From the NCBI GenBank assembly GCA_035559535.1, contig DATMBG010000025.1:1-64000 (forward strand): DNA of 64,000 bases, in the 5' to 3' direction. The translations under genes were made by a program, and so were the position numbers. The notes below the pieces were generated by a model, which did not search any database, was not told where the DNA came from, and worked only from the letters and a program-made list of their open reading frames with translations. Positions 1 through 64,000 of the stretch are shown in pieces (the stretch's first letter is position 1; each line of letters begins with the position of its first letter). The DNA comes from Candidatus Limnocylindrales bacterium (lineage in GTDB: Bacteria; Moduliflexota; Moduliflexia; Moduliflexales; JAUQPW01).

Positions 1-277
1 AAATCGTAAAAAAATCTGACATTTAAGAGGTAGAATTTATCCCTTAGGAGGGGAGGAATAGGGATTAAAATCCAGAGAAAATAACCGGTTAAGAGAAAAT
101 TGCTTAAAATAACAGATTGTAAAATTTTCCGTCACTTTGTACGGAAGAAGGTTTACAGGTTCTTCCAGACCTCCCTTCTCTAAGGTTAGAAACTTACCTT
201 CCCATTTAAGTTTTTAAGGGGGAGCGGACCCGGCGGGGAAAGGGCTTTTATCGCTTTCCCTTGGCAAGAGAGGTGGT

Positions 278-303
278 TTGTGTTATATTGATATATAACA
301 CAA
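278..303. promoter_or_regulatory. Perfect 11-bp inverted repeat upstream of HtrA gene
   Basis: The arms TTGTGTTATAT and ATATAACACAA flank a 4-base TGAT spacer, about 80 bp before the start of the HtrA-like gene. The symmetry and AT-rich arms resemble a dimeric repressor operator, and no T-run follows that would make it a terminator. A candidate promoter (TTGACG at 336, TTTAAC at 359, 17-bp spacer) lies between it and the gene. The rest of 1-385 shows no gene. Confidence 0.45.
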
Positions 304-385
304 TAAAACTAATGTTTAAGACAGAGGTTCTAAGTTTGACGTTCTAACGGCTTCACGTTTTAACGAGGACTTAGAGCTTTGAGTT

Positions 386-1438
386 ATGGACTCCTACGCG
401 TATCTTTTTACTTCGGGTAACGGGGAATATTCCCAAGGCAGTGTGGGGACTAAAGAGGAAGCCGAATTCGATGAGGATCTGTTGGATGCCTATTCCCATG
501 CTGTGATCAAGGTAGCCGAGAAACTAAGCCCGGTGGTTGTGAATATCGATGTGACAGTGGAGCGAAAAGGGCGAACCCAGCAAGGTTATCTGGTACCTTT
601 TCAGGCCAGGGGAAGCGGATCCGGGATCATCCTGACTCCAGATGGCTTTATTTTAACCAACAGCCATGTGATTCATGAGGCGAAGAAAATTGAAGTAACG
701 TTGAATGATGGCCGCAAGTATGTGGCCCGGGTCATTGGAGAAGATCCTCAAACGGATCTGGCCGTTATACGCATCGATGATGCTTTCGGTCTTCCCATGG
801 CCGAGTTAGGAGATTCTAAAAAGCTGAAGGTAGGGCAGTTGGTCATTGCTATCGGAAACCCCTATGGTTTTCAGTGTACCGTTACGGCAGGGGTGATTAG
901 TGCTTTAGGACGCTCTTTAAGAACCCAAAGTGGGCGACTTATTGAAGATATCATCCAGACCGATGCCGCCCTCAATCCTGGGAGTTCTGGGGGGGCATTG
1001 GTAGATTCCAGGGGTCGGGTCATCGGGGTTAATACCGCCGTTATCATGCCTGCTCAGGGAATTTGCTTTGCCATTCCCATCAATACGGCTAAACATGTGG
1101 CGGCCTTACTTATTACCTCAGGAAAGGTGACCCGAGGTTATCTGGGTATTGCAGGGCAATTACGACCTTTACATCGGAGCTGGATACGGACTTTTCATTT
1201 GCCCAACGAAACGGGGGTTCTGGTCCTGTCTGTAAATCCAGGAAGCCCCGCCGAACAGGCCGGACTCCGAGAGGGGGATATTATTATCGCTTTAGGAGAT
1301 ATGCCTGTGAGTGGAGTAGATGATATTCACCGTTTCCTGACCGAACATCCAGTCCGGGTGGCCTATCCGATTACTGTTCTCCGGAATCTGGAAAAATTAA
1401 CCCTTCAGGTTATTCCCATCGAATATGACGGGAAGTAG
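386..1438 (+). CDS. HtrA-like trypsin-family serine protease with PDZ domain, no signal peptide
   Basis: This is a 350-residue protease of the S1C/HtrA family. The trypsin-like fold spans about residues 40-235, with a visible catalytic triad of His94 (TNSHVIHE), Asp124 (PQTDLAVIRI) and Ser201 (NPGSSGGAL). A single PDZ domain covers about 250-345 (GVLVLSVNPGSPAEQAGL). The usual GNSGG motif is GSSGG here. The N-terminus is acidic and polar and has no hydrophobic signal or anchor, so it may act in the cytoplasm. The alternative is that the true start lies elsewhere, but no upstream in-frame signal peptide was seen. A second, membrane-anchored HtrA lies at 42453. Family known: quality-control or regulatory proteolysis. 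Target unknown. Confidence 0.9.
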   Translation: MDSYAYLFTSGNGEYSQGSVGTKEEAEFDEDLLDAYSHAVIKVAEKLSPVVVNIDVTVERKGRTQQGYLVPFQARGSGSGIILTPDGFILTNSHVIHEAKKIEVTLNDGRKYVARVIGEDPQTDLAVIRIDDAFGLPMAELGDSKKLKVGQLVIAIGNPYGFQCTVTAGVISALGRSLRTQSGRLIEDIIQTDAALNPGSSGGALVDSRGRVIGVNTAVIMPAQGICFAIPINTAKHVAALLITSGKVTRGYLGIAGQLRPLHRSWIRTFHLPNETGVLVLSVNPGSPAEQAGLREGDIIIALGDMPVSGVDDIHRFLTEHPVRVAYPITVLRNLEKLTLQVIPIEYDGK

Positions 1439-1480
1439 AAGAAGTTCTTAAATCGGGGCGGATCAGATCTTGAGGGAAGG

Positions 1481-2941
1481 CTAACTCGGCAGGATTTGCC
1501 GATAGAGGAATGCGCGGGCCCAGGCAATCTCTTTGGCACTGAATTCACCCAGTGCTAAAAAAGCCAGGGGAATAAGGAATCCAATAATGGGTAATTTTAT
1601 TAAAAGCAACAGATTGGGAACAGGCCAGAGAACAGCCAGCAGGTAAGCAAGTCCGCAAACCAGGATGCTTCGCCACAGGGTTCCTGCCGGGGGGAGGATC
1701 TGCCAGATATAATAGACGGTTAATACGGCCATCCCCGCGCCCAGGCTGGCCACCAGGGCTGTAACCAGGGAGGCCCCCAGAGCCCCTAACCTGGGAATTA
1801 ACACCAGATGACCCACGATGGCTAAAAGCGGCAGAGGTCCGGTCAGTGCAAAGGCCCAGGTAGATCTATTAACAGAAATCAGAATGGAGGTGGCCACCGA
1901 TACCAGGACTAAAATCATGGAACCGAAGTTTAACAGCGCCAAGAGAGGTGCCGCAGGCAAAAAGGTAGGCCCAAAAACCAACTGGACAATATCCGGAGCG
2001 GCCCCGGCAACCATGGCCGTAAAGGGTAATAGCCCAATAACCAAACGCATGGCATCACGACCCAACTCCTTAGCCTGATAACTGTTTCCGGTACGTAGCA
2101 GACGGCTTAAGGTGGAGAGGAGAAGGGGAGAAAAGGATAGGGCAAAAGTACCTGGAATTACAGCTAAATTTTGTGCTACATTGTAGATCCCTGTTTGTTC
2201 TGTAGTAGCTCCCAATCCTTTCAAAATAAAGAGATCTAGCCGGTTATAGAGACTTACACTCAGGGCCGATAGGAACAACGGAATGGCATTTTCCCAAAAT
2301 TTCCAGGTGGGAAGGTTAGAACGGCCAAACAGGGAAGGTCGAAGATAGAAGTAGCCGATAAGGAATTCCACCAGGGAGGCTCCCATACTGCCTAGAATGG
2401 CACCGGGTATGGAAAAGCCTAACTCGACCAGGAGAACGATCAACAAGAGTCTCGCGATATAACGACCTGCACTGATGAGGGCCCGTTGCCTGAAGCTACC
2501 CAGACCGATCAGGATATTTCGGTAGGCGTAGGTAATACTGAAGAGCGGAATATCTAAGGCAAACAACCGGATATAAGCAGCAAGTATGGGTTCATGAAGG
2601 AGTCGGGCAATGAAAGTACTTAGAAGCCATAACAGGGCAACTATTCCTGTACTTACCAAAAGGTGAAGCCGAATCAGGCTGGCTCCAACAGGTCGCCAAT
2701 CCTCGGCTTCACTGATATACTTAATGGTGGGACGTGAAAAAAGCGAGGCAATGCCCCATTCAATCCAGGCAATTAAGGTTGCAACCAGGGCATACAAACC
2801 ATACCCCGAGGACCCCAGCCGATGCGTGAGGAAAACGGTGGTTATCAGGCCCGTTGGTAAAAATAGAGCTTCTGCCAGGAAAACCCGTAGGGTTCCATCA
2901 AATATATGACGACGGCTTACTTGGGAAGACGAGGAATCCAT
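1481..2941 (-). CDS. Polysaccharide flippase (Wzx/MATE-like oligosaccharide exporter)
   Basis: The 486-residue protein is almost entirely hydrophobic, with about 12-14 predicted membrane helices. Its N-terminus carries the early RRHIFDGTLRVFLAEALFLP segment, typical of polysaccharide biosynthesis proteins of the MOP flippase superfamily. Known members flip lipid-linked oligosaccharides across the inner membrane. It lies about 100 bp downstream of the CapK/methyltransferase/dehydrogenase operon on the same strand and near several glycosyltransferases. This suggests it exports the glycan assembled by this region. No clear ribosome site precedes the ATG. Substrate cannot be read from sequence. 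Confidence 0.85.
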   Translation of the reverse strand: MDSSSSQVSRRHIFDGTLRVFLAEALFLPTGLITTVFLTHRLGSSGYGLYALVATLIAWIEWGIASLFSRPTIKYISEAEDWRPVGASLIRLHLLVSTGIVALLWLLSTFIARLLHEPILAAYIRLFALDIPLFSITYAYRNILIGLGSFRQRALISAGRYIARLLLIVLLVELGFSIPGAILGSMGASLVEFLIGYFYLRPSLFGRSNLPTWKFWENAIPLFLSALSVSLYNRLDLFILKGLGATTEQTGIYNVAQNLAVIPGTFALSFSPLLLSTLSRLLRTGNSYQAKELGRDAMRLVIGLLPFTAMVAGAAPDIVQLVFGPTFLPAAPLLALLNFGSMILVLVSVATSILISVNRSTWAFALTGPLPLLAIVGHLVLIPRLGALGASLVTALVASLGAGMAVLTVYYIWQILPPAGTLWRSILVCGLAYLLAVLWPVPNLLLLIKLPIIGFLIPLAFLALGEFSAKEIAWARAFLYRQILPS

Positions 2942-3039
2942 TTAATGGCGAACAACCGATAGTAAGGAATAAGATACCCTGGATAATTAATTAGCTTATA
3001 GACGGTGGATTGTCAACAACCAACTTGTATCTTCCTATT

Positions 3040-4356
3040 TTATTGGAGCTTAGCCGCAAAGTAGCGGGAGGCTAATCCCTTTACCCAAAATCCGGGTATG
3101 AGGCCCCGCCGGTATAGGACCAGACCTCTTTGGAAGAGTCCTCCCAGGAAGCCGGATTGTTCAGTTTGTCGTTTGATTTTTAAGAATCGTTGCATAGCCT
3201 CTTGTTGGGCGATGAGGCTGATCAACGCCCCTCGTTTCTCGGCACTCTGGATCAACGCAGCGATCCGGGGGGCCAGTTTTTCTTCAATTAACTGCTGTAT
3301 GGTCTTCGAATCCAATCCCGCAAAGGTCATCGTTCCTCCTAATACCCCCCCGGAGTTAGTGACAAAATCAGGCAGGCAAAGAATTCCTCGATTTTGCAAG
3401 ATTTGTTCGGCTTCCAATGTAACCGGATAATTGGCCCCTGGACTGATGATACCAGCCTGGACCTGTTTGGCATTTCCTGTATGGATACTTTCACTGGTGG
3501 CACAAGGGCAGAGAAGATCTACCGGGAGGGTCAGCAAGTCCTCCTTGGGTATAAGTTCGGCTTCTTTATAGACATGTACCAGTTCACTTCCGACCTGTTG
3601 GGACAACCTCAAGAGTTCTTTAACGGGTAGACCTTGAGGATGGTAAAGGGCTCCTTGTGAGGTGGAGATGGCCACCATACGGGCCTCTCGTTCTACCAGA
3701 CCCTGGGCAACGGCTGCCCCGACCTTTCCAAAACCCTGAAGGGCAACCCGAAGTCCGGCCAATTTAAGTTTCCTATGTTGGACGGCAACCTGAGCTCCTG
3801 TAATGACTGTCAGCCCGGTGTAAAATCCGGCCAGAAGACGAGAGGGTTCTCTCCGACTTCGCTGGACTCCTACAAAGGTCAACATATCCTCGATTTCAGA
3901 ATTACCGGTGCCGAGATCATGGGCCGGTTGATAACATCCACTTTGTAAGAGGGGGGCCAGGGTAACTGCAAATCGTCGTAGCAGAGCCTGCCGTTGTTGG
4001 GGAGGAGCCTCCGGATCCCCAATAATCCCTGCTTTTGCCCCTCCTCCCGGAAGACCTAAGAACCCAAACTTGAGGGTCATTCGACGGGCTAATATCCTGA
4101 GTTCAGCGAGGGAAACATCGGGAGCTATTCGGATTCCCCCATGGGAACGCCCATTGATCATAGTATCAACCACAAGCCAACCCAGGGACATCCCTGTCTC
4201 GTCAGTTGCTTCACAACTAAAGGAATCGTATCCTAAAGATGGAACCCCTGATAAAGCCAGATCCTCATAGGAGGATCCGGTGAAGCTCCGGGTTGTATTG
4301 CTTCCTGGGGTAGTCTGCCAGGACTCGTCGAGTTTATTTTCTGTTTGATAAGTCAT
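3040..4356 (-). CDS. Glu/Leu/Phe/Val-type amino acid dehydrogenase
   Basis: This is a 438-residue member of the glutamate/leucine/phenylalanine/valine dehydrogenase family, which oxidatively deaminates amino acids or runs in reverse using NAD(P). The substrate lysines are Lys96 (RRMTLKFG) and Lys108 (PGGGAKAGI). The catalytic Asp147 is in PAHDLGTG. A Rossmann motif GFGKVG lies at 208-213, and the TNSGG segment is present, so it looks active. The first 40 residues are atypical. Its ATG overlaps the stop of the methyltransferase by 4 bases, with a good Shine-Dalgarno site (AAGGAG), making it the last gene of a coupled four-gene operon. That context suggests a dedicated biosynthetic role rather than bulk nitrogen assimilation. 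Substrate specificity is unknown. Confidence 0.88.
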   Translation of the reverse strand: MTYQTENKLDESWQTTPGSNTTRSFTGSSYEDLALSGVPSLGYDSFSCEATDETGMSLGWLVVDTMINGRSHGGIRIAPDVSLAELRILARRMTLKFGFLGLPGGGAKAGIIGDPEAPPQQRQALLRRFAVTLAPLLQSGCYQPAHDLGTGNSEIEDMLTFVGVQRSRREPSRLLAGFYTGLTVITGAQVAVQHRKLKLAGLRVALQGFGKVGAAVAQGLVEREARMVAISTSQGALYHPQGLPVKELLRLSQQVGSELVHVYKEAELIPKEDLLTLPVDLLCPCATSESIHTGNAKQVQAGIISPGANYPVTLEAEQILQNRGILCLPDFVTNSGGVLGGTMTFAGLDSKTIQQLIEEKLAPRIAALIQSAEKRGALISLIAQQEAMQRFLKIKRQTEQSGFLGGLFQRGLVLYRRGLIPGFWVKGLASRYFAAKLQ

Positions 4357-5246
4357 GTTTGCACTCCTTCCTCGGCATAAGATCTCGAGGTACTTTGCAT
4401 TGCCTCGTCCAATAGAAAAGTTCGTTTCTCAGCAAGACGTGCTTGTTTCTCGGCACGAAGAGCGAGATAGTAACCGGTTTGATACCGGATCGACCAACGT
4501 TCCAAACTCTCAAAGCTATCCAATATACGCTCCATGGGGGCTTCTAAAACTTTCCAGCCCAGGCGCTCCAGGAGGGTCAGTAACCAAATGGCCGGGGCCC
4601 GGGGGACATGGGAAACTGCCGTGACATGGGTTACAATTAATCCTAAGGCTTCGAGTTGGTGACGGGCTTCTATGAGGTTGTACGTCGCACCTACATAGTA
4701 GGGTACAAGGTGCAAACGATTCAACCAGGTAAAAGGCAGGTGATTACGCAACCAGACAATGGGATTGTGGGGATTGTCCAGGGTGATTATTAAAATTCCT
4801 CCGGGAGCCAGTATACGGACTAACTCGGCCAGGCTTTTAGCTATATCTGCCTTATCCGGAAAGTGGTCCAGTGAGGATCCGGCCAGGATGTACTTTACGG
4901 TTTCTGATTTTAAAGGAATCTGACGTAAATCTCCCACCACGAAAAGGGATCCGCCATCTTTTCCTAAAAGTCGATGCCGGGCAGCCTGAACGATCGCCGA
5001 AGAGTGATCGAGACCAACGCTACCCGGTCCCAAATCGGGCAAGAGGTGATGATCACTCACCGCCTCTTCAAACAGATCTGTTTTCAGACCACGCCCCGGG
5101 TTACCAATCGGTAACCAATCTTGAAGGAGGCGTTTATAAACCCGCCGCATATAAGCCCGCCATATTTCTATGGGGGAACTACAACGGATTTCTTCCAGGA
5201 CTTCGTCCCAGTAAATTTGTGTGGTATAATGGTTTTGTTGAATCAT
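4353..5246 (-). CDS. Class I SAM-dependent methyltransferase
   Basis: The 297-residue protein has a Methyltransf_11-like core at about 60-180. SAM-binding and following strands are visible as VGLDHS, FVVGDLRQIPLKSETV and YILAGSSLDHF, then LVRILAPGGILIITLDNP. The glycine-rich motif I is degenerate. It overlaps the next gene (dehydrogenase) by 4 bases and its own start overlaps the stop of the CapK-like gene by 4 bases. The start has the site GAAGGTG. The target atom and substrate are unknown. By context it would modify the molecule handled by the two adenylate-forming proteins or a glycan intermediate. Family assignment is firm, role is inference. Confidence 0.82.
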   Translation of the reverse strand: MIQQNHYTTQIYWDEVLEEIRCSSPIEIWRAYMRRVYKRLLQDWLPIGNPGRGLKTDLFEEAVSDHHLLPDLGPGSVGLDHSSAIVQAARHRLLGKDGGSLFVVGDLRQIPLKSETVKYILAGSSLDHFPDKADIAKSLAELVRILAPGGILIITLDNPHNPIVWLRNHLPFTWLNRLHLVPYYVGATYNLIEARHQLEALGLIVTHVTAVSHVPRAPAIWLLTLLERLGWKVLEAPMERILDSFESLERWSIRYQTGYYLALRAEKQARLAEKRTFLLDEAMQSTSRSYAEEGVQT

Positions 5247-6598
5247 TTTTTCACCTTCGCCCCTTCCGGATACGCCATCACCCTCAAAAATTTACCCTGG
5301 GGGGTTAGAGGAATATGTTCGACAAACTCAACCGTCACCTGGGTATCCGTACCCAAGACAGAGCGAGCCCGTTCCAACAACTGATTTTGTAATGCCTTTC
5401 GATCTGTGCTGGAGAAAGGTACGATCTGCCATTGGATTTGACCGGGTGCAGGTTGAATAACTCGAGATTGTAGGGTGGATTTTAATTCATGTTTGAATAA
5501 AGCTTCTAGCATCAGAAAGGAGAGCTCTCGACCATTGGGAAGACGGATGACGTCGGTACAACGCCCGCTCAACTGTTCCAATAGAGGTAAGGATCTACCA
5601 CATGGACAGGGTTTCTGTGCCAGGATACCTTGATCGCCCTGGCGGTAATTAAGCAGGACCATTCCGAGATTGCGTAGATTGGAAATAACCACCTCACCTG
5701 GCTCACCTGGGGGGACGGTCCTTCCCTTTTCATCAACCAATCGTACCGCACAGAGATCTATATTTAGATGAAAACCCTGGCGATATTCGCACTGGAATCC
5801 AATTCGTCCGGCTTCTGCAGATAGGTAAGCCGAATAGACCAGACAACCAAACGTTTTTTCAATCAGATCCCGTCCGCCGGGAGAAAGGAGATCCCCCCCA
5901 TACATCCAAACCCGAGGTAGAGCAATACGCCATTGGCGGTCGGATAGAAATCGAAAAAACTGATCCGCATAAGACCCATAGGAGAATACTACCTGGGGCC
6001 GAAAGGTGTTAATCTTCTCAACCACAGCTTCAAAGGGTTCCTCTATGGAAATAAATTGACGATGAGCCAGGCCTCGGGGTGCTAGAGTTTGTGAGCTCCA
6101 GAAAGCGCGGATCTTTAAGGTCAATGAGGTAGGGGGAAAGATATAAAGTTGACGTTGTCCATAACTCTGTCCTATCAGATGGTTTAATATACCACGATCT
6201 CTTTCGGCATAGGCAAGCTCACGTAAAATAGAAGCGTTATCCCAATAAATGGTACGCTGAGCCCGGGACTGGGATCCACTGCTATACCAAACCTGTCGAG
6301 ATCCTTCGTCATAGCACGTCGAAGTAAACCGGTCCAGATTGTTTCGTAGGATGAAACTATCGATCAGAGGAAGTTGGGTCAGGTCATCGACGGTTTGGAA
6401 ATCCTCTGGGCGTAGCCCTCGTTCGTCCATAGCCCTACGATAAAACGGCACCGTACGATAGGCATGTCGGATTATCGAGTGTATACGATGACACTGAAGC
6501 CGTTCAATCCATTCCACAGGCCAGAAAGGCAACCTGCGCTCGATACAAGAAAGGGTACCTACATATCCGCTATTAAGAAATCGCTTCATCCAACTCAT
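5243..6598 (-). CDS. CapK/PaaK-like adenylate-forming protein (copy 2)
   Basis: This 451-residue protein belongs to the phenylacetate-CoA ligase/CapK branch of adenylate-forming enzymes. Visible blocks are the N-terminal HAYRTVPFYRRAMDERGL, the A3-like YSSGSQSRAQRTIY, a central YGGDLLSPGGRDLIEKTFG, then YSAYLSAEAGRIGFQCE, GEVVISNL and LLNYRQGD, the cysteine pair CPCGRSLP, and a C-terminal domain ending PLTPQGKF. The ATP-loop motif departs from canonical SSGTTG. Family members activate carboxylates to acyl-AMP, and CapK homologues occur in capsule clusters with unproven chemistry. It overlaps its paralogue at 6573 by 26 bases. The start has AAGGAG eleven bases upstream. Confidence 0.82.
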   Translation of the reverse strand: MSWMKRFLNSGYVGTLSCIERRLPFWPVEWIERLQCHRIHSIIRHAYRTVPFYRRAMDERGLRPEDFQTVDDLTQLPLIDSFILRNNLDRFTSTCYDEGSRQVWYSSGSQSRAQRTIYWDNASILRELAYAERDRGILNHLIGQSYGQRQLYIFPPTSLTLKIRAFWSSQTLAPRGLAHRQFISIEEPFEAVVEKINTFRPQVVFSYGSYADQFFRFLSDRQWRIALPRVWMYGGDLLSPGGRDLIEKTFGCLVYSAYLSAEAGRIGFQCEYRQGFHLNIDLCAVRLVDEKGRTVPPGEPGEVVISNLRNLGMVLLNYRQGDQGILAQKPCPCGRSLPLLEQLSGRCTDVIRLPNGRELSFLMLEALFKHELKSTLQSRVIQPAPGQIQWQIVPFSSTDRKALQNQLLERARSVLGTDTQVTVEFVEHIPLTPQGKFLRVMAYPEGAKVKK

Positions 6599-7973
6599 AG
6601 GGTTGGTAACTCCTTATTCCATCAAAAATTGTTTCTCCTTGAGGTTTCTGGCGTAACGAAAGGACAGTACGAACTTTACCTCCAGGTGTTCGTGGAATTT
6701 GATCGGTAAAGGTCAGGTTGATGGTGATATCTTCCCCGAGGATACGGTTTAGGTTATGGGTAATGCGTTGAGCCATGGCCTGTCTATTACAGGTTCCAGA
6801 AGCTACCAGTGCAATGCGGAAATGGGTACCGCTCTCTTGAACGATCTGGTATTGCCAGAGTTCCTCTTCAACCAGGAAAACGTCCTTTACCCGCATGGGA
6901 TGTATAAGTCGACCGGAAGTTAATTGAATCCAATCGTCGGAGCGAGCCTGGGGGAGTGAGAGCCTGGGTAATGAACGCCCACAAGGACATGGGCCGGGTA
7001 ATATACAGGCGATATCACCCAGTCGGTAATTCAGGAGTACCGTCGCCCGATTGACCAGGTTTGAGAGGATCACATCCCCGCTTTCACCATCCGGTAGGGT
7101 TTCACCCTTCTCGTTGACAATACGAACCGGATATAGATCGATATTGAGATGCAAACCCATATTGTAGAAGCACTCAAAGCCAATCTTGAATGCTTCGGTA
7201 GCCTGATAGGTGCTGAGTAAAGGAAGACCAAAGGTTTCGGTAATCAAACGCCGAACAGGGTTAGAGAGACCATCTGAGCTGTAGGTGACGATTTTAGGAC
7301 GATGAAAAGGGACTCCTGTGGTATAAAGATACGGGAAGAGAACTTCAAGATAAGATCCGTAGCTGTGAAGTACGTCTGGTTTAAATTCGTTGATTAAGGG
7401 AACATTTTTTTCCGGTGGATCTAGCGGCAGATACTGTCGTTGAATGCGGATGCCTTTAGGGAGAAAACCGTGTTTTTGACAAAATTTATGTACCTCTTTG
7501 GCTACCCCGGAGGACGTGGCAATGCTGGTCTCGCGGTATCCCAGCGAACGCCCCACCAGTTTCACAATCATCGATCGCTCACGTTCACCGTGTGCAGCGT
7601 TCTGAAAAAGTGAAGTCGCATCATGGTAAACGGTCCCATGGGTATGGGTACTCCTTCCGGTTCGCAACTTCAGGTAATAATCCCGGGGTTGGGCAGTAGA
7701 GACCAGATCCTCGGGGTTCTGTTGTAAATGCTTACGTTCCAGTATCGGCAGTCGTGAGAGATCCTCAGCGGTTCGAAAATCGCCTGGGCTTAAGCCCAGG
7801 TTATCCATCACCCTTCGATAATAGGGTACCCTGTGATAAGCATAGGCTATCATGCTTTGTACGCGCCGTGCCTGGGCACGTTGGATAACCTCCAAGGGTT
7901 CAAAGGGGAACCGGGTCTGGCCTCGCAGATGATAAGCCAGATAAATACTCCATTTTAAACGACTCCACCACAT
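6573..7973 (-). CDS. CapK/PaaK-like adenylate-forming protein (copy 1)
   Basis: The 466-residue product is a paralogue of the next gene, sharing the family blocks: AYHRVPYYRRVMDNLGL near 45, YQATEAFKIGFECFYN, GDVILSNL, LLNYRLGDI, CPCGRSLP and the C-terminal PRTPGGKVRTV. Its A3 position reads LRTGRSTHTHGTVYHD, so the Ser/Thr/Gly nucleotide loop is poorly conserved. It heads the operon, with a strong AGGAGG site before ATG and about 1.1 kb of upstream noncoding DNA. It probably arose with copy 2 by tandem duplication. It may activate a carboxylate, act on a carrier-bound substrate, or form a heteromer with copy 2. None of these is shown by sequence. Confidence 0.8.
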   Translation of the reverse strand: MWWSRLKWSIYLAYHLRGQTRFPFEPLEVIQRAQARRVQSMIAYAYHRVPYYRRVMDNLGLSPGDFRTAEDLSRLPILERKHLQQNPEDLVSTAQPRDYYLKLRTGRSTHTHGTVYHDATSLFQNAAHGERERSMIVKLVGRSLGYRETSIATSSGVAKEVHKFCQKHGFLPKGIRIQRQYLPLDPPEKNVPLINEFKPDVLHSYGSYLEVLFPYLYTTGVPFHRPKIVTYSSDGLSNPVRRLITETFGLPLLSTYQATEAFKIGFECFYNMGLHLNIDLYPVRIVNEKGETLPDGESGDVILSNLVNRATVLLNYRLGDIACILPGPCPCGRSLPRLSLPQARSDDWIQLTSGRLIHPMRVKDVFLVEEELWQYQIVQESGTHFRIALVASGTCNRQAMAQRITHNLNRILGEDITINLTFTDQIPRTPGGKVRTVLSLRQKPQGETIFDGIRSYQPYELDEAIS

Positions 7974-8050
7974 GGGATTTCCTCCTGGATCCTGTCTCCT
8001 CTTCCAGAAGATTTTCTACGGCATATCCCAAAAACTGATTCCATAAGTAT

Positions 8051-8172
8051 TTTGTTTACTTAGTCTTGCTTAACTTTTAAACGGCCCCTCACCCCCGGCC
8101 CCTCTCCTATAGCGTGGGAGAGGGGCGTTGGGAAGTGAAAGCCGTACTATGAGACTGAAATTAAGTAAACAG
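8051..8172. repeat. MITE-like element A, copy 1
   Basis: This unit of about 120 bp begins TTTGTTTACTTAGTCTTGCT and ends TTAAGTAAACAG, so GTTTACTTA/TAAGTAAAC form terminal inverted repeats. Inside is a G/C-rich hairpin, CCCCTCTCC facing GGAGAGGGG around 8099-8125. It contains no coding potential. A second, closely similar copy lies 380 bp downstream at 8433. Size and structure suggest a nonautonomous mobile or RNA-hairpin repeat. No flanking target duplication was resolved by eye. Confidence 0.6.
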
Positions 8173-8432
8173 TGTAGTAAGTCGGTTTTGATGTTTTTGA
8201 ATAATCCTTCGTCTTCTCCGAAGAGGAGCCGGTACACTTTGCCCGGCCTTGGACCCTAAATAAGATAGAAGTGTTTTTTTACTATCTAAAAGTACTAATA
8301 GATAATTTTTAAGCAATATATATACCTAAATAAGTATATCTATACGTTTATAGGTATAATTTAACTATAAATTGAATTAAAATTATTTCAATAGGTAATA
8401 TGAGGAAAATAAAAAAATTTAAAGGAGAGGAC
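8173..8432. other. AT-rich spacer between the two element A copies
   Basis: About 8270-8420 is markedly AT-rich, with repeated TATATA/AAATTA words and no open frame. It lies upstream of the CapK operon (which starts at 7973 on the minus strand), so it may contain that operon's promoter. No convincing -35/-10 pair was chosen. Confidence 0.3.
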
Positions 8433-8540
8433 TTTGTTTACTTAGTTTTGCTTAACCTTTAAATGGTCCTCACCCTCTGGCCCCTCTCCCACGCCACAGG
8501 AGAGGAGAGTTGGGGCATGGAGTCAAAAGTAAGTAAACAG
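8433..8540. repeat. MITE-like element A, copy 2
   Basis: It starts TTTGTTTACTTAGTTTTGCT, continues through a CCCCTCTCC...GGAGAGGAG hairpin, and ends AAGTAAGTAAACAG. It is the same family and orientation as copy 1 at 8051, with several substitutions and a shorter loop. The two copies therefore diverged after duplication. It is noncoding. The 8541-8880 stretch that follows has no recognisable gene. Confidence 0.6.
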
Positions 8541-8883
8541 GGTAGAAGTACCTCATCGAACCATGTCGGCAGGAGGAAGGGAAAGGGATTTTTAGATCTG
8601 ATCTCTGTTTTTTACCTGGACAAAGAGTAAAAACATATAAATTAAATATATCTCTTACTGGGATTCTTTAATCTGGGCCGGTTCCGGATCGAAGGGGATC
8701 GGGGATAAAAAGGGTAAATATTTACGGGCCGTGAACTTATTTAGATTGAATAGAGAAGAACCGACGAGAGTGAAGAAGGAAGCCGGTTCAAGGGATCCTG
8801 TTGGGGAAGAGCTTTTATTTTGAGGGAGGTCCTCTACGCATCACGTTAAGGATTAGATGTGGAGTCCAGACACCCCCCTGGTC

Positions 8884-9034
8884 CCTATAGGCACCAGGTT
8901 AAGGCGCCTCCATCCGGTCCCTCCTCCGTTTCACAGAGGAGGGGACTTCACTTCAAAGTTCCTTCCCCTGCAAAGCGGGGGAAGGTTAGGAAGCGGGTGC
9001 CCCCATGGATCTTACTCTTATCCTGGTGCCTAGA
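8884..9034. repeat. Hairpin-rich element with TAGGCACCAGG inverted ends
   Basis: TAGGCACCAGGTTAAG near 8888 faces CTTATCCTGGTGCCTA ending near 9032, giving an imperfect terminal inverted repeat around about 110 bp. Two internal hairpins are visible: CCCTCCTCC with GGAGGGG, and CCTTCCCC with GGGGGAAGG. A 60-codon open frame in this interval is a by-product of the repeats. The element sits directly before the GT2 gene at 9118. Confidence 0.5.
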
Positions 9035-9117
9035 GAGATGATCTCAGTTTTTGGATGCGTAGGTTGGCAGGGTTAGTTCTTACCTCTCCGATTCCATTTC
9101 AAGGGAAGGAGGTATAG

Positions 9118-10068
9118 ATGAACAGATTGGAAAAAGAAAATACAACTCCGGATATTTCCATTTGTATTGCCACCTTTCGTCGACCGCAGGGTCTGACCCG
9201 ACTACTCGATAGTTTACAGCGACTCTCGGGTACAAAGGATTTCACCTTGGAAATCATCGTGATCGATAACGATGCTGCAGAGACGGCCCGGCCTGTTGTG
9301 GAGGAACTGAAGAGTAGGTATACCTGCCTGAGATACGGGGTTGAGCCAAGACAGAATATCTCCCACGCCCGGAACCGGGCTGTAGAGCAGGCCCGAGGGA
9401 CCTGGATTGCTTTTATTGATGATGATGAAGTAGCCGGAGAAAACTGGCTTGCGGAATATTGGCAGATGATCCGTAAAATCCCCGGAGACGGTTATTTCGG
9501 TCCTGTACTACCCCGGCTGGAGAAAGCTGGTCCTTCCTGGCTAGACCCGGAGGTTTTTTTTAGCAGACCCCGCTATCCCAGCGGTACCAGGTTAAAGTTT
9601 TATCAAACCCGTACGGGTAATGCTTTCATCCGCCGTTCCCTTTTTAATCGACATAAGTTTGATCCCTTTTACGGTCTTACGGGGGGTGGAGACACCGAAC
9701 TTTTCTCACGGATGATGGAGAGTGGGGCAAAATTTTTTTGGTGTGATACAGCCCAGGTGTTTGAATATATTCCTTCACATCGTTTAACCTTCAAATGGCT
9801 CCTGCAGCGTGCCTTTCGCAAGGGTGTGGCTTATACTTACCTGCAGAGACGACGATCCCCACGCTACTCCCGACAGATGATTGAGCTCCTGAAGGCCCTG
9901 GCAGGTATTTTTGTTTTTGCCTCTATTCTGCCGCTGGAAGTATTTCGCGGCCGTACTGCTATCCTCAAGGGGCTCTTACGCCTTTGTGTTCAAGTCGGGC
10001 ATCTATGGGCCTTCTTGAACCTGACCTACGAAGAATACAAAGTCGAAGGGATGATACCCGGAAATTAA
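9118..10068 (+). CDS. Family 2 glycosyltransferase
   Basis: This is a 316-residue GT-A fold glycosyltransferase. The N-terminal beta strand and nucleotide site (PDISICIATFRRPQGLTRLL) are clear. VIDND follows, then the ARNRAVEQARG helix and the metal/nucleotide-binding FIDDDEVAGENWL near residue 100. A hydrophobic stretch near 265-300 (LAGIFVFASILPLEVF) suggests a membrane association tail. It starts at ATG with an excellent GGAGG site. It stands alone on the plus strand between glycan genes on the minus strand. It probably transfers a sugar from a nucleotide donor during surface glycan assembly. Donor and acceptor are unknown. Confidence 0.88.
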   Translation: MNRLEKENTTPDISICIATFRRPQGLTRLLDSLQRLSGTKDFTLEIIVIDNDAAETARPVVEELKSRYTCLRYGVEPRQNISHARNRAVEQARGTWIAFIDDDEVAGENWLAEYWQMIRKIPGDGYFGPVLPRLEKAGPSWLDPEVFFSRPRYPSGTRLKFYQTRTGNAFIRRSLFNRHKFDPFYGLTGGGDTELFSRMMESGAKFFWCDTAQVFEYIPSHRLTFKWLLQRAFRKGVAYTYLQRRRSPRYSRQMIELLKALAGIFVFASILPLEVFRGRTAILKGLLRLCVQVGHLWAFLNLTYEEYKVEGMIPGN

Positions 10069-10203
10069 AAAAATTCCCACCCTCTCCCGAATTGGCCGTC
10101 CGAAAAATCTACTCAACCTGGGGAGATATCCGGGCTGGGAACCTTTACCAGAGACGACCTGGGCCTCTAAGTGGATCATCCCGGAGATCTTCTATTTTTT
10201 AGC

Positions 10204-11133
10204 CTACCCTCCTTCCGTTGTCATCTTCCGTTTCTTATGCCAATTCCTTCTTAATTTTCTAAGTCGTAAAATCATCCCCCTTTGCTTAAAATTCTGGATA
10301 AGGTTTCTACTGCCCAAGACCCAGTATCCAAAACCAACAACCAGGAGACCGAGAAGGACCATGGCTTTCAACCACGAATAGTCTCGATTTCGTACGGTTC
10401 TCCAAAAGACTAGAAACCTCTCCCTCTGGGTCAAGGGTCTGGCAGCTACAATCTTACGGTATTTTTGACTGCTCTTTCCGTAAATAAAAACTTTCTGGAA
10501 ATGTTTACCGACCCCATCGATTTCCAGGTGCCGTACCCGAATTTGGGGAGAATAATGAACCACTTCGCAAGAATACTTGGCCATACATTGGTGAATGAAA
10601 ATGGTATCAGATCCTCGGATCCTTTCGACAAATGGCCCTATTTCGGCAAATAGTTCCTTTCGAATGGCCATATTTCCTGCATAGCCGTAATAGAGTTCTT
10701 TTATTTTACTGGTGAAGACATAGTGGTCTTTTTCATTCTCATAGTCGGCCAGCAGGGAGAGTAAAAAAGAGTCTCTGGCAAATCGGAGACTTCCTATGAC
10801 GATGCCAACCTCGGGATGGGCCATGGCCTCCTTTATTCCCTGTAACCAGTCCTTGAAGGGGACACAATCGGAGTCGGTAAAGGCAATAATCTTACCCTTT
10901 GCCTCCCGGACCCCTCGGTTACGGGCTGCGTAAGCCCCTCGCCTTCCTTCCGAGATCAGCCTGACCCGGGGATATCGTTTCACAATCCTGACTGAGGCGT
11001 CGGTGGAATTATTATCAACCATGACAATCTCATACCGTTCCCGGGGATAGTCCTGGGAAAGTAATCCTTCAATACACTCCATAAGATATCGCTCCGAATT
11101 GTGGAAGGGTACAACAATGGAAACGTCTATCAT
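10204..11133 (-). CDS. Family 2 glycosyltransferase with C-terminal membrane segment
   Basis: The 309-residue protein has the GT2 signature VSIVVPFHNSERYLMECI, the donor-binding VDNNSTD, AYAARNRGVREAKG and the metal-binding FTDSDCVP near residue 90. A later GSDTIF segment corresponds to the acceptor/ED region. One hydrophobic helix lies near 265-285 (MVLLGLLVVGFGYWVLG), and the C-terminus is rich in Arg and Lys. The ATG is preceded by AGAGGA at proper spacing. It converges with the GT2 gene at 9118. A role in surface glycan assembly is inferred from neighbours. Confidence 0.88.
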   Translation of the reverse strand: MIDVSIVVPFHNSERYLMECIEGLLSQDYPRERYEIVMVDNNSTDASVRIVKRYPRVRLISEGRRGAYAARNRGVREAKGKIIAFTDSDCVPFKDWLQGIKEAMAHPEVGIVIGSLRFARDSFLLSLLADYENEKDHYVFTSKIKELYYGYAGNMAIRKELFAEIGPFVERIRGSDTIFIHQCMAKYSCEVVHYSPQIRVRHLEIDGVGKHFQKVFIYGKSSQKYRKIVAARPLTQRERFLVFWRTVRNRDYSWLKAMVLLGLLVVGFGYWVLGSRNLIQNFKQRGMILRLRKLRRNWHKKRKMTTEGG

Positions 11134-11549
11134 AACTATCCTCTTGTGGATATCGGAGAAAAAATTCTCAAACCCTGGCCTTTACACCCACCCGGTAAAT
11201 GGATTTCAGAATTTTCTACTCCTCAAGTTTTTCCCGGATGCCCTCCTCCAGCTTTTACCTGGTATTGGCTTTAACCAGAATCACAGGGTTTTATTTTTGA
11301 CCCAAAACCTATAAGAATAGTTTTTATAGATCTAAATTAACTTTATCTAACTAATAAAAATCTAAACTAGTCCAAGAATATTAGTTACCTTTACAAGGTA
11401 TAAACTTACATAATTTAATTAAAGATATTTACAATTCTTTTTTATTAAGAAGTAGGTTTTCTTACAGATTCAGGTTTTATAATCCTATTTTTTCTCGTCT
11501 TCTCCTCCCAACAGATCGGAGGCTCTTCCCCGTCGGACTAAAGCAGGCC
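11134..11549. other. AT-rich intergenic region
   Basis: These roughly 415 bp separate two minus-strand genes. The part from 11330 to 11480 is very AT-rich and likely contains the promoter of the GT2 gene at 10204-11133. No RNA gene, repeat family or conserved open frame was recognised. Confidence 0.4.
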
Positions 11550-13187
11550 CTAAGGGGGATGGAATAAATCATCAAACTGAATTTTAATGGAGTCCCCCAT
11601 AAGGGGAATATTCATCGTGAGGATTCTTCCCCTGACCGGAGGAACATAGTCTTTGTACTCATAAATGGCCAGCGTAACCCCCTGGAGCGTAGAACGGTTA
11701 GAAGAGATGGGGATTCTTTTACGTAACACAAATTTATCCGTTTTAACTTCTTCCCTTAGCCATTCTAAGGGGGAGGATTTAAACGGTTTATCCTCCATGA
11801 CCACATACCCTACGCCAAAATTCCGAAGGATCTCATAGATCTGATCTCGACGGGTAATCCGTTCTTCAACAATGTAATCCATCCGGGAAGTGACCAGCAT
11901 CTTATCGGCCCGAAGCACAATCAAATCTCGATAGGGGTCGTGTTTTCTGGTGAAAAATACAAAGTAGCCGGAATCTATATCGGCGCTGAATAAAATGCTT
12001 TCTCCCTTTCTATTCTCGGTTACATACTGGGCTGCTGATTCGTACCCTTCGGCATATTCAGGTTGGGATAGAAAAGCAAGGTATGTTTGATAGGCCACAG
12101 TGAAAATAAGAAGGGAGGAAAGAAGAATTTTCCAGGAACGATAGGGAAAAAGATGAACGGAGGTGGCCGCAAAAAGACAAAAAGCCGGAATCCAATAAAT
12201 GCTATAGCGAGCCTCCCTGGCCCCGGTACAGGTAATTTCTACGTAAAAGATCCCGATCCACAGTAAAAATAAGATGGCCCGTTTATCCCTTCGGTATAAG
12301 GATCCGCCCAGAGAAACCAGACTAAGGATCAAAACCGGTAAAGTCAGTTGCTCTTGCCAGAGAGCCCGGGGATAATACAGGATAGGGGATAATCCGACTC
12401 TGGAAGATAGAGACTTCTGGGCTACCCAGGAGATATTGGTCTGGGAAAATTTAAGGGTTAAGGGAATAAGGGGAAGAAGAAGCAAAAAAGTAAGAATGAC
12501 GGCCAGAATGACTTCTTTTGCCAGGAGCTTCCGAACCCCCCGGGTCAAAAGGAGATAAAGCAAGAAGATGGGAAGCATGAAGATGGCCAGATGTTTGGCG
12601 TAGACGCTTAATGAGAAGCTTATCGCAAAGGCATAGGCATATTTGCTTTTATCTGTTTGAACAAATCTATAAAAGAAATACGCGGTGACCAGGATAAGAG
12701 CTAGAGTGGGAATCTCAGATAGAACAACTCTAGAGAAGCCGACGATAAAAGGAGTGGTTGCAAATAAGGCAGACGAAAACAAAGCAATCTTTTCATCGTA
12801 GAGGGTTTTTATTAAGAAAAACCAGGCGATAACCGCCCCCAACATAAAGAAGACAATGGCCCACCTTGCGGAAAAGACGGAAACTCCTAAAACTGTATAA
12901 AAAGGAACTTCGGCCACACTTAAGAGGAGGGGATGATGTCCCAGGGAAAGGGCCGGGTACCTTGCATAGTATTGGTAGGTATACGCCATGGCATGGGTAA
13001 GGGGGAGATCCTTTAGGAGATCATAAAAGTAAACCCCGTTCATGAGATACCGGGGCATATCTCCTTGGAGAGAGACAATCTCCTCGTGGGTTATCCCTTT
13101 TGTTGCCAGCAGAAGCACCAGACTACCCAGGAGAAGGAGATATAGAATTGATTGAACCGAACGGTGATAAGAATTCCCTAATTCCAT
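11550..13187 (-). CDS. GT39-like (ArnT/PMT family) membrane glycosyltransferase
   Basis: The 545-residue protein has about 10-12 hydrophobic helices over residues 15-370 and a soluble C-terminal part of roughly 150 residues. The first periplasmic loop contains the acidic and His-rich signature region (GDMPRYLMNG, YARYPALSLGHHPLLL) typical of dolichyl/undecaprenyl-phosphate sugar transferases of the GT39/PMT superfamily. Such enzymes use polyprenyl-phosphate sugars on the outer face of the inner membrane. The start has a modest AGGAC site. It neighbours GT2 genes and the FAD oxidoreductase, consistent with a glycan or glycoprotein modification cluster. Confidence 0.8.
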   Translation of the reverse strand: MELGNSYHRSVQSILYLLLLGSLVLLLATKGITHEEIVSLQGDMPRYLMNGVYFYDLLKDLPLTHAMAYTYQYYARYPALSLGHHPLLLSVAEVPFYTVLGVSVFSARWAIVFFMLGAVIAWFFLIKTLYDEKIALFSSALFATTPFIVGFSRVVLSEIPTLALILVTAYFFYRFVQTDKSKYAYAFAISFSLSVYAKHLAIFMLPIFLLYLLLTRGVRKLLAKEVILAVILTFLLLLPLIPLTLKFSQTNISWVAQKSLSSRVGLSPILYYPRALWQEQLTLPVLILSLVSLGGSLYRRDKRAILFLLWIGIFYVEITCTGAREARYSIYWIPAFCLFAATSVHLFPYRSWKILLSSLLIFTVAYQTYLAFLSQPEYAEGYESAAQYVTENRKGESILFSADIDSGYFVFFTRKHDPYRDLIVLRADKMLVTSRMDYIVEERITRRDQIYEILRNFGVGYVVMEDKPFKSSPLEWLREEVKTDKFVLRKRIPISSNRSTLQGVTLAIYEYKDYVPPVRGRILTMNIPLMGDSIKIQFDDLFHPP

Positions 13188-13372
13188 AGAAAAGTCCTAC
13201 CCAACTTCCTTATATTATTTATAAAATATTACCCCGGTAATTGTAAAGGTAGCCCCATGTAGGGTCCCTCCTTGCTGGGCAACCTCACCGCTATGGGGGA
13301 CAGTCCTGAGCCCCTACCAGACTGCATCCGGGCCAGGACCTCCGCAGAGGAATCTTGACGATATCCTTGTAC

Positions 13373-13392
13373 GGGCGCAAGGCTTTGCGCCC
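13373..13392. repeat. Short GGGCGCAA/TTGCGCCC hairpin
   Basis: The eight-base arms GGGCGCAA and TTGCGCCC are separated by GGCT, with CGTAC and TTACG extending the pairing imperfectly. This is a compact intergenic palindrome with no T-run. It lies in the 320-bp gap between the FAD oxidoreductase and the GT39-like gene. Confidence 0.45.
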
Positions 13393-13420
13393 TTACGGTC
13401 TCTTCTCATAGGGACTTTCA

Positions 13421-13500
13421 GGGATAGATTTTTTCTAACCTGACCCCCTTCCCTCGCAGGGAAGGGGAGTCGGAGGGGTCAGATTCCAAAAATCTACCCC
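13421..13500. repeat. 80-bp inverted-repeat element abutting the oxidoreductase stop
   Basis: GGGATAGATTTTTTCTAACC (13421) faces GATTCCAAAAATCTACCCC (ending 13500). An inner stem CCCCTTCCCT/AGGGAAGGGG lies between them. The element ends six bases from the stop codon of the FAD oxidoreductase and may serve as its 3' hairpin. The segment CTAACCTGACCCC resembles CTAACCTAACCCC near 35920, so it belongs to a dispersed family. Confidence 0.5.
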
Positions 13501-13506
13501 CAAAGG

Positions 13507-15381
13507 TTACCCGGGGTTCCAAGGTTTGGTTTGATCTTCTTCTTGAACCTGCCGTCGTATCAGAGAAGCATAGGCCCCCATCATCCAGTTTCTGAGCCAG
13601 GCACCTCCATATCCCAGTCCGAACCCCACCAATCCCATCTCCACAAGACCCGTGAAGGCACCCTCCCAGGTTACCTTAAATCCCGGTAGATATTGACCCA
13701 GCAAGGATAAATTTGGCCTAATCAGAGGACCTCCCTTCAGAAGAAGTATCCCCACGGCCAGAAAGGTTCCTATTCCTCCAACCGAGCCTAAGGCAATTCC
13801 CATGGCGAGAGGATCTAGCTTTGCGAAGGCAGCCTCGATGATTTTGTCCGGGGATAGAGGCTGATCAGTTTCCCTTGGGCCTACACAGGTCGGAATCAGA
13901 CGGTCTCCACCTCCTTTCAAAAAATCTATCTTCTCTGAAAGGATCGACTTCCGGGTCTTGGCTTCCTCTCGGATCTCTTCATGGTACTCCATCTCCGTGT
14001 TTACCGACCAGACATCGTGTTTTTCACCCACAATGTTTTGTGCAGCGTAAATTCCCGTTAGCATAGAGTGATCCTGATTATTATAGCGATGAAGTCCATT
14101 TCGACCGATGGTTTGAAGATTTGAGAAAGTTTCCAGATAGGTTCTCAGGGTTCTCAAATTTTCGTGATAGTTCTGATCATAGACCGGATAGGCTTTTTTC
14201 ATACGAACCACGGTTCCATCTTCTACCTCTCCGGGATCCACCAACCCGATCTGTGTGCACTCTTTAATTCCCAATTCTATGAGCTGATCTTGGGACCAAT
14301 GCCACGGGTCATCCTTATCCCATAGAAAATATTCAAGTCCCAGGGAGGTTCGTGAGGGATCCGGAACCATATCGGGACTCCAGTTCTTGTAATTTTGGAT
14401 TCGCCCCATCCTGACCTCCGGGGAATGAATATAAATCCAATTATCTGGAAAAACGGATTCCCGTCGAACGATAAGTACGACGGTCAGATAATCCCGGTAA
14501 CGAAGGTAATTGGCAGCCCTTAAGACTTCCTCCGGTGGCCTGGGATCCAGGGCCTGGATAAGCTCCCGAAGGGGCATGGTAGAGATAAAATGCTCACCGT
14601 CAAACTCAACCAACTCACCAGAGTCGGTACGACCATACACGCACTCCACCCGTCCCTGGCGGTGTCGTATTTTCTCAACCTTTACGCCCCGAATCGTCCT
14701 GTGACCTTTGGCAGCCAGGAGTTCTTCGCAACGCTCCCACATCATACCGGGTCCGAGCCGGGGATAATTAAAACGCTCGATAAGTGTGGTGATAATTTGT
14801 CCGTCCCGGGTTCGCCCGGAACCCAGCAGGGCGTTCCTTATGGCTTCATACAAAGACAGGTTTTTAATGCGTTGTGAAGCCCAATCTGCAGAAATCTCCG
14901 TACAGGGGATGCCCCAGACCTTCTCGGTATAAGTTTTAAAGAAGATCTGATATAAGCGATAGCCAAACCGATTGGATACCCACTGCTCAAAGGTGGTCTC
15001 TTCTTCACTGGGAAACAGTCTGGCTTTGGTATAGCTTACCCCAACCAGGAAAGCTTCTACGGGCCCTAATCCCGTCAGTGCATTGGCTGCTTTCAAGGGA
15101 TAATCAAAAAAATGCCCTCTATAGTGGATCCGTGAAAGCCGCGGTCGGACCAGGAAGTCTTCAGAAAGGATTTCCCGCCATATTTCATTGATGAGGGGAA
15201 TTTTAGAAAAAAATCGATGCCCTCCAATATCAAACCGATAACCTCGATAGTTAACGGTACGCGAGAGGCCCCCCACTTGCTGATCGGCTTCCAGGATCGT
15301 AGAAGGTACATTGAGTTTGGATAACTCATAGGCTGCAGTTAATCCGGCAGGTCCTGCTCCAATAATGAGGGTATGTGACAT
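13507..15381 (-). CDS. FAD-dependent oxidoreductase (UDP-galactopyranose mutase-like) with membrane tail
   Basis: From the preferred start the protein has 624 residues. IIGAGPAGLTAAYEL at the N-terminus is the FAD dinucleotide motif. GGLSRTVNYRGYRFDIGGHRF follows as in the amine oxidase/UGM/protoporphyrinogen-oxidase-like group, and there is a late RNGLHRYNNQDHSM segment as in that group. The family part ends near residue 490. After it comes an unusual extension with two hydrophobic helices (near 530-545 and 590-605). ATG at 15381 is chosen over an upstream ATG at 15417 because AGGAG lies ten bases before it. It probably acts on a sugar or lipid intermediate of the adjacent glycan genes. Reaction unproven. 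Confidence 0.8.
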   Translation of the reverse strand: MSHTLIIGAGPAGLTAAYELSKLNVPSTILEADQQVGGLSRTVNYRGYRFDIGGHRFFSKIPLINEIWREILSEDFLVRPRLSRIHYRGHFFDYPLKAANALTGLGPVEAFLVGVSYTKARLFPSEEETTFEQWVSNRFGYRLYQIFFKTYTEKVWGIPCTEISADWASQRIKNLSLYEAIRNALLGSGRTRDGQIITTLIERFNYPRLGPGMMWERCEELLAAKGHRTIRGVKVEKIRHRQGRVECVYGRTDSGELVEFDGEHFISTMPLRELIQALDPRPPEEVLRAANYLRYRDYLTVVLIVRRESVFPDNWIYIHSPEVRMGRIQNYKNWSPDMVPDPSRTSLGLEYFLWDKDDPWHWSQDQLIELGIKECTQIGLVDPGEVEDGTVVRMKKAYPVYDQNYHENLRTLRTYLETFSNLQTIGRNGLHRYNNQDHSMLTGIYAAQNIVGEKHDVWSVNTEMEYHEEIREEAKTRKSILSEKIDFLKGGGDRLIPTCVGPRETDQPLSPDKIIEAAFAKLDPLAMGIALGSVGGIGTFLAVGILLLKGGPLIRPNLSLLGQYLPGFKVTWEGAFTGLVEMGLVGFGLGYGGAWLRNWMMGAYASLIRRQVQEEDQTKPWNPG

Positions 15382-15811
15382 ATTTTCTTTTCTCCTAGTT
15401 TTTATCAAGTTTTTCATATTCTACAATTTGTATGCCAGTTATATTTTATGCATTAAAATAGAAAAATATAGCTAATATTATCTAATTAAGATATTTTTAG
15501 TCTGAAAATTTTAAAATAGGTGAAGGGCTCTGTAGGGAGGAAAAAGCGAAGATGGGAGAAAATCCCGTCATATCCTTATCCCCATGGATTCAGAGTTTCT
15601 GACGGTCGGATAGGGAATAATCCAAAATTATTTCGAAAGAAGCAAAAGGAAGGACTTTGAAGGGTTAAACTTCACCCTCTTAGGGGAGGAAGAAAGGAGT
15701 TGTTAGGCCACGAAATCCTCTGAATAAATTCCGGTTATCTCTTCGGAATTCCCCCCAGATGACTTGGGGTTTAACTTCACCCTTTTCCCGAGGGGGATAA
15801 GGGGTACCCTC
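15382..15811. other. Intergenic region with direct repeats
   Basis: An AT-rich part (15420-15510) likely holds the oxidoreductase promoter. Two direct copies of a TTTAACTTCACCCT word, followed by G-rich arms, occur near 15665 and 15770 (TTAAACTTCACCCTCTTAGG and TTTAACTTCACCCTTTTCCC). No gene was recognised. Confidence 0.35.
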
Positions 15812-16702
15812 CTATCGGCTCAGTCTGGTCAGGTAAATTCCTCCCAAAATGGCGATTCCTCCAAGATCTTGCAAAAGCGTTAAGCGCTCTCCTAAGAAAA
15901 GCCAGGCAAAAACTACGGATACGACTGGAGTTAAATTACTATAGACCGCCGTTTTGGCACTCCCTATTTTTTTCAACCCCATATGCCAGATAATATAAGA
16001 ACCGGCAATGGCTAGACTGAAGGAATACCCAAACCCGAGCCAGCCGTAGAAACTTACCCGGCTCCAGTCCTGATGTGCCAGCTCCTTCACCGAAGCCAGG
16101 ATCAGGAAAGGAGTTCCACAGGCCATGATACAGGTGGTTACTTTAAGATAGGAATATTTTTGAAGAAGCGGTTTAGAAAAGACGATACGAACAGACCAGA
16201 AAAAAGCTGCTGCCAGCGTCAGCAAATCTCCTTGCAAATACTCCTTAGAAAAACTTAAACCTTTTCCCTGGGCTCCACCCAGGATGATAAGAAAAACCCC
16301 TAGAAAGGAAAGTAAAATTCCGTACCAATTAAAAAGAGAAACCTTTTCCAATCGAAAAATTACGTTTAATAGGGCCACAAAGACAGGCCCTATGGACAGG
16401 ATAAGGGCCGAATTACTGGCCGTGGTAAGATAAATTCCCTTGATAAAAAAAATCTGATGCAGGGTATTCCCTATAAAACCCAGGAATAAAAACTTGGGCC
16501 AATCCCTTCGATCCACGGTCAGATCTTTCTCCGTCAGCCGAAGAATACTAAACACTAACGTTACAGCCAGTGCAAATCGTAAACTGTTAAAACTCAGGGG
16601 GGACATCTCCCGCAGGGTTGTTTTAACAATGGAAAAATTAATTCCCCAAATGAATACAACTCCTAACAACCAGAGATCAACAGAAGAGAAATGCTTTCCC
16701 AT
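15812..16702 (-). CDS. EamA/DMT-family transporter
   Basis: This is a 296-residue drug/metabolite transporter with two tandem EamA domains (about 10-145 and 160-295) and ten hydrophobic helices. Typical features are the N-terminal LLGVVFIWGINFSIVKTTL and the second-half opening LAAAFFWSVRIVFSKPLL. ATG at 16702 is favoured over an in-frame TTG one codon upstream. No good Shine-Dalgarno site is visible for either. It lies 66 bp after the livF-like gene but is transcribed in the same direction and could be a read-through partner. Substrates of such exporters (amino acids, metabolites) cannot be predicted here. Confidence 0.85.
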   Translation of the reverse strand: MGKHFSSVDLWLLGVVFIWGINFSIVKTTLREMSPLSFNSLRFALAVTLVFSILRLTEKDLTVDRRDWPKFLFLGFIGNTLHQIFFIKGIYLTTASNSALILSIGPVFVALLNVIFRLEKVSLFNWYGILLSFLGVFLIILGGAQGKGLSFSKEYLQGDLLTLAAAFFWSVRIVFSKPLLQKYSYLKVTTCIMACGTPFLILASVKELAHQDWSRVSFYGWLGFGYSFSLAIAGSYIIWHMGLKKIGSAKTAVYSNLTPVVSVVFAWLFLGERLTLLQDLGGIAILGGIYLTRLSR

Positions 16703-16768
16703 CAAAGTATAGAGTACAGAGGTACAGGGTTAAACTTTATCTCCCCGTATCGGTACCCATCAGCCACT

Positions 16769-17473
16769 TTACAATCCCAGATATGCCTTCTGCACATGGA
16801 TATTCTGGAGCAGTTCTGCCCCGGTTCCCTCGAGGACTATGCGCCCGTTTTGCAGAACATACCCGCGGGTGGAGATTCCCAGGGCATGAAAGATATTCTG
16901 TTCTACAAGTAGAATGGTAGTTCCGGATCGATTCACTTCTTTAATCACTTCAAACATATTTTTAACCACCTGAGGAGCGAGACCTAAAGAAGGCTCATCC
17001 AGCAGGAGCAATTGGGGTAAAGACATTAATCCTCGTCCGATAGCCAGCATCTGTTGTTCACCTCCACTTAAGGTACCGGCAATCTGATATTTTCGTTCCT
17101 CTAAAATAGGAAAGAGCCGAAATATCCGGGCAAGGGTTTCTTTCCTCTTTTGTCGGGCCCTGGGTACATAAGCGCCTAATTCCAGATTTTCTAATACTGT
17201 CAGTGTGGTAAAGAGCTTTCGTCCTTCTGGAATATGACTGATACCGGCTTCTACAATTTGAGCCGGTGATTTATTTTCAATGGGTTCACCCCGAAATCTT
17301 AGCCTTCCAGATCGGGGATGTAGAAGTCCGGAGATGGTCTTCAAAAGCGTTGTTTTTCCGGCTCCATTCGCGCCAACGATGGATACAATTTCCCCTGAAT
17401 CGATCTTTAACGAGACATCCCATAGGACTTGTAGATCTCCGTAGTAAACCTGTATACACTCGATCTCCAGCAT
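16769..17473 (-). CDS. livF: Branched-chain amino acid-type ABC transporter ATPase LivF
   Basis: The 234-residue ABC ATPase has Walker A GANGAGKTTLLKT, the signature LSGGEQQMLAIGR, Walker B LLLLDEPSLGLAP and the switch His (LLVEQNIFHAL). The length and the IVLEGTGAELLQN-type ending match LivF. It follows livG by 15 bp and completes a four-gene livHMGF set reading leftward. It energises uptake of branched-chain amino acids or other small carboxylates or amides, because this family has drifted widely in substrate. Confidence 0.92.
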   Translation of the reverse strand: MLEIECIQVYYGDLQVLWDVSLKIDSGEIVSIVGANGAGKTTLLKTISGLLHPRSGRLRFRGEPIENKSPAQIVEAGISHIPEGRKLFTTLTVLENLELGAYVPRARQKRKETLARIFRLFPILEERKYQIAGTLSGGEQQMLAIGRGLMSLPQLLLLDEPSLGLAPQVVKNMFEVIKEVNRSGTTILLVEQNIFHALGISTRGYVLQNGRIVLEGTGAELLQNIHVQKAYLGL

Positions 17474-17488
17474 ATTCCTCTTCTTCTC

Positions 17489-18205
17489 TCAGAGGACCTC
17501 TCCCAAATAAGCTTCGACAACCCTTTTATCCCTGGAAACCATCTCCGGGCTCCCATCGGCAATTTTCTCTCCGTGGTGGAGGACTACGATTCGATCGGAG
17601 AGGGACATAACCGCCTTCAAGACATGTTCGATGATCAGAATGGTGATGCCCTGCTCTCGGATTTTACGGATAAGCTGGATCATCCGGTCCACTTCCGTAG
17701 GATTAAGTCCTGCCAGGACCTCATCCAAAAGGAGCAGGTCTGGCTGCGTAGCCAGGGCCCGGGCCATCTCTAAACGCTTCCGGTCTGAAATCGTCAGGGT
17801 TTTCGCAAGAAATCCCCTTTTCTCAAAGAGTCCTAGGGATTTAAGGATCTCTGAGGCCCGAAGACGGGCTTCTGGAACTCCCCGGGTTCGATTGAAAGCC
17901 CCTATCAGGACATTTTCAAAGGTAGTCAGGTTGGGAAAGGGTTGTACGATCTGAAAAGTTCGGGCGAGGCCCAGTTGACAAATTTCATGGGGGGTTCGTC
18001 CTATAAGGGATAGACCTTTGAAGAAGATTTCTCCTTCATCAGGTTTCAGATACCCCGAAATGAGACTGAACAGCGTGGTCTTTCCGGCCCCATTGGGTCC
18101 GATGACCCCGACGATCTCCCCTTTATCTACCTGGAGATCGACCCCGGCCACGGCTTTCAATCCTCCGAAGGATTTGGTTAATCTGTGAACTTCCAACAGG
18201 CTCAT
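17489..18205 (-). CDS. livG: Branched-chain amino acid-type ABC transporter ATPase LivG
   Basis: The 238-residue ABC ATPase has Walker A GPNGAGKTTLFSLI and Walker B LLLLDEVLAGLNPTE. The signature is LTISDRKRLEMARALA, the divergent form used by many LivG proteins in place of LSGGQ. A late IIEHVLKAVMSLSDRIVVLH contains the switch His. Its ATG overlaps the stop of livM by 4 bases, implying translational coupling. It pairs with LivF to form the asymmetric ATPase dimer on the LivHM permease. Confidence 0.92.
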   Translation of the reverse strand: MSLLEVHRLTKSFGGLKAVAGVDLQVDKGEIVGVIGPNGAGKTTLFSLISGYLKPDEGEIFFKGLSLIGRTPHEICQLGLARTFQIVQPFPNLTTFENVLIGAFNRTRGVPEARLRASEILKSLGLFEKRGFLAKTLTISDRKRLEMARALATQPDLLLLDEVLAGLNPTEVDRMIQLIRKIREQGITILIIEHVLKAVMSLSDRIVVLHHGEKIADGSPEMVSRDKRVVEAYLGEVL

Positions 18206-19155
18206 CGGTTTTTGTATCTGGCCATTTTCTCCCTCATCCAGGTAGCAACCCCTTGAGGCAGAAAAAGGACGATAAAGATGAGCACGGCCCCGTAGATAAT
18301 CAAGGGGAGCCCCTCCAGTCCCCCCTTTGTAAAGTAGGTTCGGGAAAGCTCCGAGAGAGGGGTTAAAATAAAAGAACCAATAAGCGGTCCAAAGAGAGTT
18401 CCGCTTCCACCCACCAGAGCCCGGATCATAATTTCTATGGAAAGGGATACTCCCAGGGTAGTTTCAGGATCAATGTACTTTAAATACTGGGCATAAAAGG
18501 TACCCCCCAGGGCAGTCAGAAAAGCACTGAGGGCCAGAGCTAAGAGTTTATAACGGGCTGTAGCCACCCCGCTCCCCTCGGCGGCCAACTCATTTTCTCG
18601 GATGGCCTTGAAATAGAAGCCGGATTTGGAAGCTTCCAGTTTATGGGAAATAATCAATATAAAAATCGTTAATCCGAGGATAATGTAATAGTACGGTCCC
18701 CGGCTGGAAAACTGAAATTGCCAGGGAGAGATATGCGCCGAAAGGTAAATCCCGGTCGGACCTCCCAGGATGTCTAAACTTAATGTAATCAACCGAAGAA
18801 GCTCTGCAAAGGCCCAGGTAATCAGTACGAAATAAAATCCCCTCAAACCAAACCGAAAGCTTAAACTTCCCATAAAAAGCGCAAAAACTGTCGCCAGCAA
18901 AGCCCCTATCCACATACCCAGCCAGGGCGTTAGGTGCCATTTCATAAAGAGCAGGGAAGAGGTATAAGCTCCGATTCCAAAAAAAGCGGCATGCCCTAAA
19001 GAAAGCTGACCCGCATACCCTCCCAGAATATTCCAACAACTACTCAGGTAAGCATAATAAAAAACCGAAATGAGGATCGTGAGGAAATAAGAATCCACCA
19101 CTAAAGGGAGAATGAGAAAAATAGCTAATCCGAGTAATGCCGGCAGGTATTTCAC
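18202..19155 (-). CDS. livM: Branched-chain amino acid-type ABC permease LivM
   Basis: This 317-residue permease has about nine membrane helices. The hallmark LivM loop is WNILGGYAGQLSLGHAAFFG, followed by GLRGFYFVLITWAFAE and the EAA-like ALVGGSGTLFGPLIG coupling loop that docks the ATPases. The start is GTG at 19155, three bases after livH, and no earlier in-frame start fits. It forms the inner-membrane channel with LivH. Confidence 0.9.
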   Translation of the reverse strand: MKYLPALLGLAIFLILPLVVDSYFLTILISVFYYAYLSSCWNILGGYAGQLSLGHAAFFGIGAYTSSLLFMKWHLTPWLGMWIGALLATVFALFMGSLSFRFGLRGFYFVLITWAFAELLRLITLSLDILGGPTGIYLSAHISPWQFQFSSRGPYYYIILGLTIFILIISHKLEASKSGFYFKAIRENELAAEGSGVATARYKLLALALSAFLTALGGTFYAQYLKYIDPETTLGVSLSIEIMIRALVGGSGTLFGPLIGSFILTPLSELSRTYFTKGGLEGLPLIIYGAVLIFIVLFLPQGVATWMREKMARYKNR

Positions 19156-19158
19156 AGA

Positions 19159-20019
19159 TTAATTTCCAAACAATCCCCTGGGTTTAAAAAGTAAGACCAA
19201 CACCAGAAGGGTGGTACTCACCACAGATTTGAGAGAACTGGATAACAGAATCGCTCCCACCGATTCCGCTACACCTACCAGGAGTCCTCCAATCAACGCA
19301 CCGGACAAACTCCCCATTCCGCCCAAAATGATGATGGTAAAAGCCACCATTGTAAACGGGGGACCAACATGGGGCGTCAGATCATAAAAGGGAATAATTA
19401 GCGAGCCGGCGGCTCCTACGCAGGCAGCTCCAATTCCAAAGGAGATAGGATAAATTCTATTAATTTCAATTCCCACCAACAAAGCGGCTTCCGGGTCATC
19501 TGCAGAGGCCCGGATAGCTCTACCCAACTCCGTTTTCTTCAAGAGTAAATAGAGGAGGAAAGTAAAGAAAAGCGCAGATAAAAAGGCCACCACCCGGGGA
19601 AGGTCCAGAACAATCTCCCCTATCCACAAGGTTTCCAGGGAATAGCCGGTGATGACCGATCGGACATTAGGTCCCCAGAGTAGTAACGCGCTATTTGTCA
19701 GGATGAGGGATACCCCCAGAGTAACCAGAATCTGCATATGTTCTGAGGCGTGCAAAATGGGATTGATCAAAAATCGTTGGATGAGAAATCCAAGCAAAAA
19801 AAGTAAGAAGACGCTGACCGGGATTGAAAGATAAGGATCTATTCCGGCCAAAGTAAACAGCCAATAGCTGATGGCCATTCCCAGCATCATCATGTCTCCA
19901 TGGGCCAGGTTAACCACCTTCATCACCCCAAAGATAAGGGTAAGCCCGGTGGCCATCAAGCCATAAACGCCACCCATCAGAAAACCACTCGCGATAGCCT
20001 GTAAGAGCAGGGAAGTCAT
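19159..20019 (-). CDS. livH: Branched-chain amino acid-type ABC permease LivH
   Basis: The 286-residue permease has about eight helices, the N-terminal GFLMGGVYGLMATGLTLIFG block and the NLAHGDMMMLG motif typical of LivH. A GGMGSLSGALIGGLLVG coupling loop lies near residue 230. It is the first gene of the livHMGF run. No periplasmic binding-protein gene (livJ/livK) occurs next to it. The upstream neighbour is the heparinase-like gene, 87 bp away on the same strand. Either the binding protein is encoded elsewhere or an unrelated one is used. Confidence 0.9.
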   Translation of the reverse strand: MTSLLLQAIASGFLMGGVYGLMATGLTLIFGVMKVVNLAHGDMMMLGMAISYWLFTLAGIDPYLSIPVSVFLLFLLGFLIQRFLINPILHASEHMQILVTLGVSLILTNSALLLWGPNVRSVITGYSLETLWIGEIVLDLPRVVAFLSALFFTFLLYLLLKKTELGRAIRASADDPEAALLVGIEINRIYPISFGIGAACVGAAGSLIIPFYDLTPHVGPPFTMVAFTIIILGGMGSLSGALIGGLLVGVAESVGAILLSSSLKSVVSTTLLVLVLLFKPRGLFGN

Positions 20020-20106
20020 GGAGTTTTATTTGTAAAGAACTGTGAGATCGTAATGACGGAAACCACAGCTAATCCCGAAAAGCCATATCGGAACTTCAGG
20101 TTCGGA

Positions 20107-22659
20107 TCAGACTTTTGGAACTTCTACCGTGAGATATCCCTTTACTTTTTTCAACTGTCCTTTTCGGCCATTGATAAAGACCTGTTGCACCTGGGGAGCC
20201 AGAAAGGTTACCGACGCGATACTTTTTGTAGTCCAGAGTTCCAGTCTATCTTCCTGAAATACGAAACTTAAGTCCCACACCGGTTGCGGAGCTTGAAAGA
20301 GGACCAGGTCGTCTATAGAAATGTGGGATCCATTGTGAACACAAACCTCGACCAGATGATTCTGGGTATCTTTTCGGATAAAGAAGAGCTCTCCCTCAAC
20401 GGTAAACTCTTTAAAGGATAACTTCTGAGAACCCTGGTGGGAGAAAACAAAGTAATCGGTTCCTGTCGTCATCTGCAACTCCAATCCGATGGCATTATCT
20501 ACGGAAACTAAAAACTCTCCTTGACGGACTTCACCTTCCCGACCCAGGATGGCCACCTCGGTGGCCGGCGGCTGGGGATAGAGAATGGTGTTAAAACTGG
20601 TAGGTAAAGAAGAGCTACGGCTGTACTTAACCAGCGGAGCTTCCACGGTACTTTTATATCCATTTGTGATCCAGCCATCACCCGGGTTTTCTCCCCCTGC
20701 CTGGAACGTTACATCCATTTTATCTGCGTGAAGGGGAATAATGGCCAGGGTTGGATCATAGAGTTGACCTAACTGAACTTTCTTTTGGGCGAAATCTACA
20801 CCCAGTTTTGTAGGTGAAAAATGAAAATACTGTTCAAAAAGGTGGGTTCCTTCACCGGTCAGGAGATCATGAAGAATCCAGTACTCGGGCTTTTTAAAAA
20901 AGACCATCCGGTGATGTAAAACAGGAGATGAAAGCTTCTGGTAGCCGGTATGAAACCCTCGAACAAAATCAAATCGGCAGGTAGATACCCAGCGATCCAG
21001 CTCAGCCTGGAACCGAACTTTGGAGGATCCTTCAATATCCAGTTCTTTTAAACCCCGGTTGTCGATGAGGATACTGTTATGGGCCATATAATGTCGGAAA
21101 TAACTATTCCATTTACAAAGGGTTTCTTCTGAATAGGGACCGGCATCTACGACATAGGGGATTCCAAAGCTGGACACTTCAAAACTCAAGGCATCGGCAT
21201 GGGTAAGTTGCCGAACTTCCGAGATCGATCCAGAATGGGAACCCCGCATCAGGAAAAAATAGTGACCTTCTCGTCCCCACTCATTCCTCATGACGGCGTA
21301 GCCTGCTTCCATAAGGCCCTTTGAAGTAAAGCCCGGAGTTTTAGCAGGTAATTCCTTGTAGGCCATAGCCCCTTCCTTTCCCAAAAACCAAAGGGCATCT
21401 TCTTGAAAGCCGGCTGCCACAACTTTAAAATCTCCTCGATTTAAAAGAACTGCCCCCACAGCAAGTAGATGGCTAAAGCCGGTTTCCGGCGAAGAGGTGG
21501 AGCGAAATAGGCAGGTTAACTGCTCATCCCCAATCCTGGGAAGTGTACCACAGGGTTTAATTAAAGCCATGAGCCGTTCCAAAGCCCGTTCGGTTAAGCC
21601 GGTTAGTTGAGGAAGTAAATAGAGTCGGTTAGCTTTTCGTGTAACCAACAGAATCAAATAAAGTTCTATGAAGAGAAGAAGTCCACCTAAAGAACTATCT
21701 AAAATCGAGGTTGTAGGAGGAAAATAGGGAGTAAACTCCCCCTGAAGGATTTTGATATTCTCATCCCGCCATTCTTTACTTTTTTTGAATTCGGGAAAAA
21801 GGGCCCCGATTAAGTACAGAACGGTCGTGGCAGCAATAAGTTCTTGTAATTTAGAAGGCGGGGCATATTTCAGATGGGCCTCCAGGGCACAGGCATGAAA
21901 ATAGATATATTGAAGCCAATTCAGATGGAATAAAGGATCCAGATGCTTAAAAGCCACAAAGAAGAAATAACCAAATAACCAGAACAGACAGCGAAGAGAA
22001 ATTTCGAGAAGGTTGGCCCAATTAATTCCCCTGGGAAAAGGATTTTGATGCATCCAACCGACTAGGTGATAAAGAAAGGTTTGAACGTACTTTTCATTAT
22101 CGGTCAGCCAATAGGCTCTCCCTAAATCTAGAAAATGGCGATGTCGGTTGAGTTCCCAGATAAAACGGATATCATCTCCCTGGGCTAAAGCCTCAAAGGT
22201 GTGTAGATCAGGGCAGGAGCCCACATCCCAGACCCTCTGGGATATGGGACTTTGATTCCATTGAATATCTCCTTCAAATTCAATGGGATAATGTTGAAAT
22301 AAAATAAATTGATTGTTGCAAAGCTTCTCGGCAGTATCTAGAGTTCTTTCATAGGCTTCTGGATATTTCTCTTTAATTTCTTCGGCTATTTTATTTTTTT
22401 CCCACCCCTTAAGGAAGAAACAGGGAGATCGCCGCGCTTGCATGTGGTGGAGAAGACTCTTTAGGGCCTTTTCAAGGTCATTTTTCTCCAGGCCTTTTTG
22501 AACCTCTCTAAGTTCAAGTCTGAGGAAATCAAAGCACTTCAGAAAGTTTGGGATGTCCATTTGGGCAAGGCGATTCAATTCGAATTGGAGAAGGTCGGGC
22601 TGGGTCCCCCGAAATTTTTTGATAGCACCGGAAAGGAAAGATTGTAATATTTTCTTCAT
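20107..22659 (-). CDS. Heparinase II/III family protein
   Basis: The 850-residue protein has an all-helical (alpha/alpha toroid) N-terminal half with many Trp and His residues. Its C-terminal half is the heparinase II/III beta-sandwich: FFLMRGSHSG, THADALSFEVSSFGIPYVVD, FRHYMAHNSILIDNRG. These contain the His and Tyr positions expected of polysaccharide lyases in this family. No signal peptide is visible at MKKILQSFLSG, unlike secreted lyases. Bacterial homologues next to glycosyltransferases are thought to trim or edit exopolysaccharide or glycan intermediates. The start has a GAGG site. Actual substrate unknown. Confidence 0.85.
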   Translation of the reverse strand: MKKILQSFLSGAIKKFRGTQPDLLQFELNRLAQMDIPNFLKCFDFLRLELREVQKGLEKNDLEKALKSLLHHMQARRSPCFFLKGWEKNKIAEEIKEKYPEAYERTLDTAEKLCNNQFILFQHYPIEFEGDIQWNQSPISQRVWDVGSCPDLHTFEALAQGDDIRFIWELNRHRHFLDLGRAYWLTDNEKYVQTFLYHLVGWMHQNPFPRGINWANLLEISLRCLFWLFGYFFFVAFKHLDPLFHLNWLQYIYFHACALEAHLKYAPPSKLQELIAATTVLYLIGALFPEFKKSKEWRDENIKILQGEFTPYFPPTTSILDSSLGGLLLFIELYLILLVTRKANRLYLLPQLTGLTERALERLMALIKPCGTLPRIGDEQLTCLFRSTSSPETGFSHLLAVGAVLLNRGDFKVVAAGFQEDALWFLGKEGAMAYKELPAKTPGFTSKGLMEAGYAVMRNEWGREGHYFFLMRGSHSGSISEVRQLTHADALSFEVSSFGIPYVVDAGPYSEETLCKWNSYFRHYMAHNSILIDNRGLKELDIEGSSKVRFQAELDRWVSTCRFDFVRGFHTGYQKLSSPVLHHRMVFFKKPEYWILHDLLTGEGTHLFEQYFHFSPTKLGVDFAQKKVQLGQLYDPTLAIIPLHADKMDVTFQAGGENPGDGWITNGYKSTVEAPLVKYSRSSSLPTSFNTILYPQPPATEVAILGREGEVRQGEFLVSVDNAIGLELQMTTGTDYFVFSHQGSQKLSFKEFTVEGELFFIRKDTQNHLVEVCVHNGSHISIDDLVLFQAPQPVWDLSFVFQEDRLELWTTKSIASVTFLAPQVQQVFINGRKGQLKKVKGYLTVEVPKV

Positions 22660-22696
22660 GAAACCTCAGGGAATGCTTTAATTTAAAAAGAATTTT

Positions 22697-22748
22697 GTTG
22701 ACTTTTTCCTTTAAGCTCAACTTAATTAAGGTATTAAAAAAAGTCAAC
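22697..22748. promoter_or_regulatory. Symmetric divergent promoter/operator region
   Basis: GTTGACTTTTT (22697-22707) and its exact complement AAAAAGTCAAC (22738-22748) flank a TTAATTAA core in the gap between the leftward heparinase gene and the rightward HEAT gene. Each arm contains TTGACT pointing toward one gene, so the arms can serve as -35 boxes of divergent promoters sharing a palindromic AT-rich centre. The -10 matches are weak. Assignment is inference. Confidence 0.4.
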
Positions 22749-22820
22749 CCTTTTCCATTGACCGTTTTTCATTTGTTGGATCAGGCTGTGAAGGGCAAAT
22801 AGGAAAAGGTTTATCCTCCC

Positions 22821-23525
22821 ATGGTTTATAACAAAGGGTGTATAAGGATAGGGCTAACCTTCTTGATCAGTCTGTGGGGATTCCTGTTTTATTATGGAGA
22901 AATTTTAAAGGCTCAAGGGGATGAAGTGGAGCAGAAGATTGCGCAATTGAATTCTCCGGAGAAGACCCTTCGTAAAGATGCGGCCAATCAACTGGGTTTT
23001 TTAAAAGATCCGCGGGGGGTAGATCCCCTCATTCAGGTCTTAGAAAAGGATCCAGATAGTGACGTACGTCGCAATGCGGCCAATGCCCTGGGGGCCTTAG
23101 GAGATAAAAGGGCTGTGCAACCCTTGATCCAGGCCCTTACGGACAAAAGTAAAGATGTTTGCCGGGAGGCCGCCCTGGCCCTGGGTAAGTTAAATGATCC
23201 TCAAGCCGTCGAGCCTTTAATAAAGACTTTAAAAAATTCAGATCATTTTATTCGCCTGGCCGCCGTCACGTCTTTAGGCCGTTTAAAGGATGAGAGGGCT
23301 ATAGAACCTCTGATTGGTATGCTCAGCGATAAGGATCCTTTTATTCGGGAGAAGGCGGCTCTGGCTTTAGGGGAGTTTGGAGATGAGAGGGCCCTGGATT
23401 CACTAGACCGATTGGTTCAAAACGATCCCGAAAAATCTGTCCGGCAGGTGGCCGGTAAAGCACTTGAAAAGATTAAAAAACGGGTTCCATCTCCACAACT
23501 CAAAAAGCAACAAACCTCGCCATAA
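22821..23525 (+). CDS. Exported HEAT-repeat protein
   Basis: This is a 234-residue protein with an N-terminal hydrophobic signal or anchor segment (GLTFLISLWGFLFYYGEIL, residues 11-29). It is followed by five to six HEAT/PBS-lyase-type repeats of about 31 residues. The repeat unit reads DKRAVQPLIQALTDKSKDV, with REAALALGKL between units. It ends in a basic tail. Such helical solenoids mediate protein-protein contacts, and location in the periplasm or membrane is inferred from the N-terminus. It is divergently transcribed from the heparinase gene. No enzymatic residues are expected. Confidence 0.85.
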   Translation: MVYNKGCIRIGLTFLISLWGFLFYYGEILKAQGDEVEQKIAQLNSPEKTLRKDAANQLGFLKDPRGVDPLIQVLEKDPDSDVRRNAANALGALGDKRAVQPLIQALTDKSKDVCREAALALGKLNDPQAVEPLIKTLKNSDHFIRLAAVTSLGRLKDERAIEPLIGMLSDKDPFIREKAALALGEFGDERALDSLDRLVQNDPEKSVRQVAGKALEKIKKRVPSPQLKKQQTSP

Positions 23526-23683
23526 AGATTTATGGCGACCTCTTCCACCAAACTGGGAGCAGATATCGGAAGTGTTCAAAGGAATGGGCTTTTTCCCTCT
23601 TTATAAACCTTTGAGGCAGGCCAAGGAGTATTTTTAAAAATTCATCAAGGAGTGGGTTTCTCCCTTTTGCCTTTTTATAAATC

Positions 23684-24304
23684 CTATTTCCCAGAAATGG
23701 GGATATATCTTAACCCTCCTGTAATATCGAGAATTTCCTCATCAATATCCCCCTGGATAGAATGGAGAAGGACTTCCAGGGTCAAGGAGACATTTTTGTT
23801 TAAAAAGTATTCAAAGCCTCCCCCCACATTAAATCCAAAATCGTTACTCTGAATAGTTCTGGTTGTATCTGCGATTCCAGGGGTAATGAGTGTTACAATT
23901 TCTTTATGTCCGTTGTAGACTCCTGCACCTCCCAGGATATAAGGAACAAAACCTCCTATGGAAACCAACCGGGCTCGAATTCCTCCGGTTACATAGGCCT
24001 CATCAAATCGGGTTGGTTCGGTAGTGGAGAAAGTCCCACTTCCTAAGGTGATATTTTCATCGAATTGGATATATCCTCCGAAGAGGGTGAGGGATAAGTG
24101 AGGTGCAAAGGTATACTCTCCGTAAGCCCGAAGGCTGAATCCCGTTCCCAGGCCGTTATCATTGTTTGTAAATCTGGCAAACCCCACATCGACTCCACCG
24201 GATAAATGATTTCCAAAAAGATTTTGAGCGTAAATTGAGGTGGGAAAGAAAAAGAATAAAATAAAAATCGGGAGGGCTTTGGGTAAGTAGTTAAGTTTTA
24301 TCAT
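23684..24304 (-). CDS. Outer-membrane beta-barrel protein (OmpA/OmpW-like porin family)
   Basis: The 206-residue protein has a signal peptide (PIFILFFFFPTSIYAQ, cleavage likely after YAQ near residue 26) and alternating hydrophobic strands typical of an eight-stranded barrel: GVDVGFARFT, LSLTLFGGYIQF, GFVPYILGGAGVY, DFGFNVGGGFEYFL, VSLTLEVLLHSI. The C-terminus (GGLRYIPISGK) lacks a terminal Phe. AGGAG precedes the ATG. Similar proteins are annotated as porin-family or outer-membrane beta-barrel domain proteins with no set function. It supports a diderm cell envelope. Confidence 0.82.
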   Translation of the reverse strand: MIKLNYLPKALPIFILFFFFPTSIYAQNLFGNHLSGGVDVGFARFTNNDNGLGTGFSLRAYGEYTFAPHLSLTLFGGYIQFDENITLGSGTFSTTEPTRFDEAYVTGGIRARLVSIGGFVPYILGGAGVYNGHKEIVTLITPGIADTTRTIQSNDFGFNVGGGFEYFLNKNVSLTLEVLLHSIQGDIDEEILDITGGLRYIPISGK

Positions 24305-24396
24305 GGCAAGTTCTCCTGTAGGTAAAGGGGTGACGCGACTGACTCCCCACGACGGCTACCCACTACATACTTCCTGTGCGATAAGGGGAGATTGGA

Positions 24397-24840
24397 AGAG
24401 CTTTAAGTAGGCCTGTAAGCCGGGTTCTGTTCCCTTGCGGGCGATAATCATTCATCTAGGATGCCAGTTACCTGGCACCTCCAGCGGCCTACCCGGGAGT
24501 TTAGGACGGGACTCTCCTGATACACTCCCCTATTTGGCCTTGCTCCAGGTGGTGTTTGCCTAGCCATCTGTGTCACCACAGATGCTGGTGGGCTCTTACA
24601 TTAAGGGCTTGCGCCCCCCACCGTTTCACCCATCACCGGCGAGAACCTCCCCTCTGAAGTCCCTCTCCCAGGAGGAAAAGGGCTGGAAGTGAGGTTATCG
24701 CTTAGGCTGGTCTGCTCTCTGTTGCACTTGACGTCGGATCACTCCGCCTGGGTGTTACCCAGCACCTTGTCCCTGAGGAGCCCGGACTTTCCTCTCGTGC
24801 CTCGAAGGCACCAGCGATTATCCGGCCTGCTTAAAGCTCT
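24397..24840 (-). ncRNA. rnpB: RNase P RNA (bacterial class A)
   Basis: Read on the minus strand, the transcript starts AGAGCTTTAAGCAGGC and ends GCCTACTTAAAGCTCT, closing the P1 helix. Conserved blocks include the 5' GGCCGGATAATCGCTGG region, the GAGGAAAGTCCGGGCTCC core (CR-I), and the 3' ATTATCGCCCGC...AGAACCCGGCTTACAGGCC universal end. Size (about 440 nt) fits class A. Flanking bases (24385-24396 and 24841-24855) can extend P1, so mature ends could be slightly longer. The RNA is the catalytic subunit that removes tRNA 5' leaders. Confidence 0.95.
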
Positions 24841-24861
24841 CCAAAACTAATCCCCGTTTTC

Positions 24862-24890
24862 AATCTAGCCGTTAACCCTGAATTTGTCAA
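24862..24890 (-). promoter_or_regulatory. Sigma-70 promoter of rnpB
   Basis: On the minus strand, TTGACA (24885-24890) and TAGATT (24862-24867) are separated by exactly 17 bases. The predicted start about 7 bases downstream coincides with GGGGATTAG, the outer end of the extended P1 pairing. This fits direct transcription of RNase P RNA. Confidence 0.7.
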
Positions 24891-25082
24891 GAGAAAAACC
24901 GCACATAGAAAGGGTTTACAGAAATCTTCGTAAATTTTATGCCTCCCCTGAAATTTTCCTTATTTTTGTTTACGCATGAATAAAAAAACCGTAAAATAAT
25001 AAGATTAGAAACGACTTTAACGAATCTCGAAAAATCTCAACCTGACGAAATCTTTTTAGAAAAATAAAGCGGAGGACCTTCC

Positions 25083-26918
25083 TTGATCTTTTCTCCCCGG
25101 TATTTTTCCGTTGAAAAAGAATTCCCTTTGGCTATGGAACAGGTCTGGGATCTTTTGAGCAACACCGAACACCTCAACCGGACCCTCGGTCTACCTGCCA
25201 TAAATTATAGTCCCCCCACCGGAGCAAAGGAAGGCTTTTATCGAAAGGCCTCAACTCAACTCCTCAAGACCTTTTCCCTTACCTGGAAAGAGTATCCCTT
25301 TGAGTGGATTTATCCGGAGCGGTATACCGTATTACGCCTTTTTGAGGGAGGGTTTCTGGAGCGATTTTTTGGTGGTATCGAACTTCAGAGGAAAACCTGG
25401 GGAACCCGGGTACGGATTTTCACCCATTTAACTCCTCGAAACCTTTTAGGATGGCTACTTGTTCCTTTAATAGGTCGCAAAGGAGTCCGCGATACCCTGA
25501 ATTACTGTCAGACCTTCCTCCCACTCACTCCATCTAAGGCCGGGGATCCTTTTCCTCGACCTAAGAGGCGGAATCCGATTCCTTCCAACTCTTTTAATAA
25601 TTTGTTTACCAAATTAGCCAACTTGCCTGTAGATAAATCCCTCATTCCTCGATTAAGATACCTTCTCCTCCAAGGGAGTGAGGAGGAAATCGTTCACATG
25701 AAACCTTTTGCCCTCGCCAAGGCTTGGAAAGCAGATCGCTACGAAGTTCTCCGTCTTTTCCTTTATGCCACAAAAATAGGCCTTCTGAACCTGAGCTGGG
25801 AGCTTATGTGCCCGTATTGCCGGGTCATCAAAGCAGAATATGAAACCCTGACAGAACTGTCCAGTCGATTCCACTGTGATGCCTGTGGGATTGACTATGA
25901 AGCTAATTTTGACCAATACGTCGAACTCAGGTTTTCGGTCCATCCCCGGGTTCGTAGGGCGGACTATCAAATCCACTGTATCGGAGGACCCGCCCATACC
26001 CCCCACGTCCTTGCCCAACAATATCTTCCACCGGATACAGGGCGTGAGCTTTTCTTGACCCTTGGTGAAGAAGATCTTCGGGTCCGGGCATTCCGATATA
26101 ATCAAATCGTTATGCTGAAGCCATCTCCAGAAAAAATTGAAACGCTAGATCTCCTCTATGGCGAAGAGGGTTGGCAGACCTCTTCTTTAACTTATCGCCC
26201 AGGTCCTGTCCGAATACGCCTCTGGAACAAAAGCTCAAAGGTTCTTCTGGCCCTTTTAGAAAAAGTACAATGGGATCCCTATGCCGTCCCGGCGGCTTAT
26301 GTGACCACACTTCAAGAATTCCGAAGTCTTTTTAGCTCGGAAGTGCTTGCCCCGGATCAACAAATCGGTATTGAGAACCTTTCTGTCTTCTTTACCGATC
26401 TAAAAGGTTCCACGTCCCTCTATGAAGAGGTTGGAGAAACTTCTGCCTTCAATCGGGTTCGTACCCATTTTCAATTCCTTACCCAACGGATTAAGCGCCA
26501 TGAGGGAGCTATTGTAAAAACCATTGGGGATGCGGTAATGGCTGTTTTTTCTTTACCTGAACGGGCCGTCCAGGCGGCCTTAGAAATTCAATCGGAAATT
26601 GAAGAATTTAACCGATCCTTGGCCCTTGATCCGCCACTGATTATTAAAATTGGAATCCACCACGGTCCTGCTATCGCAGTCAATGCAAACGATCGCCTGG
26701 ATTACTTCGGCAGAACCGTAAATATCGCAGCACGAGTTCAACGGGAAAGTCGGGGAGGGGATGTCGTTCTGACCCAAGAACTCTTCCAGGACCCCCGGGT
26801 TCAGAAAGTCTTAAAAGATTTTCAAATTAAAGTCGATCCCTTCCAAACTGCGTTGAAAGGGATTGAAGGTACCTTTACCCTTTACCGTCTCTATTTATCT
26901 CGCCCGCAGGTCCTATAA
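25083..26918 (+). CDS. Adenylate cyclase with SRPBCC, zinc-ribbon/DUF5939 and class III catalytic domains
   Basis: This is a 611-residue multidomain protein. Residues 1-145 look like an SRPBCC/START-like ligand-binding fold. Residues about 180-410 fit DUF5939, with a CPYC...CDAC zinc-ribbon near 245-275. Residues about 425-605 form a class III nucleotidyl cyclase. Metal aspartates are in FFTDLKGST and TIGDAVMAVF. The transition-state Asn/Arg are in GRTVNIAARVQ, and the adenine-type Lys precedes IGDAV. These residues favour active ATP cyclisation to cAMP. The start is TTG at 25083 with GGAGG seven bases upstream. Sensory input may be a hydrophobic ligand through the N-terminal domain. It stands alone on the plus strand. 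Confidence 0.85.
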   Translation: MIFSPRYFSVEKEFPLAMEQVWDLLSNTEHLNRTLGLPAINYSPPTGAKEGFYRKASTQLLKTFSLTWKEYPFEWIYPERYTVLRLFEGGFLERFFGGIELQRKTWGTRVRIFTHLTPRNLLGWLLVPLIGRKGVRDTLNYCQTFLPLTPSKAGDPFPRPKRRNPIPSNSFNNLFTKLANLPVDKSLIPRLRYLLLQGSEEEIVHMKPFALAKAWKADRYEVLRLFLYATKIGLLNLSWELMCPYCRVIKAEYETLTELSSRFHCDACGIDYEANFDQYVELRFSVHPRVRRADYQIHCIGGPAHTPHVLAQQYLPPDTGRELFLTLGEEDLRVRAFRYNQIVMLKPSPEKIETLDLLYGEEGWQTSSLTYRPGPVRIRLWNKSSKVLLALLEKVQWDPYAVPAAYVTTLQEFRSLFSSEVLAPDQQIGIENLSVFFTDLKGSTSLYEEVGETSAFNRVRTHFQFLTQRIKRHEGAIVKTIGDAVMAVFSLPERAVQAALEIQSEIEEFNRSLALDPPLIIKIGIHHGPAIAVNANDRLDYFGRTVNIAARVQRESRGGDVVLTQELFQDPRVQKVLKDFQIKVDPFQTALKGIEGTFTLYRLYLSRPQVL

Positions 26919-27326
26919 GTTTTTTAATTCAGGGGTTTTATTTAACCCTTCTCTGTCTTCCCTTAAAAACTTATCGGCAAGGTCTCTTTTAACCCTCTAT
27001 GGGGGATTTTTCTTTTTACCTGAATTGGATAGCCTCTGTTGTGTCCTGACCTTCCAAAACGTATCGTCCTCCTCTTTATGATTAAACCAATAGGTCCCAT
27101 AAGACCGAAATCCCATTTAGTGAAAACAACCCGTATTATTGGAGAATCAAGGGTTGGCATGGTAAATGCTTACTCAAGTAATGAATTCATTAACCTGGAA
27201 GAATCCCTGTTTAGGTTATTCTTTTCCACTGGTTGATAGGAGTATTAGGTAATAGAGGGAATAAATCAAGTACCCTGCTGGAATAGATTTACAACAAGAT
27301 AAAAGAGAGAGAGGAGGTGAGGGGAG
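26919..27326. other. Intergenic region, no gene seen
   Basis: These roughly 410 bp contain only short overlapping open frames on both strands with no family resemblance. A good Shine-Dalgarno site (GAGGAGG near 27311) at the right end belongs to the small DUF1328 gene. Confidence 0.4.
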
Positions 27327-27494
27327 ATGTTATCATGGGCACTTACTTTCTTAATTATAGCCATTATTGCCGGGGTCCTGGGTTTTGGTGGGATTGCAGG
27401 CACCGCGACAGAGATTGCAAAGGTACTGTTTTTCGTCTTTCTAATTTTATTTATTATATCCCTGATCACGGGCCGAAGAACTCCAGGTGTTTAA
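27327..27494 (+). CDS. DUF1328 (YtjA-family) small membrane protein
   Basis: This is a 55-codon gene beginning [20 protein letters not shown] and ending TGRRTPGV. It has two hydrophobic helices joined by [13 protein letters not shown], the diagnostic pattern of the DUF1328/YtjA family. GAGGAGGTGA lies seven bases before the ATG. Family members are small inner-membrane proteins, often stress-linked and without known function. It is easily missed because of its length and an overlapping open frame in another phase. Confidence 0.9.
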
Positions 27495-27576
27495 CCGAAT
27501 CGGAACCCAAACTCTGTACTTTTACGTTTTTTCCATAAATCAGGGATTTTGTTTATCCATGAAAAGTGTAGAAGTA

Positions 27577-27822
27577 GGGGGTGTGGGATGTGGGGGTATG
27601 GGGGTATGGAGGTATGGGAGTGGGGGATATGTACATGTAGAGTAGAAGTGTGAAGGCAGGATTTTTTTGTAGTTAACGTCGCGTTAGCTGTTTATGAGAT
27701 AAAAGAAGATAGGGAGGTAATGAGTACATTTATACTCTTACACTTCCACTCCCATACTCCCATACCCCCATACTCCCATATTCCCATACCCCCATACTCC
27801 CATACCCCCATACTTTCCCACT
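27577..27822. repeat. G-rich minisatellite facing its inverted C-rich copy
   Basis: From 27577 the top strand has G-runs (GGGGG TGT GGG ATGT GGGGG TAT GGGGG), a canonical G-quadruplex pattern, continuing with GTATGG repeats to about 27627. From 27740 the reverse complement, as CCCATACTCCCATACCCCC repeats, runs to about 27822. The two tracts could pair into a long imperfect stem around 110 bp of DNA. An open frame through the C-rich side encodes only low-complexity residues and is not called. Confidence 0.6.
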
Positions 27823-27839
27823 TCTGCGGGGTCAGAGTC

Positions 27840-28442
27840 CTATTCCTGCTTGAGAATTCTTCCATCTCTCAGGATAATCCCTTCAACGGTATTTCCTTTT
27901 CCGGTTCCATCCTGGGTATGAAAAATCACATCGTATACTTCTGCAATTCGAAGTTCACCGTAGAAAAAGATGACCCCGACCCGAACACTGAACTGGATGG
28001 CTTCACCTTCTTTAAAGAAAGGGGAAGGAATTGAACTCTGAACAAAGAAAATATAGGGACTTGAAATCTCACACAGGTGAGGCATTGAATCCACACGATC
28101 AGAGGTATAGGTTTTGAAGTGTTCTCGCCAGGCCTCCGAAGTGATATTTTTTGTACTTCGGAATTCCTGGGTATAAAGGGTCAATTTTTCATAGACTGGA
28201 GGACCGATCTCAGGATTTACAGTTCGAAGATCCGCATATCTGAAAGTAATACGATCCTTTCTGGCTATCTCTCCAAGGAAGGAAGCGGCCCCTCTTACCA
28301 GAACTTGATCCCCTGCCCTCGTTCCCTGAACCGGGCTGGGAAGTACAACTTCACATGTGGGTTCACCCCTTACCGTTAAGGAACTTCCCATGATTAATGA
28401 AAAAAACATGTAAACCATTCCAAGGATACTTTTTTTTATCAT
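27840..28442 (-). CDS. Exported hypothetical protein
   Basis: The 200-residue protein has a signal peptide (ILGMVYMFFSLIMGSSLTVRG, residues 6-26) and is otherwise mainly beta-predicted. It has two cysteines (TCEVVLP and HLCEISS) that could form a disulfide. No family was recognised. The ATG follows GAGAGGAAATAGATT, a good ribosome site. It ends next to the C-rich minisatellite and is divergent from the receiver-like gene at 28726. A periplasmic or secreted location is inferred. Function unknown. Confidence 0.7.
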   Translation of the reverse strand: MIKKSILGMVYMFFSLIMGSSLTVRGEPTCEVVLPSPVQGTRAGDQVLVRGAASFLGEIARKDRITFRYADLRTVNPEIGPPVYEKLTLYTQEFRSTKNITSEAWREHFKTYTSDRVDSMPHLCEISSPYIFFVQSSIPSPFFKEGEAIQFSVRVGVIFFYGELRIAEVYDVIFHTQDGTGKGNTVEGIILRDGRILKQE

Positions 28443-28725
28443 AATCTATTTCCTCTCCAGAGAACAAAGGCGGATCAAGGCATCTTACCCGTATCCTGGA
28501 GCACAGATCTCTGACCCCTTATATTTGCAGGGGAAACGTTTGCACTCCCAAAAGTCGGAATTCCCTCATAGCTTTAACGATAGGCGTTATTTTTAACGTG
28601 AATAAAAGTTAACAGAATTTATAGATTTTGCAAGCCTTGTTTTCAAAACAAGGACTTTGTAAAATTAAATTATCAGGGGTGTTTAATAAAGAACTTTTTT
28701 TGATTTTTAAAAGAGGAATCTCAAA

Positions 28726-29100
28726 TTGAAAGTCAGGCCGTTAGTATGGATTATCAGCAATCAACATTGGCCACGGGTATACTTACGAGCTGAGTTGATT
28801 GAGCGTGGATTCGATGCAATTGGGTATGAGGAGATTTCTACCGCGCTTCGATGGCTTCGCTATCCAAGGACTCCAAAACCTCAGATTATCGTCTTGGAGT
28901 TACGTGGGCAGTCCCTGACTCCCAGGGAGTTAGAAAGACTTAAACAGTTGGGTATTCCAGTTATTGCCCTGGGTGGTGCTCTGGAGTTGAACGCGCCTTT
29001 AATTAAAGGATTTGAATGGGCCGCCATCCTGAAACGTCCTTTCAGGATCGGGGATGTGGTGGATTTGATTGAGCGGTTGATAGAAAAAGTTGAAGATTAA
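28726..29100 (+). CDS. Degenerate response-regulator receiver-like protein
   Basis: The 124-residue protein follows a CheY-like strand/helix order: LVWIISN, LRAELIERGFDAIGYE, PQIIVLELRG, GIPVIALGG, WAAILKRPFRIGDVVDLIERL. The Lys-Pro pair (KRPF) of receivers is kept. The phospho-acceptor position reads LEL and the acidic pocket after strand 1 is missing, so it is probably a pseudo-receiver. The start is TTG at 28726 with AGAGGA upstream, and no ATG fits better. It precedes the sigma-factor gene by about 265 bp on the same strand, and a regulatory link is possible but unproven. Confidence 0.65.
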   Translation: MKVRPLVWIISNQHWPRVYLRAELIERGFDAIGYEEISTALRWLRYPRTPKPQIIVLELRGQSLTPRELERLKQLGIPVIALGGALELNAPLIKGFEWAAILKRPFRIGDVVDLIERLIEKVED

Positions 29101-29194
29101 ACTTTGGAATAAAAAGAAAAGTGTCCCTTTAACGGCCAGGTTTGATAATATCTTATGCTAAAGTATTATTTATTGATATTATTTAGAATGGGTA

Positions 29195-29223
29195 TTGACA
29201 AAATAATTTATATTCCATATATT
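29195..29223 (+). promoter_or_regulatory. Sigma-70 promoter upstream of the sigma factor gene
   Basis: TTGACA (29195-29200), a 17-base spacer and TATATT (29218-29223) form a near-consensus promoter about 140 bp before the sigma factor ATG. The flanks are AT-rich. The resulting leader would contain the terminator-like hairpin at 29251. Confidence 0.7.
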
Positions 29224-29250
29224 AATATTCTACATCCCTAGATTTTAAAG

Positions 29251-29273
29251 GGCGAGGATTCTAATTCCTCGCC
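29251..29273 (+). terminator. Terminator-like hairpin in the sigma factor leader
   Basis: GGCGAGGA and TCCTCGCC make an eight-base perfect stem with a seven-base loop, followed by TTCATTTTG. It lies between the promoter at 29195 and the coding start at 29366. It could act as an attenuator, or it could end a short leader RNA. The U-run is weak. Confidence 0.45.
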
Positions 29274-29365
29274 TTCATTTTGTGCCACATATCTATCACA
29301 TATTTAACCAAATCATCAGGAAAGGAGGCGTAGGATACAAAATATCCTTAAAGGAAAGGAGAGTT

Positions 29366-30232
29366 ATGAAAACTTTAAAAATCAAAACCATGGCAGGGGT
29401 TTCCCAGGATAAAAGCTTGTGGTTTTATCTCCAGGATATTGGGAAAATCCCTACCACTACCAGAAAGGAGGAGCAGGAGTTAGCCGAGAGAATTCAGAAA
29501 GGGGATTCAGAAGCCATGCGTCGCCTGGTAGAAGGAAACTTAAAATTTGTAGTGAAGGTGGCTCAGAGTTACCAGGGATGCGGTTTACCTTTGATTGATT
29601 TAATCAATGAAGGAAATTTGGGGCTTATAGAAGCGGCGAAACGATTCGATCCTTCAAAAAAGGTTAAGTTTATCTCCTATGCGGTGTGGTGGATTCGACA
29701 GTCTATTTTACGGGCTTTACCTGAACAAGGTCGTACCATTCGATTACCTTTAAAGCAAGCAGGGCTTTTATTAAAACTGGATAAGGCTTATAACGAGTTG
29801 TCTCAGCAAAAAGAGGGAAGGGAACCGACTCCGAAGGAGATTGCCGAGCGAATGGATATTTCAGAGGAAGAGGTCCGGGATATCCTGGAATTCTCGAAAC
29901 GACCTTTATCTCTTGATGCCCCAACGCTGGAAGATGAAAATATTAGTCTGATGAACCTTGTGGCCAGTAAAGATAGTCTGGCACCTGATGAGGCCGTGGT
30001 CAACCAGACCCTCATCGAGGAACTTCGGAAACTCCTAGACGAGCTAGAGCCTCGAGAGGCGACTATCCTGCGATTACGATTTGGGCTAGATGGAGAAGGG
30101 CCTTTAACCCTGGAAGAAATCGGGGGAAGGTTACATCTGAGCCGTGAAAGGGTTCGACAGTTGGAGAAGCGGGCCAAAGAAAGATTAAAAAAGCGGGCAG
30201 ATGCTAAGAGTTTAGGGGATTATCTGAATTAG
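29366..30232 (+). CDS. RNA polymerase sigma factor, sigma-70 family group 2 (RpoD/SigA-like)
   Basis: From ATG at 29366 (GGAAAGGAG upstream) the protein has 288 residues. Region 1.2 is SLWFYLQDIGKIP. Region 2 contains LVEGNLKFVVKVAQ, GLPLIDLINEGNLGLI, FDPSKKVKFISYAVWWIRQS. Region 3 has ERMDISEEEVRDIL and SLDAP, and region 4 has LEPREATILRLRFGL with HLSRERVRQLEKRAKERLKK. It lacks region 1.1 and the large nonconserved region of the housekeeping factor, so it is a compact alternative sigma recognising -10/-35 promoters. A longer GTG-initiated frame from 29282 is less likely. It is followed by a strong terminator. Confidence 0.88.
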   Translation: MKTLKIKTMAGVSQDKSLWFYLQDIGKIPTTTRKEEQELAERIQKGDSEAMRRLVEGNLKFVVKVAQSYQGCGLPLIDLINEGNLGLIEAAKRFDPSKKVKFISYAVWWIRQSILRALPEQGRTIRLPLKQAGLLLKLDKAYNELSQQKEGREPTPKEIAERMDISEEEVRDILEFSKRPLSLDAPTLEDENISLMNLVASKDSLAPDEAVVNQTLIEELRKLLDELEPREATILRLRFGLDGEGPLTLEEIGGRLHLSRERVRQLEKRAKERLKKRADAKSLGDYLN

Positions 30233-30264
30233 ATATAGGTTTATCCGCTATTCTTTTCCCTGGA

Positions 30265-30331
30265 AAGGTCTGAACCCCTACCCTCCCCAGGGATAAGGAA
30301 GGTAGGGTAGGGGTTCAGACCTTAGTTTTTT
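30265..30331 (+). terminator. Rho-independent terminator after sigma factor
   Basis: A 20-base perfect stem (AAGGTCTGAACCCCTACCCT with its complement at 30304-30323) is followed by AGTTTTTTTA. It lies 33 bp after the sigma factor stop and separates it from the next transcription unit. Confidence 0.8.
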
Positions 30332-30351
30332 TATTTGGAACTCCCCCTCCT

Positions 30352-30954
30352 ATGAATACCCAGAGTCATGCCATTCTTAATCTCTTTTTATTAAGAAAAA
30401 CCCTTGAAAAAAAGCCTATTCCTGTAGATCATCTCAATTCTGTCATTGTAGGCGGATCTATTTTGCCAGATATTCCCATCTTATTCTTTACCTTTTGGTA
30501 TCGATGGATAGTTCCTACCCCTCACCGGATCATCTGGAAGACCCTTTACTTTCGGGAAGACTGGCAGACGCTTTTCAATCTTTTTCACTCCTTTCCTATT
30601 TTTTTAATTCTGACCGGACTGGCGTATTATTTTTCTAAGCCCCGCCTATGGATTTTTTTTATGGCCAGCCTCTTGCACTTTTCCGAAGATTTTTTTGTCC
30701 ATCAAGAAGATGGCCATGCCCATTTCTTTCCCTTGAGTTCGTATAAATTTATCTCTCCCATCTCTTATTGGGACCCGGGGAGTTTTGGTCAATATTTTTA
30801 CATTTTTGAGTCTTTCCTCATGTTGGTCATCTCTTTTCCTGTGTTCAGATATATAAAGACCGGATGGGGCAAGGTCTTATTAGTTTTAGCCAATGCTTCC
30901 TTATGGGGAGGTCCTGTTTTTTGGCGTTTTGTATTTTCTCATTCTCTTCCTTAG
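30352..30954 (+). CDS. Membrane protein resembling DUF457/YdjM-type metal-dependent hydrolase
   Basis: The 200-residue protein starts MNTQSHAILNLFLL and contains GSILPDIPILFF, HSFPIFLILTGLAYYF and SLLHFSEDFFVHQEDGHAHFF. The His/Asp pattern around membrane helices is typical of membrane-bound hydrolase-like proteins of the YdjM/DUF457 type. About four to five hydrophobic segments are visible. It is the first of three plus-strand genes (with a phosphotransferase and a radical SAM protein). The ribosome site is weak (CCCTCCT context). Biochemical role unknown. Family match is tentative. Confidence 0.6.
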   Translation: MNTQSHAILNLFLLRKTLEKKPIPVDHLNSVIVGGSILPDIPILFFTFWYRWIVPTPHRIIWKTLYFREDWQTLFNLFHSFPIFLILTGLAYYFSKPRLWIFFMASLLHFSEDFFVHQEDGHAHFFPLSSYKFISPISYWDPGSFGQYFYIFESFLMLVISFPVFRYIKTGWGKVLLVLANASLWGGPVFWRFVFSHSLP

Positions 30955-31027
30955 AGAAACCCATTTATCCTAATAACCTTTTTAAAAAAGTTGTAAGCTT
31001 TCTCAAACAGGAGCAACTTTATAATAT

Positions 31028-32083
31028 ATGGAGGTATATCAACTGGCCCATCAGTTTCAACCTTTACTTGCCCGATATGTAGCGGAAAATCAATCGCTTC
31101 GAGAGATATTGGATTTGAAGGCAAAGCCTGTATCCCTGACCTTTTTGGCGGCCGGGGAAAACAATCTGGCTTTTAAGCTTTCTTCTCCGTCTGAATCAGC
31201 TTCGCCTGCCTGGGTCCTTCGATTTTGTTTGATTCCTTCTCGATGGAAATCCAACGTGGAACAGATTGCCTATGAATATAAAACCTTAGAATACCTTAAA
31301 GGTTCGGGTATTACAGCAGAACCCTGTTATCTGGATCTCTCCTGCCAGAGATTTCCTTACCCTTTGATGGGGATGACCTTCCTTCCCGGACGTATCTTGA
31401 ATTATGATAACGATCTGGCCAGGTGTGCCAGGATCTATGCCCAACTCCATGCCGTAACCATATCCGATGAAAAAAATCACCTGTTAAAGAATACCCATCC
31501 CCTTACTTTGTACTACCGGGAAAGCCTGAGGTTTGCTCAGAAATATTTGGGTTGTATGAAGGGAGATCCTCTGGTTAAGAGGATTCTGGAATTCTTTATT
31601 CGAAAGGCGGAAATCAAAAAGGACCAGGAACCTTATTTGCTGAGCCAACCGGTTAACGGAATTAATCACATTGATGCCACCTTTAATAACTGGCTCATCG
31701 ATGAATCCCAGGATCGGGCTTATCTGGTGGATTGGGAGTGGGCTGAGTACGGAACCGTAGCCGGAGACTTATCGCACTTTCTCTGTCCGACTTTGGTATA
31801 TCGGCATAACCGTTATATCCTCAGTGAAGAGCAGCGAATCTTTTTCCTGAAAACCTATTTTGATCATTGTCCGGACAAATCGAGGGAAGCTATTATTCGG
31901 GAGCATCTTCGGCTGGTCCTTCCATTTATTGTGTTACGCTCTACTACCTGGGCAGCTTCAGTGATGGTGGATTATCTGGAAGGTACCAAGGTCATCGAGC
32001 GACCAGAGTCGTTAAGGAAAGTTAAGGCCCATCTGGAACTGGACTTTCTGGAATGGTTAAAGAAACAGTATTTTGAAGATTAA
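31028..32083 (+). CDS. APH/choline kinase-like phosphotransferase
   Basis: This is a 351-residue protein kinase-like fold of the aminoglycoside phosphotransferase/choline kinase superfamily. The N-lobe has LTFLAAGENNLAFKLS. The catalytic loop reads INHIDATFNNWLID in place of the usual HGDxxxxN, with Asp and Asn conserved. The metal-binding segment is AYLVDWEWAEYGTVAGDLSHFL. CAGGAG lies upstream of the ATG. Substrates in this superfamily range from sugars and choline to antibiotics, and the one here is unknown. The adjacent radical SAM gene may share a pathway. Confidence 0.8.
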   Translation: MEVYQLAHQFQPLLARYVAENQSLREILDLKAKPVSLTFLAAGENNLAFKLSSPSESASPAWVLRFCLIPSRWKSNVEQIAYEYKTLEYLKGSGITAEPCYLDLSCQRFPYPLMGMTFLPGRILNYDNDLARCARIYAQLHAVTISDEKNHLLKNTHPLTLYYRESLRFAQKYLGCMKGDPLVKRILEFFIRKAEIKKDQEPYLLSQPVNGINHIDATFNNWLIDESQDRAYLVDWEWAEYGTVAGDLSHFLCPTLVYRHNRYILSEEQRIFFLKTYFDHCPDKSREAIIREHLRLVLPFIVLRSTTWAASVMVDYLEGTKVIERPESLRKVKAHLELDFLEWLKKQYFED

Positions 32084-32149
32084 CTCATGGTCCGTTGCCG
32101 GTCAAAGGAGGAAAAGCAATAGACAACGGATATCGACAGAAGATGTATT

Positions 32150-32980
32150 ATGATTTTTAAACAACGTGTATCCCGTGAAAGAGGTCTTATTGAAGGAGAT
32201 AGGCTCATAGAACTTCATCTTTATCCTGGAAATCTCTGTAACCGGGAGTGTTCGTTCTGTACCGTCTTAGGAAACCCCAGGGGCTGGTACAAAAACTATA
32301 CTTCAGAACATTTGGAAGGAGCGCTTCAGGCGGTTTGTACCCACGAAGGGGCTACCATTAAATTTTACGGCGGTGAACCGACGCTGGATTTTGAGAACGT
32401 TATCTGGGCCATGGGGTATCTCAGAGAGAAAGGATTCCGGGGATCTTTTGTGATCTATTCCAATGGAATCCAGGCCACCCGATTGATTCAAATGATAGAA
32501 TCCGATCCCTTAAAACGGACCACCGCTTCCTTAAACTATTCCATTACCACGGGAGATGGTGCCCCCCCCATGCCTGAGAAGGCCCTTAAAATACTGGAAG
32601 AATATGAATCCAAGCATCCGGGAACTATTGCCATTGGGCATCCTGCCATTTTGGATATGGGAAGGGGTTTTGAATCCTTCCGAGGGGATTCAACCCGACC
32701 CAAGCAGAGTAGCCAGTGCCCCCATTGCTATCCCGTATTAACCACCCGGGGCCGTTTCCATGCCTGTCCTTTTGCCGTTGAAATCGAGGCTCCCCATTTT
32801 CAACTGGGTACCTTACACTCTTCCCCTGGGCAAATCTCCAGGAACTTTAAAATATTTCTAAACTGGTTGGATACCGTCCATGAACCCTATGCCGTAAAAC
32901 ATCATTTACCGGCCTGTACCGTTTGCCATAAACATCTGAAGGATCTTCCGATCCCTTCGTTCCTTCCCGAAAAGGCTTAA
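32150..32980 (+). CDS. Radical SAM protein with extra cysteine motifs
   Basis: The 276-residue protein has the 4Fe-4S/SAM cluster motif CNRECSFC near residue 26 and glycine-rich KFYGGEPTLDFENV. It has a C-terminal cysteine set CPHCYPVLT, HACPF and CTVCHKHL that could bind a second cluster or zinc, in SPASM-like fashion. Such enzymes start radical chemistry by cleaving SAM. It lies 66 bp after the phosphotransferase. Function and substrate not recognisable. A peptide- or cofactor-modifying role is possible. Confidence 0.8.
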   Translation: MIFKQRVSRERGLIEGDRLIELHLYPGNLCNRECSFCTVLGNPRGWYKNYTSEHLEGALQAVCTHEGATIKFYGGEPTLDFENVIWAMGYLREKGFRGSFVIYSNGIQATRLIQMIESDPLKRTTASLNYSITTGDGAPPMPEKALKILEEYESKHPGTIAIGHPAILDMGRGFESFRGDSTRPKQSSQCPHCYPVLTTRGRFHACPFAVEIEAPHFQLGTLHSSPGQISRNFKIFLNWLDTVHEPYAVKHHLPACTVCHKHLKDLPIPSFLPEKA

Positions 32981-33026
32981 GATTCTGAATCGGCACTTTC
33001 AGGAAGTAAATACCCACCAAAAATTC

Positions 33027-33055
33027 TTGACTATCTCCTTGAAAATAGTTATAGT
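33027..33055 (+). promoter_or_regulatory. Sigma-70 promoter for the DNA polymerase gene
   Basis: TTGACT (33027-33032), a 17-base spacer and TATAGT (33050-33055) lie about 90 bp before the polymerase start. This suggests that polymerase-accA is transcribed separately from the radical SAM gene. Confidence 0.65.
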
Positions 33056-33142
33056 GCATCATCAAAGCTGGTCAACAAAGGAAAAAAAAGAAAAGGAGTT
33101 CTGAATATTTCTCTCATCTGAACTTTTAAGACATTTCCAGGT

Positions 33143-34885
33143 ATGGGTATGCTTATTACAAGGACAGAGGATCTTTACCGCATACTTCCCGAGTTGGAAA
33201 AAATGGATCTGGTTGCCGTAGATACCGAGACAACGGGACTGGATCCCCATCTGAATCAGGTCATCTTGTTCCAGATCGGAACGCCAACAAAACAATTTCT
33301 CATTGATACCCGAAAGGCTTCTCTAGAACCCTTGAGATCTTTTCTGGAGGGTCCCAAGCCCAAAGTTTTACATAATGCCAAATTTGATTACAAAATGATT
33401 CGTGGCACGTTTGGAATTAAAATGGAGAATCTGATCGATACGATGATTCTGGAGCAGGTACTGACCAGTGGCGCGCAGGAAAGGGGTTTTGGACTCAAAG
33501 ATTTGGCCGCCCAGTATTTGAATATTGACATGGATAAGTCGGAACGAAGCAGTTTCATGGCCCACACCGGAGATTTTACAGAAGCTCAGCTGGATTATGC
33601 CATTCGGGATATCATCCATACGTATCAAATCCTTCTAAAACAGGTACCCAAGATCGTTCAACAGGGTCTTGAACACACGGCCAAACTGGAGTGTTTGGTT
33701 ATTCCAGCATTTGGAGATATGGAGTTCGATGGGTTTTTCCTGGATACGGAAAAGTGGAATCAGTTGATCAAAATTTCTGAGATAGAGCGAGATAAGGCTA
33801 AAGCGGAGTTGGACCGGATCTTTAAAGCGACCCGGAAAAGTGATAATTTATTTGGATGGGTAGATATCAATTATGATAGTGACGAGCAGCTCAAGAAAGC
33901 CCTGGCCGATCTTGGGATCCATGTGGAAGATACCAGCCGGGAAACCTTAATGGGTATCAAGCATGAAGTTAAAGATTGGCTCCTGATCTACCGGGAGCAT
34001 CAAAAAGTCCTCAGTACCTATGGAGAAAGTTTCCTCAAGCATATCCATCCCAAAACAGGTCGCATCCACTGTGACTTTAAACAGCTTGGAGCAGAAAGTG
34101 GCCGTGTTTCCTGTACCAACCCAAACCTTCAAAATATCAAGGCAGAATCTGAGTTCCGAAGCGCGTTTGTAGCCCCCCCGGGACGAAAGATCATCACCTG
34201 CGATTATAGCGGTTGTGAATTACGAATTATTGCAGAATTGAGTGAGGATCCTGTTTTCTTGAAAACCTTCCATGAAGGGGGAGATTTACATGCCATTGTA
34301 GCGTCTACCATGTTTAACAAACCGGTCAGTAAGACTGAGAACCCTGAGTTACGGAAACAGGCTAAATTTATTAATTTTGGTCTGGCCTACGGGATGGGTG
34401 CGCAAGGTTTAGCCACTCTGGTCGGCTGCTCCGAGAAAGAAGCTGAAAAACTCCTCAATCAATACTTTAAAACCTATCCTAAAATTAAAAAGTTTTTAGA
34501 TAATGCAGCGAAAAAAGCCTTAAAAGAAGGTTATTCGGAAACCATCGGAGGACGAAAACGGTATTACGATATTTCCCAGATTCATTCCAATCCCAGGGAG
34601 CGTGCGGCCATTGAACGTAAAGCAAAGAATGCACCTATTCAGGGTACCAATGCAGATATGACCAAACTGGCCCTGGTCTATATACGAGAAGAGTTTAAAA
34701 AACGTAATCTGGATGCTTTACTGGTGAACACCGTTCATGATGAGATTGTGGTGGAAAGTGCAGAGGAGATTGCCGAAGAAGTTGGAAAACTCGTGCATGA
34801 TTGTATGGTTAAGGCTGGGAAATATTATCTGACCAAGGTTCCCGTTGAAGTCGAGTACGAGGTGGCCGAATTTTGGAAGAAATAG
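33143..34885 (+). CDS. DNA polymerase I family protein: 3'-5' exonuclease plus polymerase, no 5' nuclease
   Basis: This is a 580-residue family A polymerase. Residues 1-175 are an intact DEDDy proofreading exonuclease: Asp27/Glu29 in VDTETTGLD, Asp82 in HNAKFDYKM, Tyr152/Asp156 in YAIRDIIHT. Residues about 190-580 form the polymerase. Motif A Asp354 is in [16 protein letters not shown]. Motif B is [14 protein letters not shown], and motif C is [11 protein letters not shown]. The 5'-nuclease domain of classical Pol I (about 300 residues) is absent. Motif A reads SGxELR, as in phage T7 polymerase, where bacterial Pol I has SQIELR. All catalytic carboxylates are present. It may be a second polymerase for repair or replication, and phage ancestry is possible. 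Confidence 0.9.
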
Positions 34886-34893
34886 GTGAAGCC

Positions 34894-35856
34894 ATGGGCG
34901 CAACCTACGAATTAAGTTTCGAGAAGAAGATCATCGAAATTGAAAATAAGATCGCGGAACTTAAACGGCTTTCTATCGGGGAAGAGGTAGATTTTTCTGA
35001 AGAGATTCGAAAATTAGAAAAGAAAGCCAGCGTCTTAACCCAGGAGATTTTCTCTAAACTTACCGATTGGGAAAGAACGCAGGTAGCCCGACATCCCAAT
35101 CGGCCTTATTTTTTAGATTATATAAGCCGGATAACAACGGATTTTATAGAACTTCATGGAGATCGTCACTTTGGCGATGATAAGGCCATCGTGGGAGGAT
35201 TGGCCAAGCTAGATGGACGATCCGTTGTGTTTATCGGGCACCAGAAGGGACGAACAACCAAGGAAAATATTGTTCGCAACTTTGGTATGCCTCACCCGGA
35301 GGGGTATCGAAAAGCTTTGCGGTTAATGAAACTGGCCGAAAAATTTAAGAAACCCATCATTACCATGATCGATACCCCGGGAGCTTATCCGGGTATCGGT
35401 GCCGAGGAACGAGGGCAGGCCGAGGCCATTGCGGTTAATCTTCTGGAGATGTCGAAGCTTCAGGTTCCTATCCTCGTGGTCATCATCGGTGAAGGGGGAA
35501 GTGGAGGGGCTTTAGCTTTAGGAGTCGGTAATCGGGTACTCATGCTTGAAAATTCCATTTACTCGGTTATTTCCCCGGAAGGCTGTGCTGCGATACTCTG
35601 GGAAGATCAAACCAAAGCCCCCGAAGCGGCTGAAAGGCTCTGCCTTACCGCCAACCACCTGATGGCTTTAGGAGTTATCGATGAGATTGTAAAGGAACCC
35701 CTGGGAGGAGCCCATAAAAACCACGATGAGATGGCCTCTATCCTTCGAGAAGCCCTTAAACGGCATCTCAAAGAGCTGGACCTGTTCACCCCGGAAGAAC
35801 TGGTCGAGCAGCGATATCAAAAATTCCGTGCCATGGGTGTATTTGAGGAAGGATAA
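34894..35856 (+). CDS. accA: Acetyl-CoA carboxylase carboxyltransferase subunit alpha
   Basis: The 320-residue protein matches AccA length and order. The N-terminal helical [18 protein letters not shown] is followed by [47 protein letters not shown] and [20 protein letters not shown]. Later come [20 protein letters not shown] and [13 protein letters not shown]. It transfers the carboxyl from carboxybiotin to acetyl-CoA with AccD in fatty acid synthesis. ATG at 34894 is preferred (AGGTG upstream) over an in-frame TTG at 34873 that overlaps the polymerase stop. It sits eight bases after the polymerase gene, so the two are probably co-transcribed. accD is not in the window. Confidence 0.95.
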
Positions 35857-35893
35857 TGGCCCGGGACTCTCAACCGGGATAATATCCGGCCCC

Positions 35894-36205
35894 CCTCCCT
35901 TTCAAGGGTATTTTTTTACTAACCTAACCCCTTCCCGACCCAGGAAGGGGGAGCGTGGGAATGGCCTATGAACCGACTCTCCCCTTACCCCCATACGGGC
36001 CAGGTTAAGCTGAAAAGCCCCGTTGGGGGCGAATTGTCGGTAGCCCCCCAACGCAAGTCGGGGGTTTCAGTCATTCAGAATTTTTTCAAGCTCCAGAGGA
36101 GCGGCCTGTTAAACAGGTGGCCCCGCCGGGGCTAACCTTCTTATCCCGGCCCCTATGGGAGTCGGAAGGGGTTAAGCCCAAAAATACCCTTGAAAGCCTC
36201 CCTCC
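35894..36205. mobile_element. Putative nonautonomous (MITE-like) element, ~310 bp
   Basis: CTTTCAAGGGTATTTTT and a downstream TTAACCCCTTCC block at the left (35894-35938) are mirrored by GGAAGGGGTTAAGCCC followed by AAAATACCCTTGAAAG at the right (36162-36196), giving imperfect terminal inverted repeats of about 45 bp. Inside are several stems (CGTTGGGGGC with GCCCCCCAACG, GGCCTGTTAAACAGGTGGCC, GCCCCGCCGGGGC). No open frame encodes a transposase. It occupies the gap between accA and the converging pgi gene. Confidence 0.55.
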
Positions 36206-36393
36206 AGGGCTTTGAAGAGAGGTAGAATTCTGTACTCTAAACAGCGAAGGATCTTTCAAGATCCTTCTTTCTACCAGAAATCTCCCCTTGATGGGAGGTT
36301 TCTTAACGGACCGTTCCCAGAGAACTTTAGCCCTTAATCTAATCCCCTGCCTTCAGGGATCTTTTTAAATTCAACGGGATCGACTTACAAAGC

Positions 36394-38139
36394 TTAAACT
36401 AAGGCTTGCCGAATAGCGGTCTCCAGTTTTACCAGATCGGTCCTTACCTCTTTACCCAGATGGACCCGCAACGCCCGTCGATCCCGTTCCGTCAATACCT
36501 GGAAATCACCCCGTGCCTGGGCTGCTTTTACCACTCCAAAGGTATATTTCTGTCCGGGTACCGGCAAGTCTATGGCATCTTCACAGGTAATTTGTAAAAA
36601 GACCCCCCGGTTCGGTCCCCCTTTATAAACCTGACCGGTAGAGTGTAAGAAACGAGGCCCAAAGCCCAGGCAGGTGGCTACCTGTTTGGCGTCCCGCACG
36701 GCATGTCGCAGAGCTTGCAGGAGTTTCTCGTGAGCCTCATTCATTTCCACGTAGGCCAGAACTGCAAAATAGTCGTTCGCCTGGAGTCGATTTAAGTGGG
36801 CTTTAAGATAAGTTACCAATGATGGGTCCGACTCTACGGCTTCTTTCAGCGCTCTGGCGTTCTTCTCATCGGTAAAGAGCTGGAGACTACCCTCTTCCAG
36901 AATCGGAATTTCCGGCGGAAGTGCACCGGTTCGTTCATATTCGCTTGTTAGTTTCCGCGTTTCCTCTTTACTGGCTTCCACATCCGGCTGGTCAAAGGGA
37001 TTAATTCCTAAGATGGAGCCGGCAACGGCCGTTGCCATCTCCCAACGAAAGAACTCTTCCCCTAAATCGTAGATCTCATTTACAGAGATACGGACTACTG
37101 GCTGTCCGGCCTGTTCGAGACGGTCTATGGCCTTATCTTGAGACTCATCCGGCTCAGACTCCAACCTGATATAAATAAAGATCCGATCCTGTCCATACAC
37201 GTCGGGAGAACCCAAAGATTCACGATCCACAGGAATCAACCCCTTCCCTTCTTTGCCGGTTGATTCCGCAAGCAATTGCTCTAACCAGGCCCCCAGGTCA
37301 TAAATGCCCGGTGAAGTGATGAGGGTAACCTTATCATAACCCCGATTGGCCAGGACTCCCAGGATAGTCCCCAACACAACCCCGGGGTTTTCTTCGATGG
37401 GCATGGAAGGCTTACAAGCCCGGACCATGTCTTCGGTGTGGCTCAAGAACCTCTCTACGTCTACTCCCATGATGGCAGAGGGAATCATTCCAAAATCCGA
37501 AAGGGCGGAGTACCGACCTCCGATACTGGGTACCCCGAAGAAAATATGACGGAAACCATCCTTTTCAGCCATCTGCTGCAGCTTCGAGCCCGGATCCGTG
37601 ATGGCAATAAAACGGTTGCCGACTTCTTTTTCGCCGACCACTCGTTTAACCTGCTCGAAGAAATACTGCTTAAAGATGTTGGGTTCGAGAGTACTTCCCG
37701 ACTTACTGGATACGATAAACAGGGTGCTGGCCAGATCGATTTTGCTTTCGAAGGTGTGAATTTGAGCCGGATCTGTGGAATCCAGAACCAACAGTTCGGG
37801 ATAACCGGCCTGTTTACCGAACGTCATCTTCATGACTTCAGGACAGAGACTGGATCCCCCCATTCCTAAAAGCAAGGCGTGGGAGAATCTGGCATTTTTC
37901 ACCTCTTCGGCAATACTTTTAAAGCGTTGGAGGTGTGCCAGTTGATCTGCCGTAATCTCTAACCATCCCAGCCAGTTTCCCTCTTCGGTTCCCGTCCAGA
38001 GAGAGGCATCCCGTGCCCACAACCGCCTGACCTTATCCTCTCTCTGCCAGGCTTCGAGGGATGTCTTAACAGCAGCGGTGAGGTCCTCGGATAGTTTGAA
38101 AGTTTGACGGTTGATGCGATAGGTAGAAACGGCTTCCAT
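36394..38139 (-). CDS. pgi: Glucose-6-phosphate isomerase
   Basis: From ATG at 38139 the protein has 581 residues. Sugar isomerase motifs are visible: LLGMGGSSLCPEVM, FIVSSKSGSTLEPN, ITDPGSKL, IGGRYSALSDFGMIPSAIMG and a late QPDVEASKEETRKL. It interconverts glucose-6-phosphate and fructose-6-phosphate. The sequence resembles the isomerase half of the transaldolase-isomerase (Tal-Pgi) type, here without a transaldolase domain. The chosen ATG has AGGAG nine bases upstream, whereas an ATG three codons earlier directly abuts it. It follows fumC by 37 bp in the same direction and is probably co-transcribed. Confidence 0.92.
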   Translation of the reverse strand: MEAVSTYRINRQTFKLSEDLTAAVKTSLEAWQREDKVRRLWARDASLWTGTEEGNWLGWLEITADQLAHLQRFKSIAEEVKNARFSHALLLGMGGSSLCPEVMKMTFGKQAGYPELLVLDSTDPAQIHTFESKIDLASTLFIVSSKSGSTLEPNIFKQYFFEQVKRVVGEKEVGNRFIAITDPGSKLQQMAEKDGFRHIFFGVPSIGGRYSALSDFGMIPSAIMGVDVERFLSHTEDMVRACKPSMPIEENPGVVLGTILGVLANRGYDKVTLITSPGIYDLGAWLEQLLAESTGKEGKGLIPVDRESLGSPDVYGQDRIFIYIRLESEPDESQDKAIDRLEQAGQPVVRISVNEIYDLGEEFFRWEMATAVAGSILGINPFDQPDVEASKEETRKLTSEYERTGALPPEIPILEEGSLQLFTDEKNARALKEAVESDPSLVTYLKAHLNRLQANDYFAVLAYVEMNEAHEKLLQALRHAVRDAKQVATCLGFGPRFLHSTGQVYKGGPNRGVFLQITCEDAIDLPVPGQKYTFGVVKAAQARGDFQVLTERDRRALRVHLGKEVRTDLVKLETAIRQALV

Positions 38140-38176
38140 ATTTTTCATCTCCTGGGATTCCAGAGGGCTTTTCGGT

Positions 38177-39598
38177 TTAGGCCCGAGGCCCGATCATTTC
38201 TTCCGGGCGAACGAGTCGATCAAACTCTTCGCCGGATAGATACCCCAATTCAATACAGGCTTCCCGTAAGGTTTTACCCTCTTTGTAGGCCTTATGGGCG
38301 ACCTGGGCAGCTTTATCATAACCGATATACGGACTCAAGGCGGTCACCAACATCAGGGAATTATGGACATATTTCTGAATTTGCGGCAGGTTCGGTTGAA
38401 TACCGACCACACAGTATTTGGTAAACAGAAGACAGGCATCGGATAAGAGGGTGACCGAGTGGAGAAAGTTGTAAATGATAAGTGGTTTAAATACGTTTAA
38501 TTCAAAATTACCCTGTGAGCCGGCAAAGGTAATGGCTGCATCGTTACCCATTACCTGAACGGCGACCATGGTCAGGGCTTCACTTTGGGTGGGATTTACC
38601 TTGCCGGGCATAATCGATGAGCCCGGTTCATTCTCCGGTAGGATAAGCTCACTGATTCCACATCGGGGACCCGAGGCGAGCCAGCGGATATCGTTGGCGA
38701 TCTTCATCAACGAACAGGCCAGGGTTTTCAAAGCACCCGAAGCCATTACCAAAGGATCGTGGGCGGCAAGATAGGCAAATTTGTTAGGTGCCGAGACAAA
38801 GGGAAGGCCTGTAAGTTCCGCGATCCTGGCAGCTCCTCGCTCGGCAAACTCAGGATGGGTACTAAATCCTGTCCCTACGGCGGTACCTCCCAAAGCCAGT
38901 TTGTAGAGGTCTGGCAGCACATTTTCCAGACGGTTTAAATTCTCCTCCAGTTGGGCCACATAGCCAGAAAACTCCTGTCCCAGGGTGAGAGGAATAGCAT
39001 CCTGAAGGTGGGTACGACCGATCTTGATAATCGAAGCAAATTCCTTGGCTTTATCTGCCAGAGCGTCCTTCAGTCCGGTAACTGCTGGAATTAATCGCCG
39101 TTTTAACTCCGTAGCAGCCGCAATGTGCATGGCGGTGGGGAAGGTATCGTTGGACGATTGGGACATGTTGACATGATCATTGGGATGGATGGGATATTTG
39201 CTTCCCATTTTCCCACCGGCCAATTCAATGGCCCGGTTGGCAATGACTTCGTTGACGTTCATGTTGGTTTGCGTACCACTTCCTGTCTGCCAAACCCGTA
39301 AAGGGAAATGGTCATCGAGCTTGCCTTCAATGACTTCTTCGGCCGCCTGAATAATGAGTCTGGCTTTGTCCGGAGGGAGTTTACCCAGATCTCGATTTAC
39401 CTCTGCGGCAGCTTTTTTGAGAATCCCAAAAGCCCAAATAATTGGCCTAGGCATGGTATCCTGGCCGATGGCAAAATGAATCAATGAACGCGCAGTTTGT
39501 GCTCCGTAATAACGATCTGCGGGTACTTCAATCGCACCCATACTATCGGTTTCAATACGTATGGCCATCTTTGATGAGGAAGCTTGATCTGACATCAT
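38177..39598 (-). CDS. fumC: Fumarate hydratase, class II
   Basis: This 473-residue class II fumarase starts its core with [20 protein letters not shown]. It contains the active-site regions [58 protein letters not shown] and the signature [13 protein letters not shown]. It reversibly hydrates fumarate to malate in the TCA cycle. CAGGAG lies upstream of the ATG. The length and the GSS loop fit FumC; the similar aspartase is the only close alternative. It is the first gene of the fumC-pgi pair. Confidence 0.93.
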
Positions 39599-39614
39599 TC
39601 TCCATCTCCTGAAG

Positions 39615-39818
39615 GGTCCAGGGTCAGGAGTCAGAACTCAGAACAAAATTCCTCACAGGGGGAAAACCTTTCCTTATGTTTAGATTTTTAACCTGTAGCC
39701 AATTGTGAAGGGGAAGTGGAACCCATTCGCCGTTCACTAGGGACTCCTTTCTGATTTCTCAGATCTTAATTTTTGACTTCTGACTTCGGACTCCTGACTT
39801 CTGACCTCTGGCTTCTAA
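39615..39818. repeat. Inverted clusters of TCAGAAG/TCAGGAG heptads
   Basis: GGGTCAGGAGTCAGAACTCAGAAC (39621 region) and, reversed, TTGACTTCTGACTTC and CTCCTGACTTCTGACCTC (39773-39810) are built from seven-base words TCAGRAG. The two clusters face each other across about 130 bp of spacer between glk and fumC. A second such pair occurs at 48706. The rest of this gap shows no gene. Confidence 0.5.
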
Positions 39819-39819
39819 A

Positions 39820-40806
39820 CTACAACCCTGAAGCCTGTAAGGCCGCATAACGGGCTGCACCCCATAGGGCCGTCTTATCGTTCAGAATAACCCGTACCGG
39901 AATGGCTTCGAGCAGGGGACTGAGTCGGCCTTTTGCAGTAAATGCCTTCCTGAACAGAGGGCCTTTTAACTTCGATAGGATCTTGGGTGCAATCCCACCT
40001 CCGAGAAAGATACCGGCGGTTGCCATGATTTTCAGGGCGAGGTTACCGGCTTCTGCCCCATAAATGGTTACAAAGAGATCCAAGGCCTGGATGCATAATC
40101 GGCATTTACCGGTCAGGGCAGCCTGTGAGATAACGGTAGAAGGATCCTGCTGGCGCATGGCCTCGGCAATCCAGGCAATTTCTTGACCACGTCCCGTATC
40201 CCGCAAGAATTGGTAAATATTGTACAGGCCGGGCCCTGAGAGGACCCGTTCATAACTGACATGCTCAAATTTTGTCAGCAGATAACGCAGGAGTTCTATT
40301 TCCAGATCATTTTGAGGTGCGAAATCGGTATGACCTCCTTCACAGGCAAAGGGGCGATGTTGTTTGCCATCCCAGTACAATCCGGCTTCACCGAGTCCGG
40401 TTCCGGCAGAGATAACGGCAGCGTTTCCTGTGGCTTCTGGAACCCCTGGGTTGAGAACGACAAAATCCTGGGGCTTAAGGACGGCGATACCATAGGCATG
40501 GGCTTCTAAATCATTGATAAGGTTTACGGTCTCCAAACCCAATGCATGGGCCAGATCCTCGGCTTCCACCACCCAGGCCAGATTTGGGGTTTCTACACGC
40601 CCCTGCCGAACAGGCCCTGCAATGCCAAAGCAGGCCAGGTCAATGGGGAGTTTATGGTCGGAGATAAACGTGGTTACAATTTCGGTAAGACCTGCATATT
40701 CCGGACTGGGATACGTTTTTTCTAGGACCATCTCCAGGCGTCTGTTTCTGACCTTGAAGAAAGCCAGCCGTGTGGAAGTCCCTCCAATATCCCCTGCAAG
40801 AATCAT
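39820..40806 (-). CDS. glk: Glucokinase
   Basis: The 328-residue protein has the ATP/phosphate-1 motif LAGDIGGTSTRLAFF, the sugar-binding NLINDLEAHAYG, SAGTGLGEAGLYW, and EGGHTDFAPQ with the catalytic-region acid. An IFLGGGIAPKIL motif lies near the C-terminus. It phosphorylates glucose with ATP, as in the Glk family of proteobacteria and cyanobacteria. ATG at 40806 has TGAGGA directly upstream and lies seven bases after the rpiB stop. A longer frame starting inside rpiB is less likely. It probably shares a transcript with rpiB and feeds glucose-6-phosphate to Pgi. Confidence 0.92.
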   Translation of the reverse strand: MILAGDIGGTSTRLAFFKVRNRRLEMVLEKTYPSPEYAGLTEIVTTFISDHKLPIDLACFGIAGPVRQGRVETPNLAWVVEAEDLAHALGLETVNLINDLEAHAYGIAVLKPQDFVVLNPGVPEATGNAAVISAGTGLGEAGLYWDGKQHRPFACEGGHTDFAPQNDLEIELLRYLLTKFEHVSYERVLSGPGLYNIYQFLRDTGRGQEIAWIAEAMRQQDPSTVISQAALTGKCRLCIQALDLFVTIYGAEAGNLALKIMATAGIFLGGGIAPKILSKLKGPLFRKAFTAKGRLSPLLEAIPVRVILNDKTALWGAARYAALQASGL

Positions 40807-40813
40807 AATTTCC

Positions 40814-41278
40814 TCAAGATTTTGCCTGATCGGCGTAACGCTTTTCCAAGGCACTTACCTTAGCCAATCGCCGGCAATGCCGTTCCTCTCCACTAAAACT
40901 GGCTTTTACATAGGCACAGACTAACTCCCGGGCCATCTCTACCCCGATCACCCGCGCACCCAGCACCAATACATTCATATTATCGTGTTCCACGCCCTGA
41001 TGAGCCGAGTAGGTATCATGACAAAGACCTGCACGAATACCGGGAATCTTGTTGGCTGCCACCGATGCCCCTACACCGCTACCACAAATTACAATACCAC
41101 GATCTGCCTGGCCTTCGAGGAGGGCACGTCCAACCGCCTCGGCATAGTCTGGATAATCAACGGGATCTGAGCTATAAGTTCCTAGATCGATCACCTGATA
41201 GCTCAATTGAGTCAGAAAAGCTTTTATATTCTCTTTTAGTTCGAACCCTGCATGATCAGCACCTATGGCAATTCGCAT
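40814..41278 (-). CDS. rpiB: Ribose-5-phosphate isomerase B
   Basis: The 154-residue RpiB/LacAB protein begins [18 protein letters not shown] and contains [16 protein letters not shown], the catalytic Cys in [17 protein letters not shown] and [18 protein letters not shown]. It interconverts ribose-5-phosphate and ribulose-5-phosphate in the pentose phosphate pathway. The length fits the family. It is the first gene of the rpiB-glk pair, with a weak promoter candidate (TTGACT at 41387 reading leftward) upstream. Confidence 0.94.
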
Positions 41279-41448
41279 AGATGTCCTTCATTCCTTCTTC
41301 AAAAGGTTAATATCTCCTCCACGGAGATTCCTTGGGTTGCGATTTTTATCCTCTTTCTGAGGATAATATAGTGACGAATCCAGTCAAGTGAAAAGTGCCA
41401 AGACATTTCTGCCGGATTTCTTCCAAACTTAAAAAATTTTATGAAAAT

Positions 41449-41480
41449 AACTTGATAAAGATAGACTCAAGTTTTATATT
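41449..41480 (+). promoter_or_regulatory. Promoter of hsp20 overlapped by an inverted repeat
   Basis: TTGATA (41452-41457), a 17-base spacer and TATATT (41475-41480) form a strong sigma-70 promoter. AACTTGA (41449-41455) and TCAAGTT (41467-41473) form a 7-base inverted repeat lying across the -35 and spacer. This is a plausible repressor site. It does not match the CIRCE consensus. Confidence 0.55.
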
Positions 41481-41542
41481 ACTAGTAGAATCGAGTTTGA
41501 AAGAATAAAAAACTTACCTTTTAAGTGAAGGAGGTAGTAAAG

Positions 41543-42034
41543 ATGGCAATTCAAAGATGGCGTCCATTTTCCGCTTTAGAATCTTGGGGTTCTTTAGAAA
41601 GAGGTTGGGATCCCTTTCGATGGCTTTCTAATGTACAGCGTGAAATGAACCGAATATTTGAGGAAGCTTTTGGAGATACCGGGTTAGAATCCCTTAGCAC
41701 CCGGGAATGGAGTCCTGCCGTAGAAGTATACGAAACGAAGGATGAGCTGGTCGTCAGAGCGGAACTTCCTGGAATGAAGCAGTCAGATATTGACGTATCG
41801 GTAAGTGATGGCAACCTCATCATTCGCGGAGAACGTAAACGGGAAAGTGAGATAAAAGAAGAGAATTACTACCGAAGCGAATGGACCTATGGAGCCTTCA
41901 GACGATCCATTCCACTTCCGGCAGGGACGGATCCCAATAAGATCAAAGCGACTTATCAGAATGGGGTTTTGGAGGTAAAGTTGCCAAAGCCCGAAGAAGC
42001 CAAACCCAAGCAAATCAAAATCAACGTCCAGTAA
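41543..42034 (+). CDS. Hsp20/alpha-crystallin small heat shock protein
   Basis: From ATG at 41543 the protein has 163 residues. A Phe/Trp-rich N-terminal arm (RWRPFSALESW) is followed by the alpha-crystallin domain at about 60-145: WSPAVEVYETKDELVVRAEL and GMKQSDIDVSVSDGNLIIRG. The conserved AxxxNGVLEV-type TYQNGVLEVKLPK follows, then a C-terminal IxI-like IKINV motif. It is an ATP-independent holdase. GGAGG nine bases before the ATG decides the start over an upstream GTG. A terminator follows immediately. Confidence 0.93.
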   Translation: MAIQRWRPFSALESWGSLERGWDPFRWLSNVQREMNRIFEEAFGDTGLESLSTREWSPAVEVYETKDELVVRAELPGMKQSDIDVSVSDGNLIIRGERKRESEIKEENYYRSEWTYGAFRRSIPLPAGTDPNKIKATYQNGVLEVKLPKPEEAKPKQIKINVQ

Positions 42035-42042
42035 ACCAAAAG

Positions 42043-42065
42043 CCCCGCTTCCAGCGGGGTTTTTA
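42043..42065 (+). terminator. Rho-independent terminator of hsp20
   Basis: CCCCGCT and AGCGGGG form a seven-base stem with a three-base loop followed by TTTTTATTT, eight bases after the stop codon. Confidence 0.85.
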
Positions 42066-42278
42066 TTTGCATACGCCCTAAAAGTCTCTGGAACTTTTTA
42101 ACAGAGAACCACTCTAATTTTACAAAATCCTCTGATTAAACATAACCTGTACCAGTTTCTTGTGAAAGGATACCTAAACGATCTGGTTCTTTCCTCGTTT
42201 ATCCTGAACTGTCAAGGGCGAACGGACTACGACAGCTTTATGAAACCTTTCCCTATGAAATTGGTATTACATCTCTTT

Positions 42279-42412
42279 GTTGTATAACAGAGTCTTCAAG
42301 GATCTCTCTGGTACAATTCTGAACGATGGCAATGAACCTTAAAAGGATAAGATTCCTTGCTATCGTTCAGAAGTACAGGATGAGAAGCTTACGGGTAACT
42401 CTGTTATACAAC
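42279..42412. repeat. 134-bp nested palindrome with perfect 15-bp ends
   Basis: GTTGTATAACAGAGT (42279-42293) is the exact complement of ACTCTGTTATACAAC (42398-42412). Inside, TTCTGAACGATGGCAA (42317-42332) pairs with TTGCTATCGTTCAGAA (42357-42372) with one mismatch. The unit lies 40 bp before the degQ start and has no open frame. It may be a mobile palindromic unit or a folded leader of the protease gene. The rest of the 42066-42452 gap shows no gene. Confidence 0.6.
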
Positions 42413-42452
42413 CTGCTGGGTTTTTTACCTTTTTAAAAGGAGGCTATAGACC

Positions 42453-43892
42453 ATGTTTAAATCAAAAGCCACCTGGGTAGTCCTAGGACTCATTTTATTA
42501 TTTCTGGTGGGGATTCTGGATGTAAAGGTAAAGCCATCCTTACCCTCTTTTGCCGATGAAAGGCAAATCCAGGATCTCCAGAAAATGAGTTTTTCTTTTA
42601 GAACGGTAGCCAAGAAGGTTACCCCAACGGTTGTTAATATCAGTGTTGTTCAAACTATCAGACCCTCTCAGTTTGGATTTCGTAACGATCCCTTCCGGGA
42701 TTTCTTCGGAGATGACTTTTTTGAACGGTTCTTTGGGATTCCCAGAGAATTTAAAAATCGAGGTCTGGGTTCCGGGGTCATTGTCAGCGAGAAGGGATAT
42801 ATTCTGACCAATAATCACGTAGTCGGCAAGGCTGACGAGATTAAAGTAACCTTAGCCGACAAGCGAGAATTCACGGCCAAGGTCGTTGGGACCGATCCTA
42901 AATCCGATGTAGCCGTCATCCAAATTAAGGCCAGAGACCTTCCAGTGGCCAGACTGGGAAACTCCGATGATATCGAGGTGGGAGATTGGGTCGTTGCCAT
43001 TGGTAATCCTTTTGGATTGAATCAGACGGTAACTGTTGGAGTCATCAGCGCTAAGGGTCGGGCGAACATGGGTATTGCCGATTATGAAGATTTTATCCAG
43101 ACAGATGCCGCCATCAACCCCGGAAACAGTGGAGGTCCCCTGGTAAACCTGGATGGGGAGGTTATCGGTATCAATACCGCTATTTTCAGTCGAAGTGGAG
43201 GTTATCAGGGAATCGGTTTTGCGATCCCCATTAATATGGCCAAGAGCATCATGCAAAGTCTGATCGAAAATGGTAAAATTGTCCGGGGCTGGCTGGGAGT
43301 CCAGATTCAACCCGTTACCGAAGATGTGGCCAGGAGTTTCGGTTTAAGTAAAGCAGAAGGAGTTCTGGTCGGGGATGTAACCAAAGGAAGTCCGGCAGAA
43401 AGAGCCGGTTTTAAACGAGGAGATATCATCATCCGGTATGGGAATCGAGATGTCAACGATCCCAATCAACTCCGGAACATGGTAGCCTCAACTCCCGTTG
43501 GAGAGAAAGTCCCCATTGAAATCATTCGGGATGGTCATCACCAGACATTAACCGTGGAGATCGCCGAACTTCCTGCAGAGATAGCTTCGGCCGGGACTCC
43601 AGGAAAAGAAGTCTCCGAACTTGGAATCCAGGTACAGAACTTAACGCCAGACCTGGCTTCCAGACTGGGTTATGAAGGAGATCATGGCGTGGTGGTAGTT
43701 GAGGTAGAACCCGGTAGCCTGGCCGATGAATCCGGAATTCAACGAGGAGATCTCATTAAAGAGGTTAACCGTCAAGAAGTCAGAAACCTCAGCGATTATA
43801 ACCGGGCCATAGCCAAAGCAGGCAAAAGCGATCAAATTCTGTTTTTGATTCGTCGAGGGGACAGCACCTTCTATCTGATCCTGAAGCGCTAA
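42453..43892 (+). CDS. degQ: Do/DegQ-type periplasmic serine protease with two PDZ domains
   Basis: This 479-residue protein has an N-terminal membrane anchor/signal (TWVVLGLILLFLVGILDV, residues 7-24). The HtrA protease core follows, with His122 (TNNHVV), Asp152 (DPKSDVAVIQI) and Ser226 (INPGNSGGPL). Two PDZ domains lie at about 280-370 and 390-478. The Phe-rich LA loop (FRDFFGDDFFERFFG) is typical of DegP/DegQ. It degrades or refolds misfolded envelope proteins. An AAAAGGAGG site precedes the ATG. It lies downstream of Hsp20 but behind a terminator, so it is probably independent. The symbol is used in the DegP/DegQ family sense. Confidence 0.9.
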   Translation: MFKSKATWVVLGLILLFLVGILDVKVKPSLPSFADERQIQDLQKMSFSFRTVAKKVTPTVVNISVVQTIRPSQFGFRNDPFRDFFGDDFFERFFGIPREFKNRGLGSGVIVSEKGYILTNNHVVGKADEIKVTLADKREFTAKVVGTDPKSDVAVIQIKARDLPVARLGNSDDIEVGDWVVAIGNPFGLNQTVTVGVISAKGRANMGIADYEDFIQTDAAINPGNSGGPLVNLDGEVIGINTAIFSRSGGYQGIGFAIPINMAKSIMQSLIENGKIVRGWLGVQIQPVTEDVARSFGLSKAEGVLVGDVTKGSPAERAGFKRGDIIIRYGNRDVNDPNQLRNMVASTPVGEKVPIEIIRDGHHQTLTVEIAELPAEIASAGTPGKEVSELGIQVQNLTPDLASRLGYEGDHGVVVVEVEPGSLADESGIQRGDLIKEVNRQEVRNLSDYNRAIAKAGKSDQILFLIRRGDSTFYLILKR

Positions 43893-43910
43893 CTAAACCC
43901 CCTTCCTCAG

Positions 43911-43937
43911 AGTATGGGGATATTATCCCCATACTCC
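43911..43937 (+). terminator. Hairpin after degQ
   Basis: GAGTATGGGGATA and TATCCCCATACTC form a 13-base perfect palindrome 19 bases past the degQ stop. No T-run follows, so it may stabilise the 3' end rather than terminate. The sequence resembles the CCCATACTCCC words of the minisatellite at 27.7 kb. Confidence 0.5.
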
Positions 43938-44179
43938 CTTGTCCCCCTATCTCTACTTTACACCCCATTTCAATACCGACCAGGTAGTAGCTCGTCCAGC
44001 AGTTTTTGCTTGACCATTGGACCTTCTTTTGCTATTCTATTTATAACTCTTCATTAACCGGAAATGATCCTTAGAATCATCCTTAAACAGGACAGCTACA
44101 GGAGGTCGTCCCTACAGTTTAAGGGGTGTTTCAAAGGAGAGAGGATAGGGAAGGGACTAAGAATCACCTTTTTACGACG

Positions 44180-44668
44180 ATGGAATGGTCAAGAATCCGG
44201 TTTGTTGATAAAGAAGGACGGGAGGTAGAGGTGAAGATCCGGGCGAGTCCGCCCGAATCAGCGGTAAAACACCTGCTATTGGAGGCAGAGTTACCGACCC
44301 TGGATATTACGCCTGAAAAGCTGAAAACCTTCTTTGCCTGTGAGGTGGATGGTAAGGTTGAAGGGGTTGTCGGTCTCGAATTAGAGGGCCCGGTCGGTTT
44401 ACTTCGATCACTGGTTGTTTCCCCGCGAAATCGGTCGAGGGGACTGGGTTCAGCTCTTGTAACCTACGCTGAAGAGGTTGCACGGGTTAGGGGTGTCACT
44501 TGGCTGTATCTCCTGACCACCACGGCGGAACGCTTCTTTAAACGGTTGGGTTATAAGGTAATCCCGAGGGAAATGGCCCCTCCAGAGATTCAACGTACCT
44601 CGGAGTTTTCGACCCTCTGCCCGGCCAGTTCAGTGCTCATGGTGAAGCCGTTGTCTGAGGTTGTTTAG
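44180..44668 (+). CDS. GNAT acetyltransferase of the ArsN2 (arsenic-resistance) type
   Basis: From ATG at 44180 the protein has 162 residues. The N-terminal AVKHLLLEAELPTLDI is followed by the GNAT acetyl-CoA motif VVSPRNRSRGLGSALV. The ArsN2-type C-terminus has LLTTTAERFFKRLGYK and TSEFSTLCPASSVLMVK. Related enzymes acetylate arsenic-containing or other small substrates in ars operons. Here no arsenic genes are adjacent. A GTG-initiated longer frame from 44126 is possible. Neither start has a good ribosome site. Function by homology only. Confidence 0.75.
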   Translation: MEWSRIRFVDKEGREVEVKIRASPPESAVKHLLLEAELPTLDITPEKLKTFFACEVDGKVEGVVGLELEGPVGLLRSLVVSPRNRSRGLGSALVTYAEEVARVRGVTWLYLLTTTAERFFKRLGYKVIPREMAPPEIQRTSEFSTLCPASSVLMVKPLSEVV

Positions 44669-44706
44669 CTTTACCGTCGGTCGGGTACCCGCAAAGGGGT
44701 GCAAGG

Positions 44707-45111
44707 ATGAGGAACAGAAACCGTGACTTAATTCGACGGTTCTACGAGGAGTTATGGAATAGCTTCAATAAGCGCAAGATTCCTGAGTTACTTACAGATA
44801 ATATCAAGTTTCGAGGCTCCCTCGGTGAGGAGAAGTTCGGCCACTCCGGATTTGCAGAGTACCTGGATAAAATACAGGCGGCCTTCCCTGATTTTACCAA
44901 CCACGTGGAAGAGATCATTTCGGAAGACGATGGGGCTTTTGCCAGGCTTACCTACCTGGGTACGATCTTGGGTATTCCCCCGACGGGATATCGCGTGGAA
45001 TATGCCGGTGCGGCAGTCTTCCACTTTTATGGCGAAAAAATAGCAGAAGTATGGGTCCTGGGGGACATCCATGGGCTACTTCAACAACTTCGAGGATTGG
45101 GTTATGTTTGA
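44707..45111 (+). CDS. SnoaL-like ester cyclase / NTF2-fold protein
   Basis: The 134-residue protein has an NTF2-like fold pattern: RDLIRRFYEELWNSFNKRKI, ELLTDNIKFRGSLG, the core HSGFAEYLDKIQAAFPDFTNHVEEI and RLTYLGTILGIPPTGYRVEYAG. It ends FHFYGEKIAEVWVLGDIHGLL. This corresponds to the SnoaL/ester cyclase group, which includes polyketide cyclases and many small hydrolases of unknown role. GCAAGG lies just before the ATG. It follows the acetyltransferase by 38 bp and may be co-transcribed. Substrate unknown. Confidence 0.78.
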   Translation: MRNRNRDLIRRFYEELWNSFNKRKIPELLTDNIKFRGSLGEEKFGHSGFAEYLDKIQAAFPDFTNHVEEIISEDDGAFARLTYLGTILGIPPTGYRVEYAGAAVFHFYGEKIAEVWVLGDIHGLLQQLRGLGYV

Positions 45112-45157
45112 GAAAGCAGGCGAGGCGCCTGTGTACCTGCCCGACTAACTTGTTTCC

Positions 45158-45186
45158 TTGACATACCTTGTAAAAGGACCAATATT
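45158..45186 (+). promoter_or_regulatory. Promoter upstream of the PGPGW-like/uvrC operon
   Basis: TTGACA (45158-45163), a 17-base spacer and AATATT (45181-45186) precede the ATG at 45197 by only about 10 bp. The transcript leader would therefore be very short, or leaderless for this gene. Confidence 0.5.
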
Positions 45187-45196
45187 AATGGAGTAG

Positions 45197-45589
45197 ATGG
45201 AACTGGATCTATTAGAGTATGTGCTTTATAGTAGCTTAAGCTTATTATTTACCTGGTTGCTTTTCCGAAGAGGACCCAGACTTAGAAGTTCAAACGTGAA
45301 ATTTATCTATTGGACCCCGGTTGTAAGGCGAATTGTTATCCTGGTAGTGGGTTGGTTTTTTTTGATTTTGGGAGTAGTAGGGTTATTTCTTCCTATACTG
45401 CAAGGTTTTCTATTCCTGGCCATTGGGTTAGCGATTCTTTCTAAGGAAAGCGAAACGGCTAACCGAATTCTAAAATGGCTGAAAAGAAAATATCCCCAAC
45501 CTTACGCCCGATTTACGCTTCTTAAAAGAAAGATTCTTAAAAGATTCTCCAGGAATTCAATTTCCCATGACCGAGAGCAAGATAACTAA
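45197..45589 (+). CDS. Small membrane protein of the PGPGW-like type
   Basis: The 130-residue protein has an N-terminal helix (LYSSLSLLFTWLLF), then RRIVILVVGWFFLILGVVGL and FLPILQGFLFLAIGLAILSKES. The second half is the pattern of PGPGW-type transmembrane proteins, though the PGPGW motif itself reads LPILQG. The tail is rich in Lys and Arg and faces the cytoplasm by the positive-inside rule. Its 3' end overlaps uvrC by 23 bases, implying coupled expression. Function unknown. Confidence 0.7.
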   Translation: MELDLLEYVLYSSLSLLFTWLLFRRGPRLRSSNVKFIYWTPVVRRIVILVVGWFFLILGVVGLFLPILQGFLFLAIGLAILSKESETANRILKWLKRKYPQPYARFTLLKRKILKRFSRNSISHDREQDN

Positions 45590-47480
45590 ATCGGATAATT
45601 TATTCCGGAAGCTTCAACATCTGCCGGATGATCCCGGGGTTTATTTAATGAAGGACGTAGAAGGGCGGATCATCTATGTAGGAAAGGCGAGGTCTTTAAA
45701 AAATCGAGTACGTTCCTATTTTCAAGAATCCCGTTCCCTCTCTCCGAAAATCGATACCCTGGTCTCTCAAATTGCAGACCTGGAGTATATTGTCACAGAC
45801 TCTGAATTGGAAGCTCTCATTCTGGAAGGGACCCTCATCAAGAAACACAAGCCCAAATTTAATGTGGTTCTCAAAGATGACAAGAATTTTCCCTACCTCA
45901 AATTAACTCTGCAGGAGGAGTTTCCTCGAGTTATTGCAGTTCGGAAAATCAAAAAAGATGGAGCCCTTTACTTTGGCCCTTATATTCCCTCCAATGCCCT
46001 GTGGAAGACCTTGAAACTTATCCATAAAATCTTTCCCATCCGCCAATGTACCTATACTATCAGTTTCAATTGCATGGAACGGCCCTGCCTGGACTATCAG
46101 ATTGGGCAATGTATCGGACCTTGTGCGGCCATGTGTACGAAAGAAGAATACGATAGACTGGTTCAAGAGGTTCGGCTCTTTTTGGAAGGTAAGAAAGAAG
46201 ATCTGGTTAAAAGTCTTCAGGCCAAGATGGAAGAGAAAGCCGCCAACCTGGAATTTGAACAGGCTGCTAAAATTCGGGATCAGATCACGGCTATCCAAAG
46301 GGTCATGGAACGTCAGAAGGTCATTTCCATGGGATTTGAAAATCAAGATATCCTGGCCTATGCCGTACAGGGAGATCTGGTGAACGTTCAGATGTTTTTC
46401 ATCCGAAACGGGGTAATGGTCGGGCGAAGCGACTTTAACTTAACCCGCTCCGACGAGCTTGAAAAGGCAGAGATATTAACCTCTTTCATCAAGCAGTTTT
46501 ATGCCCGGGAGGTATTCATTCCTGAGGAAATCGTTCTCCCCGAGCCGATTGGTGAGGAGGAAATTCTTTCCGAGTGGTTATCGCGTCGTAAAGGAAAAAA
46601 AGTTAACTTGATAGTCCCTCAACGGGGAAAAAAGAAACGACTTGTCGACATGGCCTTTAAAAATGCGGAACTTGCCCTGAGGGAAGAAATCGAAATCGGA
46701 TCCGGAGAAGGTCCCGAGGTTTTAGAGCAACTCCAGAAAAGCCTGGGTCTCAGGAATCTTCCTGTCCGCATTGAGGCCTTTGATATGTCCAACATTCAGG
46801 GGGGCTATGCCGTAGGGTCCATGGTGGTGTGGAAAGATGGAAAAGCTGCCAGATCGGAATACAAAAAGTTTAAAATTAAATATACCCCCGGACCGGATGA
46901 TTTTGGAATGATGCGGGAAGTGCTCCGAAGGAGGTATAGTCGGGTTTTAAAGGAGGGTCTTGAACTCCCGGATCTTATTGTCATCGATGGAGGAAAAGGT
47001 CAATTGAGTGCCGCTTTGGAAGTTTTAGAAGAACTTCGTGTACGCCATCCCGACGTAATCGGTCTTGCTAAGGCCAAAGGTGTCAAATATTCTGAAACAG
47101 ATAAGGAAAAAATCTTTCTAAAGCCTGAAGGGGATCCTTTGATTCTGCCCAGGGAATCCAAAGAATTACAGCTTCTTCAAAGAATTCGAGATGAAGCCCA
47201 TCGGTTTGCAGTAACGTATCATAGAACGGTGCGGAAAAAGGCAACACTCCATTCGATTCTGGATGAGATTCCAGGAGTAGGACCTCAGAGGAAGAAAGCC
47301 CTTCTGAAGCATTTTGGAAATATTCAAAAGATTCGAGAAGCTTCTGTAGAGGAACTTCTGAAAGTACCTCTCATCAACAGAAAACTGGCCGAAACCATCT
47401 GGCAGTTCCTTACTTCTACCCCAACCCTCCCCATGGATAGGATAAGAGGGTCCATCCCTCTACCTATAGAGGGAAGATAG
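45567..47480 (+). CDS. uvrC: Excinuclease ABC subunit C
   Basis: This is a 637-residue UvrC. The GIY-YIG nuclease lies at about 18-95 (DPGVYLMKDVEGRIIYVGKA, the 3' incision domain), followed by the cysteine cluster CTYTISFNCMERPCL and CIGPCAAMC. The UVR motif is near 200-235. The RNase H-like 5' incision domain contains EAFDMSNIQGG and VIDGGKGQL. HhH motifs (LDEIPGVGPQRKKALLKHFG) lie near the C-terminus. It cuts both sides of lesions after UvrAB loading. The start overlaps the upstream membrane-protein gene. Confidence 0.95.
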   Translation: MTESKITKSDNLFRKLQHLPDDPGVYLMKDVEGRIIYVGKARSLKNRVRSYFQESRSLSPKIDTLVSQIADLEYIVTDSELEALILEGTLIKKHKPKFNVVLKDDKNFPYLKLTLQEEFPRVIAVRKIKKDGALYFGPYIPSNALWKTLKLIHKIFPIRQCTYTISFNCMERPCLDYQIGQCIGPCAAMCTKEEYDRLVQEVRLFLEGKKEDLVKSLQAKMEEKAANLEFEQAAKIRDQITAIQRVMERQKVISMGFENQDILAYAVQGDLVNVQMFFIRNGVMVGRSDFNLTRSDELEKAEILTSFIKQFYAREVFIPEEIVLPEPIGEEEILSEWLSRRKGKKVNLIVPQRGKKKRLVDMAFKNAELALREEIEIGSGEGPEVLEQLQKSLGLRNLPVRIEAFDMSNIQGGYAVGSMVVWKDGKAARSEYKKFKIKYTPGPDDFGMMREVLRRRYSRVLKEGLELPDLIVIDGGKGQLSAALEVLEELRVRHPDVIGLAKAKGVKYSETDKEKIFLKPEGDPLILPRESKELQLLQRIRDEAHRFAVTYHRTVRKKATLHSILDEIPGVGPQRKKALLKHFGNIQKIREASVEELLKVPLINRKLAETIWQFLTSTPTLPMDRIRGSIPLPIEGR

Positions 47481-47490
47481 GAGGTCTACC

Positions 47491-47820
47491 TTGTTGCCTT
47501 ATGATAGAAGGAAACAGAATGATTTAAGGAAAAAGGTTGAGATTAAAAGGGACGATATTGAAGTAGATTTACAGGTTATCGATGGAAACATAAGACAACT
47601 CATCAAATTGTACGAGGATTTCTTTGCCCGTAAAATCTACAAAGAACCGAAAGAGCTGAGAACCCAAACCGAGTTTTTGATCCAAAAATGGAAATCTAAA
47701 GTCATTCCCAGGACCCTGCATCGTTTTAAGTTTGAGAATCTTACCCAGAAATATTCTATCTTTAAAGAAAAATGGGATCGACAGATGAGGATCCGGGAAA
47801 AAGAAGAGCGGGAGTTGTGA
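47491..47820 (+). CDS. Hypothetical helical protein
   Basis: The 109-residue, highly charged, helical protein has segments IDGNIRQLIKLYEDFFARKI and LHRFKFENLTQKYSIFKEKW, which recall the C-terminal domain seen in MXAN_5187-type proteins of deltaproteobacteria. It starts at TTG (47491) with GGAGG seven bases upstream, ten bases after uvrC, so it is probably co-transcribed with uvrC. No catalytic motif was seen. The family resemblance is from memory and tentative. Confidence 0.6.
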   Translation: MLPYDRRKQNDLRKKVEIKRDDIEVDLQVIDGNIRQLIKLYEDFFARKIYKEPKELRTQTEFLIQKWKSKVIPRTLHRFKFENLTQKYSIFKEKWDRQMRIREKEEREL

Positions 47821-47868
47821 ATTGTGGCCAGGAACCTGCTTCCACGAGCCTCTAGACCCCTACACTTC

Positions 47869-48693
47869 TTATTGTTCACTCCCCTTTACAATCAGTGGAT
47901 TCCTGGCTAAAACAGAAAACCTTTCCTGGAGTTCCTTTTTTAAGCGCTCGGCTTCCATTCGATCTTTCAGATTTCCAACCCGAACTCGATACCAAATCCC
48001 CTGGGGTCCCAGATTAACGGAGATAAGGGTTGCATCATAGCCTTTTTCTCGAAGTTGGTTTCGGAGTAATTCAGATTCTTCCCGATTTTGGCTGGAAGCA
48101 ACCTGAACGGTATAAATTGCAGATTCAGACTCAAAATTATTTTTCACAGGTCCTTCCGGCTTTTTAGAAGGTACTTCCGGTAAATTGTCCGTTCTCCGAG
48201 GTTCCAATCCGGCTTCTGTACCGGACCCTTCTTTGGAAACCTCTTCCTTTTTCGAGTCCTCGGTTGTTTGGCCTGAGTTCAATTCTTTAGAATCTGATTT
48301 GACAACCGACATCCCGGGGCTAGCTTCTGACTGTTTGATACTCTGATCTTTAGGCTGTTCGGCATCTTGGAGGACGGTATAGTAACTCAACTTTAAATCC
48401 CGTTTAGGTTCTCCCGGTTGTGAAGAAGAAGCATGCTTGGACTCCTCCTCCTTTAGTTTTCCTTGAGCTTGCTGGGTTGAAGAAGGATTATCCAATGAGG
48501 ATGATGGGGATAAGGTAATGGGAGGGTTCTCTTCCAGTTTGGTCATCTCTTGAGCTTGATTTCCCTTACCGATTAAAATACCTAACCAAAGAACCAAAAA
48601 GATTAAAAGGGTCGAACAGATTCCTAAAGCGATAAGCTCTTTATCATCAAAATGAAATTCTCTCTTGCCTCTAATCTTGTTAAGATTTTTCAT
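47869..48693 (-). CDS. Membrane-anchored SPOR-domain protein
   Basis: The 274-residue protein has a short basic cytoplasmic N-terminus, one membrane helix (ALGICSTLLIFLVLWLGILI, residues 22-41) and a long Ser/Glu/Pro-rich linker (about 45-190). A C-terminal SPOR domain begins YTVQVASSQNREESELLRNQ and continues through GIWYRVRVGNLKDRMEAERL. SPOR domains bind denuded septal peptidoglycan, as in FtsN or DedD. A cell-division or envelope role is inferred. The gene converges with the plus-strand uvrC unit and follows argS by 86 bp on the same strand. Confidence 0.85.
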   Translation of the reverse strand: MKNLNKIRGKREFHFDDKELIALGICSTLLIFLVLWLGILIGKGNQAQEMTKLEENPPITLSPSSSLDNPSSTQQAQGKLKEEESKHASSSQPGEPKRDLKLSYYTVLQDAEQPKDQSIKQSEASPGMSVVKSDSKELNSGQTTEDSKKEEVSKEGSGTEAGLEPRRTDNLPEVPSKKPEGPVKNNFESESAIYTVQVASSQNREESELLRNQLREKGYDATLISVNLGPQGIWYRVRVGNLKDRMEAERLKKELQERFSVLARNPLIVKGSEQ

Positions 48694-48705
48694 ACCTAAC
48701 AGATC

Positions 48706-48775
48706 CAGGAGCCAGAAGTCAGCAGCCAGAATTTTTGGATTCTGGTTCCTGACCTTTGACTCCTGACTTCTGGAT
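48706..48775. repeat. Heptad-repeat hairpin between argS and SPOR gene
   Basis: CCAGGAGCCAGAAGTCAGCA faces GACTCCTGACTTCTGG across a short spacer. Each arm is built of seven-base TCAGAAG/TCAGGAG-like words, as at 39615-39818. Its position between two co-directional genes suggests a stable transcript hairpin. Confidence 0.5.
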
Positions 48776-48779
48776 TTTG

Positions 48780-50447
48780 CTACATCACTTCTGGAGCCGA
48801 TACGCCTAACAGATCCAGGGCATTTTTTAAAACGATCTGAACTCCTTTGGCCAGGGTAAGTCTTGCTCCGGTTAGGGCCGGGTCATCGCCGATAAAGCGG
48901 TATTTATTATAATAGCTGTGAAAAATACTCGCCAGGTTCTGAAGATAGAAAGTGATACGATGCGGTTCCAGAGAAAGAGCACTCTCGATGACCACTTTAG
49001 GAAAATGATATAGTTCTTTAATTAAAGCAAGTTCCTCTTCAGAGTTTAATCGGTTTAGATCTACTTCCGGGGGAGATGGTAGAGCTATACTAAGTTTCTT
49101 GGCTTCTCGAAAAAGGCTACAGATTCTGGCATGAACGTATTGGACATAATAGACCGGGTTATCCTTAGATTGGCTTTTGGCCAATTCTAAATCAAAGTCC
49201 AGGTGACTGTCTGTACGTCGCATGGTAAAGAAAAACCGGGCCGCATCCACACCTACCTCTTCAACAAGATCGGAGAGTAAAATAAGTTTTCCCGACCGTT
49301 TAGATATTTTAACTTCCATGCCTTCTCGCATTAACCGAACCAGTTGAATGAGAACGACCGATAGGATATCCTCCGGGTAGCCCAGGGCCTTTATAATTCC
49401 TTTTACACGAGGAACATAACCTCCATGATCGGCTCCCCAAACATTGATCAGCTTTGAAAAACCCCGTTGAAGCTTATTTTGATGATAGGCTATATCCGAG
49501 GCCAGGTAAGTAGGACGTCCATCTGAGCGAATAACCACCCGATCTTTATCGTCCCCAAACTGAGTAGAACGAAACCAAAGAGCGCCCTCTTGCTCATAAA
49601 TGAAGCCCTTTGATTTAAGGATCTCCAGTACCTGAGCTACGGATCCGTTCTGGTATAAGCTTTTCTCGCTGAACCAGCTATCAAAGGTGACGCGAAATGC
49701 CTCTAAATCGGCTTTAATTCGTTCCAACATAGCCTGAGAGGCGAATTCTGCAAAAAAGGAAAGCACCTCTGCTGGATCTTTCTCTACAAACTCGGTCCCC
49801 TTCCTGGCTATGATTTCTCTGGCTATATCATAAACATAATCTCCGTGATATCCATTTTCCGGGAACGGTACAGGCTTCCCATTCAACTCCATGTATCGAC
49901 TCCACACGGACTGTCCCAGAAGCTCGATTTGATTGCCGAAATCATTGATATAAAACTCCTTTTCTACCTGATACCCACTGAAGGTTAAGATCCGTGCCAA
50001 TACATCTCCTACCGCGGCATTTCGCCCGTGTCCCACATGAAGGGGCCCGGTCGGATTTGCGCTCACAAACTCTACCTGAACCCGCATTCCCTTTCCATAA
50101 TCCGAAGACCCAAATCGATCTCCCCGGTTTAAAATGAACAGGAGTTGGTTATGCCAGAAAGATGGGGACAGGTAAAAGTTTATAAAACCGGGTCCTGCAA
50201 TCTCCCGTCTTTCAATCCAGGAAGGCAACGGACTCATATGTTTTAGGATAATATCTGCAATAACCCGGGGAGGTTTTCGTTCCAGGGAAGCCAGGGTCAT
50301 GGCCACGGTGGTTGTAATATCTCCATAACTTTTCTCGGCAGGTCGTTCGAGAATGATTTCCGGAAGTTGAGAATACCTCAACTCCCCTGCTTCTTTGGCC
50401 CGTACAAGGGCTTCCACAATGAGTTCTTTTAAATTACCTTCCATCAT
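48780..50447 (-). CDS. argS: Arginyl-tRNA synthetase
   Basis: This is a 555-residue class I synthetase from ATG at 50447. The Add1 N-terminal domain is followed by the HIGH-type SANPTGPLHVGHGRNAA. The KMSKS-like loop is EVKISKRSGK, and the DALR anticodon-binding domain lies at about 440-555. It charges tRNA-Arg. The Shine-Dalgarno site is weak. Alternatives are a GTG six codons upstream (50465) or the ATG one codon downstream. It is the only tRNA synthetase in the window. Confidence 0.94.
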   Translation of the reverse strand: MMEGNLKELIVEALVRAKEAGELRYSQLPEIILERPAEKSYGDITTTVAMTLASLERKPPRVIADIILKHMSPLPSWIERREIAGPGFINFYLSPSFWHNQLLFILNRGDRFGSSDYGKGMRVQVEFVSANPTGPLHVGHGRNAAVGDVLARILTFSGYQVEKEFYINDFGNQIELLGQSVWSRYMELNGKPVPFPENGYHGDYVYDIAREIIARKGTEFVEKDPAEVLSFFAEFASQAMLERIKADLEAFRVTFDSWFSEKSLYQNGSVAQVLEILKSKGFIYEQEGALWFRSTQFGDDKDRVVIRSDGRPTYLASDIAYHQNKLQRGFSKLINVWGADHGGYVPRVKGIIKALGYPEDILSVVLIQLVRLMREGMEVKISKRSGKLILLSDLVEEVGVDAARFFFTMRRTDSHLDFDLELAKSQSKDNPVYYVQYVHARICSLFREAKKLSIALPSPPEVDLNRLNSEEELALIKELYHFPKVVIESALSLEPHRITFYLQNLASIFHSYYNKYRFIGDDPALTGARLTLAKGVQIVLKNALDLLGVSAPEVM

Positions 50448-50554
50448 ATGGCTTTTTACTAGCACACCCCAAGGGTTCTGTCAAGAAGGAAACAGAACAT
50501 TTGTGAATTTACACGTAACTGTAACCATTTAGGAGGTGTCACTTTTTCTGTCTG

Positions 50555-50639
50555 AACACCCCCCTGGCCCCCTCCAGGGAGGACTTCATCAGCAGCAACC
50601 CTATGTCAGTCTCCCCCTGGAGGGGGCCAGGGGGGTGTT
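50555..50639. repeat. Long C/G-rich hairpin
   Basis: A 25-base left arm (AACACCCCCCTGGCCCCC then TCCAGGG, 50555-50579) is exactly complementary to the right arm at 50615-50639, with a 35-base loop. The stem is nearly all G/C. No T-run follows. It lies between the divergent argS and the hypothetical gene at 50797 and may be an element copied elsewhere in the genome. Confidence 0.6.
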
Positions 50640-50796
50640 TCTTTTTCTACCTGCTAAATTGATACAGATACAATTTACACAACCTCTGTTGACATCCTCT
50701 CAAATCTGTTTTAGGATATGTTACAGACATAATCGTTTCACCGGCTAATTGAATTCAAGCCTCTTTTTACTTATTTTTTTAAAATCGAAAGGTCGT

Positions 50797-51075
50797 ATGA
50801 GGGTACTCAAAAAGGAGGAAGTCTTAAAAGATCTGGCCATTCTCAACTTCCATGGAATTTTCGACGGAAGTAACGAAGTCTATGTGGTCGATACAGAGGG
50901 AAATCCAGATGCAAAGAGCTGTATCAAGGCCGTTTTGGAAAGTTATCCGGAGTTAAATAACGGTATCTATGAAGTGTTAGTGGACTTTCCTTTCCTGCAA
51001 TTATCTGAAAGCTATCGGCTGTTGGAAGGAAAAATTTATACCGTTGATCAACTCCGGCAGATCCTTTCAGAATAG
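50797..51075 (+). CDS. Hypothetical 92-residue protein
   Basis: This is a small acidic protein starting MRVLKKEEVLKDLAILNFHG, then EVYVVDTEGNPDAKSCIKAVL, with alternating strands and helices. No family was recognised. ATG at 50797 (AAAGG four bases upstream) is chosen over an ATG 16 codons earlier whose extension is hydrophobic and lacks a ribosome site. It could be a cytoplasmic regulator or ligand-binding protein. Nothing specific can be said. Confidence 0.55.
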   Translation: MRVLKKEEVLKDLAILNFHGIFDGSNEVYVVDTEGNPDAKSCIKAVLESYPELNNGIYEVLVDFPFLQLSESYRLLEGKIYTVDQLRQILSE

Positions 51076-51267
51076 GGGGGGAATCCTATTCCGCTTTCAC
51101 AATCCCGATCAAGTTCTCTCTAACCCTTTAAACACCCCCATCGGGGGAATGATTTAATAAAAAATTTAACTCATCCTACTCTAAGTCCCTTGATTCAGAT
51201 CATGGGCCTATAGCCTGGAGGAGATAACTCTAACGGAAGATTTATCCCATAGAGATCCTAAAACCCA

Positions 51268-53271
51268 ATGCCTGAGCTAACTTTTCTTCAAGATCTTTTG
51301 GCCTTATTTGGCCTCAGTGCCCTGACGGTGGTAGCCTTTCATCGGGCTAATCTCCCTCCCATTGTAGGATTCTTAATTACAGGGACCATCTGTGGACCTT
51401 ATGGGCTTAGACTCATCCAGGGGATTCATCAGGTTGAAGCTATGGCCGAAATCGGGGTTATTCTTCTCCTCTTCACGGTAGGGGTCGAGTTTTCCATCCA
51501 GCAATTGGTGCGCCTGCGGACATTCCTTCTTTTTGGAGGAGGGCTTCAAGTTTCCCTTACCGTCGCATTGATTATGATCTTTGCACCGACCCTTCATATC
51601 TCCTGGGCGACGGCGACGTTTCTTGGTATGTTGGTTTCTCTCAGTAGTACAGCGATTGTCCTGCGTCTTCTATCCGATCACGGTGAACTAGACAGTCCGC
51701 ACGGCAAAGCCTCTTTGGGTATTCTTATTTTTCAAGATCTTTGTATTGTTCCCATGATGTTACTGACTCCCTTTCTCGGCGGGCAGGGAGGAGATATAAT
51801 GACCATTCCCTGGGTTATAGGAAAAGCACTTCTGTTTATCGGGGTCACCATCCTGGCAGCCAGGTACCTGATCCCCTGGCTTTTGCACCAGGCCGTTAAC
51901 ACCCGGAAACGAGAGATTTTTCTTTTAACCATCATTTTCCTTTGCTTGGGTACCGCCTGGGCAACCGCAAAGGTTGGGCTTTCTCTGGCTCTGGGGGCCT
52001 TCATTGCCGGACTTGTCATCTCTGAATCCGAGTACAGCCATCAGGCCCTTGCCGAGGTACTTCCTTTCCGTGAAGTTTTTAACAGTCTATTTTTTATCTC
52101 CATTGGCATGCTCTTTGACGTTCGAACTCTCCTCTCAGCCCCCTTTCTTTTCCTGGCAGATCTGTTGATCGTTATGGCTGTAAAAATGGTGGTAACAGGT
52201 GGAGTGGCCTTTCTTTTGGGACAATCTTTAAGAGTTGCGGTCATAACAGGTTTCTTGCTTGCGCAAATCGGGGAGTTCTCCTTCGTCCTATCCCGAATAG
52301 GTGCTCAAGCAGGTCTTCTTGATGCCCGTTTGAACCAACTCTTTCTGGCCGTTGCAGTAGGAACCATGGCCATGACCCCGGGACTCTATAAACTCGGATT
52401 CCGACTGGCGATCTGGCTAGAAAATCGGGTTCCAAAGCCCTGGCTTGTCAATCGAGAGATAGCAACGGCGGATGGGAGTATCCACCAGCCGCTGGAGGAT
52501 CATGTCATTATCATCGGTTATGGTGTAAACGGTCGTAACCTGGCCCGGGTTCTAAAATACGCCGGAATTCCCTATACGGTTATCGAGATGAACCCGGAAA
52601 TTGTGAGAGTCGAACGTAAAAAAGGAGTTCCCATCCTATTCGGGGACGCTACGAACCCGGAAATTCTTCAACAGGCCGGAATCGAGAAAGCCAGGGTTGT
52701 TGTAATCGCAATCTCCGATGCTTCGGCCACCCGACGGAGTACCGACCTGGCCAGACGGCTTAATCCCGGGGTGCATATCATTGTACGAAGCCGATATTTA
52801 CAGGAGATGGAACCTTTGTTTGCCCTTGGTGCCCAGGAAGTCATCCCGGAAGAGTTTGAAACCTCCGTCGAAATTTTCACCCGGGTCTTGCAAAAATACC
52901 TGGTACCCCGGGACGTCATCGAGCATTGTATCCAGGAAATCCGTCGGGATGGCTACGAAATGTTCCGATCCCTCTACGAAGCTCACCGGCCAGGTGAAGG
53001 ATTACATCGCTTCTTGAGTGATCTATCTCTGGAGGTTTACCGGGTTAAGCCCGGAAGTCCTTTAATCGGTAAACGACTTAAAGATTCCGGACTCAGAGAA
53101 AAAACCGGAACAACCGTCATAGCCATTCAGCACCAGAATGAAGATATCCTTGTAAACCCAACTTCCAGGGATATCTTCCAGGAAGGAGATCTGGTTCTGC
53201 TTCTGGGACGCCCCGATCAGCTCACCGCTGCAGCCAATTTTTTTCAGGAAGGTTCAAATCAAGGAGGATAA
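51268..53271 (+). CDS. CPA2-family monovalent cation/H+ antiporter with TrkA domains (KefB/C-like)
   Basis: This 667-residue protein has about 12 membrane helices over residues 1-390 (the NhaP/Kef fold). A TrkA-N Rossmann domain lies at about 410-530, with HVIIIGYGVNGRNLARVL binding NAD(H). A TrkA-C domain lies at about 575-655. These transporters move K+ or Na+ against protons and are gated by nucleotides or glutathione adducts. The cation is unknown. Its stop is separated by one base from the small zinc-ribbon gene at 53273, whose Shine-Dalgarno lies within this gene. Confidence 0.9.
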   Translation: MPELTFLQDLLALFGLSALTVVAFHRANLPPIVGFLITGTICGPYGLRLIQGIHQVEAMAEIGVILLLFTVGVEFSIQQLVRLRTFLLFGGGLQVSLTVALIMIFAPTLHISWATATFLGMLVSLSSTAIVLRLLSDHGELDSPHGKASLGILIFQDLCIVPMMLLTPFLGGQGGDIMTIPWVIGKALLFIGVTILAARYLIPWLLHQAVNTRKREIFLLTIIFLCLGTAWATAKVGLSLALGAFIAGLVISESEYSHQALAEVLPFREVFNSLFFISIGMLFDVRTLLSAPFLFLADLLIVMAVKMVVTGGVAFLLGQSLRVAVITGFLLAQIGEFSFVLSRIGAQAGLLDARLNQLFLAVAVGTMAMTPGLYKLGFRLAIWLENRVPKPWLVNREIATADGSIHQPLEDHVIIIGYGVNGRNLARVLKYAGIPYTVIEMNPEIVRVERKKGVPILFGDATNPEILQQAGIEKARVVVIAISDASATRRSTDLARRLNPGVHIIVRSRYLQEMEPLFALGAQEVIPEEFETSVEIFTRVLQKYLVPRDVIEHCIQEIRRDGYEMFRSLYEAHRPGEGLHRFLSDLSLEVYRVKPGSPLIGKRLKDSGLREKTGTTVIAIQHQNEDILVNPTSRDIFQEGDLVLLLGRPDQLTAAANFFQEGSNQGG

Positions 53272-53272
53272 T

Positions 53273-53440
53273 ATGAATCCCTTATTTCAATGGATTATAG
53301 CCCATACCACCGCCAAAGCACAAACCCGACGATGTCCCAAGTGCCATCGTACTCAAACTGTTCCAAAAAGCAAAATCCAGGACACAATTCCCTGCGAATC
53401 TTGTGGAACGCCTATTACCCCTAAGTATATCGTTAAGTAA
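53273..53440 (+). CDS. Small zinc-ribbon protein coupled to the antiporter
   Basis: This is a 55-codon gene: MNPLFQWIIAHTTAKAQTRR, then CPKCHRTQTV, CESCGTPITP and the ending KYIVK. Two CxxC pairs form a zinc-ribbon. AAGGAGG precedes the ATG at ideal spacing and overlaps the last codons of the antiporter. It is probably translated with it. Function unknown. It may bind metal, nucleic acid or the antiporter. Confidence 0.8.
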   Translation: MNPLFQWIIAHTTAKAQTRRCPKCHRTQTVPKSKIQDTIPCESCGTPITPKYIVK

Positions 53441-53660
53441 ACTTTGTTAAGCAGGAAACTGGAATGGGATTTATAAAAGGCCTAACACCTTGCTAACGCC
53501 CTAAAAAATAAAAAAATAATACACAAATTCCAAACTTGAGTGTAATATGATTTTTGAAGGCCTTAGGCCCAAGAATGATAACGGTTTATAAACCGGGTAC
53601 AGAAAATCCTGCGCTTCGCCTCGAGCGGCCAAGCTGTAGGAAGAGTAAAAATCTCGATCC

Positions 53661-54167
53661 ATGAATCGACGCCATTTTATCATCGGTTTTCTGAGTCTTG
53701 CAACCTCCCCTTTGATTCTCTTAAACCTGGTTGGAGATCGTAGAGTTATGGCTGATAAAATCGAAAAAATTCAAAAATCCAATGCAGAATGGAGAAAAAT
53801 TCTAACACCGGAACAATATCATATTTTGCGTGAAGAAGGAACCGAGCGCCCCTTTTCTAGCCCTCTTAATAACGAGAAAAGAAAGGGCTTGTATGTTTGT
53901 GCAGGATGCGGACTTCCTTTGTTCACCTCGGAGATGAAATTTGATAGTGGTACAGGTTGGCCGAGTTTCTTTACTTCTATAGAAGGCCACCTGGAAACTA
54001 AAAGAGATTTTAAGCTGATTTTCCCCCGTACGGAGTATCATTGTGCTCGATGTGGAGGTCATCAAGGCCATGTCTTTGATGACGGTCCTCCACCGACCGG
54101 CCAGCGATGGTGTAATAACGGGGTGGCTCTCAAATTTATTCCCGATCAAACAGAAGGAAATAATTAA
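53661..54167 (+). CDS. msrB: Peptide-methionine (R)-S-oxide reductase, exported
   Basis: The 168-residue MsrB has an N-terminal signal that may be Tat-type (NRRHFIIGFLSLA) and then the MsrB fold. Zinc cysteines are CAGC and CARC. The active-site Cys is in RWCNNGVALKF, and FDSGTGWPSF is characteristic. It reduces methionine-R-sulfoxide in oxidised proteins, probably in the periplasm. No ribosome site is obvious. The upstream 53441-53660 gap contains a GGTTTATAAACC palindrome but no gene. Confidence 0.92.
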   Translation: MNRRHFIIGFLSLATSPLILLNLVGDRRVMADKIEKIQKSNAEWRKILTPEQYHILREEGTERPFSSPLNNEKRKGLYVCAGCGLPLFTSEMKFDSGTGWPSFFTSIEGHLETKRDFKLIFPRTEYHCARCGGHQGHVFDDGPPPTGQRWCNNGVALKFIPDQTEGNN

Positions 54168-54183
54168 GAGGGTAAAATCTTAC

Positions 54184-54206
54184 AGGGCGAAGCAAGATTT
54201 CGCCCT
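54184..54206. terminator. Hairpin after msrB
   Basis: AGGGCGAA and TTCGCCCT pair across a seven-base loop 17 bases past the msrB stop, followed by ACCCCTG rather than a T-run. It is a possible 3' stabiliser. Confidence 0.45.
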
Positions 54207-54270
54207 ACCCCTGCAATTTACCGATATAGCCTGGTAGAAGATCTTTCCAGGTATATCATGAGGTCGCCGG

Positions 54271-54295
54271 AGGAGCAGGTTTCAAACCTGCTCCT
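54271..54295. repeat. Perfect 12-bp palindrome
   Basis: AGGAGCAGGTTT, a single C and AAACCTGCTCCT form a perfect palindrome in the msrB/ybaK intergenic region. It could be an element or a bidirectional transcription end between converging genes. Confidence 0.45.
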
Positions 54296-54364
54296 ATACA
54301 GCCAGTTGAACCCGGGAAATTTTACGTTCTTCTGAATGGGAATTCAGGTATGGAAAAAATCCTT

Positions 54365-54859
54365 CTAGGTCTCTTTTCCTTCTAAGGCCAGGCCTGAAAT
54401 AATCTCGGCTCCTAATTCTGTAAAAACCCTGGGCGAGATTTTGATCTTCAACGAACGACCCCCACCCCCTAAAATGATCCAATCCAGACCCATGATTCGT
54501 TCATCGACATAAAGCGGTAAATCCTTAGGCAGTGAAAAAGGGGTTACGCCACCTACCTGCATACCGGTAAGAGTTATCATCTCCTCGGGAGAAGCAAACG
54601 AAGCTTTGGAAACGCCCATAAGACTCTTAACCCGATTATTTACATCCAACCGGGTGTTGGCTAAAACCACACAGGCTACATATTTCTTGGGTCCTCTCTT
54701 AGAAGTGACGATGAGGGTGTTGCAGGAGCGCTCAACGGGATAACCGTATTTTTTGCAAAAGGCTGCCGTATCGGCAAATTCCGGATCAATCTGAATCGTT
54801 TCGTAAGGAATTCCAATTTTATTTAAAGCCTCGATAACCTTCTGTTCTGGTTCTGTCAT
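54365..54859 (-). CDS. YbaK/ProX-type aminoacyl-tRNA deacylase
   Basis: The 164-residue YbaK/EbsC-domain protein has the N-terminal VIEALNKIGIPYETIQID, central ERSCNTLIVTSKRGPKKYVACVVL and RVKSLMGVSKASFASPEEM. The conserved LTGMQVGGVTPFSLP and ILGGGGRSLKIKISP follow. Relatives hydrolyse mischarged Cys-tRNA(Pro) or Ala-tRNA(Pro) in trans. AAAGGAGG lies upstream of the ATG. It converges on msrB. Family is clear. The exact tRNA specificity is not. Confidence 0.87.
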   Translation of the reverse strand: MTEPEQKVIEALNKIGIPYETIQIDPEFADTAAFCKKYGYPVERSCNTLIVTSKRGPKKYVACVVLANTRLDVNNRVKSLMGVSKASFASPEEMITLTGMQVGGVTPFSLPKDLPLYVDERIMGLDWIILGGGGRSLKIKISPRVFTELGAEIISGLALEGKET

Positions 54860-55148
54860 TTCGTACAGGCCTCCTTTCTGGATATTTCCAGATCGACTTA
54901 AAAAATTTTAAAAAAGAATAGATCAAAGCATTGACCTCAGGTTATATCAATGTACTTATCCTCTGATTCAGAAGAAAGAAAATTTTCACATAACTCTTCT
55001 TCAAGATAGGAAGTTTTCCGGGTAGATTTTTTTATTGCTTCGGCCGATTTTGATGAATATAATCTCTTTGAGAGGCTCAAGACAGGAGTTATTTAATACC
55101 CTGGTTTATGACCGGGGTAGCTTTTTCAAACCTTATCATGAGGTCAGG

Positions 55149-55811
55149 ATGAGGAAGATCTTAATTTTTACTAGAACAAGGGGATTTCGCCACGAATCGA
55201 TTCCTGATGGGATTGCTGCGATTCGGTCTTTAGGTAACCGGCATCAGTTTCAGGTCGAAGCCACGGAGGATGCAGGGGTTTTTACCGATGATAATTTAGC
55301 AGGATACCAGGCGGTTATATTTTTAAATACAACGGGGGATGTTCTAAATCCAGAACAGCAGGCGGCTTTTGAGAAGTTTATTCAGAAGGGAAAGGGTTTT
55401 GTTGGGATCCACTCGGCGACGGATACGGAATATGATTGGCCCTGGTATGGCCGGCTTGTCGGGACTTACTTTAAAAATCATCCGGCCGTCCAACCGGCGA
55501 CTCTTAAGGTGGTGGATTCAACCCATATCTCTACCCGGCAATTACCCTCTGAGTGGATCCGAAGCGATGAGTGGTACAATTTTCGCCATGATCCCAGTCC
55601 TCAGGTTAAAGTACTTATCCAGATAGATGAAACGACCTATTCCGGGGGTAATATGGGAGAGAGCCATCCTATTTCCTGGTATCACGAGTATGATGGAGGG
55701 CGAGCCTGGTATACCGCCATGGGACATACCCGGGAAACCTACAAAGAACCGCTGTTTTTAAGCCATATAGGGGGGGGTATTTGTTGGGCGATGGGTAAGG
55801 AGATGGAATAA
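55149..55811 (+). CDS. ThuA domain-containing protein
   Basis: The 220-residue protein is an all-ThuA domain: MRKILIFTRTRGFRHESIPD, NLAGYQAVIFLNTTGDVL, KGFVGIHSATDTEYDWPWYG, and later WYHEYDGGRAWYTAMGHT. The fold is glutamine-amidotransferase-like. Members are linked to trehalose or sugar-derivative metabolism with unclear reactions. ATG at 55149 is chosen because AGGTCAGG precedes it; the frame extends upstream to 55035 without such a site. It lies 35 bp before hyuA in the same direction and is probably in one unit with it. Confidence 0.85.
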   Translation: MRKILIFTRTRGFRHESIPDGIAAIRSLGNRHQFQVEATEDAGVFTDDNLAGYQAVIFLNTTGDVLNPEQQAAFEKFIQKGKGFVGIHSATDTEYDWPWYGRLVGTYFKNHPAVQPATLKVVDSTHISTRQLPSEWIRSDEWYNFRHDPSPQVKVLIQIDETTYSGGNMGESHPISWYHEYDGGRAWYTAMGHTRETYKEPLFLSHIGGGICWAMGKEME

Positions 55812-55846
55812 AGGGGGTATGGGACAAAGGAGGCCCGGATTATTTT

Positions 55847-57913
55847 ATGGCAAAGCTGGTAGGAATAGATATTGGTGGGACTTTCACGGATATGATGGTT
55901 CTGGATGAAAATCTTCATACCCTACAGATCGGCAAAATCTCTTCCACTCCCAAGGATCCTTCTCTGGGTTTGATGGCAGGTCTCGATATGCTTGAGATCG
56001 ATTACAGGGCTATCGAGCTGGTCATTCACGGTACCACGGTCGCTACCAATGCGATCCTGGAGCGGAGAGGTGCGCGTTGTGGGCTTATAGCGACCCATGG
56101 GTTTCGGGATATCCTGGAACTTAGGCGTCGGGACCGGCCTCATCTCTATGGCCTTACCGGATCTTATGAGCCTTTAATTCCGAGGGATCGGCGTAGGGAA
56201 GTTTCTGAACGGATCTCTGCCGAAGGAGAAATTCTTATTCCTCTGGCCGAGGTGGAAGTCCTGGCAGAAGCAGAAAAACTTGTGGACGCCGGTGTAGAAG
56301 CCATTGTAATTAGCTTCTTAAACGCCTATATCAACCCTGTTCATGAGCGAAAAGCCAAAGCCCTTCTTGAAGCCCGCTGGCCCCATCTCTTTATCGTAGC
56401 TTCGGCAGACATTCTTCCCCTTATCCGTGAGTTCGAGCGAACCAGTACGGCTGTCGTAAATGCTTATGTTCAGCCTATTGTCAGTCGCTACCTGACTAAA
56501 CTCCAACAACGCCTGGAAGAGCGGGGATATAAAGGAAGTCTCCTTATTATGCAGTCCAACGGAGGGATGATGTCGGTGGAAGCGGCTCGAACCCTTTCTG
56601 TAAATACCATTCTCTCCGGCCCGGCAGCCGGAGTTATTGCCGCTACCCGGATCGCCGGAGAAAGTGGATTTCAAAACCTGATCGGCTATGATATGGGCGG
56701 TACCAGCCTTGATGTATCCCTGGTGGTTGGAGGAAAACCAACCGTCTCAAACGGAACAGAACTCGAATTCGGTATTCCCATCATGGTTTCTATGATCGAT
56801 ATTCACTCCATCGGAGCGGGAGGAGGGAGCATTGCCCGGATCGATCCGGGGGGAGTTCTTCAGGTAGGGCCTCAGAGTGCAGGAGCAGAGCCAGGACCGG
56901 TGTGTTATGGGATGGGAGGGACCCAACCAACAGTTACCGATGCCCATCTGATCTTGGGAAGGATCAATCCCGATTACCCCATCGCCCGAAGGAAAGGGTT
57001 CTCGTTGGATGTTATACGGACTCGATCCATTATCGCCGAAAAAATTGGAAAGCCCCTGGGTCTCTCTCCAGAGGAAGCCGCTCTGGCCATCATTACCGTC
57101 GCTAATAATCGTATCTCCGGAAGTATCCGGCGTATCTCCATAGACCGCGGTTACGACCCCCGGGACTTTGTTCTCTTCTCCTTCGGAGGAGGTGGCCCTC
57201 TGTTGGTCAGCTTTCTTCTTCGGGAGTTGGGAGTTGCCAGGGCTATGGTCCCCTATTATCCCGGAATCACCTCGGCCTGGGGATGTGTCATTGCCAATCT
57301 TCAACACGACTTTGTAACCACCGTTAACCGTCGCCTTTCAGAGCTGGATCCGACAGAAATAGAACGAATCTTTACCGAACACCTGGACCGGGGAGAAAAA
57401 TTAATCCGACAAGAAAAAATTCCCCTGGTTCACCTGAATATCCTCCGTGAGACCGACATTTCCTATGAAGGGCAAACCCACGTCATCCGTATGTCTTTAC
57501 CTGCAGGACCCCTTTCCCCCTCCTTGATCGCAGAGAATTTCCGCCATGCCTACCTCCGCCAATATGGACAGGTAGAGGAAGCTTTTGGCGGACTGGAAAC
57601 GCTCCTGGAACGTCTCCCTGTTCGTTTACTCAATCTCCGGACCTCGATCATAGGCATTCGCCCGAATCTGTCCCTGAAAGATTTTTTGACCCGGCCGAAA
57701 ACTTCTCTGAAAGAGGCCCAGAAAGGTACCCGACCTGTGTTTGTGGAAGATCGATTTATGGAATGCCCGGTCTATGAGCGTTCTCTTCTACCCTGGGACA
57801 TCCATTTCTCTGGTCCTGCCGTTATCGAGCAGCCGGATACAACCATCTGGCTGGAACCTTGGGTCCGGGCTTACGTGGAGGAAGGTGGAAATCTATTGAT
57901 GGAGATGAGATAA
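55847..57913 (+). CDS. hyuA: Hydantoinase/oxoprolinase subunit A
   Basis: This 688-residue protein has the HydA N-terminal ASKHA-like fold GIDIGGTFTDMMVLDE and a Hydantoinase_A domain with HGTTVATNAILERRGARCGL, YDMGGTSLDVSLVVGG and IDIHSIGAGGGSIARID. It pairs with subunit B to hydrolyse hydantoins, 5-oxoproline or similar cyclic amides using ATP. GGAGG precedes the ATG. The B gene lies 3.3 kb away, separated by unrelated genes, an unusual arrangement for an obligate partner. Confidence 0.92.
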   Translation: MAKLVGIDIGGTFTDMMVLDENLHTLQIGKISSTPKDPSLGLMAGLDMLEIDYRAIELVIHGTTVATNAILERRGARCGLIATHGFRDILELRRRDRPHLYGLTGSYEPLIPRDRRREVSERISAEGEILIPLAEVEVLAEAEKLVDAGVEAIVISFLNAYINPVHERKAKALLEARWPHLFIVASADILPLIREFERTSTAVVNAYVQPIVSRYLTKLQQRLEERGYKGSLLIMQSNGGMMSVEAARTLSVNTILSGPAAGVIAATRIAGESGFQNLIGYDMGGTSLDVSLVVGGKPTVSNGTELEFGIPIMVSMIDIHSIGAGGGSIARIDPGGVLQVGPQSAGAEPGPVCYGMGGTQPTVTDAHLILGRINPDYPIARRKGFSLDVIRTRSIIAEKIGKPLGLSPEEAALAIITVANNRISGSIRRISIDRGYDPRDFVLFSFGGGGPLLVSFLLRELGVARAMVPYYPGITSAWGCVIANLQHDFVTTVNRRLSELDPTEIERIFTEHLDRGEKLIRQEKIPLVHLNILRETDISYEGQTHVIRMSLPAGPLSPSLIAENFRHAYLRQYGQVEEAFGGLETLLERLPVRLLNLRTSIIGIRPNLSLKDFLTRPKTSLKEAQKGTRPVFVEDRFMECPVYERSLLPWDIHFSGPAVIEQPDTTIWLEPWVRAYVEEGGNLLMEMR

Positions 57914-58016
57914 AATCGCCCTTATCCTAATCCCTCTTCCCTATCATGGCAGAGAAACCCGAGGTGAGGGAAAACACAAGAAAAATATCTCAAACCCTCT
58001 AGAAAACCAAAAGCCT

Positions 58017-59408
58017 ATGAAGCAAACTAAAACGAACTATTCCCTCTATGCCTGGCTATTAACTTATTTTATCCTGGTAGGATCGATCCTGAATAATACA
58101 GTTCCCTATGAAACCGACGAATCCTTTTATATCACCTCTTCCATAAACATGGTAAAAAACCATAACTATCTCCTTCCCACCTATTTTGGAGATGTAAGAT
58201 TTCAAAAGCCTATTTTACCCTATTGGATCGTTGTGTTAAGTTATAAATTATTCGGTATTCATCTCTGGAGTTCTCGAATTTTATTTTTAGTCATTGCATG
58301 TTTAACCCTTTTTACTCTTTATAAATTCGCACTGTTGATAATCCCCCATCAAGAATTTGCAATCCTGACCATCCTTCTGTTGTCCTCCTCATCGATTTTT
58401 ATCGAATATTCTCGACTGGCCATGACCGATTTGGTTTTAACTTTTTTTACTACCTTAAGCCTGTATTACTTTTATAAAACCCTGGTCCAGCCTAAGGGGT
58501 TAAAAATAAATTATTTCCTTGGATACATGGCCATGGGCCTGGCTTTTTTATCCAAAGGTTTTGTGGGGATTTTTCCCCTCTTCGCCATGCTTTTCTATTT
58601 AATTTACTTGAAACCGGAGAATTATAAAAAATATCTCATTTATTTGATTCACCCGATTAACCTGTTAGCCTTCATGCTCATTGCCTTTCCCTGGTATCTG
58701 TATGCTTATACCTATCATTACCAGGAGTTATTCGAGCAAATCAAAACAGAATCTTCTGCTGTATCTTTACTGTCTAACCTTGAATCCATGATTGAAAATA
58801 TGGCCTATTACTTCCGGGTCATTGTGTACTATTTACCACTTACAGTAGTTGCGGCTTATATATACCTAAAAAAAAGAACGGTATTTCCAAAGGAATTTAC
58901 TTTATTTTTACCCTATATTGGCGCTGTTTTGGTGGTATTTATATTCTTCGTTGAGCGACACAGGGCCAGGTATTTACTGGTTTTATTTCCCCTTTTAGCC
59001 ATCTTATCTGCCTATCTTTTTTATAAGAATGGCCTCGCCAGCACCCTGAAAAAGATTGCAATAGGTCTTTTTTGCCTGCATTTAACCCTCTTTTTACTTT
59101 ATTCTTATTTCTCCGGAGAACCTATTAAAAAACTGGTTCTTTACTGGAAGAATCTTCAACAGGGAGACCTTGCCGTATACGGTCTGGATAGATACACTAC
59201 AAGCTGGGCTCAGGCTTTCTCTGAAGGTCAATTAAAAGAATATGATAGGGAGGTTGAGTATATTATTCTTCTGAAAAAAGATTTGGACGCCTTCAAAAAT
59301 TACGAAATCCTCCAGCAGGCCAAATTATTAAGAAAAATAAAATTTAAAAACTATCAACCCGTTAAAGACGAAAGGGAATACGTTTTGATCAAGCGGATAT
59401 CGGGATAA
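58017..59408 (+). CDS. GT39-family membrane glycosyltransferase
   Basis: The 463-residue protein has about 10 membrane helices and a short C-terminal domain. The first periplasmic loop carries VPYETDESFYITSSINMVKN and VRFQKPILPYWIVVLSYKLF, hallmarks of the ArnT/PMT (GT39) family, with the ETDE acidic motif for lipid-phosphate sugar binding. Codons are AT-rich compared with flanking hyuA. It sits alone between hyuA and the coiled-coil gene. It probably transfers a sugar from a polyprenyl donor. Acquisition by insertion is inferred from position and composition. Confidence 0.82.
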   Translation: MKQTKTNYSLYAWLLTYFILVGSILNNTVPYETDESFYITSSINMVKNHNYLLPTYFGDVRFQKPILPYWIVVLSYKLFGIHLWSSRILFLVIACLTLFTLYKFALLIIPHQEFAILTILLLSSSSIFIEYSRLAMTDLVLTFFTTLSLYYFYKTLVQPKGLKINYFLGYMAMGLAFLSKGFVGIFPLFAMLFYLIYLKPENYKKYLIYLIHPINLLAFMLIAFPWYLYAYTYHYQELFEQIKTESSAVSLLSNLESMIENMAYYFRVIVYYLPLTVVAAYIYLKKRTVFPKEFTLFLPYIGAVLVVFIFFVERHRARYLLVLFPLLAILSAYLFYKNGLASTLKKIAIGLFCLHLTLFLLYSYFSGEPIKKLVLYWKNLQQGDLAVYGLDRYTTSWAQAFSEGQLKEYDREVEYIILLKKDLDAFKNYEILQQAKLLRKIKFKNYQPVKDEREYVLIKRISG

Positions 59409-59527
59409 TCTCCTCACCCTATTGTCCTTTTTGTTGGAGCAAATCCTTAGTTCTTGACAAATCCTTATCAGGCCTTTAAACTTAAAACAAACGGTTAAGT
59501 TAGGATTCAAAATCGAGGACAGAAACG

Positions 59528-60382
59528 ATGAGCGATATAGGAACATCAATCAATCGACAGGCTCTGTTGACCGAGTTGCAACAGGCCTTTGATGAGCGGA
59601 CCGCAGGCGTTCTCCTGAACGTATTGGATAAAGTGGTCACGCAGATCTACCAGGTTGGTGTGCCGCGCGAGGACTTTCGAGAACTGAAGCAGACCGTGGC
59701 CGAGTTAGCCGAGGCCCAGCGGCGGACCGAGGAGCGGGTGGCCGAGCTGGTTGAGGTCCAGCAGCGGACTGAACAGCAGATAGGCGAGTTAGCAGAAGCC
59801 CAGCAGCGGACCGAGGAGCGGATAGGCAGTCTGGAGCTGGCTGTGGAGCGGCTGACTGAGGCCCAGCAGCGGACCGAGGAGCGGGTGGCCGAGCTGGCTG
59901 AGGCCCAACGGCGCAGTGAGGAGCGCCTGGGTAGATTAGAATCGGCTATTGAGCAACTGGTCCATGCTATCGATGGCCTTCGTAAGCAGGTTGGGGGCCT
60001 GAGTGACATGATGGGTGGGGATATTGAAGATGTTGCGCACGGTGTCGTGTATGCTACATTAAGACGTGAATTTGGCTGGCAGGTAAGCATGCTGGAACGG
60101 GTATGGAAAACCTGGGACGATGAGCCAGAAGAAGTGGATATCTTCGGAACGGCTATGGATCCAACAAAACCGGAAAGAAAGATCTGGATTGTTGGAGAGG
60201 CGAAACGTAATCTGACTCTAAGAGAAGTGGAAAAGTTTAGCGAGCAACTCAAGAGAGCGCGAGAAAATCTACCCGGCGAAATCTTCCCCTTGTGTTTCTG
60301 CTACCGGGCCCGACCCGAAGTGCAGGAAGCTGCACAGAATGCGGGTATCCGATTAATCTTTTCTAATGGAAAGTTGATTTAA
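59528..60382 (+). CDS. Coiled-coil protein with DUF3782-like PD-(D/E)XK nuclease-like domain
   Basis: This is a 284-residue protein. The central part (about 55-145) is a coiled coil of near-identical 14-residue units such as [14 protein letters not shown], encoded by 42-bp repeats. The C-terminal 110 residues show a restriction-endonuclease-like pattern, [11 protein letters not shown] followed by [13 protein letters not shown] and a helix [15 protein letters not shown], as in DUF3782-type proteins. An Asp and the ExK pair are present, so nuclease activity is possible but unproven. Coding is GC-richer than neighbours. GAGGA precedes the ATG. It resembles mobile, genome-specific families. Confidence 0.75.
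59695..59930 (+). repeat. In-gene 42-bp tandem repeats
   Basis: The unit GAGTTAGCCGAGGCCCAGCG plus a further 22 bases recurs about five times with variation, giving two heptads per copy. One unit carries an insertion (SLELAVERL). The repeats encode the coiled coil of the gene at 59528 and could expand or contract by slippage. Confidence 0.7.
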
Positions 60383-60522
60383 GAGGCATCCTGCTGGAAA
60401 AGGAATCCTAACATCTTACGTCGTGCTTGTTTCACTTGCCATTCATCAGCCCTTTTTTGTCATGGAACACAAGCGGGGAGTCGTTTTCAGTGCCAAAATC
60501 CAGAGTTACAGCCACTGAAATA

Positions 60523-60877
60523 CTACAAAACTCCTTCCTCGGTCAAAGACGCTTTGATAGCCTGCACCATCCTTTCGGCAAGTTGAATATCTTCCTTAGC
60601 CTCATCTTCCGTAATACTGAGATCAAATTCATAATCCCCGGTCTGCCTTATTGTATCGATAAAGAAACTCACCGGCTATCTCATCGATACTATTTTTGAC
60701 CTCAGGAGAAACCTCATCCAAAACAACCAAGCAATCATAATCGGAATCCGGAGCATGATCCCCTCGGGCTCTGGAACCGAAAAGAATCACTTGTTTAAGT
60801 CGGTCACCGACTGGCTTTCTGATGTTTTGCACAAAAATAGCTCAGATTTCATCTTTTACTTGATCGTCTTGTGACAT
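60523..60877 (-). pseudogene. Broken nucleotidyltransferase (MNT) / HEPN module, fused by deletion
   Basis: ATG at 60877 begins MSQDDQVKDEI, then an in-frame TGA (60842-60844) interrupts the frame. After it the frame reads AIFVQNIRKPVGDRLKQ and the MNT signature FGSRARGDHAPDSDYD. After LDEV the frame runs to a stop at 60629. In a shifted frame the DNA continues TGDYEFDLSITEDEAKEDIQ and AERMVQAI to a stop at 60523, typical of a HEPN-domain C-terminus. This indicates a minimal nucleotidyltransferase antitoxin gene joined by deletion to the tail of its HEPN toxin. A TTGACA/TAGCCA promoter candidate lies at 60903-60931 reading leftward. Confidence 0.75.
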
Positions 60878-60948
60878 CGAGATGACAGGCCTCATAGAAA
60901 TATGGCTACAAGCCTAAAAGTAAAATGTCAAGTAAGAGTTAGAAATTC

Positions 60949-61075
60949 TTATGGACTCCTATCCATAAATCTTCTATCCTCTTTAGACATGGAACACAAA
61001 CTAGTCACCAATTTCAGCACCGATGTTCAAAGCTACTTCCATAGTTTTAAATTCCTCTCCAATCAAGATAGTCAA
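60949..61075 (-). pseudogene. Probable second nucleotidyltransferase remnant
   Basis: On the minus strand one frame reads LTILIGEEFKTMEVALNIGA to about 61000. A shift into the next frame then gives LCSMSKEDRRFMDRSP and a stop at 60949. The EEDxRFxxRSP-like end resembles C-termini of nucleotidyltransferase-domain proteins, so this may be a frameshifted relic upstream of the MNT/HEPN relic. The evidence is short, so the call is tentative. The rest of 61076-61246 shows no gene. Confidence 0.35.
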
Positions 61076-61246
61076 AAAAAATCTCTTGCTTTTAGCAAAG
61101 AAACCGGTTTAATAAGATTTATTCCTATTTTAATTTTTAATAATGATATAAAATGGCTTTTTTATTCTGAAAGTCAAGGTATCGTTGCCTGATAGCTTTG
61201 GTAAGGTGGGATGGAGGCTTCCCTCGAAGCGTAGGAATTTGATAGT

Positions 61247-62989
61247 ATGAAAGTAGACCCGATTACCTTGGCCGTAATTCGCGGCAGTTTGGAGCAAATA
61301 GCCGACGAGATGGATGCTACATTGGAGCATATGGCTTTCTCACCAGTCATCTCCGATGGTTTTGACCGGGCTAGTGGCATTTATCACAAAACCACCGGGG
61401 AGGTTATTACCCAGGGACCTCGGGGACTTCCCAACTTCATCTATGTGATGGAGTTTACCGTCCGTTCCGTCATCGAGCGAATTTCAGATGTAGCTCCGGG
61501 AGATATCTATATCGTGAACGATCCCTATCTGGGAGGAACCCATTTAATGGATGTAAAGATGGTGAAACCCTTCTTTTATAAAGGGAAATTAACCGCCTTC
61601 CTGGCCAATAGCGGCCACTGGCCGGATATTGGGGGACGGGTCCCTGGTGGATTTTGTACCAAAGCCACGGAAATTTATCAGGAAGGGTTACGGCTTCCTC
61701 CCGTGCGGCTCTTTGATAAGGGTAAATTGAACCAGGAGGTCCTGGATATTATCCTGCACAATGTACGGGTCCCCGAGGAGCGGCAGGGAGATATCATTGC
61801 CAAGGTTGCTTCTCTTAACCTGGGTGCCGACCGACTGACCCGGCTTCTGGATCGCTACGGAGAAGAAACGGTTTTTGCAGCCATTGGGGAAATGAAAACC
61901 CGTTCAGAGCAACTGATGCGGCGTTATATTGAGACCATCCCGGATGGAAAGTACGTGTTTGAAGACTATCTGGACAGCGATGGGGTGGATTGGAAACCGC
62001 TAGCCATTCATCTGGAGATGGAGGTGAAGGGGAGTGAAGTCTATCTGGATTTTTCCAAAAGCAGTCCTCCCTGTCGAGGGCCGTTGAACAGTGTCCTGAG
62101 CACAACCATAGCCGGGGTTTATATTGCTTTTAAGCATATCTTTCCTGATGTGCCCATCAATGCCGGATGTTTTCGACCTTTTTCTTTTAACATTCCTCCC
62201 ACGACTTTTCTCAATGCACAACCGCCTCGACCTGTATCCGGGTGCGCCGCTGAGGTCTGTCAGCGAATCATCGATGTCGTATTGGGTGCACTGAGCCAGG
62301 CTATTCCGGAGAGATGTTATGCAGCCCCCATGGGGACGGTCACAAATCTCTCGGTGGGCGGAGAAGATCCGGCCAAGGGATACTTTGTTTTTTACTCTTT
62401 TATCGGAGGGGGATACGGCGGAAATTACCTTACAGATGGATTGATCAACGGTAATCCTACCATTGCCCTGGCTCGAACTCAAGCTTTGGAGATTTTTGAA
62501 GCCCGTTATCCGGTTCTATTTACCCAATATGCCATTCGGGAGGGATCTGGAGGAGCTGGTATGCGTCGGGGAGGACTTGGGGTTATTTTTGAGTTTCAAC
62601 TTAGGCGGGGAACGGCTAGTGCCTCTCTCCTTGGGGACCGGGGGCGCTTTGCTCCTTTCGGAGTCCTTAAAGGAAAACCGGCCAAATCTGCAAAACATAC
62701 TTTCCTGCTTCAGGGAAAAGAATACTTTCCTCCCCATATCAGCAAAGATGAAGGGATACCGATGCAGGCGGGAGACCGGTTAAGATTGGAAACCCCTGGG
62801 GGAGGAGGCTATGGGGATCCGCTGGACCGTCCGCCAGAATTGGTTTTGCAAGATGTTCAGCGTGGATACTACGATCGGGAAATAGCAAAGCAAGAGTACG
62901 GAGTCTTGATCAAAGAAGGAAACCAGGAGGTTGATAGAGAAGGGACTGCAAAGTTACGGGCATCCCTTCGTCCTAAGGAGGAACTATGA
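61247..62989 (+). CDS. hyuB: Hydantoinase/oxoprolinase subunit B
   Basis: The 580-residue HyuB family protein starts MKVDPITLAVIRGSLEQIAD and contains the conserved EQIADEMDATLEHMAFSPVI, PGDIYIVNDPYLGGTHLMDV and a C-terminal GRFAPFGVLKGKPA. GGGGYGDPLDRPPELVLQDV follows as in B subunits. It forms the ATP-dependent hydantoinase with HyuA. A good ribosome site (TAGGA) precedes the ATG. Its stop overlaps the ATG of the PQQ dehydrogenase by 4 bases, so the two are translationally coupled. Confidence 0.92.
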   Translation: MKVDPITLAVIRGSLEQIADEMDATLEHMAFSPVISDGFDRASGIYHKTTGEVITQGPRGLPNFIYVMEFTVRSVIERISDVAPGDIYIVNDPYLGGTHLMDVKMVKPFFYKGKLTAFLANSGHWPDIGGRVPGGFCTKATEIYQEGLRLPPVRLFDKGKLNQEVLDIILHNVRVPEERQGDIIAKVASLNLGADRLTRLLDRYGEETVFAAIGEMKTRSEQLMRRYIETIPDGKYVFEDYLDSDGVDWKPLAIHLEMEVKGSEVYLDFSKSSPPCRGPLNSVLSTTIAGVYIAFKHIFPDVPINAGCFRPFSFNIPPTTFLNAQPPRPVSGCAAEVCQRIIDVVLGALSQAIPERCYAAPMGTVTNLSVGGEDPAKGYFVFYSFIGGGYGGNYLTDGLINGNPTIALARTQALEIFEARYPVLFTQYAIREGSGGAGMRRGGLGVIFEFQLRRGTASASLLGDRGRFAPFGVLKGKPAKSAKHTFLLQGKEYFPPHISKDEGIPMQAGDRLRLETPGGGGYGDPLDRPPELVLQDVQRGYYDREIAKQEYGVLIKEGNQEVDREGTAKLRASLRPKEEL

Positions 62990-64000
62990 TAAAAAAATTT
63001 AACTGGCTGCTGATTATTCTCATGGGTTTGATAAGTTCGTCGTGGTTTGAAAATGGTAAAGCTGAAGAGGTAACCGATGCTCGCCTGCTCGAAGCCTATC
63101 AAGACAAAAAAAATTGGCGCCTCTATGGCCATGACTACTCCAACCAACGCTATAGCCCCCTTGACCAGATCAACGTAGAGAATGTCAAAAACCTGACTCC
63201 TCGATGGATCTTCCAAACAGGAAAGATCGGATCTTTTCAAACCAATCCTTTGGTGGTGGATGGGGTCATGTATGTAACCACCCCTTTTAATCATGTAGTC
63301 GCTTTGGATGCCAGGACGGGCAAACAGATTTGGCGGTATGAGCACAAGCTTCGTACGGAAAAGTTTTGTTGTGGACCGGCCAATCGAGGAGTGGCCGTGG
63401 GTTATGGAAAAGTATACATGGCGACCATCGACGCCCGGTTGATTGCCCTGGATCAAAGGACGGGACAGGTGGTATGGGATAGAGAAATCACGGATCCTGA
63501 AGCCGGAAAACGTGAGACGGTAGAGGCGGTACTGGGAGTTAAAGAATTTCAGGGAGGAACCGTTACCGGGGCTACTGGATATAGCTCCAATATGGCTCCC
63601 ATGATTTATAAGGGAAAGGTTATAGTAGGAACCATGGGGGTCGGCTATGGGTTGCACATGAACCTTAAAGAAGGAGACCAACAACTCCATACGGCGATTG
63701 GAATCTCCGGGGGAGAATATGGCTTGCGAGGTTTTCTGGCCGCTTACGATGCTCAAAGTGGAAAAGAAATCTGGAGATGGTATACCATTCCTGAGAAGGG
63801 TTGGGAAGGGGAATGGCGAACTACAACCCTGGAAGGAGAAGATCTCCATCGGGATATCGAAGCAGAAAAGGTTGCTTTTAAAAAATATTTCCAGACCTGG
63901 AAGGTAGGCGGTGGTTCCGTATGGTCGGCCTCTGCTTTGGATCCTGAGTTGGGCTTCCTTTATGTAGGAACCGGAAATCCTTCTCCTCAAATGGATGATT
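62986..64000 (+). CDS. PQQ-dependent alcohol dehydrogenase (partial, runs off the window)
   Basis: The first 338 codons are present and there is no stop before the edge. A signal peptide (FNWLLIILMGLISSSWF) is followed by the quinoprotein start WRLYGHDYSNQRYSPLDQIN, a beta-propeller unit YVTTPFNHVVALDARTGKQI and the vicinal Cys pair EKFCCGPANRGVAV characteristic of methanol/ethanol dehydrogenases. PQQ-type propeller blades such as LIALDQRTGQVVWD follow. It oxidises an alcohol in the periplasm with PQQ and Ca or a lanthanide. AAGGAGG lies within hyuB, upstream of the overlapping ATG. The metal-site Asp that separates lanthanide from Ca types lies beyond the visible part or was not resolved. 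Confidence 0.93.
   Translation, partial: MIKKFNWLLIILMGLISSSWFENGKAEEVTDARLLEAYQDKKNWRLYGHDYSNQRYSPLDQINVENVKNLTPRWIFQTGKIGSFQTNPLVVDGVMYVTTPFNHVVALDARTGKQIWRYEHKLRTEKFCCGPANRGVAVGYGKVYMATIDARLIALDQRTGQVVWDREITDPEAGKRETVEAVLGVKEFQGGTVTGATGYSSNMAPMIYKGKVIVGTMGVGYGLHMNLKEGDQQLHTAIGISGGEYGLRGFLAAYDAQSGKEIWRWYTIPEKGWEGEWRTTTLEGEDLHRDIEAEKVAFKKYFQTWKVGGGSVWSASALDPELGFLYVGTGNPSPQMDD

What the first reader, a model, noticed from the sequence alone, without database searches (positions are those of the whole stretch)
3040..7973. Coupled operon of two CapK-like ligases, a methyltransferase and an amino acid dehydrogenase
Four minus-strand genes overlap by 26, 4 and 4 bases and each has its own ribosome site, so they are expressed as one unit. 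The combination (two paralogous adenylate-forming proteins, a class I methyltransferase and a Glu/Leu/Phe/Val-type dehydrogenase) is not one I know as a described pathway. It sits beside a flippase and glycosyltransferases. One reading is a dedicated acyl- or amino-acid-derived decoration of a surface glycan. Another is a small natural-product route. Both are inference.
Basis: partly seen in the sequence, partly recalled or inferred. Interest (0 to 1): 0.6.

Follow-up and report, generated by a model that had tools for sequence, protein, structure and literature searches.

The report
Glycan-locus operon with unusual dehydrogenase
Four overlapping genes in a removable bacterial surface-sugar gene island recur in the same order in another phylum, and two of them (a dehydrogenase that has lost its glutamate-binding residues and a methyltransferase-like protein that has swapped its usual cofactor loop) form a conserved, undescribed core that probably adds an unusual chemical group to the cell-surface sugar.

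Summary
In detail: four minus-strand genes overlap by 26, 4 and 4 bases, each with a Shine-Dalgarno-like site. They are two CapK/PaaK-like ligases (36% identical), a class I methyltransferase fold and a Glu/Leu/Phe/Val-type dehydrogenase. The arrangement is not accidental. An Anaerolineales genome (Chloroflexota) carries ligase1-ligase2-MT-DH in the same order, with a flippase and glycosyltransferases. In a same-genus genome the flanks are 91-93% identical, but a ~13.5-kb island holding these genes is deleted, leaving a flippase remnant. The interpretation needs revision. Seven dehydrogenase loci were found; all sit beside this MT type and a GT2, but only four have the ligase and two have both. 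The core is therefore MT-DH-GT2, with ligases as common partners. The seven dehydrogenases form one long-stemmed clade. They keep the catalytic Lys/Lys/Asp but lack both glutamate side-chain anchors, so they are unlikely to be glutamate dehydrogenases. All ten MTs lack the SAM-binding GxGxG and carry [LM]KTDL[FY][ED]E instead. Most likely this is a surface-glycan cassette that makes and attaches an amino-acid- or oxo-acid-derived group. The substrate is unknown and the attachment is inference. New variant of a known kind; interest about 0.45.

The parts
6573..7973 (-). L1, CapK/PaaK-like adenylate-forming ligase, first gene of the operon
   Evidence: ORF; PaaK model 3.3e-32; orthologues 56% in L101, 52% in L102, 50% in L052; groups with L101/L052/L102 proteins in tree
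7635..7664 (-). L1 P-loop, eroded (RTGRSTHTHG) against RSGGSTGAP/RSGGSSGMP in its orthologues
5243..6598 (-). L2, second CapK/PaaK-like ligase
   Evidence: ORF; DVU1553-type model 3.3e-34; sister to L052 L2 at 100/100
6260..6283 (-). L2 altered P-loop SSGSQSRA (TTG replaced by Q-S/T), shared with the L052 copy
4353..5246 (-). MT, class I methyltransferase fold without the GxGxG motif
   Evidence: ORF; PF08241 match begins at profile position 21; AlphaFold model pLDDT 78.6 and Foldseek to methyltransferases
5061..5087 (-). MT motif LKTDLFEEA in place of SAM-binding motif I; LKTDL or MKTDL in 10/10 relatives
3040..4356 (-). DH, Glu/Leu/Phe/Val-type dehydrogenase of a separate subfamily
   Evidence: ORF; PF00208/PF02812; monophyletic with 6 other cluster dehydrogenases, 100/100
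3916..4143 (-). DH active-site residues: H72 (K89 position, changed), K96 (K113), K108 (K125), D147 (D165)
3334..3336 (-). DH G341 at the S380 position of glutamate dehydrogenase (changed)
1481..2941 (-). flippase of the Polysacc_synt (Wzx-like) type, downstream of DH
   Evidence: PF01943 6e-17; flippases also adjacent in L052, L101, L104
9118..10068 (+). GT2 glycosyltransferase of the same island
   Evidence: PF00535
10204..11133 (-). GT2 glycosyltransferase; nearest match in the island to the GT2 that follows DH/MT elsewhere
   Evidence: PF00535; 34% over 171 aa to the L052 GT2; EpsD/MftF-type scores as in the other cluster GT2s
11550..13187 (-). PMT_2-type membrane glycosyltransferase
   Evidence: PF13231
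13507..15417 (-). FAD protein (PRK07208 / UGM-like) with counterparts in the L101, L103, L104, L105, L109 and L155 loci
2145..15680 (.). island absent from same-genus genome G001; flanks joined there with a 7-bp overlap and a 207-bp flippase remnant (window 1938-2144)

Best explanation
The operon is a cassette inside a Wzx/flippase-type surface-glycan locus. It makes and attaches an amino-acid- or oxo-acid-derived group to a sugar of that glycan. The dehydrogenase interconverts a 2-oxo acid and an amino acid other than glutamate, using retained Lys/Lys/Asp chemistry and NAD(P). The MT-fold protein acts on the same intermediate, either as an SAM methyltransferase with a changed loop or as a repurposed enzyme. 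One or two CapK/PaaK-like ligases activate the carboxylate as an adenylate or CoA ester for transfer. GT2 glycosyltransferases and the flippase build and export the unit. Shown: operon structure, conservation of order, glycan context, subfamily identity and residue changes. Inferred: substrates, order of steps, and attachment to the glycan. The glycan-locus membership alone I would put at about 0.8; the full mechanism at the confidence given.
For: Same L1-L2-MT-DH order with 4-base overlaps in L052, flanked by flippase, GT1 and GT2. DH lies with MT and GT2 in 7/7 loci found by scans of 365, 396 and 331 genomes. UGM-like FAD protein in 7 of 10 MT loci, including the window. Loss of the whole island as a block in G001, typical of surface-glycan loci. 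DH keeps K113/K125/D165 equivalents 7/7 while K89 becomes H/C/M/S and S380 becomes G 7/7, against K and S in every glutamate-dehydrogenase-like relative compared. Ligases keep the A5 Glu, A7 Asp and A10 Lys positions in window and L052 copies. Foldseek hits of the MT include the sugar methyltransferases AtmM and RebM.
Against: No acyltransferase gene is evident in the window operon (GNAT-like genes occur only in L101 and L104, and their Pfam match is weak or absent). P-loops of L2 and of window L1 are eroded, so activity is uncertain. MT lacks the GxGxG loop. Three DH loci have no ligase nearby. No glycan structure or literature precedent was found.
Confidence: 0.42

Rival explanations
1. The dehydrogenase and MT act on a sugar acid, not a proteinogenic amino acid: a 2-oxo (ulosonic-type) sugar or nucleotide-sugar intermediate is reductively aminated by DH, and the ligases add a separate acyl group.
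For: DH and MT occur with GT2 and a UGM-like flavoprotein without any ligase in L155, and with GT2 in L156 and L157. The S380-to-Gly change could give room for a bulkier substrate.
Against: No sugar-acid synthase was recognised among the genes examined around the operon; no characterised ELFV enzyme known to me acts on sugar acids.
Confidence: 0.15
2. A small natural-product route (PaaK-like ligases usually activate aryl acids; DH supplies an aromatic oxo acid or amino acid, as ScyB does in scytonemin) that merely sits beside glycan genes.
For: Weak similarity of L1/L2 to BagE/FevW, FlxY and PaaK models and of DH to tryptophan dehydrogenase ScyB (78 bits).
Against: Every related MT/DH locus carries glycosyltransferases and most a flippase or flavoprotein; no PKS, NRPS, oxygenase or acyl carrier was recognised among the genes examined; the island is lost as one block with the glycan genes.
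Confidence: 0.13
3. L2 and the MT-like protein are non-catalytic partners (eroded P-loop, missing SAM loop) that scaffold or regulate an otherwise ordinary glycan assembly; DH is the only active modifying enzyme.
For: SGSQ[ST] P-loop in both L2 copies; no GxGxG in 10/10 MTs.
Against: A replacement motif as strict as KTDL[FY] and the conserved D80/D106 (motif II/III positions) argue for selection on a ligand site; the ligases keep the A5, A7 and A10 residues.
Confidence: 0.15
4. Ordinary glutamate dehydrogenase and unrelated housekeeping genes that happen to be adjacent.
For: Best PDB sequence matches of DH are glutamate dehydrogenases.
Against: Conserved order across phyla, long-stemmed separate clade, both glutamate side-chain anchors lost 7/7, and the genome has three other GDH-family genes elsewhere.
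Confidence: 0.03

Closest known systems
PaaK/CapK-like adenylate-forming ligases (NCBIfam NF045666 DVU1553 family, TIGR02155 PaaK, NF053551 FlxY)
   Same: Overall family, A5/A7/A10 residues, CPCGR segment; often found in tandem in other loci (L041, L106, L113, L116, L119)
   Different: Far below every curated cut-off; eroded P-loops; operon with MT and DH
Glutamate dehydrogenase (ELFV dehydrogenases, PF02812+PF00208)
   Same: Two-domain architecture, catalytic Lys/Lys/Asp
   Different: K89 and S380 equivalents lost; separate clade with stem of 2.66 changes per site; conserved C-terminal segment (LYRRGWIP type) of its own
Tryptophan dehydrogenase ScyB (scytonemin) and Leu/Phe dehydrogenases
   Same: Also ELFV enzymes without the glutamate side-chain anchors
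   Different: Lower similarity than to GDHs (about 97/87/86 bits against 178); not in a scytonemin cluster
Class I SAM methyltransferases (Methyltransf_11/25; AtmM, RebM sugar O-methyltransferases)
   Same: Rossmann fold, motif II Asp and motif III Asp positions
   Different: GxGxG replaced by [LM]KTDL[FY][ED]E in all members
Wzx/flippase-dependent exopolysaccharide or O-antigen loci
   Same: Flippase, GT2s, membrane glycosyltransferase, UGM-like FAD protein, whole-block presence/absence
   Different: No polymerase or initiating glycosyltransferase identified here; MT-DH cassette not described in the papers searched

Membership tests
Glutamate dehydrogenase | catalytic Lys (K125), alpha-carboxylate Lys (K113) and Asp (D165) | tested here: met
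   K108, K96, D147 in the window; 7/7 cluster proteins
Glutamate dehydrogenase | Lys89 and Ser380 that bind the gamma-carboxylate of glutamate | tested here: not met
   H72 and G341; 0/7 cluster proteins keep either, while all glutamate-dehydrogenase-like relatives aligned keep both
Glutamate dehydrogenase | score above curated cut-off of a GDH model | tested here: not met
   152.9 against 620 and 150.3 against 750 bits
ELFV dehydrogenase superfamily | both Pfam domains above cut-off | tested here: met
   PF00208 146.3 bits, PF02812 65.1 bits
Tryptophan dehydrogenase ScyB | equivalog score (600 bits) | tested here: not met
   78.2 bits
PaaK/CapK-like adenylate-forming ligases | A5 Glu, A7 Asp, A8 Arg, A10 Lys | tested here: met
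   YQATEA/YLSAEA, NYRLGD/NYRQGD, ARSDD/GRCTD, GGK/QGK in L1/L2
PaaK/CapK-like adenylate-forming ligases | P-loop of the type [ST][SG]G[ST][ST]G.P | tested here: not met
   RTGRSTHTHG in L1, SSGSQSRAQ in L2; intact in most relatives
PaaK/CapK-like adenylate-forming ligases | ATP-dependent acyl adenylation | not testable with these tools
   needs enzyme assay
Class I SAM methyltransferase | Rossmann methyltransferase fold | tested here: met
   AlphaFold pLDDT 78.6, pTM 0.77; Foldseek top hits methyltransferases, prob 1.00
Class I SAM methyltransferase | glycine-rich motif I (GxGxG) | tested here: not met
   [LM]KTDL[FY][ED]E at that position in 10/10
Class I SAM methyltransferase | SAM binding and methyl transfer | not testable with these tools
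   needs binding or activity assay
Wzx-type surface-glycan locus | flippase plus glycosyltransferases adjacent | tested here: met
   PF01943 at 1481-2941, PF00535 at 9118-10068 and 10204-11133, PMT_2 at 11550-13187
Wzx-type surface-glycan locus | polymerase (Wzy) and initiating transferase | not tested
   none assigned among the genes scanned; not searched for specifically

The most novel reading that the evidence does not exclude
The MT-DH pair founds an undescribed glycan-modifying chemistry. A new dehydrogenase subfamily converts an oxo acid carried by, or destined for, a glycan, together with a methyltransferase-fold enzyme whose SAM loop has been rebuilt into a fixed KTDL[FY][ED]E site for another ligand or reaction. 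CapK ligases plug in as variable acyl-activating modules.
Probability: 0.25. Interest if true: 0.65.

Novelty: new variant of a known kind. Interest (0 to 1): 0.45.

Why it matters
To my knowledge CapK-like ligases are often annotated in polysaccharide loci without an assigned substrate. A cassette that ties one to a dedicated, non-glutamate amino acid dehydrogenase narrows the chemistry to a testable class (amino acid or 2-oxo acid) and gives concrete assays. It also defines a new dehydrogenase subfamily and a methyltransferase-fold family with a rebuilt cofactor loop, both of which automatic annotation would probably label as glutamate dehydrogenase and SAM methyltransferase.

Tried and rejected
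Chance adjacency: rejected by conserved order in L052 and by the 7/7 DH-MT-GT2 association. Plain glutamate dehydrogenase: rejected by residues and tree. G478 dehydrogenase hit (239 bits): turned out an ordinary GDH. Plasmid collection: only <60% identical GDH-family and CapK-like matches, no MT match. Literature searches for CapK/PaaK ligases, amino acid dehydrogenases and glycans gave nothing on point. AlphaFold of DH with two sequences failed (pLDDT 34) and was not used. Promoter and terminator scans were at chance level. The hypergeometric value (1.6e-5) used 11 ligase genomes; my recount is 10, which gives about 1.2e-5. The seeds were chosen through the ligases, so this number is only indicative.
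Full report
What is there. Pfam assigns DH firmly and MT moderately, and hardly assigns the ligases at all. NCBIfam places L1 and L2 near PaaK, DVU1553-type and FlxY ligases, far below cut-offs. L1 and L2 are 36% identical. The best PDB matches are PaaK structures for the ligases and glutamate dehydrogenases for DH.

Is the unit conserved? A scan of named genomes with the L1/L2 alignment returned one close relative of the whole unit: Anaerolineales bacterium UBA2181 (L052). It carries flippase-GT1-L1-L2-MT-DH-GT2 on one strand, at 50, 49, 34 and 49% identity for the four genes, with 4-base overlaps throughout the four-gene block. A scan of 396 Anaerolineae genomes with the ligase profile gave ten genomes with strong matches (at least 349 bits) and a gap below them, the next at 227 bits. 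Their neighbourhoods are: L103 FAD-L1-MT-DH-GT2; L104 FAD-flippase-phosphodiesterase-GNAT-like-MT-DH-(fragments)-L1-GT2; L101 FAD-flippase-L1-GNAT-like-MT-GT2; L105 and L109 FAD-MT-L1-GT2. L102, L106, L107, L108 and L110 have ligase without MT or DH.

What is the core? A dehydrogenase profile searched in the same 396 Anaerolineae found only three strong matches, all in these clusters. The next hit, G478, is an ordinary glutamate dehydrogenase. In 365 genomes sampled across the domain it found the window plus G323, G101 and G239; in 331 Chloroflexota it found only G385. The three new loci have MT and GT2 close to DH but no ligase: L155 FAD-MT-DH-GT2 with a frame-disrupted DH; L156 and L157 MT, GT2, DH. 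So DH sits with this MT and a GT2 in 7 of 7 loci, with a ligase in 4 of 7, and with two ligases in 2 of 7. In the window the GT2s lie 1.1-3 kb upstream of L1, not immediately after DH. A limit: the genome search scores only the best 4-5 first-look candidates per genome, so weaker members may be missed. A second limit: the MT loci were found through ligase or DH, so how often MT occurs alone is unknown.

The island. In G001, of the same genus, window 1-1586 and 15681-21307 match neighbouring stretches of one contig at 91-93% identity. Between them lies only a 207-bp piece of the flippase (window 1938-2144, 90%), and the deletion junction shares 7 bp. The four-gene operon, both GT2s, the PMT-like gene, the FAD gene and most of the flippase are therefore missing as one block, as is common for surface-glycan loci. 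The flippase remnant points to loss in G001. Homologues of the PMT-like and FAD genes survive elsewhere in G001 (67% and 75% nucleotide identity).

The dehydrogenase. In a tree of 40 sequences the seven cluster dehydrogenases are monophyletic at 100/100 on a stem of 2.66 changes per site. Leu/Phe/Trp dehydrogenases were not in that tree, and the frame-disrupted L155 protein was joined from its two frames for it. At the positions known from Clostridium symbiosum GDH (established knowledge), all seven keep K113, K125 and D165, but K89 is H/C/M/S and S380 is G. Every glutamate-dehydrogenase-like sequence compared keeps K89 and S380. These two residues hold the gamma-carboxylate of glutamate, so the substrate is very probably a different amino acid or oxo acid. 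Its identity is unknown.

The methyltransferase. The AlphaFold model (pLDDT 78.6) is a class I methyltransferase fold; top Foldseek hits include AtmM and RebM, which are sugar methyltransferases. Yet the GxGxG loop is missing in all ten members and replaced by LKTDL[FY][ED]E (MKTDL in one). The motif II and III aspartates are kept in the five aligned. Whether SAM is bound is open.

The ligases. Window L2 pairs with L052 L2 at 100/100, and window L1 groups with L101, L052 L1 and L102, so the duplication is older than the split of these loci. The P-loop is SGSQ[ST] in both L2s and eroded in window L1 (RTGRSTHTHG). The A5 Glu, A7 Asp and A10 Lys are kept in all four proteins. The ligases are probably still adenylate-forming, but this needs an assay.

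How it probably works (inference). DH makes or consumes an oxo/amino acid, MT modifies it, the ligase activates its carboxylate, and a transferase couples it to a sugar that GT2 enzymes and the flippase assemble and export. Substrates, the coupling enzyme and the order of steps are not shown. Rivals are a sugar-acid substrate for DH, a separate small-molecule route, and non-catalytic roles for L2 and MT.

Novelty. No curated NCBIfam model covers DH, MT or the ligases at its cut-off, and paper searches found no description of the combination. These searches cover open-access papers only. I file it as a new variant of a known kind: a surface-glycan modification cassette with a new dehydrogenase subfamily and an odd methyltransferase-fold family.

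Noticed in passing
window 8041-8180, 8428-8515, 8834-9038: Non-coding gap upstream of L1 holds dispersed repeats (GGCCCCTCTCC type and a second one) present in dozens of copies at about 75-90% identity in same-genus genome G001.
   Followed up: partly
window 16769-20019: Branched-chain amino acid ABC transporter genes (two ATPases, two permeases) just beyond the island, in a stretch conserved in G001.
   Followed up: no
window 20107-22659: Heparinase II/III-type protein (850 aa), a possible glycan lyase, beyond the island edge.
   Followed up: no
L104 7777-9268: Degenerate GT2 and MT fragments between DH and L1, as if the MT-GT2 part was duplicated and is decaying.
   Followed up: no
L101 10653-11288 and L104 5156-5854: Weakly GNAT-like gene directly before MT in two loci that have ligase, MT and flippase but no L2; it could be the acyltransferase.
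   Followed up: partly
L054, L055, L106: Tandem or triple arrays of CapK-like ligase genes in other bacteria; paralogous CapK arrays recur and are unexplained.
   Followed up: no
L155 9523-10702: The dehydrogenase of G323 is split by a frame disruption, either a pseudogene or an assembly error.
   Followed up: no
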